Origin: a virus
Reading direction: 5' to 3' (one strand)
Length of the DNA stretch: 37,333 nucleotides
IMG/VR virus record: IMGVR_UViG_3300027805_000038
Coordinates: 1 to 37,333 of that record
In this document: piece by piece, positions 1 to 37,333 of the stretch
How positions within the stretch are numbered: the stretch's first letter is position 1
Layout: each line of letters begins with the position of its first letter
Translations under genes and position numbers: made by a program
The notes under the pieces: model-generated
Database searches by the model: none
Seen by the model: only the letters and a program-made list of their open reading frames with translations
Told to the model about the DNA's origin: nothing

Positions 1-1
1 T

Positions 2-1948
2 GAAAAAGTTAAAAACAACGCAACATCATTCGTTGAATTTGCAAAAGTACTGGGTCTTTCAGGCGTAGGAGGAGTAGCGTCTGGACTTGGAACAGCAATA
101 AGTGCTATGGGTGATGCACTTTCAAGTAAACTCTTTAAAGAAAAAACACCGATTGAAAAGTTTGTAGAGTTTAGTAAGTTAGATGTAGGTGACCCCACAA
201 AATTAAAAGATAAAGCAGAAGCATTTGCTGCGTTTATGTATGGATTTACAACTAAACCAGGAAAATCTAGACCACCGCCAGTACAACCAGCAGCCGCACC
301 AGCACCGGCCGCGGCTCCAGCACCTGCCCCAGCACCGGCAGCAAGCGCAGTAAGGCCGGTATCCCCGCCAGCACCTGCCGCGGCCCCAGCACCTGCCCCA
401 GCACCGGCAGCAAGCGCAGTAAGGCCGGTATCCCCGCCAGCACCTGCCGCGGCCCCAGCACCGGCAGCAAGCGCAGTAAGGCCGGTATCCCCGCCAGCAC
501 CGGCAGCAAGTGCAGCAAGACCCGCATCTTCCACGGGCCGATCTGGTGCAGATGAAATGTCAGCAGATTCGCAGAAAAATTTGGCTGGTATAAAACAAAC
601 TTTACTCGATAAGGGTATAAAAGATGAAAATTATATTAATGCCATACTTGGCAATATAATGAAAGAAAGCGGCGGTAAAATAGTAGAAGAAAATTTAAAT
701 TATGGTAAAACATCAAATGATCGTATTAGAAGTATTTTTGGAAAACGTGCAGCCAGATTTTCAGATCAAGAGTTGGATGTTATTAAAAAAGATCCACAAA
801 AAATGGCAGAAGCGATGTATGGTGGAGAAACATCCGTTGGTAAAGCGTTTGGTAATACAGAGGCAGGTGATGCTTGGAAATATAGAGGGCGTGGTTATAT
901 ACAATTAACTGGTAAAAATAATTACGCAGCAGCATCAAAAGCAATTTACGGTGATGACAGACTTTTAAAAAACCCAGATTTGCTTAATAGACCAGAAGTA
1001 GCCAATGAAGTAGTTGCATGGTTTATGCAACAAAATAAATCTTCTATGCAAAAACATCTTAAAATAGGTTCTGGTCCTATGTCAAAAGCTCAAGCAAATC
1101 TATTAGCCACTAGTCAAATAGCAGGAGTGGCGATAACTCCTGGTAAAGGTGGATATTTGGCTGAAGAAGTTTTAAGTAAAGTTGACAAATATTCATCTCA
1201 GGTGGCGGGCATACAACCAGGCGAACAAAAAACAACCGGCACTGGGGCAATTGCGGTTGCACCAGAAGATGCACTTAAATTAATTAAATTTAGCGGTCAT
1301 GGTGCCGGCGCAAAAGAAAACTGGAATAAGTTGAACCCCGATTTCAGAAATAGATTCCTTGCGTTGTTATCTGATCCTGCGTGGGGAGGTCAAACAATAC
1401 CATATATTAGTGGCCAGCGTAGTGATGAACAGCAAGAAAATTTATATAAAAGATGGAAAGCAGCTGGAGGTAGTATTCCCGATAAACCTACCGCTGATGG
1501 AATTACAACACCAGTGCCACCCATAAGCATGGGAGGTAAACCTAATTCTCATAATTTAGGATTAGCGATTGACGTGGGCAGAGAAGGCTTGTCTAAATTA
1601 GAAGCAAGTGGTTTACTAGGCAAATATGGATTCCGTTCAGGTAATACATTTAGAACACCAGATCCAGTCCATATACAGGATGCTGGGTATCGTGCAGCAC
1701 GAAATGGAGCAATAGTTGAACCAAAAACTGGTGGATCATTAATGCAAGTCGGTGAAGGCGGTCAGGCCGAAGCAATAGTGCCACTACCTGATGGTAGATC
1801 AATACCAGTTACTATAAAAAATAGTTCAGAGCAAATGTCAGGAATGAAAGAATTATTTACTGCAATGACAGATAAGTTTGATACCATGATTGATCTATTA
1901 TCACAAGGTAATAGAATCAGCCGTGATATTCAAATGAATACCCTTTAA
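2..1948 (+). CDS. Tape-measure-like tail protein, C-terminal part, with GH19-like and M15 peptidase-like domains (5' partial)
   Basis: The frame is open from base 2, so the gene begins before the window; the ATG at 107 is only the first internal Met. After a helical tape-measure-like segment comes an Ala/Pro linker (about 287-525). Next is a GH19/chitinase-like domain: KESGG with the putative catalytic Glu at 665-667, then ENLNYG and GRGYIQLTG. Then follows a VanY/M15-type domain with the zinc motif SHNLGLAID (His 1550-1552, Asp 1571-1573) and DPVHIQ (His 1670-1672). The end carries VGEGGQAEAIVPLPDGRSIP, the usual C-terminal signature of tape measure proteins. The inferred role is to set tail length and cut both glycan and peptide bonds of murein during DNA entry. 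It could instead be a separate virion lysin or baseplate hub protein. Portal gp20 follows 14 bases downstream. Confidence 0.72.
   Translation, partial: EKVKNNATSFVEFAKVLGLSGVGGVASGLGTAISAMGDALSSKLFKEKTPIEKFVEFSKLDVGDPTKLKDKAEAFAAFMYGFTTKPGKSRPPPVQPAAAPAPAAAPAPAPAPAASAVRPVSPPAPAAAPAPAPAPAASAVRPVSPPAPAAAPAPAASAVRPVSPPAPAASAARPASSTGRSGADEMSADSQKNLAGIKQTLLDKGIKDENYINAILGNIMKESGGKIVEENLNYGKTSNDRIRSIFGKRAARFSDQELDVIKKDPQKMAEAMYGGETSVGKAFGNTEAGDAWKYRGRGYIQLTGKNNYAAASKAIYGDDRLLKNPDLLNRPEVANEVVAWFMQQNKSSMQKHLKIGSGPMSKAQANLLATSQIAGVAITPGKGGYLAEEVLSKVDKYSSQVAGIQPGEQKTTGTGAIAVAPEDALKLIKFSGHGAGAKENWNKLNPDFRNRFLALLSDPAWGGQTIPYISGQRSDEQQENLYKRWKAAGGSIPDKPTADGITTPVPPISMGGKPNSHNLGLAIDVGREGLSKLEASGLLGKYGFRSGNTFRTPDPVHIQDAGYRAARNGAIVEPKTGGSLMQVGEGGQAEAIVPLPDGRSIPVTIKNSSEQMSGMKELFTAMTDKFDTMIDLLSQGNRISRDIQMNTL
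287..525 (+). repeat. GC-rich Ala/Pro-coding direct repeats
   Basis: Imperfect direct repeats encode PAPAASAVRPVSPPAPAA-like units. The segment starting gcaccggcagcaagc recurs at 332, 401, 458 and 497, giving periods of 69, 57 and 39 bases. This suggests stepwise contraction by repeat slippage. The segment is much richer in G+C than the flanking coding sequence. It forms a flexible linker between the tape-measure part and the hydrolase domains. Confidence 0.85.
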
Positions 1949-1950
1949 AT

Positions 1951-1958
1951 AATAAATA
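1951..1958 (+). promoter_or_regulatory. T4-type late promoter, AATAAATA, abutting portal ATG
   Basis: The octamer AATAAATA ends four bases before the portal ATG at 1963. No Shine-Dalgarno lies in between or just upstream. If it acts like the T4 late promoter TATAAATA, the message would start at or next to the start codon. Confidence 0.55.
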
Positions 1959-1962
1959 CTAG

Positions 1963-3726
1963 ATGGCCTATAAACGTAAATTTAGCAATCAACATGGTTC
2001 ACTAAGCCCAATTAGTGGTAGTAATAGTAATAGCGGTTCATGGAATGCCGGTATGGGTAATGAATCAACCGGCGGTTGGACTAATGATTTTGCTTATCGT
2101 AACTGGCAAAGCCGCCTGCCCGAAGTTTATACAGGACATCCAAACCGTATTGAACGCTATAATCAGTATGAAATGATGGATGTTGATCCAGAAATTAATG
2201 CATGCCTGGACATACTTAGCGAGTTTAGCACTCAACTAAATGAACATAATAAAACTCCATTCCAAATACATTTTCATGGCGAGCCGACACAAACAGAAGT
2301 TGATCTAGTATCAAAACAGTTAAAACAGTGGTGTAAATTAAATGAATTTGAAACCAGAGCATTTAAGATATTCCGGAATACTGTAAAGTACGGTGATCAG
2401 GTATTTGTACGTGATCCAGAAACTTTTAAATTATTCTGGATTGATATGACCAAGGTGGTTAAAGTAATTGTAAATGAAAGTGAAGGTAAAAATCCAGAGC
2501 AGTATGTACTTAAAGATATAAATCCAAACTTGCAAAATCTAACTATAGCAGAAAAAACTACTACCGATTTCCAAGCACAACCTCCAACTGCGGGATATAG
2601 TGCACCCTATAGTTACACAGTACCTAATGAACCATATGGAACAACCGGTAGCCGTTTTAGTCTAGGCATAAATGAAAATGCAGTAGATGCTAAACACATT
2701 GTTCACCTAAGCCTAACTGAAGGCTTAGATCGTTATTGGCCATTTGGGCAAAGCATATTGGAAAATATTTTTAAGGTATATAAGCAAAAAGAATTACTTG
2801 AAGATGCCATACTAATATATCGCGTGGCACGTGCACCAGAGCGACGTATATTTAAAATTGATGTTGGTAATATGCCAAGCCACATGGCTATGGCATTTGT
2901 AAACCGGATAAAAGATGAAATACACCAGCGCCGTATACCAAGTATACATGGTGGACAAGCAGTAGTAGACGCTACATATAATCCATTATCTATTAATGAG
3001 GATTACTTCTTTCCTGTAACAGCAGATGGACGTGGCAGTGATGTAACAACTCTTGCCGGTGGCCAAAACTTGGGCGAAATTGATGACTTAAAATATTTTA
3101 ATAATCGTCTTGCACGTGGACTACGTGTGCCAAGCAGTTATTTGCCTACTGGACCAGAAGATAGTGAACGACCATTAGTTGATGGTAAAGTTGGCACGGC
3201 AATGATACAAGAGTACCGTTTTAATCAGTATTGTGAACGTCTACAAGGATATATTTCACGTAAATTAAATGATGAATTTAAATTGTTCCTACGGTGGCGT
3301 GGTTTTAATATAGACTCAGCCTTGTTCGACATATCGTTTAATCCACCACAAAATTTTGCTGCGTATCGCCAGAGCGAACTTGATAAAGATCGGGTAAACA
3401 CATTTACTGCAATGGCGCAATTACCTTATATTTCTACCCGTTTTGCGATGAAACGTTTCTTAGGTCTTAGCCAAGAAGAAATTAAAGAAAATGAAAAATT
3501 GTGGGGTGAAGAACGGGAAGAACCAGAAGCAGGCGAAGGAGCATCAGCCGATTTACGTAGTGTGGGTATAAGCAGTGCGGATGTCGAGGGTGATATAGAA
3601 ACAGCGGAAGGCATGGAAGAAGCGCCTCCAGAAGGTGGTATGGCACCGGAAGTAACTGCGCCGGTAACACCCGCGCCAACTGGTGGCGCTCCAGGTGCAC
3701 CAGCAGGCGCACCTCCTGCAGTATAA
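1963..3726 (+). CDS. gp20: Portal vertex protein gp20
   Basis: T4 gp20-family portal: the dodecameric ring at the head vertex through which DNA is packaged and ejected. The N-terminal half has the family pattern RIERYNQYEMMDVDPEINAC. The core has ERRIFKIDVGNMP, INEDYFFPVTADGRGSDV and RGLRVPSSYLPTG, all typical of gp20. At 587 residues it is close to the usual 520-560; the extra length is an acidic, then Pro/Ala/Gly-rich C-terminal tail (from about residue 515). It heads the head module in T4 order (gp20, core proteins, gp21, gp22, gp23). There is no Shine-Dalgarno; a late-promoter octamer ends four bases before the ATG. Confidence 0.96.
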   Translation: MAYKRKFSNQHGSLSPISGSNSNSGSWNAGMGNESTGGWTNDFAYRNWQSRLPEVYTGHPNRIERYNQYEMMDVDPEINACLDILSEFSTQLNEHNKTPFQIHFHGEPTQTEVDLVSKQLKQWCKLNEFETRAFKIFRNTVKYGDQVFVRDPETFKLFWIDMTKVVKVIVNESEGKNPEQYVLKDINPNLQNLTIAEKTTTDFQAQPPTAGYSAPYSYTVPNEPYGTTGSRFSLGINENAVDAKHIVHLSLTEGLDRYWPFGQSILENIFKVYKQKELLEDAILIYRVARAPERRIFKIDVGNMPSHMAMAFVNRIKDEIHQRRIPSIHGGQAVVDATYNPLSINEDYFFPVTADGRGSDVTTLAGGQNLGEIDDLKYFNNRLARGLRVPSSYLPTGPEDSERPLVDGKVGTAMIQEYRFNQYCERLQGYISRKLNDEFKLFLRWRGFNIDSALFDISFNPPQNFAAYRQSELDKDRVNTFTAMAQLPYISTRFAMKRFLGLSQEEIKENEKLWGEEREEPEAGEGASADLRSVGISSADVEGDIETAEGMEEAPPEGGMAPEVTAPVTPAPTGGAPGAPAGAPPAV

Positions 3727-3734
3727 GATAAATA
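3727..3734 (+). promoter_or_regulatory. T4-type late promoter, GATAAATA, 5 nt before ATG
   Basis: GATAAATA directly follows the portal stop codon (3724-3726) and ends exactly five bases before the ATG at 3740. No ribosome binding site is visible, so a leaderless transcript is predicted. Confidence 0.55.
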
Positions 3735-3739
3735 TATAA

Positions 3740-3967
3740 ATGTTCCTAAGAGAATTTTTTGAAGCAGCACCAGAGGGTTGGCAAGATCGCCAAGACGATC
3801 ATAGTCAGCCTAAATGGGGTGAATCACGTAAAACTAAATTAACGTTACGTGAGATTAATAAGTTGCGTCGTATGCAAGAAGTGCAGGCATATGAGCGTGC
3901 TAGGGACTTAAAAAAGATACGGAAACAGTATGCGCCACCAGCACAGGGTGGTGGACCAACACTATAG
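3740..3967 (+). CDS. Small basic protein between portal and prohead core; possible prohead core protein (gp67 position)
   Basis: 75 residues, strongly charged and helical, with many Arg/Lys. The N-terminus MFLREFFEAAPEGW resembles the capsid-targeting/propeptide sequences of T4 head-internal proteins (MKTYQEFIAE|A), with a plausible gp21-type cut after FFE. It occupies the place of T4 gene 67 just after gp20. The T4 gp67 is acidic, whereas this is basic, so true homology is uncertain. It probably enters the prohead core; this is inference from position and N-terminus. Confidence 0.6.
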   Translation: MFLREFFEAAPEGWQDRQDDHSQPKWGESRKTKLTLREINKLRRMQEVQAYERARDLKKIRKQYAPPAQGGGPTL

Positions 3968-3990
3968 TACTAGTTAAACCTTAAAACGTT

Positions 3991-4020
3991 AAAAAAGCGC
4001 ATTTATTGCGCTATTTTTTT
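3991..4020 (+). terminator. Intrinsic terminator after gp20 unit
   Basis: Stem AGCGCA (3996-4001) pairs with TGCGCT (4007-4012) around the loop TTTAT. The stem is preceded by an A-run and followed by ATTTTTTT. It lies 24 bases after the small-gene stop. Confidence 0.85.
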
Positions 4021-4028
4021 GTATACAG

Positions 4029-4036
4029 GGTAAATA
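4029..4036 (+). promoter_or_regulatory. Weak late-promoter-like motif, GGTAAATA
   Basis: GGTAAATA matches six of eight positions of the T4 late consensus. It lies just after a terminator and 33 bases before the ATG at 4070, which has a clear AAAGGAG. It is the only promoter candidate for the core protein-gp21-gp22-gp23 run. Confidence 0.35.
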
Positions 4037-4069
4037 TACTTACAAGCCATTTAATCTAAAGGAGTAAAA

Positions 4070-4927
4070 ATGTCTACAGCAAAATTTGAAAAGTTAATTG
4101 ATCTAATTATTAATGAAGATCAAGAACGTGCAGAACAATTATTTCACGAAATCGTAGTTGAAAAGAGTCGTGAAATCTACGAAGGTCTGATGGAAGAAGA
4201 TGACCTAGAAGAAGATATGACCACAGGTCTAATGGACGAAATCGAAATGGAAGAAACAGATGATCTTGCCATGGAAGATGAAGTCGAAGACGAAGACGAA
4301 GAAATCTCTGGTGATTTTGACGTTGAAGGCGGAGATGACATGGAAGACATTGGTGATGACATGGGCGATGAAGGCATGGGCGACGACATGGGCGATGCTG
4401 ATATGGGTTCCGAAGAGGCTGCAACCAAAGATGATATTATGGATCTAGAGGACAAACTAGACCAATTGTTAGCCGCTTTCGAAGAAGAATTTGGTGCTGA
4501 GGAAGAAGGCGAAGAAGAGGAAGAAGGCGAAGAAGAGGAAGAAGGTGAAGAAGAGGGTGAAGAAGAATCCGGCGTAATGGAAGCCGTAGAAATGAAGAAA
4601 GTATCCGTAACCCACACCGACGGTAGCGATTCCGGTAGCCGTAAAGGTCCAGTTGCCGCCAATTCTGGTGCAGCAGGTATGGCCTCTAAGCCAGTAAAAT
4701 TCAGTGATGGTGGTCAAGCACAACCAAGCGGTCCAAAAGGTCCAAGCAATGCTTATAGCAAAGGTGAAGGCCAGGTTAAAGGCGCAGGTTCCTTCAAGAA
4801 TGCACCAGGCGTAAATGGTGGCAAGACTGAAGCCGCTCCAAAGCCAGAAATGAAGCAAGCCTCCGGTGTAAACGTTAAAGATGTTGTGCCTGAGAGCAAG
4901 CGTTCCGCTAAGAAGATGATTAAGTAA
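4070..4927 (+). CDS. Prohead core protein, highly acidic (gp67/gp68-like)
   Basis: 285 residues. Residues 1-45 are a helical region (KFEKLIDLIINEDQERAEQL, LFHEIVVEKSREIYE) of the type seen in gp68-like core proteins of marine T4-like phages. A very acidic Glu/Asp/Met-rich stretch follows (about 42-165), including runs of EEEEEGEEEEEGEEEGEEE. The Gly/Ser/Lys-rich C-terminal third is basic. The charge split and the place directly before gp21 and gp22 suggest a scaffold-core component degraded by gp21. The ribosome site AAAGGAG is well placed. The family assignment rests on position and the N-terminal motif. Confidence 0.75.
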   Translation: MSTAKFEKLIDLIINEDQERAEQLFHEIVVEKSREIYEGLMEEDDLEEDMTTGLMDEIEMEETDDLAMEDEVEDEDEEISGDFDVEGGDDMEDIGDDMGDEGMGDDMGDADMGSEEAATKDDIMDLEDKLDQLLAAFEEEFGAEEEGEEEEEGEEEEEGEEEGEEESGVMEAVEMKKVSVTHTDGSDSGSRKGPVAANSGAAGMASKPVKFSDGGQAQPSGPKGPSNAYSKGEGQVKGAGSFKNAPGVNGGKTEAAPKPEMKQASGVNVKDVVPESKRSAKKMIK

Positions 4928-4941
4928 AGGTTTAGGTTAAA

Positions 4942-5592
4942 ATGGCTTTGTACCTAAAGGAAAACTTAACATTTGATAGGGCCAGTATGGTCGTTGAAAG
5001 TGTTAAGGAAGGTGAGTTGAAGAACCTTTATATGAAGGGTATCTTCATCCAGGGTGGGGTAAAGAACGCTAATGAGCGTGTTTACCCCGTGCCCGAAATT
5101 GAAAAAGCCGTGGAACAACTAAACAACCAAATACGTGAAGGCAATTCCGTTCTAGGTGAAGTAGATCACCCTGATGATCTAAAAATCAATTTAGATCGTG
5201 TAAGCCACATGATTACAAATATGTGGATGGATGGCCCAAACGGTTATGGTAAGTTAAAGATTCTACCTACTCCAATGGGGCAACTAGTGTCTACCATGTT
5301 GGAGAGCGGAGTAAAACTAGGTGTCAGTAGTAGAGGCAGCGGAAACGTTGATGATTCTAGTGGCAAAGTCAGTGACTTTGAAATAGTCACTGTGGACATA
5401 GTAGCACAACCTAGTGCACCAAATGCATATCCAAAAGCAATATATGAGGGTCTAATGAACATGCGTGGAGGCCACCGTGTATTAGACAATCTAAAGGGTA
5501 CAAATTTGGATAAAGATGCTAAAGTCCAACAATACCTTAGAGAGGAAGTAACACGCCTCATTAAGGATCTTAAAATAAAAGGGAAAGCATAA
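4942..5592 (+). CDS. gp21: Prohead core protease gp21
   Basis: 216 residues, the usual size for T4 gp21-type prohead proteases, which have a serine protease fold related to herpesvirus assemblins. The putative catalytic His is H76 in GEVDHPD and the Ser lies in GVSSRGSG (residues 127-134). DIVAQPSAPNAYP is also typical. The enzyme matures the prohead by cutting after Glu in (L/I)xE|(A/G/S) sites, and candidate sites occur in gp23 and several other products here. It starts 15 bases after the core protein and is followed after 1 base by gp22, so translation is probably coupled. Confidence 0.93.
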   Translation: MALYLKENLTFDRASMVVESVKEGELKNLYMKGIFIQGGVKNANERVYPVPEIEKAVEQLNNQIREGNSVLGEVDHPDDLKINLDRVSHMITNMWMDGPNGYGKLKILPTPMGQLVSTMLESGVKLGVSSRGSGNVDDSSGKVSDFEIVTVDIVAQPSAPNAYPKAIYEGLMNMRGGHRVLDNLKGTNLDKDAKVQQYLREEVTRLIKDLKIKGKA

Positions 5593-5593
5593 A

Positions 5594-6700
5594 ATGTTAG
5601 ATGCTATCAAGCCATTGCTAGAAAGCGGAATCGTTAATGCAGATACTGCCAAGGCTATAAATGAAGCCTGGGAGTCTAAATTAAACGAAGCCCGTGAAGA
5701 AGTACGTGCTCAACTGCGTGAAGAATTTGCGGGTAAGTACGAACATGATAAGAATGTAATGGTAGAAGCCCTTGATAAAATGGTTACAGAAAGCCTATCC
5801 AGTGAAATTGCTGAGTTCAACGAAGAGCGTAAGCAAATGAACGAGGACCGTGTAAAGGCACAACAAAAACTACGTGAAAATGCAGGCAAATTCAACGATT
5901 TTATGGTCACTAAACTGGCCGAAGAATTGCGCGAATTACGCCAGGATCGTAAGTTACAAACAGAATCCCGCGATAAGTTGGAGCGTTTTGTTGTTGCAGC
6001 CCTAGCAAAGGAAATTCGTGAGTTTGAAACAGACAAACGTGCTGTAGTTGAAGCCAAAGTAAAATTAGTTGCCGAAGCAAAAGATCAACTAGCCAAATTA
6101 AAGGCTAAATTTGTTGCTGAAAGTGCTAAGAAAGTAGGCGGGTTAGTAGCCACCCAACTCAAGGGTGAAATTGGTCAATTGAAGAAGGATATCAAAGAAG
6201 CACGTGAAAGCCAGTTTGGCCGCCGTCTATTTGAAGCCTTCGCTGCCGAGTTTAGTGCAACCCACTTAAACGAAAAGAACGAGACACGTAAGTTACTCGC
6301 TCAACTAGCAGAAAAAGAAAGTCAATTAGCCGAATCTGCCAAAACAGTAAAAAATGCTCAACGTATAGTTGAGTCCAAAGAACGTGAAGTTCGCATGATT
6401 AAGGAATCCAATCTACGTGAGCGTACCATGAGTGAATTACTAGGTACACTAAACGAAGAAAAGGCCGAAGTTATGAAGAACTTACTAGAAAGCGTCCAGA
6501 CTCCAAAGTTAAAGACTGCTTTCGATAAGTATCTACCAGCAGTACTAAATCAGGGTAAGGAACCAAAGCCTGCACAAACTAAGCAAGCATTGACCGAAAA
6601 CCGTCAAGTACTAACTGGTGATAAAACTGCCAATAAGGCCGAACAAGAAGATGAACACGGTGATAACCTAGTACTCTTCAAGCGCCTGGCAGGGCTCTAA
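5594..6700 (+). CDS. gp22: Prohead scaffolding core protein gp22
   Basis: 368 residues, almost wholly alpha-helical and coiled-coil, rich in Glu, Lys, Arg, Ala and Leu. It has the family order: a short N-terminal helix (MLDAIKPLLESGIV), a long charged coiled coil, then a conserved C-terminal part (ERTMSELLGTLNEEKAEVMK, LLESVQTPKLKTAFDKYLPA). Forms the internal scaffold on which gp23 assembles and is then digested by gp21. It begins one base after the gp21 stop and precedes gp23, as in T4. The length is greater than T4 gp22 (about 269), which is common in marine relatives. Confidence 0.92.
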   Translation: MLDAIKPLLESGIVNADTAKAINEAWESKLNEAREEVRAQLREEFAGKYEHDKNVMVEALDKMVTESLSSEIAEFNEERKQMNEDRVKAQQKLRENAGKFNDFMVTKLAEELRELRQDRKLQTESRDKLERFVVAALAKEIREFETDKRAVVEAKVKLVAEAKDQLAKLKAKFVAESAKKVGGLVATQLKGEIGQLKKDIKEARESQFGRRLFEAFAAEFSATHLNEKNETRKLLAQLAEKESQLAESAKTVKNAQRIVESKEREVRMIKESNLRERTMSELLGTLNEEKAEVMKNLLESVQTPKLKTAFDKYLPAVLNQGKEPKPAQTKQALTENRQVLTGDKTANKAEQEDEHGDNLVLFKRLAGL

Positions 6701-6730
6701 AAACTGACATTAATAAGGAGAAAACATACA

Positions 6731-7951
6731 ATGTCTAAAGTTCTATTAGAAAGCCGTTGGGGCGAAACCAAAGAAGCCCTGCTAGAAGGCTTAAACGGCA
6801 CCCGCCGTTCATCCATGGGTGTTATCCTAGAAAATACCCGTAAGCAGTTACTTGCTGAAAGTTCAGCAGGTACAACAGTAGCCGGTAATATTGCTACACT
6901 AAACCGTGTAATACTACCAGTTATCCGCCGTGTCATGCCAACCGTTATTGCTAACGAGTTAGTAGGCGTACAGCCAATGACAGGTCCAGTAGGTCAAATC
7001 CATACTCTACGTGTTCGTTACGCCCAGGCCCTAGGCCCATACGGTGGCAGCGATCCACAAAACGTAGCAGGTGTATACGCCGGCGATGAGGCACTAAGCC
7101 CATTCAAAATTGCTCAAGCATATTCACGTACACCTGATGGAGTTACTACTGCTCCAGGCACACCACCATTCTACACTGCTGCCGATACAGCAACACTAGA
7201 AGGTAACGGTGGTAAGCCAATCAGCGTCCAAATTTTACGTCAAGCCGTAGAAGCCAAGAGCCGTAAACTCCAGGCACGTTGGACATTTGAAGCAGCACAA
7301 GACGCACAAAGCCAGCACGGCATTGACGTTGAGGCTGAAATCATGGCTGCTCTAGCACAAGAAATCACTGCTGAAATTGATCAGGAAATCCTCCTATCAC
7401 TACGCAGTCTTGCCGCTACTGAGTTCACATACAACCAGGCTACCGTTTCCGGTACAGCCACATTCGTTGGTGACGAACATGCTGCTCTAGCCGTTCTAAT
7501 CAACCGTGTTGCTAACCTAATCGCCCAGCGTACACGCCGTGGCGCAGGTAACTGGGCTGTTGTTTCTAGCGAAGCCCTAACTGTTCTACAGAGTGCTACA
7601 ACTTCTGCATTCGCACGTACAACAGAAGGTACATTCGAGGCTCCAACAAACACCAAGTTTGTTGGTACACTAAACAACGCTATGCGTGTGTTCGTTGACT
7701 CCTATGCTCCAACAGGAACACCAGTTCTAGTTGGTTACAAGGGTTCCAGCGAAACAGACGCAGCAGCATTCTACTGCCCATACATTCCATTGATGAGCAG
7801 CGGTGTTGTTCTAGATCCAACAACATTCGAGCCAGTCGTATCCTTTATGACAAGATATGGCTACGTGGAGCTAACCAATACTGCATCAAGTTTTGGAAAT
7901 GCAGCCGATTATCTCGGAGAAATAGCTGTCACAAATGTGACGTTTCAATAA
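6731..7951 (+). CDS. gp23: Major capsid protein gp23
   Basis: 406 residues, HK97-fold capsid protein of the T4 gp23 family, shorter than T4's 521. The N-terminal propeptide ends at LLAE|SSAG (cut after Glu43), matching the gp21 consensus LxE|S. It is followed by the conserved IATLNRVILPVIRRVMPTVI, ANELVGVQPMTGPVG and RVRYA. A strong ribosome site (AAGGAG) precedes it. A perfect palindromic terminator follows the stop, then an antisense HNH gene. No separate vertex protein gp24 is seen here. Confidence 0.97.
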   Translation: MSKVLLESRWGETKEALLEGLNGTRRSSMGVILENTRKQLLAESSAGTTVAGNIATLNRVILPVIRRVMPTVIANELVGVQPMTGPVGQIHTLRVRYAQALGPYGGSDPQNVAGVYAGDEALSPFKIAQAYSRTPDGVTTAPGTPPFYTAADTATLEGNGGKPISVQILRQAVEAKSRKLQARWTFEAAQDAQSQHGIDVEAEIMAALAQEITAEIDQEILLSLRSLAATEFTYNQATVSGTATFVGDEHAALAVLINRVANLIAQRTRRGAGNWAVVSSEALTVLQSATTSAFARTTEGTFEAPTNTKFVGTLNNAMRVFVDSYAPTGTPVLVGYKGSSETDAAAFYCPYIPLMSSGVVLDPTTFEPVVSFMTRYGYVELTNTASSFGNAADYLGEIAVTNVTFQ

Positions 7952-7973
7952 GTTAGTACTTACTAACTGCAAT

Positions 7974-8002
7974 AAAAAAGGGGACTTAAGTCCCCTTTTT
8001 TT
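7974..8002. terminator. Bidirectional palindromic terminator between gp23 and HNH gene
   Basis: Six A, then the perfect palindrome GGGGACTTAAGTCCCC (7980-7995), then seven T. It is symmetric, so it can end both the gp23 transcript and the convergent HNH transcript. The HNH stop codon (8001-8003) overlaps its edge. Confidence 0.92.
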
Positions 8003-8792
8003 ATACCTGGGTTGTTTTCTTGTATGGTCCTCTTGATTTATCTTGTTGAGATGGCCTTTTTCTGCCACCCAACAACCATCCATCATCAAGCCATTGTTGT
8101 AAGATATCTGCTTTGACTTTTTTTTCTACGCCATCTTTGTTTATACTGATGTTTCCACTAACTGCATTAGAGTAACGATTTTTTTGATCCGATGAACGAA
8201 CTTTTCCTTTATTAGCTACACTGCGTTTTAATTTTTCTTCATCGCTCATATGGCCGCGAACAAATCCAATCATAGAATTTCTTTTCTTTTCACTAGATTC
8301 ACGGCTCATTTTTTTACCAATTTGACTTTGACCTATTAATTTTTTGGTTTCTTCCGTATGCTTTTTACCCCTATTTTTTCTACCACCCTTATACTGTTCA
8401 CCCTCTAATTTCTTACCTTTGTTCCATGGTTCACGACCACGCATAAACTCACTATGTAGTTTAATGAGTTCTTCACGATTTTTGGCATATGCACGAACAA
8501 TCTTACTATCAAGTACACGACCCATATGCTCACCACCTACGTTCATCATATTGAATGCATAACGCATTTTGGCTAAATCATTGCCACTAGTCATTTTGGT
8601 TAATAGCCAGTGGCACCATGCATGGTCATGATACGTTAGTCTTACTAAATTATCTGGTTCATCAGTGCCACCTAATGACCGTGGAATAATATGATGTACC
8701 TCACTTTGTTCATGTGAGTCATCAACCCTACGTTTTTCTATAATTGCATAGTACCAGCGTGTATATTTGGATTCGTTGAAGATATGTTTCAT
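8001..8792 (-). CDS. HNH homing endonuclease with NUMOD-like DNA-binding repeats
   Basis: 263 residues. The HNH nuclease domain sits at the N-terminus: EVHHIIPRSLGGTDEPDNLV (residues 31-50) followed by HDHAWCHWLL. The middle is basic, with NUMOD3-type repeats (EPWNKGKK, NRGKKHTEETKKLIGQSQIG, RNSMIGFVRG). The C-terminus has VKADILQQWLDDGWLLGGRK. Its likely role is as a free-standing homing endonuclease that spreads itself by cutting relatives lacking the insertion. It lies antisense directly downstream of the capsid gene, a common homing site in T4-like phages. Expression is probably from GATAAATA ending five bases before its ATG. Confidence 0.88.
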   Translation of the reverse strand: MKHIFNESKYTRWYYAIIEKRRVDDSHEQSEVHHIIPRSLGGTDEPDNLVRLTYHDHAWCHWLLTKMTSGNDLAKMRYAFNMMNVGGEHMGRVLDSKIVRAYAKNREELIKLHSEFMRGREPWNKGKKLEGEQYKGGRKNRGKKHTEETKKLIGQSQIGKKMSRESSEKKRNSMIGFVRGHMSDEEKLKRSVANKGKVRSSDQKNRYSNAVSGNISINKDGVEKKVKADILQQWLDDGWLLGGRKRPSQQDKSRGPYKKTTQV

Positions 8793-8797
8793 ATACT

Positions 8798-8805
8798 TAT
8801 TTATC
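8798..8805 (-). promoter_or_regulatory. T4-type late promoter (minus), GATAAATA, 5 nt before HNH ATG
   Basis: On the minus strand GATAAATA is followed by AGTAT and then the HNH ATG at 8792. The spacing matches other short-spaced promoters in this window. An AAGGG lies upstream of the motif, too far and outside the predicted transcript. Confidence 0.55.
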
Positions 8806-8869
8806 CCTTGCTATAATAAATGTCACTTTCCAGTAATATAATATACGATTTTATTATGCATGTCAACCA

Positions 8870-8937
8870 ATTAAATACTTATACTTCACAATCGGGATGG
8901 GGAGACTAGGGGAATCAGTAAAATGGTTCTCCTTTTT
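8870..8937 (+). ncRNA. Candidate short transcript: late-like motif to orphan terminator
   Basis: ATTAAATA (8870-8877) resembles a late promoter. About 25 bases after its predicted start is a 10-bp hairpin with two G-U pairs: AGGGGAATCA (8908-8917), loop GTAAAA, TGGTTCTCCT (8924-8933), then a T-run. No coding frame lies between, so a transcript of about 55 bases is predicted. It may equally be a terminator protecting the downstream unit from stray transcription. Confidence 0.3.
8908..8937 (+). terminator. Intrinsic terminator in the HNH-fibre intergenic region
   Basis: Ten paired bases (8908-8917 with 8924-8933, including two G-U pairs), a 6-base loop and a five-T run (8933-8937). No gene on the plus strand precedes it closely. 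It lies 12 bases before the next late promoter. Confidence 0.7.
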
Positions 8938-8948
8938 ATTTGTATCTA

Positions 8949-8956
8949 GATAAATA
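8949..8956 (+). promoter_or_regulatory. T4-type late promoter for fibre module, GATAAATA
   Basis: GATAAATA lies 22 bases before the ATG at 8979 and directly after a terminator, so it probably drives 8979-10799. A weak AGGA is present in the leader. Confidence 0.7.
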
Positions 8957-8978
8957 CCTCTATAGGATTTATAAAAAA

Positions 8979-9185
8979 ATGGCACAGGAAATTATTAATG
9001 TTGGTATGCTGCCTAATGATGGTACTGGTGATCCTTTGCGGGTAGCGTACCAGAAGATTAACAGTAATTTTACTGAAATTTTTGGTACTTGGATGGTAAC
9101 TACTTCTGTCAATATTGATTTAGATTTTGGCACATTTGGTGGTCCTGCAACTGGGCTTAATATGGATTTTGGCGCATTTGCTTAA
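8979..9185 (+). CDS. Small virion/fibre-associated protein with INVG...NDGTGDPLR motif
   Basis: 68 residues. The segment EIINVGMLPNDGTGDPLRVA plus YQKINSNFTEIF is a motif found at the N-termini of structural and fibre proteins in marine T4-like phages, probably an attachment region. The same pattern recurs in the protein at 34886. An upstream TTG would add 13 residues, but it would lie before the late promoter's transcription start, so this ATG is preferred. It is followed after 12 bases by the collagen-like fibre protein, suggesting they act together at the tail. Confidence 0.7.
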   Translation: MAQEIINVGMLPNDGTGDPLRVAYQKINSNFTEIFGTWMVTTSVNIDLDFGTFGGPATGLNMDFGAFA

Positions 9186-9197
9186 AGGGGTAAAAGA

Positions 9198-10799
9198 ATG
9201 GCAAGTTTAAGACTAAAGCGTGGAACAGAGGCACAGCGGTTGACTATTACACCGTTGGAGGGTGAATTAATATATACTACTGACACAAATAAGTTATATG
9301 TTGGTAACGGAACAACACTTGGCGGAGTACTTGTTGCTGGTTTGAGTGGTTATAGTGGCCTTGATGGTACTGCAGGTTCTACTGGTTTGAGTGGTTATAG
9401 TGGGGTCGCAGCCGCGGCCGGCACCAGTGGTTATAGTGGTATTAATGGACTACCGGGTACTAGCGGCTACAGTGGCGTGGGCGGCCCTGGTTTCAGTGGT
9501 TATAGTGGTGAAGCAGGCCTGCCAGGTACAAGTGGTTACAGTGGCGAAACAGGAGCACCAGGTACAAGTGGTTACAGTGGCGAAGCAGGTTTACCGGGCA
9601 CTAGTGGTTATAGTGGCGAAACAGGAGCACCAGGTACAAGTGGTTACAGTGGCGAAACAGGAGCACCAGGTACAAGTGGTTACAGTGGTATTGATGGACT
9701 ACCAGGCACCAGTGGTTACAGTGGTATTGATGGACTACCAGGCACCAGTGGTTATAGTGGTATTGATGGACTACCAGGCACCAGTGGTTATAGTGGTATT
9801 GATGGACTACCAGGCACCAGTGGTTATAGTGGTATTGATGGACTACCAGGTACAAGTGGTTATAGCGGGTTCGACGGTTTATCTGGATACAGCGGCACTG
9901 AAGGTCTTTCTGGCTGGAGTGGATTCAGCGGCCAACCTGGTGGATTGAGTGGTTATAGCGGAGAGTCTGGTTTATCAGGCACAAGTGGTTACAGCGGCGA
10001 ATCTGGAGCCAGCACTAGTGGTTACAGTGGAATTAGTGGATTAGACGGAGTGAGTGGATTCAGTGGTCAGCCTGGCGGATTAAGCGGTTATAGTGGTGAA
10101 ACAGGCGTAAGTGGCTACAGCGGCATTGATGGACTACCGGGTACCAGTGGCTACAGTGGTATTGATGGACTATCAGGTACAAGTGGTTATAGTGGTATTG
10201 ATGGACTATCAGGTACAAGTGGTTATAGTGGTGAAGCAGGCCTACCAGGTACAAGTGGCTACAGTGGCGAAGCAGGTCTACCAGGTACAAGTGGTTATAG
10301 TGGCGAAGCAGGTCTATCAGGCACCAGTGGTTATAGTGGTATTGATGGACTACCAGGTACAAGTGGTTATAGCGGCGAATCAGGCGTGTCTGGATTTAGC
10401 GGATTAGATGGTGTATCTGGATATAGCGGCACTGAGGGTCTTTCTGGCTGGAGTGGATTCAGCGGTCAACCTGGTGGATTGAGTGGTTACAGCGGCGAAA
10501 CCGGTTTACCAGGCACTAGTGGCTACAGTGGCGAAACAGGAGCACCGGGTACAAGTGGCTACAGTGGCGAAGCGGGTCTACCAGGTACAAGTGGCTACAG
10601 TGGCGAAGCGGGTCTACCAGGTACAAGTGGTTATAGTGGCGAAGCAGGTCTATCCGGAGTAAGTGGTTACAGTGGTGTTAATATTAGTGCTATTGTAAGC
10701 GCAAGTGCTCCTGGTTCTCCTGTAATTGGTATGTTGTGGTGGGATGAAAGTGTTCCAGCCTTAAAAATTTACTTGTCTGGCGGATGGACTTTAGTTTAA
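9198..10799 (+). CDS. Collagen-like tail fibre/adhesin protein
   Basis: 533 residues. Residues 1-47 form a phage fibre N-terminal module (LRLKRGTEAQRLTITPLEGE, LIYTTDTNKLYVGNGTTLGG), probably anchoring the protein to the tail. Residues 48-493 are nearly continuous Gly-X-Y triplets, dominated by the 12-residue unit GYSGIDGLPGTS and variants, which should form a trimeric collagen-like rod. Short interruptions (GQPGGLSGYSG, GASTSGYSG) could be hinges. The last 23 residues (GMLWWDESVPALKIYL, SGGWTLV) are a small aromatic hairpin domain shared with other structural proteins here. AAAGGGG precedes the start. The likely role is host binding. Confidence 0.88.
   Translation: MASLRLKRGTEAQRLTITPLEGELIYTTDTNKLYVGNGTTLGGVLVAGLSGYSGLDGTAGSTGLSGYSGVAAAAGTSGYSGINGLPGTSGYSGVGGPGFSGYSGEAGLPGTSGYSGETGAPGTSGYSGEAGLPGTSGYSGETGAPGTSGYSGETGAPGTSGYSGIDGLPGTSGYSGIDGLPGTSGYSGIDGLPGTSGYSGIDGLPGTSGYSGIDGLPGTSGYSGFDGLSGYSGTEGLSGWSGFSGQPGGLSGYSGESGLSGTSGYSGESGASTSGYSGISGLDGVSGFSGQPGGLSGYSGETGVSGYSGIDGLPGTSGYSGIDGLSGTSGYSGIDGLSGTSGYSGEAGLPGTSGYSGEAGLPGTSGYSGEAGLSGTSGYSGIDGLPGTSGYSGESGVSGFSGLDGVSGYSGTEGLSGWSGFSGQPGGLSGYSGETGLPGTSGYSGETGAPGTSGYSGEAGLPGTSGYSGEAGLPGTSGYSGEAGLSGVSGYSGVNISAIVSASAPGSPVIGMLWWDESVPALKIYLSGGWTLV
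9339..10676 (+). repeat. Collagen-like 36-base tandem repeats
   Basis: The dominant unit is 36 bases encoding GYSG-xxG-xxG-TS. Five nearly identical copies run back to back from 9687 to 9866 (unit starts 9687, 9723, 9759, 9795, 9831). The remainder mixes GEAGLPGTS, GETGAPGTS and GESG variants. Such identity favours copy-number change by recombination or slippage. Confidence 0.95.
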
Positions 10800-10805
10800 T
10801 AAATT

Positions 10806-10813
10806 GATAAATA
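10806..10813 (+). promoter_or_regulatory. T4-type late promoter, GATAAATA, with long leader
   Basis: GATAAATA shortly after the fibre gene. The predicted start is near 10819, giving a leader of about 74 bases before the ATG at 10893. The leader begins with a stem-loop. Confidence 0.7.
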
Positions 10814-10819
10814 ATTCTG

Positions 10820-10838
10820 ATTACTAGCAGATAGTAAT
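10820..10838 (+). promoter_or_regulatory. 5'-terminal leader stem-loop
   Basis: ATTACTA (10820-10826), loop GCAGA, TAGTAAT (10832-10838). It begins one or two bases after the transcription start predicted from the late promoter at 10806. A GC-rich segment (GCGGTCCCCGCCGC) follows, then AAGGAG before the gene. It may stabilise the mRNA. Confidence 0.5.
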
Positions 10839-10892
10839 TTTATGCGGTCCCCGCCGCGTAGGCCTAGAACGCCATAACATAAGGAGAAACAA

Positions 10893-11507
10893 ATGGGTCG
10901 TCCAATAAAAATTAGACATACAAACGGATCAACACCAGTTGATACAGGATATGATAATCCTGCTGGTTCTGGAAATACATATGGTGTAGTTGGTGGTATT
11001 ACCAGTCAGAGTGGAAATCAGATACTATGTTCAGTAAAATTGCCTGGATTAGCAGCAGGTAATGGTTATATTGTTCGTCAGCGTAGTGCTACTAAGTTTT
11101 TAGTGGCTAATGCAACTGCAATTAATGATGAAGCAATAGTTGCTGGCGTAACTTATATTATCACCACATTAGGCACAACAAATTGGGCAGCCTTAGGTGC
11201 TAGTTCAAATGCAGCAGTAGGTGACGTATTTACTGCTACCGTTTCTGGTTCAGGTTTAACTACTACTGGACAAGTAAACCAAGTTGGATTATGTGCTCTA
11301 AGTAACACAGCCCCATTAACAGTTGATGGCACGATGAGTATTACTGCAACAAGAGCAGATGCCAGTACTTTCCGCCTAGCAAAGTTAAGTTCATATTTTG
11401 GCCTTGATTTTTTAGGTAATGGATATGTATTAAGTTTCAATGCTGCTGCTGTAGCAAATCCATCAAATGGTCAACCTTACCCAATTGTACAGGTTGCAAG
11501 CGCATAA
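10893..11507 (+). CDS. Virion structural protein (fibre/decoration), conserved beta-rich module
   Basis: 204 residues. The N-terminus MGRPIKIRHTNGSTPVDTGY resembles structural proteins of marine T4-like phages. The middle (about 80-130) holds the phage module VAGVTYIITTLGTTNWAALG, with AAVGDVFTATVSGSG, seen in many virion proteins. There is no signal peptide or membrane segment. The exact role is not recognised; a head or tail decoration protein is likely. A strong AAGGAG, its own late promoter and a structured leader suggest high expression. A perfect hairpin terminator follows. Confidence 0.7.
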   Translation: MGRPIKIRHTNGSTPVDTGYDNPAGSGNTYGVVGGITSQSGNQILCSVKLPGLAAGNGYIVRQRSATKFLVANATAINDEAIVAGVTYIITTLGTTNWAALGASSNAAVGDVFTATVSGSGLTTTGQVNQVGLCALSNTAPLTVDGTMSITATRADASTFRLAKLSSYFGLDFLGNGYVLSFNAAAVANPSNGQPYPIVQVASA

Positions 11508-11527
11508 TATTTTTAAAACATTGTGCT

Positions 11528-11552
11528 AAAAGGGTCCACGTGGACCCTTTTT
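11528..11552. terminator. Bidirectional terminator between convergent genes
   Basis: Perfect 24-base palindrome: AAAAGGGTCCAC (11528-11539) and GTGGACCCTTTT (11540-11551), followed by T. It ends the plus-strand structural gene and the minus-strand Nudix unit; the Nudix stop overlaps its edge. Confidence 0.92.
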
Positions 11553-12003
11553 ATTTTAGACTATCATGTATTATAGCAATTTTTTCTTGTATAATTTTAT
11601 AACTAAGTGTATTAAAAAGACCACGATGTAGCGGTTTGGGGTAGGTATTACTATCAATCCAGGAATAACCACAATGTTCTTGATTAAGTAGTGGTGTAAA
11701 TTCATTATCAACTATACAGTAAAAAGTATGATAGATAAAATTAGTATCACCACTAGTAAACTGCTCTATTGGAAACAATTTAGCGTCACTGGGCCAATAA
11801 TTAATTTCTTCTATGCATTCACGCTCAAGTGCTGACCGTAGAGTTTCACTGCGTTCAACTTTTCCACCTGGTAATCCCCATTCGCCTACATTTTTGTGTG
11901 CACGTAATAGAAATAAATGCCTACGTGTATTTTTTGCGTAAAAAATTACGCCAACACTGTTATTGGTACGTTTAGATGACGATTGACCAGTTTCCTTGTT
12001 CAT
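11551..12003 (-). CDS. Nudix hydrolase
   Basis: 150 residues from the ATG at 12003. The Nudix box GX5EX7REUXEEXGU is present as GKVERSE, then TLRSALERECIEEINY, with Asn in place of the last Gly. A preceding WGLPGG is typical. Nudix enzymes hydrolyse nucleoside diphosphates linked to another group; the substrate here is unknown (oxidised dNTP, capped RNA or a signal nucleotide are possible). A TTG at 12015 would add four residues, but ATG with GAGGG upstream is better. It overlaps the end of gp15 by 32 bases, so it is translated with the gp14-gp15 unit. An alternative role is host RNA decapping. Confidence 0.85.
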   Translation of the reverse strand: MNKETGQSSSKRTNNSVGVIFYAKNTRRHLFLLRAHKNVGEWGLPGGKVERSETLRSALERECIEEINYWPSDAKLFPIEQFTSGDTNFIYHTFYCIVDNEFTPLLNQEHCGYSWIDSNTYPKPLHRGLFNTLSYKIIQEKIAIIHDSLK

Positions 12004-13363
12004 ACCAGCCCTCAACTGATTTCATCCACCCCTCGCTTGGTACATATCTATACTGTAGCCCAGAGGTAAGATTTGTTACGTATTGTATACCCATTTCAGT
12101 TGCACTGTCAAGTACTATTGTCCACGCTGTGCCATTGTATTCAATAATAGAATTGGCGGCCGCCCCCAAAGTTAAACCGGGCCAGGCTGACTCGTTTGTT
12201 GAAGGACTTGGATATCCCAATTGTTGAGCAATGTCGTTAAGTATTAAATATCGTTGACCTACAACTGACGCTGGCAAACCATTATCTGGCCATTTTTGCA
12301 GTGGATCAATTGCGCTATTGATCGGATCAATAGTATTTTGTGGTAAGGTATCAATATCAACATTAAACAGTAAAAATCTATCATCAAGTGGATTGTATGC
12401 TATGGTGCCCTTAATTTCAGTTTCTAGATATGGGTTCTGTAGAGATATCATACTAACACCCTCACGTATTACACCATAAGCATTTAATAGAGCCTTCCAA
12501 TATATACGGGTATCTGGTGCAGGCTCGCTATCTAGGCTAGAATTAGATGGGTAGAATGGTTGATCTTCTGGTAGTAGTTGTAGTTGGCCATTTATTAATA
12601 ATAATTTATAGCCATATGGTGTAATTTTTTGTCGTGTACCTAGTAGCAGATCCTCATCTTCAATGTCTTCTCGGTATTGCCCACGAAAAATACTGGCAAT
12701 AATTCGTTGAATAATTTTCATTTTAACAACTTTAACTGGACTACTAAGCCAGATTGGCATATAGAATTTCCAACTCATAACATCAATGGGATTTCCTGTA
12801 CCCATTGGTATGCTACGACTAGTAAAGGTTAACCCGTCCTGATAAACTACACTTAGACTAGTCCAGTCAATAAAATTATCAGTGCTTTGTAATTCCATAC
12901 TAGGATTAAATAGTGTACCTAATTGCTCCAATAGTTCTAATTTTTGATTGTAGTTGGTAGTCCAAAAATCAACTTGTACTCTTAGTGTGTATGGAACCGG
13001 CATTAATCTTTCTACTGTAAATGCGTTACCTTGAGTAGTCTCAAACTCGCCGGTTTCATCATTGTAGGCTCTTTGTCTTACGTTCATTTTATCGACGAAG
13101 TATGGTTCTTGTGTGCGCCGCTGATCATATTCAAGTCCAGTAATATAGTAAGTAATAAGTGGCGCACTAGGCATATTACTGGCACTATTATTGCTTATAA
13201 TTGTAGATGCTTGCCTACTTGAATCTCCATACATTATTGGTACACGTTTAATTATAGGATTATTATTTGGATCAACACCCGATGTAACTTCCCACTGTGA
13301 AAAAATACGTGCAAACTGTATTAAAAAACGTTTTATTTGATTGTCGTAAAAATAGGCTGCCAT
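11972..13363 (-). CDS. gp15: Proximal tail sheath stabilisation protein gp15, extended
   Basis: The first 200 or so residues follow T4 gp15: AYFYDNQIKRFLIQFARIFS, IKRVPIMYGD, YYITGLEYDQRRTQEPYFVD and VDFWTTNYNQKLELLEQLGT. gp15 caps the tube and sheath at the neck and joins tail to head. T4 gp15 has 272 residues, this one 463. The extra C-terminal part carries two aromatic hairpin modules (about 369-419, GQRYLILND to YNGTAWTIVL; 428-463, ending EQGNWSIVI) similar to those in gp14, gp18 and the fibre. It lies 20 bases after gp14 on the minus strand. There is no Shine-Dalgarno; TCTAAATA ends five bases before the ATG. Confidence 0.87.
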   Translation of the reverse strand: MAAYFYDNQIKRFLIQFARIFSQWEVTSGVDPNNNPIIKRVPIMYGDSSRQASTIISNNSASNMPSAPLITYYITGLEYDQRRTQEPYFVDKMNVRQRAYNDETGEFETTQGNAFTVERLMPVPYTLRVQVDFWTTNYNQKLELLEQLGTLFNPSMELQSTDNFIDWTSLSVVYQDGLTFTSRSIPMGTGNPIDVMSWKFYMPIWLSSPVKVVKMKIIQRIIASIFRGQYREDIEDEDLLLGTRQKITPYGYKLLLINGQLQLLPEDQPFYPSNSSLDSEPAPDTRIYWKALLNAYGVIREGVSMISLQNPYLETEIKGTIAYNPLDDRFLLFNVDIDTLPQNTIDPINSAIDPLQKWPDNGLPASVVGQRYLILNDIAQQLGYPSPSTNESAWPGLTLGAAANSIIEYNGTAWTIVLDSATEMGIQYVTNLTSGLQYRYVPSEGWMKSVEGWYEQGNWSIVI

Positions 13364-13368
13364 AATTA

Positions 13369-13376
13369 TATTTAGA
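13369..13376 (-). promoter_or_regulatory. Late promoter variant (minus), TCTAAATA, 5 nt before gp15 ATG
   Basis: In the 20-base gap between gp14 and gp15 the minus strand reads TCTAAATA-TAATT-ATG. No ribosome binding site is present. The same octamer at the same spacing precedes the second HNH gene. Confidence 0.5.
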
Positions 13377-13383
13377 TATATGA

Positions 13384-15261
13384 TTAATCGGGTTGTATTT
13401 TAAGTACCTGACTTAGGCCTTGGCGTGAAGGTATTGTGCCTCCTTGAGCAGTTGGTACTACCGCAGTATTATTAATAAATGTACTAATCTGGCTTTGATC
13501 GGTTGCGGTAAGTGTAGGAGGTGTACGAACATTACGTGATATCTCTACCCACATTTTGCCATTAAATCTGTAAAGTTTTTGTGGTAGGTAGTCTAAGCGA
13601 AGAAAATAATCACCTAATTTAGGATTTGCAGGAAATGCTATACCTGTTCCAACAGGTTCACCATTAGGCGCAAACTCATCACCTGTTAAATAACCAGCAA
13701 GCCAGCCAAAATTCCGTGGTGTAAATCTTCGTATAAAAAGAAATCTTGGATCGCAGTCTGCCAAATAGTCCATTTCTGGGGTTGGCGTGCCGTCAAAATC
13801 GAACGCAACCTGTATACCAGAACCTGCAGGCATAGATACTAGCGTTTGGGTATTGATTGTTATTGTTTTTAGGGTTTGATTAACTCCTGTAATTTTTGCG
13901 GTAGGAGAAAAAACGGAATTAGGCGTTCCGTTTTCACTAAACAATGTTAATTTTATAGGTAAGTCAACCGTAACCCAGGGTGGTATGTTTTGTAATGGGA
14001 TTACAGATGAATTTGCTTGTACAAATTGAGCAGTTGTTAATATAAAATTTACAAATTGATCGCTGGTTGCAAATGTATTATCTGCTGTTCCGTATGGTCC
14101 ATATTGAGTAGTAGATCCTAGTGGAACGGTAAGGATGTGACTATCACCGACCATTGGTCCACTACCACCGTCTGTGGTTACTGGCGCACTAGTAGCGGTA
14201 GAAAGTAAAACGCTGGTACCAGCAACAATATTTGGTTTATTACTGGGATTAATATTTTTTGGTACATGCAGTGCTGTGCTACTATTACGATAAGCAGGAT
14301 TTTGTATCCTGACAATAGACATAGCACCAGATGTAACTGCTTGGTTTGCTATTATTAAATCAACTGGCGGTGCAGGTACACTTCCGTCATATGTTGGTAC
14401 AACATAAAGTTGAGTAACATCATAACCAGATTTTGGCACTAGTCTGGCCGCCTCTTCTAAATTAGCATTATTAATTTCTATGGTTTTGTTGTATCTTCCA
14501 ATAATATCACGCAAATTTTGCTCGGTGCTTAACACCCAGTATGCTGGATCAGGAGGACTAACACCAGGTGGTACAGGTTGTATAGGCGTATAAATTTTAT
14601 CACCCCAAGTCACTGTGTACCCCGGTTCATAACTCTGTGTTGGATCCCAATCACCGATATAATTGTCTTTGTTAATTGGTTGATTGAGTATATCTTGAAA
14701 TTCTTGACTATCAACTAATGGTTCACATTTAATCCGCCATAGATGAGGCCACCAGGTTTGACTAAAACCTTCACTTGCATAGTTGGCGTCAGTTATTTGA
14801 TAATAACGGCGCAAACCAATTGGTAGTTGTTCATTAAGGGGGTGGTAATCAGTAAGATGCGGCAGTTCAAACACATCTCCTACCATCAATTTACGTCCGA
14901 TAACGTCTATCATGTCATTGTAATGTACAGTAATAAAAACAATGTCGTTAGTTAAAAACAGTCCAAACTGGCTTAAATCAAAATCTAAATTCTGTACATT
15001 ATAGTGACCACGTAACCGATATATGTTTGGGTCATATTTACGATCCCTATTTTCAAGAAATAGGAGATCCTGTATATTTGTAGCAGTATCATCTGGATAA
15101 TGTGGCAGAGTAAAATCTTGGGTTGTACTTGGGTTATTTGCACCTATGTATTTGTGTATATACAAATCGGTAGCACCCACCGTAAACATTTCACTAATGG
15201 TTCTATCAATAAAACGGTAATCGTTTGTTTTTCTTTCTTTCCAGAGTGATAAACGTGGCAT
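13384..15261 (-). CDS. gp14: Neck protein gp14, expanded
   Basis: The N-terminal 190 residues show the gp14 neck pattern: QDLLFLENRDRKYDPNIYRL, LFLTNDIVFITVHYND, LMVGDVFELPHL, RRYYQITDA, WWPHLWRIKCEPLVD. gp14 with gp13 forms the collar that joins head and tail. T4 gp14 has 256 residues; this has 625. Insertions include a CBM5/12-like motif at 203-243 (GDWDPTQSYEPGYTVTWGDK, then YTPIQ...PPDPAYWVL) and a C-terminal hairpin module at about 550-574 (GDYFLRLDY...FNGKMWVEIS). It is the first gene of the minus-strand unit gp14-gp15-Nudix, so it is inverted relative to gp13. A late promoter lies 21 bases upstream. Confidence 0.85.
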   Translation of the reverse strand: MPRLSLWKERKTNDYRFIDRTISEMFTVGATDLYIHKYIGANNPSTTQDFTLPHYPDDTATNIQDLLFLENRDRKYDPNIYRLRGHYNVQNLDFDLSQFGLFLTNDIVFITVHYNDMIDVIGRKLMVGDVFELPHLTDYHPLNEQLPIGLRRYYQITDANYASEGFSQTWWPHLWRIKCEPLVDSQEFQDILNQPINKDNYIGDWDPTQSYEPGYTVTWGDKIYTPIQPVPPGVSPPDPAYWVLSTEQNLRDIIGRYNKTIEINNANLEEAARLVPKSGYDVTQLYVVPTYDGSVPAPPVDLIIANQAVTSGAMSIVRIQNPAYRNSSTALHVPKNINPSNKPNIVAGTSVLLSTATSAPVTTDGGSGPMVGDSHILTVPLGSTTQYGPYGTADNTFATSDQFVNFILTTAQFVQANSSVIPLQNIPPWVTVDLPIKLTLFSENGTPNSVFSPTAKITGVNQTLKTITINTQTLVSMPAGSGIQVAFDFDGTPTPEMDYLADCDPRFLFIRRFTPRNFGWLAGYLTGDEFAPNGEPVGTGIAFPANPKLGDYFLRLDYLPQKLYRFNGKMWVEISRNVRTPPTLTATDQSQISTFINNTAVVPTAQGGTIPSRQGLSQVLKIQPD

Positions 15262-15282
15262 TTAATTAGGCAACCTTTACTG

Positions 15283-15290
15283 TATTTATC
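15283..15290 (-). promoter_or_regulatory. T4-type late promoter (minus) for gp14-gp15-Nudix
   Basis: GATAAATA on the minus strand, 21 bases before the gp14 ATG, with AAAGG in the leader. It is divergent from the sigma70-type promoter at 15310. Confidence 0.7.
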
Positions 15291-15309
15291 CCACTAATTT
15301 CCAAAAAAA

Positions 15310-15338
15310 TTGACAATAAATAACCGGTCAGATATAAT
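15310..15338 (+). promoter_or_regulatory. Perfect sigma70-type promoter for 15367-18211
   Basis: TTGACA (15310-15315), a 17-base spacer, TATAAT (15333-15338): both hexamers and the spacing are exact consensus. The spacer also contains AATAAATA (15315-15322), a late-type motif. It probably allows early expression of the non-structural cassette by unmodified host polymerase. Confidence 0.85.
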
Positions 15339-15366
15339 GTATTCCATTAGTTAAATTGGAATTACT

Positions 15367-16560
15367 ATGGCAACCCGTACACAAAAAACTAAGCGTTTGA
15401 ACACTGATGGGGCATTTATTATGCCTGAATTGGTAGTACGTGATGTGGATACAAAGTATACTGGAGGAGAACCTTATTTCCCGGTACAACCAGAATCAGA
15501 ACGTAGGGCTGGTGCACTTTCGGCTGCCTTTAACTGGTATAGCAGATTCTTTGATAAAAAGATGGCTAAAGAACAACTGGCAGTATACTTGGAGAATACG
15601 GAAGTAGATTCTAACAATGGGATTACTCTTGCTAAGAAGTTGCGCCGAGTAGATGACAAGGAAATTATGCAGACATATGGCTGGCTAGCCAGGCTAAGTC
15701 TACGTGGATTAAAGTTGACCAGTGAAGAGCAAGCGAGGTTGACCAGCGAAATTGAAAGGCTGCTACAAACAGTGCATAAGCCAGTTGTAGTCGAACCAGT
15801 ACAAGAGGTAAAGACTAATCGCCCTAATGTTCAGGAAGTGATGCGTGATAGGGCAAGAGAGGCTGCTGGAGAGTTGGAAGGCTGCCTGGATGAGTTTATT
15901 ATTGCCGGTGCAAAGGCAGCCAATACTGCTACTAATGCCGTAGGTATTCTTTCTGAGCGTAATATTCTGCCACAGCATATTAGTATGCTCACAGAGGTCT
16001 GGAAAAAGAAGTTGACCGAATTCAATCAAGTATTGGAAGGTCGTGATCCACAACTAGTAGAAGCATATAGCCATTACAGTAAGCACCAAATTAAGGCTGT
16101 TGTAAAATTTATCGAGGGTGTTCTTGCCGGCCTAGACAGTTATATTAATGTTAAGAAGGCAGCAAAAACACCACGTAAGCGTAAGGCAGTTCCTCCAGAA
16201 AAGCAAGCCGCCAAGATTAAGTTCCTAAAGCAGTACCCTGAACTGGGGTTGACCAGTATTCATCCAGCCAAAATTATCGGTGCGGTTGAGGTCTGGGCAT
16301 ATGATACTGCAAAGCGTAAGTTGCACTACTATGTGGCTGACAGCCATGTTGGCACTCTTGCGGTTAAGGGTTCCACTATTCTAGGCTTTGATACTGGCAA
16401 AAGTGGCGTAAAAACAGTGCGTAAGCCAGAGGATGTACTTAAAAAGTTGATGGCTGCTGGCAAACCAGCGGCACGTAAGTTGTTTGATGCTATTAAGGCG
16501 GTACATACTCAGCCTAATGGTAGAACTAATGATGGTCTAGTTTTCTTAAAGGCGTACTAA
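15367..16560 (+). CDS. Conserved-looking basic protein of unknown function
   Basis: 397 residues, mostly helical, rich in Lys and Ala, without membrane segments. It starts with ATG after weak GGAA. The N-terminal part (about 30-140) is charged; the middle (about 150-260) is helical; KTPRKRKAVPPEKQAAK (near 265-285) is a basic linker. The C-terminal domain (about 290-397) has predicted beta-rich and helical parts: IIGAVEVWAYDTAKRKLHYY, GSTILGFDTGKSGVKTVRKP. I recall similar C-termini in unannotated proteins of marine T4-like phages but cannot verify this. It is first in the unit with the methyltransferase and MazG-like genes, behind a perfect host-type promoter. DNA binding or host takeover is a guess only. 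Confidence 0.75.
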   Translation: MATRTQKTKRLNTDGAFIMPELVVRDVDTKYTGGEPYFPVQPESERRAGALSAAFNWYSRFFDKKMAKEQLAVYLENTEVDSNNGITLAKKLRRVDDKEIMQTYGWLARLSLRGLKLTSEEQARLTSEIERLLQTVHKPVVVEPVQEVKTNRPNVQEVMRDRAREAAGELEGCLDEFIIAGAKAANTATNAVGILSERNILPQHISMLTEVWKKKLTEFNQVLEGRDPQLVEAYSHYSKHQIKAVVKFIEGVLAGLDSYINVKKAAKTPRKRKAVPPEKQAAKIKFLKQYPELGLTSIHPAKIIGAVEVWAYDTAKRKLHYYVADSHVGTLAVKGSTILGFDTGKSGVKTVRKPEDVLKKLMAAGKPAARKLFDAIKAVHTQPNGRTNDGLVFLKAY

Positions 16561-16564
16561 TACG

Positions 16565-17836
16565 GTGGTGGATTCTGATTTATCCAATTATATTAGAAGT
16601 AATGTAGACAGCCGTGGTATACCGTCCATAGAAAACAGTGAATGGTGGATGGTTACTGGAAGATGGAGTCAAGCCCAGATAAAGGCTGCCCTAGCAAACT
16701 ATATTGTAGATTGTGCAGTACCATTCCCCCTAAAAACTATGGAGCCAGCGGATCTGGAAGAATTATTCTTACGGTTCTGCAAAACCAGCCATCTAGGTGA
16801 ATATAAAGATTTTGGGGTGGTGCATGAACGTCAAGACTACCGGTACCCTTATAGTGCTAATCCTCTAGGCGTTATAGATAAAAGTCATGCCTTTAATCCT
16901 GTAAGTAATTACTTCCAGCAAGAAAATCGTATGCGGTGTGGCAGCAATGCTGCTGATAGTCCTTGGAGCATATGGCATTCTAAGGAAAAATTACTTAAGA
17001 TGAATTGGCATTTCTGGCGGAAGGGCGCCCTAGGTAAAAGCAATATAGGCGAGTCTACTTTCCGTAGTGCATTCCGTATTGGTACATATACTGCAACTCA
17101 ATTTAAGCCATCAGTTGCTAAAGCCCTATATGAAAAACACGGCGCAGTAAATGTGTTAGATACTAGTTGTGGCTGGGGCGATAGATTGGCAGGATTTTAT
17201 GCCACGCCTTGTACGAAACTATACGTGGGTTGTGATCCAAATCCGGAAGTGTTCGCTACTTATAAGCAGCAATGCTTGGAGTATGAACGCATGTTAGGGG
17301 TCAAGGCGGTGGTTATTGAAGGTCCTAACTATTTTATATGCAGGGGTAATAAAACAGTTGAGGTATGGAATTTACCAAGTGAAGATGTTGATTGGACAAA
17401 GTATACTGGTCTATTTGATTTTTATTTTACTAGTCCTCCATATTACGAAACTGAGCGTTATTCTGCTGCAAATAGTGCAGGGCAAAGTTGGGTAAGGTAT
17501 CCAGACTTCCACTCATGGAAGAGTTTCTTTTTTGGAGTGAACCGTGCTGTTTGGAATACCCTGGCAGATGGTGGATATATGATGTTGAATATCATTGACC
17601 CACGCACTGGTTCTAAACGTTTGCCGTTATGTGATGATATGGTAGATGATATTCTTACCTATAGTGACAGCAATTACCTAGGAAAAATAGGTATGCGTAT
17701 GCAGGCTAGACCACATGCTATAGTGGGTACACCGGCTAATAGTGTTTTTGTGGAACCAATTTGGGTTTTTCGTAAAGGGTCAGCCAGATATGATCCTGCT
17801 GCAACGCCTCTACAAGATTTATTTAAGATAGGATAA
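16565..17836 (+). CDS. SAM-dependent DNA methyltransferase (N4-cytosine/N6-adenine type)
   Basis: 423 residues. SAM-binding motif I is VLDTSCGWGDRLAGF (about 197-211), the acidic motif II lies in VGCDPNPE (D224), and the catalytic motif IV is TSPPYYE (289-295). S/TPPY-type catalytic loops methylate exocyclic amino groups, N4 of cytosine or N6 of adenine; protein or RNA targets are less likely. The first 150 residues, rich in Trp and Tyr, may bind DNA. GTG at 16565 (or 16568) is the likely start, as the first in-frame ATG is about 29 codons later. It lies 4 bases after the unknown gene and 3 bases before MazG. No cognate restriction enzyme is nearby, so self-protection or regulation is likely. 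Confidence 0.82.
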   Translation: MVDSDLSNYIRSNVDSRGIPSIENSEWWMVTGRWSQAQIKAALANYIVDCAVPFPLKTMEPADLEELFLRFCKTSHLGEYKDFGVVHERQDYRYPYSANPLGVIDKSHAFNPVSNYFQQENRMRCGSNAADSPWSIWHSKEKLLKMNWHFWRKGALGKSNIGESTFRSAFRIGTYTATQFKPSVAKALYEKHGAVNVLDTSCGWGDRLAGFYATPCTKLYVGCDPNPEVFATYKQQCLEYERMLGVKAVVIEGPNYFICRGNKTVEVWNLPSEDVDWTKYTGLFDFYFTSPPYYETERYSAANSAGQSWVRYPDFHSWKSFFFGVNRAVWNTLADGGYMMLNIIDPRTGSKRLPLCDDMVDDILTYSDSNYLGKIGMRMQARPHAIVGTPANSVFVEPIWVFRKGSARYDPAATPLQDLFKIG

Positions 17837-17839
17837 TTT

Positions 17840-18211
17840 ATGGTAACAAATGTATTTGCCGATCAGGCAAAATTTATGCAAGCCTGTGATCAATCAACAG
17901 GATCATGGAATGAAGCGCAATTCAATCTCTACACTAGATTGATTGAAGAAGAAGTAAGTGAGTTATGGGCTGCCAATGCTGCAGGTAATAAGACTGAATG
18001 CCTTGATGCTCTAATTGACATATTGGTGGTAACCGTTGGTGCCCTACATTCTCTTGGCGCGGACGGTGAAGGTGCATGGGTTGAGGTAATGCGTACTAAT
18101 TTTGCTAAAATTGACCCAGAATCTGGTAAAGTACGTAAGCGTGAAGATGGCAAAGTACTAAAGCCTGATGGATGGCAATCTCCACAACTGGCAAAGTTCC
18201 TACATAATTAG
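17840..18211 (+). CDS. MazG-like nucleotide pyrophosphohydrolase
   Basis: 123 residues. The all-alpha NTP pyrophosphohydrolase motif is visible: RLIEEEVSEL (E36-E41) and, after a short loop, ECLDALIDILV (E53, D56, D60), the metal-binding EExxE...ExxD pattern. The C-terminal segment GKVRKREDGKVLKPDGWQSP is typical of phage MazG-like proteins. Such enzymes cleave (d)NTPs to monophosphates or lower alarmone levels. It follows the methyltransferase with a 3-base gap. With gp1 and the Nudix gene it points to control of the nucleotide pool. Confidence 0.85.
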   Translation: MVTNVFADQAKFMQACDQSTGSWNEAQFNLYTRLIEEEVSELWAANAAGNKTECLDALIDILVVTVGALHSLGADGEGAWVEVMRTNFAKIDPESGKVRKREDGKVLKPDGWQSPQLAKFLHN

Positions 18212-18238
18212 GAGGTTGTTGCTTATCTGTTCCGGTAA

Positions 18239-18246
18239 GATAAATA
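18239..18246 (+). promoter_or_regulatory. T4-type late promoter for gp13
   Basis: GATAAATA, 22 bases before the gp13 ATG. A small stem (CTATA-GTT-TATAG, 18249-18261) lies at the predicted start of the transcript. Confidence 0.7.
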
Positions 18247-18268
18247 CGCTATAGTTTATAGGTGAATT

Positions 18269-19024
18269 ATGGCGGATCTAACCGAAATGAAGCAGAAGTT
18301 GTTTAGGAATGTTGAACTACGTTTAGGTGGTGGCATTGTAGATGTTGAGTTAGATCCAGAACATTACGAGGCCGCCTACAACTATGCTATAGCAACATAC
18401 AGACAACGTGCCCAGAATGCATATGAAGAGTCTTACAGTCTACTAACTATAGAAAAAGACCGTAACAGTTATATCCTGCCACAGGAAATAATGAATGTAC
18501 GCCAAGTTTTTAGGCGAACGGTTGGTCTTGAAACAGGACCATCAGCCACAAGTTTTGACCCATTCAGTAGCGCCATACTTAATACCTATCTATTAAACTA
18601 TAACTATGCTGGTGGGTTAGCAACCTATGATTTCTACGCAGGCTATATTGAGTTGGCTGCACGTATGTTTGGTGGTTATGTAATCTTTACATTTAATAAA
18701 GTTACAAAAGAAATACAGTTTGTACGTGACTTTAAGGGGTCTGGTGAAAAAGTTTTGTTATGGACTGACAATCTAAAGCCAGAAATTACACTACTTCAGG
18801 ATGTTAATATAGCAAACTGGATTACTAGTTGGACGTTAACGCAGTGTAAAATGATTATTGGTGAAGCACGTGAAAAATATGCCCAGATTGCTGGCCCAGG
18901 TGGTGGTTCATCTCTAAATGGTCAGGCAATGAAGGCAGAAGCCAAAGAGGCATTTACTGAATTGATTGACGAATTAAAACGGTATGTGGATGCATCACAG
19001 CCACTAACTTGGATAATCGGCTAA
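18269..19024 (+). CDS. gp13: Neck protein gp13
   Basis: 251 residues. It has the clear gp13 pattern of marine T4-like phages: LRLGGGIVDVELDPEHYEAA, DRNSYILPQEIMNVRQVFRR, FDPFSSAILNTYLLN, GGLATYDFYAGYIELAARMF, KVLLWTDNLKPE and EKYAQIAGPGGGSSLNGQAM. gp13 forms the ring at the portal side of the neck and seals the filled head. Its usual partners gp14 and gp15 are on the opposite strand about 3 kb upstream, so the T4 order 13-14-15 is broken. AGGTGA precedes the start. gp1 follows after 36 bases. Confidence 0.94.
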   Translation: MADLTEMKQKLFRNVELRLGGGIVDVELDPEHYEAAYNYAIATYRQRAQNAYEESYSLLTIEKDRNSYILPQEIMNVRQVFRRTVGLETGPSATSFDPFSSAILNTYLLNYNYAGGLATYDFYAGYIELAARMFGGYVIFTFNKVTKEIQFVRDFKGSGEKVLLWTDNLKPEITLLQDVNIANWITSWTLTQCKMIIGEAREKYAQIAGPGGGSSLNGQAMKAEAKEAFTELIDELKRYVDASQPLTWIIG

Positions 19025-19053
19025 TTGACACCGTTCTCTGGTTGATGTATAGT
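19025..19053 (+). promoter_or_regulatory. Sigma70-type promoter abutting gp1 ATG
   Basis: TTGACA (19025-19030), 17-base spacer, TATAGT (19048-19053). The hexamer ends seven bases before the ATG at 19061, so transcription would begin at or next to the start codon. No Shine-Dalgarno is seen. Confidence 0.65.
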
Positions 19054-19060
19054 ATCAACC

Positions 19061-19681
19061 ATGATTATTTCAATTTCTGGACTTATTGGTAGTGGCAAAG
19101 ATACTATTGCCGATTACTTGGTAAATCGTCACGGGTTCCGTCGTGAAAGTTGGGCAGGTACTCTTAAAGATGCTGTTTCAGCCGTGTTTGGTTGGGATAG
19201 AGATTTATTGGAGGGAAAAACGCCACAAAGCCGTACGTGGCGGGAATTACCCGACGGGTGGTGGTCAGATCGGCTAGAGCAAATAATTACTCCTAGAAGG
19301 GTTTTACAGGAGTGGGGCACTGATGTGGCCAGGAATGGTTATCATGATCAAATTTGGATTGCCAGTCTAGAAAATAAGTTACGCCACGTAGAGGAAGATG
19401 TTGTAATCACTGATAGTCGTTTTCCAAACGAAGTGTCAAGTGTTAAGCGTATGGGTGGTATTACAACCAGGGTTAGTCGTGGTGCTGACCCCGCGTGGGT
19501 AGCTGAGTACCTTTCTGGTGGTGTAACTATTGATTTTACTAGTAAGTGGAAAGAAGTACATGCTAGTGAGTACAGTAGTGTAGGCTTGCAGTATGACCAC
19601 CACATTGATAATAATGGGTCTTACCGTGACCTGTACAAACAAGTCAATGATCTACTTCAACATCACCGGGTTTCCAGGTAA
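19061..19681 (+). CDS. gp1: Deoxynucleoside monophosphate kinase gp1
   Basis: 206 residues. P-loop SGLIGSGKDT at residues 6-15 (Lys13), then a T4 gp1-like body: WAGTLKDAVSAVFGWDRDLL, TPRRVLQEWGTDVARNGYHD, VVITDSRFPNEV. gp1 phosphorylates dNMPs (including modified ones in T4) to dNDPs for DNA synthesis. It has an apparent sigma70-type promoter of its own directly against the ATG, which fits early expression within a late region. Its last 38 bases overlap the 3' end of the antisense HNH gene. Confidence 0.92.
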   Translation: MIISISGLIGSGKDTIADYLVNRHGFRRESWAGTLKDAVSAVFGWDRDLLEGKTPQSRTWRELPDGWWSDRLEQIITPRRVLQEWGTDVARNGYHDQIWIASLENKLRHVEEDVVITDSRFPNEVSSVKRMGGITTRVSRGADPAWVAEYLSGGVTIDFTSKWKEVHASEYSSVGLQYDHHIDNNGSYRDLYKQVNDLLQHHRVSR

Positions 19682-19988
19682 AGTGCCTGCGTTTAACTAC
19701 CTCCACACAGCACAGGCATATTGATCTAAGATTTATTAGATCACAGTTGTTTAGATCACTGTCAATGTGGTAGACTAATATTTGACTAGAAAAAACACTG
19801 CGAAATCCACAGATATCGCAGGATGTTTTTTTCTTATAACCGGCTGTTTTCCATTTAGGATCTGGTGGCTGCAGTTTTCTACCACGCCTAATACACCCCT
19901 CACACCGGCTACGGTAGTGCCGGACACCATCTTTGGTGTAATTGTTTGCTGCATAGTTCTTATTGCAGACTTTACAGAATGGGCGCAT
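19644..19988 (-). CDS. Small HNH endonuclease-like protein with zinc-binding Cys pairs
   Basis: 114 residues from the ATG at 19988. The N-terminal zinc ribbon is FCKVCNKNYAANNY...RCEGC. It is followed by CDICGF...LVYHIDSDLNNCDLINL and ICLCC, the pattern of short HNH proteins in T4-like phages (CxxC-HID-N-CxxC). The last His/Asn region is somewhat divergent (CCVEVVKRRH). An in-frame ATG at 20060 would add 24 residues. The later ATG is preferred because TCTAAATA ends five bases before it, as at other leaderless genes. It lies antisense between gp1 and the sheath gene and overlaps gp1 by 38 bases. A mobile homing gene is likely. Confidence 0.78.
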   Translation of the reverse strand: MRPFCKVCNKNYAANNYTKDGVRHYRSRCEGCIRRGRKLQPPDPKWKTAGYKKKTSCDICGFRSVFSSQILVYHIDSDLNNCDLINLRSICLCCVEVVKRRHFTWKPGDVEVDH

Positions 19989-19993
19989 GTTAT

Positions 19994-20001
19994 TATTTAG
20001 A
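19994..20001 (-). promoter_or_regulatory. Late promoter variant (minus), TCTAAATA, 5 nt before HNH ATG
   Basis: The minus strand reads TCTAAATA-ATAAC-ATG (19988). Octamer and spacing are identical to those before gp15, and no ribosome site is present. Confidence 0.45.
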
Positions 20002-20048
20002 TAACTCTTTGCAAAGAGTAGATTAAGGGCTGGTTTTTTCCGTGTTGT

Positions 20049-20056
20049 GCTAAATA
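20049..20056 (+). promoter_or_regulatory. Late promoter candidate for sheath gene, GCTAAATA
   Basis: GCTAAATA, 59 bases before the gp18 ATG. The predicted start near 20062 coincides with the base of the stem-loop at 20063-20088. Confidence 0.5.
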
Positions 20057-20062
20057 TCATTA

Positions 20063-20088
20063 ATGGTATAGTAGTGTTTCTATACCAT
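20063..20088 (+). promoter_or_regulatory. Leader stem-loop upstream of sheath gene
   Basis: ATGGTATAG (20063-20071), loop TAGTGTTT, CTATACCAT (20080-20088): nine perfect pairs. It is not followed by a T-run, so it is not a terminator. It begins about one base after the start predicted from the late motif at 20049. A clear AAAGGAA lies downstream before the ATG. Confidence 0.6.
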
Positions 20089-20115
20089 AAAATTTAATAG
20101 ATAAAGGAAACAAAT

Positions 20116-23100
20116 ATGGCACTAGTATCACCAGGCGTAGAAGTTACAATTATTGACCAGAGTCAATATCTACCAGCCGCACCTGCATCAGTACCCCTAG
20201 TTATTTTAGCTACAGCACAAAACAAAGCAAATGCTGCTGGAACTGGCATTGCAGTTGCCACTACTGCTGCCAATGCTAATAAGTTATACCGTGTAACAAG
20301 CCAGCGTGATCTAGTTACGCTATATGGTAACCCATTCTTTTATAAGACAACTAACGGTACTTCTCTACAAGGTTTTGAATTGAATGAATATGGACTATTA
20401 GCCGCTTATAGTGTGCTTGGTACAACCAATCTATGCTATGTTCTACGGGCAGACATTGATTTGGCTGCTCTAGTAGGTAGGACAGGTCGTCCAACTGGTG
20501 CACCAGGTGACGGCACATACTGGTTAAACGCTACACAGAGTACATGGGGTATTTTTGAATTTAATCAGAGTACCGGGCTATTCACAAATAAAGTGCCATT
20601 ATTCATTAATGATACCTCTGATATGGTTGACCCTGCTACTGGACAGCCAATGGCATCCTTAGGTAATATTGGTGATTATGCGGTGTCATTTATCACAGAT
20701 GCAAATAATTTTACGGTTGCTGAACAGCCAAGTAATTATGATACTTACTGGTACAAAGTAGGTTCTGATTCAAATAACCCGTTATATAATACATGGGTTG
20801 AATTAGGTAGCCCAGATTGGAGAGAAAATTGGCCAACAGTGCAGGGCACTGAAACTAGTCCAACACTAGTTGCCACACAAGGTTTTTCCATCAATGGCGT
20901 ACCAGTAGTAGCATCAGGTACAACACTCTCATCATTTGTTGGTGATATTAATTCTGCTTTAATTCCTTTTGTTACTGCTGCCGAAGTAGATGGTAAATTA
21001 TCACTTTATAGTTCAAATGGTGATTCTATTGTAATAAACAATCCTGTTGGTCCAATACTACCTCAACCAATTTTTACTTTATTAGGTATTAGTGCAGGTA
21101 CATATAATGCAACAGAATTATTTTATGGTACAAATGCCCAGCAACCTGCATGGCGTACTACCGACTTACAACCTCATCCAACTGGATCAGTGTGGATTAA
21201 AACTAATTCTGCCAACGGTGGAACAAATTTAGTTTTAAGTCAATATAGTGCCGCTACCGCAACATTTACTTCTGTAAATTGCCCACTTGCCACAAATGAC
21301 TGGACTATAACAAATAGTTTAGATTCTGCAGGTGGAAAAAATATAGACTTGGGTGCAGTTTATGCACAATATGATGCTGGTGGTCAAACTTTTAATTCCC
21401 CAATACAGTTGTTCCGTCGTGCAGACAGTGGTCCAGCTGTGTTTATTGGAGACAATACAGCCCCTGTATTCGCCAATAATGCAACATTTGACGTTCAGGT
21501 AAGTCAGCCAGGTTCCGCAAGTTTAACACCTCCCGGCACATACACTGTTACTATGCCAGCCGTAGGAACACTAGATGCAACAGACTTTGTTACTGCTTGG
21601 ACAGCAGCAAATATTCCATATACTACAGCATCCGTATCCACCACTGGTGCGATTGTTCTTACCCACACCGAAGGTGGTGTAATAATAATGGATGATGGCG
21701 GTGTAACAGTCCCAGTAAGCGCAGTTACTGCTGCCGGTTTTGAAATTGGCGCAACTGTTGGCGATTGTACACCAGGTGCTAAGTGGGGTCCATATAAAAC
21801 AATTACAACTGATAACGTAGTACAATCATCAACAACTGGTACTGGTGTTGGTGCAGAATTTGATATTACCTCTACCGGTTACGATGTTGTGACAATTGGA
21901 ATCGCTAATGGTGGTAGTGGTTTACCAGGCGAAGAGTATGCAGTAGATGATACAATTACTTTAGTAAATTCTATGGTATTAAAGGTAACCTCTATTAACG
22001 GCTCTGATCAAGTTACTGGTGTAACGTGGATTGCCGGCTCACCCGCGCCTGCTTATTCTGTGCAGTTAAGTAATTGGGTGCCAATGGCATATGTACCAAA
22101 TGCTATCTCTCCAACAGTTTATCCAACAAGTGGAACATTATGGTACTACAGCGTAGTAAATCAAGTAGACATTATGACCAACATGGGTGGTTCATGGATG
22201 GGTTACAAAAATGTAAGTTACGCTAGTAACGGTTTACCACAGGCTTCAGGTTCATTTGATACAGATCCTAATGGACCAATCCTTAGTGCAAGTGAGCCAA
22301 CTACTCAATCGGATGGCACCGCGCTTACTTATGGTGATTTGTGGATTGATACTAACGATCTTGAAAATTACCCAGTAATTAGTCGTTGGCAGGATGTAAG
22401 TGGTGTAGATCAGTGGGTATTAATTGACAATACTGATCAATTAACAGAAAATGGTATAGTATTTGCCGATGCCCGTTGGGGTGCAGACGGTACTATAGAT
22501 CCAGTATATGATCCACTACCATCAATTGTTGAGTTGCTAGAAGAAGATTATGTTGATCTAGACGCACCAGATCCTACACAATACCCACAGGGAACACTAC
22601 TGTTTAATACACGCCGTAGTGGTTACAACGTTAAACGTTTTGTAACTAATTATTTTAATGCAAATAGTTTTCCTGATCAAGTATTGCCAGCGGAAACAAG
22701 TGCATGGGTTACAGCAAGTGGTAATTTAAGTAATGGTTCACCATATATGGGTCGTAAAGCTCAAAGAGCAATGGTTGTTCAGGCATTAAATGCCGCAGTT
22801 AATACTAATGTGCAAATACGTGAAGACGACACATTCTTTAACTTAATTGCTGCACCTAATTATCCAGAGTTGCAACCAGCACTAGTTACCCTAAACAATG
22901 ATCGTAATGAAACTGCTTACATAATTGGTGATACACCAATGCGCCTTGCAGATAATGCTAATGACATTGTTAATTGGGCACTTAATACCTCAAATGCAAC
23001 AAGTACTGGTGAACAAGGATTAGTCACACGTAATACATATATGGGTCTATATTACCCAAGTGGTATTACTACTGACTTATCAGGTAGCGAAGTGGTTGTT

Positions 23101-23703
23101 CCTTCAAGCCACATGATTATGCGTACTATGATCTATAATGATACGGTTGCATATCCATGGTTTGCACCAGCAGGTCAGCGTCGTGGTACAATTGACAACG
23201 CATCTAATATTGGTTATATTGATTCTGCTAGTGGCGAGTTTATTGTAACAAAAAATCGTGTACAACTACGTGATGTTCAATATACAAACTTTATCAATCC
23301 TATAGCATTCTTTACAAATATAGGTTTATTAAACTATGGTAATAAGAATAGTTTTGATAGTCAAAGTGCATTGGATAGAACTAACGTGTCCCGTCTAGTA
23401 TGCTATCTACGCTACAATTTACAAATTGCGTTACGTCCATTTATATTTGAACCTAACGATGATTTGACACGCTCACAGGCTAGAAGTGTTGTACAAACTC
23501 TACTAGCAGATATCCAGTCTAAGCGTGGAATTTATGACTATCTAGTGGTATGTGATGAAAGCAATAATACACCTGCCCGTATAGATCGTAATGAATTATG
23601 GGTTGACGTGGCGATTGAGCCAACTAAAGCGGCAGAATTTATCTATGTACCAGTTCGTATACTTAATACTGGAGAAATTGCTGGGTTAGGACAGAATGGG
23701 TAA
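20116..23703 (+). CDS. gp18: Contractile tail sheath protein gp18, greatly enlarged
   Basis: 1195 residues against 659 for T4 gp18. The N-terminus (MALVSPGVEVTIIDQS, SVPLVILATAQNKANAAGTG, YGLLAAYSVLGTTNLCYVLR) and C-terminal third (GRKAQRAMVVQALNAAV, NYPELQPALVTLNNDRNETA, YPWFAPAGQRRG, VSRLVCYLRYNLQIALRPFI) are classical sheath. The middle (about 125-845) is an insertion rich in Thr/Ser/Gly. It holds about five aromatic hairpin modules: near 131-148 (GDGTYWLN), 186-229, 357-386 (GSVWIK), 673-697 (GTLWYY...GGSWMGY) and 740-771 (GDLWIDTN...QWVLID). These probably project from the sheath surface. It has its own leader with a stem-loop and AAAGGAA. A hairpin follows the gene. Confidence 0.93.
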   Translation: MALVSPGVEVTIIDQSQYLPAAPASVPLVILATAQNKANAAGTGIAVATTAANANKLYRVTSQRDLVTLYGNPFFYKTTNGTSLQGFELNEYGLLAAYSVLGTTNLCYVLRADIDLAALVGRTGRPTGAPGDGTYWLNATQSTWGIFEFNQSTGLFTNKVPLFINDTSDMVDPATGQPMASLGNIGDYAVSFITDANNFTVAEQPSNYDTYWYKVGSDSNNPLYNTWVELGSPDWRENWPTVQGTETSPTLVATQGFSINGVPVVASGTTLSSFVGDINSALIPFVTAAEVDGKLSLYSSNGDSIVINNPVGPILPQPIFTLLGISAGTYNATELFYGTNAQQPAWRTTDLQPHPTGSVWIKTNSANGGTNLVLSQYSAATATFTSVNCPLATNDWTITNSLDSAGGKNIDLGAVYAQYDAGGQTFNSPIQLFRRADSGPAVFIGDNTAPVFANNATFDVQVSQPGSASLTPPGTYTVTMPAVGTLDATDFVTAWTAANIPYTTASVSTTGAIVLTHTEGGVIIMDDGGVTVPVSAVTAAGFEIGATVGDCTPGAKWGPYKTITTDNVVQSSTTGTGVGAEFDITSTGYDVVTIGIANGGSGLPGEEYAVDDTITLVNSMVLKVTSINGSDQVTGVTWIAGSPAPAYSVQLSNWVPMAYVPNAISPTVYPTSGTLWYYSVVNQVDIMTNMGGSWMGYKNVSYASNGLPQASGSFDTDPNGPILSASEPTTQSDGTALTYGDLWIDTNDLENYPVISRWQDVSGVDQWVLIDNTDQLTENGIVFADARWGADGTIDPVYDPLPSIVELLEEDYVDLDAPDPTQYPQGTLLFNTRRSGYNVKRFVTNYFNANSFPDQVLPAETSAWVTASGNLSNGSPYMGRKAQRAMVVQALNAAVNTNVQIREDDTFFNLIAAPNYPELQPALVTLNNDRNETAYIIGDTPMRLADNANDIVNWALNTSNATSTGEQGLVTRNTYMGLYYPSGITTDLSGSEVVVPSSHMIMRTMIYNDTVAYPWFAPAGQRRGTIDNASNIGYIDSASGEFIVTKNRVQLRDVQYTNFINPIAFFTNIGLLNYGNKNSFDSQSALDRTNVSRLVCYLRYNLQIALRPFIFEPNDDLTRSQARSVVQTLLADIQSKRGIYDYLVVCDESNNTPARIDRNELWVDVAIEPTKAAEFIYVPVRILNTGEIAGLGQNG

Positions 23704-23710
23704 TTGACAA

Positions 23711-23732
23711 GAGGGTCACTTTGGTGACCCTC
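23711..23732 (+). terminator. Hairpin after sheath gene (weak terminator or processing site)
   Basis: GAGGGTCAC (23711-23719), loop TTTG, GTGACCCTC (23724-23732): nine perfect pairs. Only mixed sequence follows, not a T-run, so termination may be partial. A late promoter for gp19 follows at 23740. Confidence 0.6.
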
Positions 23733-23739
23733 TATCAAT

Positions 23740-23747
23740 GATAAATA
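23740..23747 (+). promoter_or_regulatory. T4-type late promoter for gp19
   Basis: GATAAATA, 19 bases before the gp19 ATG, with AAGGAG in the leader. Confidence 0.72.
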
Positions 23748-23766
23748 GATTTAAGGAGATACAAAA

Positions 23767-24507
23767 ATGGCTTTTAGTTCAATATCAAGAATGTCCGTTC
23801 CAACAGGAAGTGATGGCGCAGCAAACCCTCAGGGTTTATTGATGCCAAAATTATCATATAGATTCCGTGTACTATTTGAAAATTTTGGTGTAAGCACACT
23901 AACAAGTGAACTGACAAAACAGGTAGTTGATTTTACAAGACCAACAGTTAGTTTTGAAACTATTACTCTGCCAATATATAACAGTACAGTTTATCTAGCA
24001 GGTAAACCATCATGGAACGAAGTTACAGTTAATATTCGTGATGACGCAACAGGTGAAGTGGCTAAGTTAGTTGGCGAACAGGTACAGAAACAATTTGATT
24101 TCAGTGAGCAGGCTAGTGCTGCAAGTGGTTCAGATTATAAATTTAAAACAGTTTGTCAAATACTTGATGGTGCCCGTGGAGTTAGTACTCCAAACATCCT
24201 TGAAGCATGGGAATTGTATGGTTGCTACATTGTGTCTGCAAACTACAATAACTTAAATTACGGTGAAAATAACGCATTGCAAATTACATTAAATATGCGT
24301 TATGATAATGCTGTACAAACTCCACTAGACGGACAAGGTCCAGCCTATGGTCGGCGCAGCAGTAGGACGTACAATAGGACAAAATGTAAGTGGTGTTGGA
24401 CGTACATCTACTGCTATCGGTGGTTAATTAAGGCAGTAGATGGCTGGATTTTTTCAGCAATTCCTAAAGGGAACCGCGGATGGATTTCTCGGTTCCCCTT
24501 ATCTTAA
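23767..24507 (+). CDS. gp19: Tail tube protein gp19, probable frameshift near the C-terminus
   Basis: 246 residues as read. Residues 1-193 match a T4 gp19-type tube protein (LMPKLSYRFRVLFENFGV, TKQVVDFTRPTVSFETITLP, LAGKPSWNEVTVNIRDDATG, LNYGENNALQITLNMRYDNA). After GPA (codon GCC at 24343-24345) the frame turns into an atypical Arg/Lys/Trp/Cys-rich tail. Skipping the T at 24346 gives MVGAAVGRTIGQNVSGVGR and TSTAIGG, ending at TAA 24425-24427, just before the next gene's ribosome site. A single-base insertion, sequence error or +1 frameshift is therefore likely, and the true product should have about 219 residues. As read, it overlaps the next gene by 68 bases. gp19 forms the inner tube through which DNA passes. 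Confidence 0.88.
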   Translation: MAFSSISRMSVPTGSDGAANPQGLLMPKLSYRFRVLFENFGVSTLTSELTKQVVDFTRPTVSFETITLPIYNSTVYLAGKPSWNEVTVNIRDDATGEVAKLVGEQVQKQFDFSEQASAASGSDYKFKTVCQILDGARGVSTPNILEAWELYGCYIVSANYNNLNYGENNALQITLNMRYDNAVQTPLDGQGPAYGRRSSRTYNRTKCKWCWTYIYCYRWLIKAVDGWIFSAIPKGNRGWISRFPLS

Positions 24508-25639
24508 GGATTATACACACGCAAGTAAAACATTTACAACAAATGCTTATGGTAATGCGCCTAAGTTTAAGTATTTGTTCCATGTGTATTTTGATGTAAA
24601 CAAAACACTAATTACAGATAATCAAAAAATATTTCCAGATACAGCAAATCCTGGATTATTAGTAAAAACAATTGATCTTCCTAAATTTAGTATAGCACTT
24701 ACTGAAATGAATCAGTATAACCGTAAAAGGTATATACAAACTAAAATAAATTATGACCCAATTAGGGTTACTTTCCATGATGATAACTCAAATGTGATTA
24801 GAAATTTATGGCATGCTTATTACAGTTATTACTATAATGATCCTAGTCAGCCAGGATCACTAAACACAGGACCGCAAAGTAGAACTATACCAGGACAAGC
24901 AGCAACCGCATTAAATGTTAGAGACATATATAGTGCCCAACTACCAGAAGGTCAACGTAATTGGGGTTATTTAGGAGAGAATGGCCAAAATACAATGGCA
25001 ACAACTCTGGGCGGAGGTAAATGGCCATTTTTTAAATCAATAAAGATATATGGATTTAATCAACATAATTTTTCATTATATGAATTAATAAATCCCATTA
25101 TTGAAAGTTTCCAACATGACCAGTACAGTTACAGTGAAAGTGCAGGCACACTAGAAAATTCAATGTCTATAAGATATGAATCTGTTAAGTATTTTGAAGG
25201 CGCATTAAATGGACAAAATCCAGGAAGTATTGTGGATCGTTTTGCAGAAGATGGAGTATATGATAAAGAATTAAGTCCAATTGCACGTGAGGGTAATAAC
25301 CGTAATATTATGGGTAAGGGCGGACTAGTTGATTCTGCACAGGGTGTACTAAGTGATTTGAGTAATGGTAATATCTTGGGTGCAATACAGACAGCAGGTC
25401 GTATTAGCAAAACTTTTAAAAATAAACAACAACTCTTACAGTCAGCAAAAGCCGAATTGGTAGGTGGTGTAATTTCTGCGGTGTCAAATCCTCAAACCGT
25501 AAGAGGTTTATTTAATTGGCCTGGTCAAGGTGCCACCACTGGTGCAGGCGGACAAGCAGGAAATGCCACTAATGTTCCTAGAACAACACCACCTCCGATT
25601 AACACATCAGATAATACACCAATACCCGGCGGACCATAA
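24440..25639 (+). CDS. Second tail-tube-like / tube-baseplate protein (gp19/gp54-like)
   Basis: 399 residues. The N-terminal 170 residues have tube-fold features: APKFKYLFHVYFDVNKTLI, GLLVKTIDLPKFSIALTEMN, QYNRKRYIQTKINYDPIRVT, FHDDNSNVIRNLWHAYYSYY. The middle (FKSIKIYGFNQHNFSLYELI, NSMSIRYESVKYFEGA) continues the fold. The C-terminus is Gly/Pro/Thr-rich. Tube paralogues of this kind occur in marine T4-like phages and may form the tube initiator at the baseplate (T4 gp48/gp54) or the tube end; which one cannot be told by eye. It starts 12 bases after the corrected gp19 stop, with TAAGG upstream. Confidence 0.75.
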   Translation: MAGFFQQFLKGTADGFLGSPYLKDYTHASKTFTTNAYGNAPKFKYLFHVYFDVNKTLITDNQKIFPDTANPGLLVKTIDLPKFSIALTEMNQYNRKRYIQTKINYDPIRVTFHDDNSNVIRNLWHAYYSYYYNDPSQPGSLNTGPQSRTIPGQAATALNVRDIYSAQLPEGQRNWGYLGENGQNTMATTLGGGKWPFFKSIKIYGFNQHNFSLYELINPIIESFQHDQYSYSESAGTLENSMSIRYESVKYFEGALNGQNPGSIVDRFAEDGVYDKELSPIAREGNNRNIMGKGGLVDSAQGVLSDLSNGNILGAIQTAGRISKTFKNKQQLLQSAKAELVGGVISAVSNPQTVRGLFNWPGQGATTGAGGQAGNATNVPRTTPPPINTSDNTPIPGGP

Positions 25640-25646
25640 TTCTTGG

Positions 25647-25654
25647 CATAAATA
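25647..25654 (+). promoter_or_regulatory. T4-type late promoter, CATAAATA, 5 nt before ATG
   Basis: CATAAATA, then CCATT, then the ATG at 25660. No ribosome binding site lies upstream (TTCTTGG only). It is a member of the short-spaced class. Confidence 0.55.
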
Positions 25655-25659
25655 CCATT

Positions 25660-26004
25660 ATGGCACAAGATTATACAGTCAAAGTTTTTGATCAATTTTA
25701 TAATTTAGACCTTGTCGTAAACGCATCAGAATACGACATTGTGCTATCTTATTTTCAAAGTTTTATAGGTGATACTGAAAAGGCAAAAACATTTTCCAGT
25801 ATTTTATTTCGTATTTCCAACATTACTCAAATACCTGTACTTGATTTATTGAGTACATTCCAACAGGGCGAAGCACCTAATATTAGCCGAACTATGGCTT
25901 ATTACCTCAATAGTGTAAGTAACAAAGTTGTATTGTTTGGCGTTGATAACAAAGTTACACCAAACAATTTTGTTACTAGAAATATTATATTAGACAACCT
26001 ATAA
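25660..26004 (+). CDS. Conserved-looking small tail-region protein, unknown function
   Basis: 114 residues, soluble, mixed alpha/beta: YTVKVFDQFYNLDLVVNASE, YDIVLSYFQSF, FSSILFRISNITQIPVLDLL, TMAYYLNSVSNKVVLFGV. I do not recognise a T4 counterpart. The place between tube-like proteins and gp4, and the late promoter against its ATG, indicate a virion or assembly protein. It ends two bases before gp4 begins. Confidence 0.7.
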   Translation: MAQDYTVKVFDQFYNLDLVVNASEYDIVLSYFQSFIGDTEKAKTFSSILFRISNITQIPVLDLLSTFQQGEAPNISRTMAYYLNSVSNKVVLFGVDNKVTPNNFVTRNIILDNL

Positions 26005-26006
26005 CT

Positions 26007-26441
26007 ATGGGTCAACGGTACGCACAGGGCATTTACATAGTTAAAAATCCACAGAAATACGTAGGGGTTGGAAAACCAAAGTACCGTAGTTCTTGGGAAA
26101 TGATGTTTTTTTCTTTTTGTGATAATAATCCTGCTGTTATAAGTTGGGCTAGTGAATCTATAAGAATACCATACCGTAATCCACTTACTGGAAAACAAAC
26201 TATATATGTGCCAGATGTTTTTATGTTATACCAAAATAAAAATGGCCAACAGATTGCCGAAGTTATTGAAATTAAGCCTAGTGCACAAACTAATCTGTTA
26301 GAAGCACGCAATATGCGTGATAAAGCTCACGCGGTTGTTAATCAAGCAAAATGGCTAGCAGCAAGTGCCTATTGTAAACGGATGGGGTTAAAATTTAGGG
26401 TCGTTACAGAGGCTGAACTATTCCACGGCGGCCGAAAATGA
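26007..26441 (+). CDS. gp4: Head completion protein gp4
   Basis: 144 residues, very similar in layout to T4 gp4 (150): YIVKNPQKYVGVGKPKYRSS, WEMMFFSFCDNNPAVISWAS, ESIRIPYRNP, YVPDVFM, EVIEIKPS, KWLAASAYCKRMGLKFRVVT. The fold is nuclease-like (TnsA/Vsr group) with candidate residues E31, E50, D70, E88 and K90. gp4 acts at the end of packaging to make the filled head ready for the tail. It starts two bases after the previous stop and lacks a visible ribosome site, so it is probably translated by coupling. Confidence 0.93.
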   Translation: MGQRYAQGIYIVKNPQKYVGVGKPKYRSSWEMMFFSFCDNNPAVISWASESIRIPYRNPLTGKQTIYVPDVFMLYQNKNGQQIAEVIEIKPSAQTNLLEARNMRDKAHAVVNQAKWLAASAYCKRMGLKFRVVTEAELFHGGRK

Positions 26442-26448
26442 GTAAATA
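26441..26448 (+). promoter_or_regulatory. Late-promoter-like motif before gp16, AGTAAATA
   Basis: AGTAAATA overlaps the end of the gp4 stop codon and ends seven bases before the ATG at 26456. No Shine-Dalgarno is seen. The spacing is slightly longer than in the five-base class. Confidence 0.35.
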
Positions 26449-26455
26449 ATTTACT

Positions 26456-26968
26456 ATGAATAAGCGTCTTGAAGAATTATTTGATTTAGATACTGCCGAT
26501 ACACCGGAAGAAATTTTACCCATGGAATTACCCATTGAAGAAACAAAAATAAGTACGGAAACACTGGCAGCAATAGAAAAAGTTGAGGCAGCACTGCCAC
26601 AAGTACGAGGTTTAGAGTCCAGTGATAAAGATATGGATGAAATAGCCGACATGGCCAAAGAAGCGTTTAATAATTTAATGGATTTGGGTATGCAAACTGA
26701 TCCACGCTTTAGTGCTGAAATATTTTCAGTAGGTGGAGCAATGCTTGGCCATGCGCTTACTGCAAAAACAGCAAAAATGCAGAAAAAATTAAAAATGATA
26801 GACCTCCAATTAAAACAGGCCGAGTTAGAGCGTAAATTGGCGGCCGCCGCCAAAGATAAACCAGCAGAAGAAACACCCCTGGGCACAGGTCAAATTGTTG
26901 ATCGCAACGAATTGATTAAGATGATTATGCAAAACGCTGGTAACAAAAATGGCTCTAGTGATAAATAA
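26456..26968 (+). CDS. gp16: Small terminase subunit gp16
   Basis: 170 residues, near T4 gp16 (164). Acidic N-terminus (RLEELFDLDTADTPEEILPM), a central helical core (MAKEAFNNLMDLGMQTDPRF, AEIFSVGGAMLGHALTAKTA, KMQKKLKMIDLQLKQAELER), and a short C-terminal helix after GTGQIVDRNELIKMIM. gp16 forms a ring that recognises DNA ends and stimulates gp17. The large subunit gp17 is not in this window, unlike in T4 where they are adjacent. A late promoter for the next gene overlaps its stop codon. Confidence 0.82.
   Translation: MNKRLEELFDLDTADTPEEILPMELPIEETKISTETLAAIEKVEAALPQVRGLESSDKDMDEIADMAKEAFNNLMDLGMQTDPRFSAEIFSVGGAMLGHALTAKTAKMQKKLKMIDLQLKQAELERKLAAAAKDKPAEETPLGTGQIVDRNELIKMIMQNAGNKNGSSDK
26960..26967 (+). 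promoter_or_regulatory. T4-type late promoter, GATAAATA, overlapping gp16 stop
   Basis: GATAAATA, 24 bases before the ATG at 26992. A TAAAGG and ATAGGA are in the leader. Confidence 0.65.
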
Positions 26969-26991
26969 AGTAAAGGTATAGGAATATTACG

Positions 26992-27603
26992 ATGAAACCA
27001 TTTCGTCATTATCTTATGGAGTCGGTACGCACCTACCGCTACAAGATTAAAATTGCAGGCGCACCAGAAAAGAATTGGGTAGAATTATTCTGCTTAAATC
27101 TACAGAAGTTTGATCCAGTTAAAATTGGCGAACCTAAATCTACACCAATACAGAAGGATCCTTATGGTTTTCCTGGCTTAACTAACCAGGCTGTTACCAT
27201 GATTGATGTTGAATTTAAATACCCCTGCACTGAACCAATGGTAAAACAATTGGCCAGACTACTTAATTTTGACGAAAATTTAGTTCGTATGGTACAACAA
27301 GATTACGATGAATCTGTTAATGGCGAAGTTCAAGGCTATGAAAATCAAATGAAACATAGTCCAGTACTGGATCATGAAGAACTAGAAGATAATGGTAAAC
27401 AGGCTAGCAAGGATTATGCTGATCAGTATATGTCTAAGATTGCTAAGGAAGCAGAGGCTGACAAGATGGATATGCCTTATGCCGCGCCTAAGACAAAGCC
27501 TGCCGAAGACTGGCGTAAGAGTCCAGGTAACAACAAGAGTCCAATGACTACTATAGTACGCTTACCAAAACCAGAAACTGGCTCAACTAAATCTAGGGGT
27601 TAA
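26992..27603 (+). CDS. Probable internal head protein with capsid-targeting N-terminus
   Basis: 203 residues. MKPFRHYLME|S closely matches the T4 internal-protein targeting peptide MKTYQEFIAE|A in length and position, with a gp21-type LxE|S site after residue 10. The body (RTYRYKIKIAGAPEKNWVEL, FCLNLQKFDPVKIGEPKSTP, TMIDVEFKYPCTEPMVKQLA) looks like a small alpha/beta domain. The second half is charged and low in order. I do not recognise its activity. It is inferred to be packed in the prohead and matured by gp21. It lies 3 bases before the 1122-residue protein, which may share its location. Confidence 0.7.
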   Translation: MKPFRHYLMESVRTYRYKIKIAGAPEKNWVELFCLNLQKFDPVKIGEPKSTPIQKDPYGFPGLTNQAVTMIDVEFKYPCTEPMVKQLARLLNFDENLVRMVQQDYDESVNGEVQGYENQMKHSPVLDHEELEDNGKQASKDYADQYMSKIAKEAEADKMDMPYAAPKTKPAEDWRKSPGNNKSPMTTIVRLPKPETGSTKSRG

Positions 27604-27606
27604 AAA

Positions 27607-30600
27607 ATGGGTATTAAGAGTTTAATCCAACGTATGGAAGAAATTGAAGGTAGTATTGTTGTGGAAGCAACTAAAGAGATTGCCGGCGGTCGTGTCCACA
27701 AGGCTGAGCCTGGTGGATATGGACGTAAAGACGACGAAGATGATGAAGGCAAAAAAGTAGAGCCAACAGTTAAACGTGGCCGCGGTCGTCCACGAAAAGG
27801 TGCTGATAGTGAAACTGGCGAAGTTAAAAATTGGGATACAGAAACCCTACAACGTTGGATTGTTGGCAGTGTGCCCAAAAATTTACCAGGCAAGCCAGGT
27901 CGTAAACACAAAATTAAAGATGAGTCAGCAGTTGAAGAAGATTCCGGTGTTTACCGCCACAAGGGCACATATGGTACAGAATTTGATGGCGATGACGAAG
28001 ATGACAAAAAGAAAAAAGAACCGGCAGTGAAACGTGGCCGCGGTCGTCCACGCAAGGATGCTGATATTACAGGGCATGTACCAAAATGGGATACAGATAC
28101 CCTAAGTCGCTGGATTGTAGGTAGTAAACCAAAAACATTACCAGGAAAACCAGGTGTAAAACACAAGTTAAAAGATTGGATGGAGTACACTGAGCGACAA
28201 ATGATCAGTGAAAGTATTACCAATGAAGGCAGAATGGCCGAAGTTAGTATGGTATTACAAGACATTATTGATGGAAATGCCGACCTGCACGACGTTATGA
28301 ATCATCCAAGGGACAATATTGAAGAGTTCGTAAGTAATCACATTCTTAAACCCTTAGCAGAAAAACATGATTTACACCCAGTGGAAGATTTTGATCAATT
28401 ACAGCCATTAGTGATGACTGATTTAGAAACTGCATTAGATAGTGGATTGAATGAAGCACCAGTGCAAGCACCAGTTCCCGTAGTATCCGGCGGCCAATCA
28501 CAGCAGGCCACTTTAACAAGTACCAGTACTAAACCAGGTGAATCAGATGTTTTAAAGGCCGCTGCAGCCATACTAAAGAGTGGAGGAGGTCAAATACAAA
28601 TGCCACAACAAAAAACACAAACACAACCTCAACAAGGACAACAACCCCAACAAGGACAACAGGGGCAGCAAACCAATCAACAAATTAAACCAATGGCAGA
28701 AACTACAAGTATTGCAAAAAATAGCAAAAAAATAGTGGCTGAAGGCGCAATGGTTGACAAATTAGAAACAATACTTAAAAATTATCCACATGAGCATAAA
28801 ATGGCTCAAGAGGGTTGGGGAGTACATGAAAGTCTTTACCAGGCTCTATGTGACCACTACTGGGATGAGGGTAGAATACCACGTGACAAAATGTATGGCG
28901 GTGGCCAAGAACTACGTGATTGGGTTGAGGGGTGCTATACCGAAGACATACAACCGGTAATGGAAAATCCCTTGGCGCTGGCCGCAACACGTGGAATGGC
29001 TGCTGGCATAGGCGCAGGTGCCGCAAATAAATTTTTAGGTGATGATATTGCCATGGAAGAAATGGATGATACAACAACCGCGATGGAGTACGGTATGAAA
29101 GAATCAAAAAAAGAAGTTGATGAAAGTGGTCTACAGGCTTACATAGGCAAAAAGAAGTATGGCGAAGAAGGTATGGAAGCCCTACAGAAGGCCGGCCGCG
29201 AAGGTGCTAGTAATGAAGAAATGGCAAAACTACGTGCCAAGTTTGATAAGATAGAAGAACAAGAGGTCGAAGAAGGTACACATACCCGGCTTGATACATA
29301 CCGTGTAACAGATCCTGAATTAATTGATTTCCTATCAATACAAGATGGTGCTGAAATGGAAATGGCAGACGATGATGTTGGTATACTCGTGGTAGATACC
29401 ATAACATTTCCAGAATTAGCCATAATGGCTTCTAAGTTAGCCAAGCAGAAAAAAATTCAACCAATCGCTGGACACGCAACTAGAGATATTACCGGTAAGG
29501 CTGTCCCTTCAGACAGAGAGTATATTAGTGCTCCTAGCCCCCGTGATCCAAAGCCCCGTGTGGCGGAAGGTATGGATAGTTTAACTTTCTGGAAGCGTGA
29601 AGCACAAAAGGCTGGTGGCGCCGCCAACATCGACTGGTATGCCATCGGTGTAGAGCACGGCAAGCAAGGTATTTTAATGAATCCTCCATATGGAGTCGGT
29701 GCTAAAGCAGTTAATCTATACAGCAAAGGATTAGATGCTGGCAAAAAAGGTGTGGCGGAAGGTATAGTTACCGAAAAAGCAAAAAGTAGGGCACAACAAA
29801 AGTTTATGGCCATGGTACATGATGCCCAAAAAGGTGAAAAACCAGCAAGTAAAGCAGTAGCCGACGTTGCCGCATCTATGAAAAAAAGCGATGTTACAGA
29901 TTTTGCAAAAACAAAACATAAAGGCTTACCTGAAAAATCTAAGAAAAAGGATGAATCTATGGATCCACAAATGGAATCTTGGTCTAAGGAATTAGATCGC
30001 CTACTAACTGAAGGTCTTACGATAACAACATCTACTGGTAATGAACATTCACCTGACACAGTTAGTGTAAATGCAACCGATGCTGATGCACATGAGTTAA
30101 TGAAATTAGTTCAGTCTGCCGGCCTAGGTAAAAAGCAGAGTGCATCAATGAGTGCTCCAGGACAAGATGTAGCCGGAGTGACCGTTGAACCAGTGAGTCA
30201 AGATGAAGTAATGGGTACTCTAGAGCCAGAAGATGATGGCGAAGAAGCATTTGGATTCTTAAAACGGATGCTAGGTGCACGTGGAGAACACGGCGGACAT
30301 AGTCACGGTGAACATGGTGATTATGAACAAGAAGAGGGGGAAGAGTGTGGTGAATGTGGCCATGCCGATTGCCAGTGTGATCACGAAGAAGTAGATGTAC
30401 TTCCTGAAGAAGAGATGGAAGAAGGCAATCTATTTACCGGCAATCTTGCAAAAGCAAGAGCCGCAGGTAAAAAAGAGGCTGATCTAGATGGTGATGGCGA
30501 TATGGAAAAAGTAAAAGAAACTAGCCAGGCACCACAAGCGAAGAAAAAAACAGACGAGGAAGCACTAGATCAACCTGCAACAATGGAGGGTGATGATTGG

Positions 30601-30975
30601 GCAGATGCTGCCGGCCAAGATTTAGCAGCCGCAGAAGAAGAATCTGCAAATGAATTGTCAGCCGCCGAAACAGAAAAGGAAACTGCTGTATCAGAGGGTG
30701 AAGAAATATGTAATGAGTGTGGCGGCGCAATGTACGAGGGCCATAAATGCTCAGAAGGATTAAATGAGTGGGCAAATAGTCCTGATGGTAAGAGTACCGA
30801 CGAAGCATTCCTTGCTGATCTAACATTTATGACTAAGACAATTAGTGGCGGTCTAAACAATATCAAGCAAGACCAAACAGTACTACCAAGCACACGTGTA
30901 AAAACAGACACAGAACGTGCTGACAGTAGTACATCTATGGCGCAAATGTTAAAAAAATTAGCCAATATTAATTGA
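27607..30975 (+). CDS. Large mosaic acidic/DNA-binding protein, probable head-internal protein
   Basis: 1122 residues, low-order and strongly charged. A duplicated block (about 51-104 and 139-189) has AT-hooks VKRGRGRPRK at 55-64 and 141-150, each followed by WDTxTLxRWIVGSxPKxLPG. Further on: a Gln-rich stretch (about 333-360); YWDEGRIPRDKMYGGGQELR (419-438); a DUF3008-like domain (about 724-777, KSRAQQKFMAMVHDAQKGEK with FAKTKHKGLPEK); a His/Cys cluster (893-926); AGKKEADLDGDGDMEKVK (953-970); and a zinc-ribbon-like CNECGGAMYEGHKC (1035-1048). Several sites fit gp21 cleavage (ISE|S 203, LNE|A 284, LTE|G 803; weaker VAE|G sites), so it may be a polyprotein cut in the prohead. TAGGGG precedes the start. 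A strong terminator follows. Confidence 0.78.
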   Translation: MGIKSLIQRMEEIEGSIVVEATKEIAGGRVHKAEPGGYGRKDDEDDEGKKVEPTVKRGRGRPRKGADSETGEVKNWDTETLQRWIVGSVPKNLPGKPGRKHKIKDESAVEEDSGVYRHKGTYGTEFDGDDEDDKKKKEPAVKRGRGRPRKDADITGHVPKWDTDTLSRWIVGSKPKTLPGKPGVKHKLKDWMEYTERQMISESITNEGRMAEVSMVLQDIIDGNADLHDVMNHPRDNIEEFVSNHILKPLAEKHDLHPVEDFDQLQPLVMTDLETALDSGLNEAPVQAPVPVVSGGQSQQATLTSTSTKPGESDVLKAAAAILKSGGGQIQMPQQKTQTQPQQGQQPQQGQQGQQTNQQIKPMAETTSIAKNSKKIVAEGAMVDKLETILKNYPHEHKMAQEGWGVHESLYQALCDHYWDEGRIPRDKMYGGGQELRDWVEGCYTEDIQPVMENPLALAATRGMAAGIGAGAANKFLGDDIAMEEMDDTTTAMEYGMKESKKEVDESGLQAYIGKKKYGEEGMEALQKAGREGASNEEMAKLRAKFDKIEEQEVEEGTHTRLDTYRVTDPELIDFLSIQDGAEMEMADDDVGILVVDTITFPELAIMASKLAKQKKIQPIAGHATRDITGKAVPSDREYISAPSPRDPKPRVAEGMDSLTFWKREAQKAGGAANIDWYAIGVEHGKQGILMNPPYGVGAKAVNLYSKGLDAGKKGVAEGIVTEKAKSRAQQKFMAMVHDAQKGEKPASKAVADVAASMKKSDVTDFAKTKHKGLPEKSKKKDESMDPQMESWSKELDRLLTEGLTITTSTGNEHSPDTVSVNATDADAHELMKLVQSAGLGKKQSASMSAPGQDVAGVTVEPVSQDEVMGTLEPEDDGEEAFGFLKRMLGARGEHGGHSHGEHGDYEQEEGEECGECGHADCQCDHEEVDVLPEEEMEEGNLFTGNLAKARAAGKKEADLDGDGDMEKVKETSQAPQAKKKTDEEALDQPATMEGDDWADAAGQDLAAAEEESANELSAAETEKETAVSEGEEICNECGGAMYEGHKCSEGLNEWANSPDGKSTDEAFLADLTFMTKTISGGLNNIKQDQTVLPSTRVKTDTERADSSTSMAQMLKKLANIN

Positions 30976-31001
30976 TAGTAATCCAGCGTAGATTACAGTT
31001 A

Positions 31002-31029
31002 CCCACTACCTAGTGTAGTGGGTTTTTTT
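31002..31029 (+). terminator. Intrinsic terminator after internal-protein unit
   Basis: CCCACTAC (31002-31009), loop CTAGT, GTAGTGGG (31015-31022), then seven T. A second small hairpin (GTAATC/GATTAC, 30978-30996) lies just before it. Confidence 0.93.
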
Positions 31030-31041
31030 ATGTTTCCATAG

Positions 31042-31049
31042 CATAAATA
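31042..31049 (+). promoter_or_regulatory. T4-type late promoter for endolysin and fibre genes
   Basis: CATAAATA, 17 bases before the ATG at 31067, with TAGGAG in the leader and directly after a terminator. Confidence 0.7.
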
Positions 31050-31066
31050 TATCTAGGAGTTTTACG

Positions 31067-31687
31067 ATGATTACCCTACAATTATTACAAGCAGTATGTC
31101 CAAAAACAAAATCAGCAGTACTTGAAAAGTATGTAGATCCACTTAATGATGTTTGTGACTACTATGAAATTGTTAACACAAATGAGCGGCTTGCTGCATT
31201 TCTGGCTCAAATTGGGCATGAGAGTGGCGGATTCAATGCCGTAAGAGAAAATTTAAATTATGGTGCCAAAGGGTTACGTACTACTTTTGGCAAATATTTT
31301 CCAACAGATGAGTTAGCAAAACAGTACGAACGTCAGCCAGAGCGTATTGCAAACCGGGTATATGCAAACCGTATGGGTAATGGCCCAGAATCTAGCGGTG
31401 ATGGTTGGCGCTATTGTGGTCGTGGTCTAATACAGTTGACTGGTAAAGACAATTATACCCGATTCGCGGCAGCCCTAGATATACCTATTGACGAATGTGT
31501 GGCCTACATGGAAACGCCGGCCGGTGCCTGTTCTAGTGCTGGTTGGTTTTGGGATAATAATAGATTGAATGGTTATTGTGATCGTGGTGATTTTATTGGG
31601 CTAACTAAGCGTATTAATGGGGGTACTATAGGTCTGGCCGACCGCCAACATCACTACGAAGTTGCCCTGGCCGCACTACAGGGGTAA
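31067..31687 (+). CDS. GH19 chitinase-like endolysin
   Basis: 206 residues. GH19-type lysin: LAQIGHESGGF (Glu52 putative acid), REN-LNYG (Glu61 second carboxylate), YCGRGLIQLTGKDNYTRFAA, and an end with LTKRINGGTIGL. It cleaves the glycan chains of peptidoglycan for host lysis. It has no signal peptide, so it needs a holin; none is recognised in the window. Key motifs (HESGG, ENLNYG, GRGxIQLTG) also occur in the tape-measure-like protein at 2-1948. It has TAGGAG and its own late promoter, and is followed after 2 bases by the large fibre-like gene. Confidence 0.9.
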   Translation: MITLQLLQAVCPKTKSAVLEKYVDPLNDVCDYYEIVNTNERLAAFLAQIGHESGGFNAVRENLNYGAKGLRTTFGKYFPTDELAKQYERQPERIANRVYANRMGNGPESSGDGWRYCGRGLIQLTGKDNYTRFAAALDIPIDECVAYMETPAGACSSAGWFWDNNRLNGYCDRGDFIGLTKRINGGTIGLADRQHHYEVALAALQG

Positions 31688-31689
31688 AC

Positions 31690-34600
31690 ATGCCACAACC
31701 AATCTGGGTTACACCTGCTGGAAATTTCGGGGTTTATATTGGTGGATCTCCGCTAAGTAAAACATTTGCAGCAAATCCATCAACAACCGGTAGTACACTA
31801 ACTTATACCAAAATAGGTGGATCATACCCAGACCCGTCATTTATATTAAACGCTGGTACAGGAGTACTCACAGGTACACCGGCTAATGTACCGTTAGAAA
31901 CCCAGTATACTTTTACTCTGCGGGTCACTGAATTTGTCGGTCCTACTTTAATTGGATATAGCGACAGGGTTTTCTCGTTACTTGTTAATCCAGCGCAACC
32001 AACATGGACGACAGCAGCCGGCAATATTGGTTCATACCCAGAAAACGTGCCGATTGCCGCATATAACTTTTCAGCAACACCGTCGGGTGCATATACGTTA
32101 TTGTATGAAAAAATTAATGGTAATTTTCCAAATAATTCATTTACCTTATCTACCGCAGGGGTACTTACTGGTACACCAGGTGAAGTCGGAGAAGATACGT
32201 CATACCCATTTACTATTAGAGTAACCCAGTGGAATGGCCCTATTAATATGGGTTTTGCAGATAGAACATTTTCAATAACGGTGCAAGGAGTTACACCTCC
32301 GACTTTTGACCCAATTTATTATCCGGCCACCACATACTATCCTATTTTTGGTGTATACCCTCTTGGTTTGAATAGCAGCACATGGACTGAATACCAGGTA
32401 TTAATTAATAATCCAGATCCCAATAGTACTGCGATTGTTACAGTTTTTGATGGCAGTTTACCACCTGGCCTTGAAATTAATAGTTCAGGTTTAATACGTG
32501 GTTACGCAGACAATTCTAGTCTAAATTACCAATTTACATTAAAAGTTGAAAGTGTATCAGGGTTTAATACACAAAATTTTTCAATACAGATATTACCTGT
32601 GCCAGCGTTACCAGCCACACCCCCACCAACAATACTAAACACCAGACCAAGATCATTTACAATTTTACCAGCAGACCCAAATAAACCATACTATATTGAT
32701 AGTTCTGGATTAATAGGAGTGTTTTCCCAAGATAACTATTTTATCTACAAAATATTAGGTAATAGTTTTGCTTCAGGTCCGGTATCATATAATATTACCG
32801 GATCATTACCGCTAGGAGTTACAGATAACATAAATTATCGTCCAGATAATACCACTGCAACGGTGGTTGATCCAGGGTTAGGTTATCTAGTGGGTGATAG
32901 TGTGACAATTAGTGGTGCTGATATTGGAGGAGTCACACCAGGTAATGATTTATATTTAACAGTTGTTGCTGTTGATGGCTCTGGTGGAATAACTGAGTTA
33001 CAAGTAAATACGTCTGCACTAACCAATCTTAACGTGGATAGTGAAAATATTTATAGTACAAAAGGAATTGTGGGTGGCACCGGGGTAGGAGCAACTGCAA
33101 ATGTTGCAAAAATTAATGCAGGTTGGATATTAGGTACAATAACAAATAATCCAGCACTGACAGTTGAAACCTACAATTTTACATATACAGCGATAAACAA
33201 TATAAATGGATATACTAGTGATCCTATTAGTTTTTCTATGGAGGTGGTTGCTCAGATAGACAATATACCATTTGATATATCAGTGGTCTGGTTGACTGAA
33301 AGTGCAATTGGCACTATTAATATAGGATCAATAAGTAATTTGGCAGTTGTTGCTGAAAATGTAGGTGGACTTTCTCTAGAATATACTCTGGACTCTGGAA
33401 GTTTACCGACTGATTTGACGTTAAACTCCGATGGCACTATATCTGGAACTGTAGCATGGGAAACAGAATCTACATTGACTCCAGAAGGCGGAACGGTTGA
33501 GTATACATTCACTGTAATTGCTCAGAACATAACTTATCCGGAAATTACATCAACAAAGACCTTCACCTTAAATGTTTACCATAAGTATGGCACTAAACCA
33601 TATGAAAGTTTATATATACGCAGTTTATTTGATATACCAGACAGGAATATAGTTGCAACATTGTTAAACGATGACTATCTAATCCCAGAGCAATTTACTT
33701 ATAGACCAGATGATCCTAATTTTGGAAAAGCGTCTGATGTTGTTTATCAACATATGTATGGGGTACCAGCATCAACGGTTAATGAATATATCACAGCGGT
33801 TGAAAAAAATCACTATCGCCGAAATATTATTTTAGGTCCAATAAAAACTGCTATAGCAAAAGATCAAACGGGAGTCGTGCAATATGAAGTTGTATATAGC
33901 GAAATAGTTGACAACTTAGTAAATAATGACGGAGTATCAATCAGTAAAGAAATTACTTGGCCATTTGCTGTTCCAGTTTATGTTAAGGCACAAATTTCCA
34001 ACATTGTGCGTTTAGGAAATGTAGTAACAGTTACCACACTGGATCAACACAATTTTTCAGATGGATCAGAAGTTATTATTGGAAGTGTATCTGGAGGAAC
34101 AACTCCATTTGACGGCATTTTTACCATAACATCAACCACAACTTATACATTTATTTATAACCAAACGGGCGCAAATGAGTCGGGTGTGATTAATGTTGAC
34201 AGTAAAGCAATATCAAAAGAATTTGAGACCACCTTTTATCCAAATAGTCTAGATAATATGAACAAACAGATAGCAGATGAACTTGGTCAGGATACGCAAG
34301 CAAGCCTACTTCCACTGTGGATGTCTGGACAACAAGAAGATGGTAGTATTTTGGGTTTTACTAGGGCATGGGTAATATGTTATACCTTGCCTGGCTATAG
34401 CAAAATAATTAAAAATAATATAATTTCTCCATTCACTGAACAAATACCAATTTTGAGCACACAAGCAGCAAATAATTTACTAGAGTGTACCAGCACTGCT
34501 GGTTTTTATCCTGGAATGCGGGTTATATTTTCAGGTACAAGTTTTGGCAACATTGTTTTAGGATTCTATTATTATGTTTATACTATAGTTTCAGAAAAAC

Positions 34601-34866
34601 AATTTACGATTTCCCAAACATTTTTAACAGGGCCAGCATTAAATATAACTTCGGGAACAGGATCAATGTTCATGGAACATCTAGATTGGGAATACCGCCT
34701 AAATCAATTAAATTATAGAATTGATAGATTTGAAGTTAGTAAATCACTATCATTTGATTACAACCTGTCAACCAGTACATGGACAGCCTTACCTAGCGGT
34801 GTTGATCCGACTGATAGCCATGACGAATATATCTACTTCAACAAGAATATCCTAGGCAACCAATAA
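31690..34866 (+). CDS. Large virion protein with putative-Ig (He_PIG-like) repeats
   Basis: 1058 residues. Residues about 1-100 and 101-200 are two copies of a cadherin/Ig-like module: PSFILNAGTGVLTGTPANVP with YTFTLRVTEF, and FTLSTAGVLTGTPGEVG with YPFTIRVTQW. Further copies follow to about 305 (LPPGLEINSSGLIRGYA) and near 540-635 (LPTDLTLNSDGTISGTV). A module near 775-840 reads VVTVTTLDQHNFSDGSEVII. The C-terminal part has FYPNSLDNMNKQIADELGQD and LLPLWMSGQQEDGSILGFTR-AWVICYT (about 873-901), a block I associate with marine T4-like structural proteins. It is likely a fibre or baseplate appendage. The start has GGGGTA upstream. Confidence 0.8.
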   Translation: MPQPIWVTPAGNFGVYIGGSPLSKTFAANPSTTGSTLTYTKIGGSYPDPSFILNAGTGVLTGTPANVPLETQYTFTLRVTEFVGPTLIGYSDRVFSLLVNPAQPTWTTAAGNIGSYPENVPIAAYNFSATPSGAYTLLYEKINGNFPNNSFTLSTAGVLTGTPGEVGEDTSYPFTIRVTQWNGPINMGFADRTFSITVQGVTPPTFDPIYYPATTYYPIFGVYPLGLNSSTWTEYQVLINNPDPNSTAIVTVFDGSLPPGLEINSSGLIRGYADNSSLNYQFTLKVESVSGFNTQNFSIQILPVPALPATPPPTILNTRPRSFTILPADPNKPYYIDSSGLIGVFSQDNYFIYKILGNSFASGPVSYNITGSLPLGVTDNINYRPDNTTATVVDPGLGYLVGDSVTISGADIGGVTPGNDLYLTVVAVDGSGGITELQVNTSALTNLNVDSENIYSTKGIVGGTGVGATANVAKINAGWILGTITNNPALTVETYNFTYTAINNINGYTSDPISFSMEVVAQIDNIPFDISVVWLTESAIGTINIGSISNLAVVAENVGGLSLEYTLDSGSLPTDLTLNSDGTISGTVAWETESTLTPEGGTVEYTFTVIAQNITYPEITSTKTFTLNVYHKYGTKPYESLYIRSLFDIPDRNIVATLLNDDYLIPEQFTYRPDDPNFGKASDVVYQHMYGVPASTVNEYITAVEKNHYRRNIILGPIKTAIAKDQTGVVQYEVVYSEIVDNLVNNDGVSISKEITWPFAVPVYVKAQISNIVRLGNVVTVTTLDQHNFSDGSEVIIGSVSGGTTPFDGIFTITSTTTYTFIYNQTGANESGVINVDSKAISKEFETTFYPNSLDNMNKQIADELGQDTQASLLPLWMSGQQEDGSILGFTRAWVICYTLPGYSKIIKNNIISPFTEQIPILSTQAANNLLECTSTAGFYPGMRVIFSGTSFGNIVLGFYYYVYTIVSEKQFTISQTFLTGPALNITSGTGSMFMEHLDWEYRLNQLNYRIDRFEVSKSLSFDYNLSTSTWTALPSGVDPTDSHDEYIYFNKNILGNQ

Positions 34867-34872
34867 AATATG

Positions 34873-34880
34873 AATAAATA
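34873..34880 (+). promoter_or_regulatory. T4-type late promoter, AATAAATA, 5 nt before ATG
   Basis: AATAAATA, then AAACT, then the ATG at 34886. No Shine-Dalgarno is present. A member of the short-spaced class. Confidence 0.55.
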
Positions 34881-34885
34881 AAACT

Positions 34886-35647
34886 ATGAGTGCAATAAAT
34901 ACCGGTTCAATAAACGTAAACTACCCCGTACCTGGCGTAAACAATAGTAGCCAGGGGTTTAGGGACAACTTTACTGCTATAAAAAATAATTTGGATGTTG
35001 CCAGTACAGAAATCACGGACATCCAAAATAAGGCAGTTGTTAAAAGCGCACTGGTAGGCGTAACCCTAAACAACGATATGGACAATACCATAATCAGTAA
35101 TGCACAAACCTTAAGATTTCGCGGCACTACCTACGCATTAGGAAATAACTTAAGTGGTGTAGTTACAGTAGACCTAACTAAAGGTGATCTACAGTACGGT
35201 ACAGTAGACGGAAATATTACATTTGATTTCACTAGATGGGCACCATCCGGCACCAGCAGTTCTGTACAAGTTATGCTATTTGTAACCGATCCAACTTACA
35301 CGATTACTTTCCCATCAAGTGTTCGTATTGGTAATACCACAATTGAAAATTGCACCAGCAACGTAGTAAGCCTTGTTGGATCACTTGGGCTTGATACACC
35401 TTCAATACTACATTACACCTTCACTACAATTGATTGTGGCACAAACATTGAAATTGTGCCTATGAATCGTCCAAGAAAATCAACTAGTTTGACCACCAAC
35501 GCACCAACAACTTCAGTTGGGGTAGAAGGTGATAAAATTGGTGCAATAGCCATGGATGCATCCTACCTATACATATGTGTAGCAGACTGGGATGGCACAT
35601 CAAATATATGGAGCAGGCTTGCTTTACCCCTAACCACCTGGCCATGA
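34886..35647 (+). CDS. Virion/fibre structural protein
   Basis: 253 residues. The N-terminal 50 residues (INTGSINVNYPVPGVNNSSQ, GFRDNFTAIKNNLDVASTEI) are the attachment-type motif also seen at 8979. The middle is beta-rich (LRFRGTTYALGNNLSGVVTV, YTITFPSSVRIGNTTIENCT). The C-terminus IGAIAMDASYLYICVADWDG with WSRLALPL is a short domain common at the ends of phage structural proteins. The exact place in the virion is unknown. Its stop overlaps the next start as ATGA. There is no ribosome site. Confidence 0.75.
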   Translation: MSAINTGSINVNYPVPGVNNSSQGFRDNFTAIKNNLDVASTEITDIQNKAVVKSALVGVTLNNDMDNTIISNAQTLRFRGTTYALGNNLSGVVTVDLTKGDLQYGTVDGNITFDFTRWAPSGTSSSVQVMLFVTDPTYTITFPSSVRIGNTTIENCTSNVVSLVGSLGLDTPSILHYTFTTIDCGTNIEIVPMNRPRKSTSLTTNAPTTSVGVEGDKIGAIAMDASYLYICVADWDGTSNIWSRLALPLTTWP

Positions 35648-35880
35648 TAACACACCCATTTATACAAAATTTAAGCAACAAAACACCAGATGAGTTGCTT
35701 GAATCAATAACAAAATTAAATAAACAACTCCAGTACATGTACCGTCTAGGTAAATCAGATATGGTTAACCAAATTAATATGGCGATTACCAGTTATAAAA
35801 CCGAGTACAATAAACGGCAGCAAGAATTATGGGAAAAGAAAAATAACCATAATATGGAAAAAAATATTGACATATCTTGA
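35644..35880 (+). CDS. Small helical protein, unknown function
   Basis: 78 residues from the ATG at 35644, which overlaps the previous stop (ATGA), suggesting translational coupling. An upstream in-frame ATG at 35575 lies inside the previous gene and is not preferred. It is helical and charged: DELLESITKLNKQLQYMYRL, VNQINMAITSYKTEYNKRQQ. It may be a coiled-coil assembly or chaperone protein, like the small fibre-assembly helpers of T4-like phages, but nothing proves this. The promoter of the next gene begins within its 3' end. Confidence 0.65.
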   Translation: MITHPFIQNLSNKTPDELLESITKLNKQLQYMYRLGKSDMVNQINMAITSYKTEYNKRQQELWEKKNNHNMEKNIDIS

Positions 35881-35896
35881 TTACTAGTGCTACAAT
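35867..35896 (+). promoter_or_regulatory. Sigma70-type promoter abutting DnaE-like gene
   Basis: TTGACA (35867-35872), 18-base spacer, TACAAT (35891-35896). The hexamer ends five bases before the ATG at 35902, predicting a leaderless message. The -35 lies within the end of the preceding gene. Confidence 0.6.
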
Positions 35897-35901
35897 CCAC
35901 T

Positions 35902-36408
35902 ATGGAAGTGGATAAGTATGGACAAATAATTTTAGACGAGGTGGATCTGTGTTCCATGTATATGGAAGATCCAGCTAGGGTAATTAAGAATTGCACTGTG
36001 TCAACAGAAATCTTATTTCATCCAGACCTTGAAATAACTAATGTACCAGGATTAACTAAGTATATACAGGAAAATACCACAGTTGAAGAGTTTGATAGAC
36101 GTAATCAGGCATATTGGAATATGCCTGACGAATATAAAAATTTGGATATCGCTGAATGGTTGATAAACCAGTGTAAAACAGATGCCGAACGACAGAGAAC
36201 AGGGCAGGAGTTGTTGTTATACTTGGAAAGAGATTTATTCCCACTCCTACAGTATTTAAAATATTTGGTAGATGTTATGCGTAAATACAATGTAGTATGG
36301 GGCGTGGGTCGTGGCAGTTCGGTAAGTAGTTACGTGTTATACCTATTAGGTATACATAAGGTGGATAGCATTTATTACGGCCTAGACATACACGAATTTT
36401 TAAGATAG
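35902..36408 (+). CDS. DnaE/PolIII-alpha-like fragment protein
   Basis: 168 residues. The last 60 or so match the palm entry of bacterial replicase DnaE: ERDLFPLLQYLKYLVDVMRK, VVWGVGRGSSVSSYVLYLLG, KVDSIYYGLDIHEFLR, compared with [20 protein letters not shown]...LDPLEFDLLFERFLN in E. coli. It stops just before the segment that carries the catalytic aspartates (PDFDVDF), and there is no PHP domain. It therefore cannot polymerise alone. It may bind nucleotides, dock to host replisome parts, or be a partner of a missing half encoded elsewhere. A GTG at 35887 lies inside the promoter and is rejected. A sigma70-type promoter lies directly upstream. GATAGGAG of the next gene overlaps its end. Confidence 0.8.
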   Translation: MEVDKYGQIILDEVDLCSMYMEDPARVIKNCTVSTEILFHPDLEITNVPGLTKYIQENTTVEEFDRRNQAYWNMPDEYKNLDIAEWLINQCKTDAERQRTGQELLLYLERDLFPLLQYLKYLVDVMRKYNVVWGVGRGSSVSSYVLYLLGIHKVDSIYYGLDIHEFLR

Positions 36409-36418
36409 GAGCAATAAA

Positions 36419-36742
36419 ATGACCAAAAAAACACATACAACAGCACTAGGTGTGCCATTTGATATGGCAGCATTCCGGGCTAAAAATGAGAAAGTGCGGG
36501 CAGTTGGAAACATGAATGTTAACGCACGCGGTGATGTGTTGGATAGTAACAACAATGTTATCGAAAATCGCACCAAGGTTGTTAACCGCATGTATGAAAA
36601 AACCATGCAAAGTGGTGCAAAGCCAAAGCGTCCAAATCAACATCCAGCAAAACCTCCTGCGCCACCAGTCATAAGTTCAACCGAAACTACCAATAAAGAA
36701 TTGGAAGACTTAGAAGACCACATTCCAAACCCTAAAAAGTAA
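36419..36742 (+). CDS. Small conserved-looking protein, unknown function
   Basis: 107 residues. The N-terminal half is ordered and basic (GVPFDMAAFRAKNEKVRAVG, NMNVNARGDVLDSNNNVIEN). The C-terminal half is Pro-rich then acidic (KRPNQHPAKPPAPPVISS, KELEDLEDH). I associate the segment NEKVRAVGNMNVNARGD with unannotated proteins of marine T4-like phages near gp31, without proof. TAGGAG lies 7 bases before ATG. It is followed after 5 bases by gp31. Confidence 0.72.
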   Translation: MTKKTHTTALGVPFDMAAFRAKNEKVRAVGNMNVNARGDVLDSNNNVIENRTKVVNRMYEKTMQSGAKPKRPNQHPAKPPAPPVISSTETTNKELEDLEDHIPNPKK

Positions 36743-36747
36743 AAAAT

Positions 36748-37122
36748 ATGGATATACAAAAAGTTAAACGTGGATACCTTAGCAACGAAGTTAAGGGTCT
36801 AACCGCAATAGGCAGCAATGTGCTGGTTACAGAAATGAATTTTGAATTCCGTGTAACCACCGCTGGTATTATTCTACCTGGCGATGATGCCAAAAATAGT
36901 GGCATTAGACCTAGATGGGGTAAAGTATATGCAATTGGTCCAGAACAGACCGATGTTGTACCTGGCCAGTGGATACTGGTCGACCATGGTCGTTGGACAC
37001 GAGGTGTAGATATCACGGTCGATGGTGTACGCCAAACCATACGTAAGGTGGATAATAAAGATATACTACTTGTTAGTGACGAGCCTATAGTTGATGATAC
37101 TATGGGAGATAAAGTTGTATGA
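36748..37122 (+). CDS. gp31: GroES-like co-chaperonin gp31
   Basis: 124 residues. T4 gp31/GroES family: LTAIGSNVLVTEMNFEFRVT, the mobile-loop region TTAGIILPGDDAKNSGIRPR, WGKVYAIGPEQTDVVPGQWI, LVDHGRWTRGVDI, KDILLVSDEP. With host GroEL it folds the major capsid protein gp23. The IRPRWGKVYAIGPEQ signature is that of marine T4-like phages. It begins 5 bases after the previous stop and ends by ATGA overlap with the next gene. Confidence 0.93.
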   Translation: MDIQKVKRGYLSNEVKGLTAIGSNVLVTEMNFEFRVTTAGIILPGDDAKNSGIRPRWGKVYAIGPEQTDVVPGQWILVDHGRWTRGVDITVDGVRQTIRKVDNKDILLVSDEPIVDDTMGDKVV

Positions 37123-37333
37123 TGCGCCATTTTTATCGGTGGCTCGGCAAGAAAATTAAAGAAGACCACTATGACACATTGAATAAAGAACCACTGGCAA
37201 TGACTAGCCAAACTAGGCAAATTGACCAACATGGACTTAATTTTAATGTCTACCGGGCAAGTGGTGGATACGTTATAGATGTAAGGTCTTACGATCAAAA
37301 AACTGACCGTAGCAAGAATAGTCTACATATAGT
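37119..37333 (+). CDS. Conserved-looking protein of unknown function (3' partial)
   Basis: The frame starts at ATGATG, overlapping the gp31 stop as ATGA, and runs off the window (71 codons seen). It reads MMRHFYRWLGKKIKEDHYDT, then MTSQTRQIDQHGLNFNVYRA, SGGYVIDVRSYDQKTDRSKN, SLHI. The beta-rich part with YDxKTDR is reminiscent of small unannotated proteins in marine T4-like phages. No function is assigned. Confidence 0.65.
   Translation, partial: MMRHFYRWLGKKIKEDHYDTLNKEPLAMTSQTRQIDQHGLNFNVYRASGGYVIDVRSYDQKTDRSKNSLHI

Follow-up and report, generated by a model that had tools for sequence, protein, structure and literature searches.

An aromatic hairpin module shared by sheath, neck and fibre proteins of a T4-like jumbo myovirus and its relatives

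The window analysed here, the whole 37,333-nucleotide stretch of IMG/VR record IMGVR_UViG_3300027805_000038, comes from part of the genome of a T4-like jumbo myovirus with Atu_ph07, PA5oct and the Rak2/121Q/CBB group among its relatives. It encodes the tail sheath stabiliser gp15 (463 aa, positions 11972–13363, minus strand), the neck protein gp14 (625 aa, 13384–15261, minus strand) and the tail sheath protein gp18 (1195 aa, 20116–23703, plus strand), together with a collagen-like fibre with an Mtd_N N-terminus (533 aa, 9198–10799, plus strand; Pfam Collagen 5.7e-65, Mtd_N 6.4e-11) and a putative tail protein of 1058 aa (31690–34866, plus strand), which by sequence comparison contains modules common to the sheaths of relatives. 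A sequence-only reading of this DNA had proposed that gp14, gp15 and gp18 keep recognisable cores and are enlarged by Ser/Thr/Gly-rich parts carrying a shared aromatic hairpin. The open reading frames and their lengths were confirmed, against 272, 256 and 659 aa for gp15, gp14 and gp18 of T4, and so were the cores, gp18 matching the PHROG tail sheath family (E 1.9e-209), gp15 the Pfam family T4-gp15_tss (residues 4–236, E 2.3e-17) and gp14 the T4 gp14 structures. The large size of the three proteins is clade-wide among relatives of this phage. Ser/Thr/Gly richness was borne out for the gp18 insertion (23–38% by segment, versus 19–22% in the core), and the observation of a shared aromatic hairpin on the tail proteins proved largely real.

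Mapping of gp18 to T4 places the T4-like core at residues 20–118 and 871–1190, and the insertion at about 119–870. The AlphaFold (AF2) model has a mean pLDDT of 86.4 and compares with a T4-like sheath at Z 29.0 over 336 residues, and the C-terminal sheath domain is recognised by Pfam Phage_sheath_1C (4.1e-13), as in T4-like contractile sheaths. About 835 residues lie between the T4-matching parts, versus about 340 in T4, which corresponds to a multidomain (type 3) jumbo sheath, a type with at least three domains whose extra ones sit between the N- and C-terminal core parts, and the insertion takes the place of T4 gp18 residues of about 84–420. The model shows two IN-like domains and further beta modules. 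The two Flagellin_IN-like copies, residues 240–332 (20833–21111, plus strand) and 450–548 (21463–21759, plus strand), match each other by hhalign with a probability of 97.9 and a score of 68 (controls ≤14); Pfam Flagellin_IN was matched in five of 15 gp18 orthologues (best 5.8e-5), and not in the window gp18 itself. The second copy is followed by a GGxGY beta-module (residues 549–656; 21760–22083, plus strand), which differs among the relatives' sheaths.

The sequence-only reading counted about five hairpins in gp18. Four are backed by profile comparison, all on the plus strand: H1, residues 124–160 (20485–20595), with predicted beta-strands at 135–138, 146–150 and 155–159; H3, residues 351–388 (21166–21279; 359–362, 374–378, 383–387); H4, residues 662–699 (22099–22212; 675–678, 686–690, 693–696); and H5, residues 725–775 (22288–22440; 742–745, 754–761, 764–769). 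Two others, H2 at residues 183–233 (20662–20814, plus strand; 188–191, 211–214, 227–229) and H6 at residues 814–870 (22555–22725, plus strand; 828–831, 838–843, 863–866), are borderline by profile (13.4 and 13.0) and show the same predicted strands, so that we consider them probable. In the predictions the hairpin folds as three short strands in antiparallel order, a conserved G-x-W lying close to its start and x-W-h at its end, and the same E-E-E arrangement is found at all six gp18 places and in gp14, instead of unrelated folds.

As a literal pattern, G-D/T-x-W/Y-h-(10-25)-aromatic-x-G-x-x-W-h, the hairpin does not occur in any of the 32 window proteins, whereas treated as a profile it emerges as a real module. 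In profile–profile comparisons against a composite hairpin profile (A7) built each time without the group under test, the held-out copies scored 22–36, above every one of 93 control segments (≤14.5): 35.7 for gp18 residues 122–165 (H1), 21.7 for 350–392 (H3), 23.9 for 660–700 (H4), 36.1 for 726–780 (H5) and 28.7 for gp14 residues 538–582. An all-against-all tile scan without pre-selection, covering 2320 of 2558 pairs, agrees, with the gp18 pair H1–H4 and the pairs of H3 and H5 with the gp14 C-terminal hairpin outranking all pairs that lack both hairpins and the duplicated domain, so that the resemblance exceeds what random sequence would give. When single hairpins were compared pairwise by profile, some pairs exceeded the controls and many did not. 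HMMs of single-hairpin orthologues and leave-one-out sequence HMMs failed to find the held-out copies, and the kinship of the hairpins rests on profile–profile comparison and predicted strands; for so short an element, homology can hardly be distinguished with certainty from convergence to a short aromatic hairpin. The hairpin profile matched no Pfam family and, at the sensitivity used, no significant solved relative in the PDB; the top match, rotavirus VP8*, had an E-value of 0.19 and was treated as chance.

In gp14, residues 7–187 match the T4 gp14 neck fold (9lu4_M, Z 12.2, rmsd 3.5 over 119 residues). The gp14 model is of modest confidence, with a mean pLDDT of 63. The single hairpin proposed for its C-terminus, residues 541–576 (13534–13641, minus strand), is supported by its leave-one-out score and by strands predicted at 552–555, 562–566 and 571–575 (pLDDT 55–69). 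Two other elements of gp14 have structural matches. Residues 201–246 (14524–14661, minus strand) superpose on the CBM5/12 structure 4nz4_A (Z 7.1, rmsd 1.4 over 46 aa) and also match 1wvv, 8kec and 9rkv, while profile matches include the fibres of phage 7-7-1 (1.1e-6) and F2-pyocin (8.2e-6). Pfam CBM5/12 was matched in 21 of 66 gp14 orthologues (best 7e-4). Since these residues fall below the curated Pfam cut-off (13.8 versus 26.2 bits), we call them a CBM5/12 fold and not a family member. This module is the only resemblance to a carbohydrate module that we found, and it is a different element from the hairpin; a pairwise score of 18 had suggested that the two might be one, but against the composite it reached only 9.3. 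Glycan binding by the module is putative. The second element is a beta-barrel insertion (residues 405–488; 13798–14049, minus strand; pLDDT 87–95 over most of its length), which matches the Mystique tail tube (Z 10.7), the phage Chi tail tip (9.9), the LKA1 tailspike (9.1) and K1 lyase (8.7).

The T4-gp15_tss domain is present in 42 of 42 aligned gp15 members, and full-length relatives occur in PA5oct, Atu_ph07 and Phosso. Two hairpins had been proposed for gp15, and one of them held up, more weakly than those of gp18 and gp14: the stretch at residues of about 362–418 (12110–12280, minus strand), which was absent from the training set, scores 22.2 against the full composite over residues 360–422 (controls ≤13.1), with an alignment mainly over the last two strands. 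The second, residues 424–450 (12014–12094, minus strand), remains a candidate, as its score of 13.1 only equals the control maximum. In the collagen-like fibre, the hairpin at the C-terminus (residues 503–533; 10704–10796, plus strand) was matched by an HMM made solely of P-SSM2 fibre hairpins, at 12.7 bits against a shuffled maximum of 5.5. The proposal of one module on sheath, neck protein and fibre is supported.

The module, shared between proteins and predicted to have one strand pattern, is clade-wide. H1 is present in the sheaths of every clade isolate tested, and hairpins occur in the sheath and gp14 of CBB, 121Q and Atu_ph07, and also in GAP32. Matches in CBB, 121Q and GAP32 are confined to sheath and gp14; since orthologues of these very proteins went into training the profile, we gave this confinement no weight. 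Matches in 121Q first taken as gp15 are located in its gp14. A profile search of the whole T4, phiKZ, phage G and S-PM2 genomes gave no match at that sensitivity. Within the gp18 insertion the hairpins vary less than the remaining sequence (mean entropy 1.52 versus 2.02, P 2e-10), and four of the six have lower entropy than any hairpin-free 40-aa window.

Multidomain jumbo sheaths and the "hairy" tails of relatives have been described before (PMC9230969, PMC5259590, PMC7247149). Evseev et al. (2022) defined type 3 sheaths with the example of Agrobacterium phage Atu_ph07 (1086 aa, five or more domains; PMC9230969), which like the window gp18 has a conserved N- plus C-terminal core and a big insertion of several domains. 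Atu_ph07 has a sheath directly related to gp18 (46.5% identity over 57% of gp18), and that sheath bears hairpins. In that paper the additional domains are often Ig-like and the main text does not use the word "hairpin" (PMC9230969); the present analysis describes a repeated hairpin and a Flagellin_IN-like domain in two copies. The hairy-tailed, Rak2-like CBB and phAPEC6 (PMC5259590, PMC7247149) have related sheath, gp14 and gp15 proteins, with hairpins in the sheath and gp14 both of CBB and of the phAPEC6 relative 121Q. The CBB and 121Q sheaths, of about 885 aa, have fewer detectable hairpins than the 1195-aa window gp18, and hairs have been reported on CBB and phAPEC6 virions.

We slightly favour the view that the aromatic hairpin, of about 36 residues, is a phage structural building block, and that its copies form a conserved framework, or connectors, carrying changeable outer domains, a reading based on the weaker conservation of the domains that separate them. 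The hairpin would have been built repeatedly into the outer sheath insertion, at least once into gp14 and probably once into gp15, and would also cap the collagen-like fibre. The sheath copies, which lie where the chain enters the insertion, midway along it and where the chain leaves it, may act as rigid framework or linkers for faster-changing beta-domains on the tail exterior, namely the two Flagellin_IN-like copies, the GGxGY module and an optional extra module; the neck equivalent would be the hairpin of gp14 with its CBM5/12-fold module and beta-barrel. The changeable domains would then account for most of any contact with the host or other virion parts, and the hairpins would fix spacing and stiffness. 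The gp18 hairpins probably face outwards, and published models place additional sheath domains away from the tube (PMC9230969). Given the position of the insertion and the hairs on relatives with the same sheath, surface decoration along the whole tail is plausible.

The suggestion that the hairpins are themselves weak glycan-binding decorations over sheath, neck and fibre seems to us unlikely. They are rich in aromatic residues and found in gp14 together with a CBM5/12 fold, and Ig-like sheath domains have been proposed as weak binders of surface carbohydrate (PMC9230969); nevertheless, their profile has no significant sugar-binding relative among solved structures or Pfam, and the match of the separate CBM5/12-like module to them spans mainly the first strands. 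Their higher conservation relative to adjoining domains is more what one would expect of a framework than of a binding face that varies, leaving glycan binding by the hairpin unsupported, although conservation could also reflect a conserved ligand. The idea that hair-like fibres ("whiskers") such as those on relatives' virions dock on the hairpins draws on the sheath and gp14 hairpins of CBB, 121Q and Atu_ph07, and on phAPEC6, whose hairs form rings, both along the sheath and under the collar, the hair genes of CBB being unknown (PMC7247149, PMC5259590, PMC6102473). It appears improbable, as the phAPEC6 hairs are at three rings only while every sheath subunit would bear the module, no hairs have been reported for GAP32, which shares the hairpins, Atu_ph07 whiskers are mainly on the capsid, and P-SSM2 fibres bear the hairpin away from any sheath. 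We give equally little credence to its extension into a shared attachment code, in which sheath and neck subunits would offer hair-like fibres a common docking edge, possibly pairing with the fibre hairpins.

A role as cement, with the hairpins packing on neighbouring subunits and on gp14 and gp15 to stabilise a large tail, would agree with their conservation and their presence in sheath, neck and probably stabiliser, and in phage 812 an extra sheath domain touches its neighbour and was suggested to be a disk stabiliser (cited in PMC9230969), but the copy on the fibre lacks a partner of this kind and we judge this slightly less probable than docking. Least credible of all is that beta-rich sequence full of Ser, Thr and Gly came to look alike by convergence or chance: the failure of the literal pattern and of the leave-one-out sequence HMMs would be expected from it, whereas the profile scores above controls, the alike predicted strands and the empty searches of whole phiKZ, G, T4 and S-PM2 genomes would not.

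Sheath proteins are very large in related jumbo phages, whose virion hairs are unexplained. The hairpin tells structural biologists where to look, being a defined module that recurs in sheath, neck and fibres, has orthologues in the cultivated phages PA5oct, 121Q, CBB and Atu_ph07, and can now be followed with a profile that matches no Pfam family. Known fibres offer two comparisons. The CBM5/12-type modules of phage 7-7-1, cyanophage A-1(L) and F2 pyocin fibres have the same fold as gp14 residues 201–246, which differ in their location in a neck protein, their score below the Pfam cut-off and their putative glycan binding. P-SSM2 fibres (e.g. PSSM2_024, PSSM2_027 and PSSM2_295) share P-x-x-P-x-x-G-x-L-W-W-x ... 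Y-x-x-x-x-x-x-x-W-V with the hairpin, placed partly between or beside collagen-like stretches, and no hairpin was found in P-SSM2 gp13, gp14, gp15 and gp18. P-SSM2-type hairpins match PHROG tail fibre families. The end of the window fibre resembles cyanophage fibre hairpins.

The 1058-aa protein (31690–34866) shares approximately 40-aa GGxGY stretches with the relatives' sheaths (55–60% identity), and its residues 744–838 match an additional stretch of the L009 sheath at 46% identity (E 5.7e-13). From this sequence match, the gp18-type insertion appears to tolerate the gain of modules, which indicates an exchange of modules between the outer part of a contractile sheath and further structural proteins.

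The window (37,333 bases of a virus record) contains T4-type structural genes, and by gp18 (tail sheath), gp14 (neck protein) and gp15 (tail sheath stabiliser) its nearest cultivated phages are Sinorhizobium phage Phosso, Agrobacterium phage Atu_ph07 and Pseudomonas phage PA5oct, with the Rak2/121Q/GAP32/CBB group as more distant kin. Relatives of gp18 turned up at 22 loci in an initial search of environmental contigs, and at many more in an alignment search; the aligned sets comprise 58 sheaths, 66 gp14 and 42 gp15, and the expansion of the three proteins is clade-wide. The annotation of PA5oct carries an ESI-MS/MS note on gp18, gp14 and gp15 alike, so all three are virion proteins in that phage. 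A Nudix gene adjoins gp14 and gp15 in the window, PA5oct, 121Q and CBB. The 'structural protein' adjoining gp15 in 121Q (KM507819, 296653-298146), CBB (FDG95_gp234) and GAP32 (GAP32_228) is, judging by homology to gp14 of the window, the T4 gp14 neck protein, and that of 121Q has three detectable hairpins of the kind described below.

The sheath protein gp18 (1195 residues, 20116-23703, plus strand) matches sheath family phrog_10581 over its full length (E 1.9e-209), and a structure search aligned 336 residues with T4-like sheaths (Z 29.0). In profile matches its residues 57-112 and 948-1186 correspond to residues 41-83 and 423-648 of T4 gp18, so that about 340 residues in T4 stand against about 835 at the same place in gp18.

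The sequence-only reading had proposed an aromatic hairpin pattern shared by gp18, gp14, gp15 and a fibre, which as literally written has no occurrence among the window's proteins. What the aligned orthologues contain is a looser module, in which a proline and, after a few residues, often another one precede G-[D/T/S], any residue, W or another aromatic and a hydrophobic residue, followed by a loop, I/L-x-x-[Y/F/W] and then G-x-x-W-hydrophobic. With composite profiles built without the tested group, and 93 control segments drawn from the same proteins, four of the six gp18 hairpins (H1 35.7, H3 21.7, H4 23.9, H5 36.1) and the one near the gp14 C-terminus (28.7) scored above the controls (at most 14.5). 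The claim of two copies in gp15 (463 residues, 11972-13363, minus strand) held for residues 360-422, which lay outside the training set and scored 22.2; the second copy, like H2 and H6, scored about 13, not above the best control. Because the hairpin segments had been picked by eye, 46-residue tiles of the gp18, gp14 and gp15 alignments were also compared without selection (2320 pairs). The top pairs joined Flagellin_IN-like domain with Flagellin_IN-like domain, and H1 with H4, while H3 and H5 paired with the gp14 hairpin (20.6 and 20.3) above the best pair lacking a hairpin or Flagellin_IN-like domain (19.0). Sequence HMMs missed held-out hairpin copies, their sensitivity being too low.

Structure prediction, covering gp18 (mean pLDDT 86.4) and gp14, gave the same three short strands at all six gp18 places: residues 135-138/146-150/155-159 (H1), 188-191/211-214/227-229 (H2), 359-362/374-378/383-387 (H3), 675-678/686-690/693-696 (H4), 742-745/754-761/764-769 (H5) and 828-831/838-843/863-866 (H6). 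They recur, at lower confidence, in gp14 (552-555/562-566/571-575). Kinship among the copies is well supported, though not beyond doubt. A limited search found neither a prior description of the hairpin in the literature nor a matching Pfam family.

A composite HMM detected 1-4 copies in the sheaths of Phosso, Atu_ph07, PA5oct, SCTP-2, Vibrio phage 2.275, 121Q, CBB and GAP32, and 1-3 in gp14 of Atu_ph07, 121Q, CBB and GAP32. It found none in the neck and sheath proteins of T4 and P-SSM2, and the whole genomes of T4, phiKZ, phage G and S-PM2 gave no match at E 0.1; with a training set drawn from this clade, such absences are no strong evidence. In the whole genome of P-SSM2 the matches are tail fibre proteins. 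In Salicola phage SCTP-2 (MF360958, 13210-14340), about six weak hairpin matches lie in a 1911-aa open frame.

Further modules are present in gp18 and gp14. A beta-beta-alpha-beta-beta-beta domain occurs twice in gp18, at residues 240-332 (20833-21111) and 450-548 (21463-21759); hhalign aligned the two with a probability of 97.9 and a score of 68, against 14 for controls, and 5 of 15 orthologues show a resemblance to Pfam Flagellin_IN. The pair is an internal duplicate of a Flagellin_IN-like domain within a tail sheath protein. In gp14 (625 residues, 13384-15261, minus strand), the T4 gp14 neck fold found by structure search (residues 7-187) is followed by a CBM5/12 fold (201-246; 14524-14661) and a beta-barrel (405-488; 13798-14049) resembling domains of the Chi tail tip, LKA1 tailspike and Klebsiella phage K1 lyase. 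The neck protein thereby combines a CBM5/12 fold with a barrel of a type known elsewhere from tail tips and tailspikes. Phage 7-7-1 (1.1e-6) and F2 pyocin (8.2e-6) have fibres that match the CBM5/12-like profile; weaker matches were to a bacterial chitin deacetylase and to chitinases.

In the sheath insertion the hairpins are better conserved than the intervening sequence (mean column entropy 1.52 vs 2.02; core 0.98). This conservation fits the reading that the hairpin is probably a framework or connector, by which variable beta-domains would be held on the outside of the tail, as do its recurrence in dissimilar proteins and its location where the insertion is entered and left. The gp18 insertion would face outward, after published models of related sheaths; those of Atu_ph07, SCTP-2 and RaK2 were earlier modelled as multidomain (PMC9230969). 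Direct glycan binding by the hairpin itself, as had been suggested, found no support, and the CBM5/12-fold module of the neck, a putative binder, is the better candidate. Published work describes hair-like fibres on the CBB tail, rings of them along the phAPEC6 sheath, and whiskers on Atu_ph07 that sit chiefly on its capsid (PMC7247149, PMC5259590, PMC6102473). Domain shuffling among phage tail fibres, neck and other proteins is generally known (PMC10684548).

The close relative L009 carries an additional segment in its sheath (residues ~290-389), which shares 46% identity over 97 residues with residues 744-838 of the putative tail protein at 31690-34866 of the window. This module of about 90 residues, with a weak Pfam E1_FCCH match, lies in the sheath in L009 but in another protein in the window, a placement that is gain, loss or exchange. 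A GGxGY module is common to the same window protein and many sheaths. Elsewhere in the window, an HNH/NUMOD3 homing-endonuclease-like gene (8001-8792, minus strand) lies between gp23 and fibre genes, two proteins (107-1948, also with a weak VanY match, and 31067-31687) match chitinase class I (GH19), and a 173-aa ORF (35887-36408) matches part of the NTPase domain of bacterial DNA polymerase III alpha (1.3e-7).
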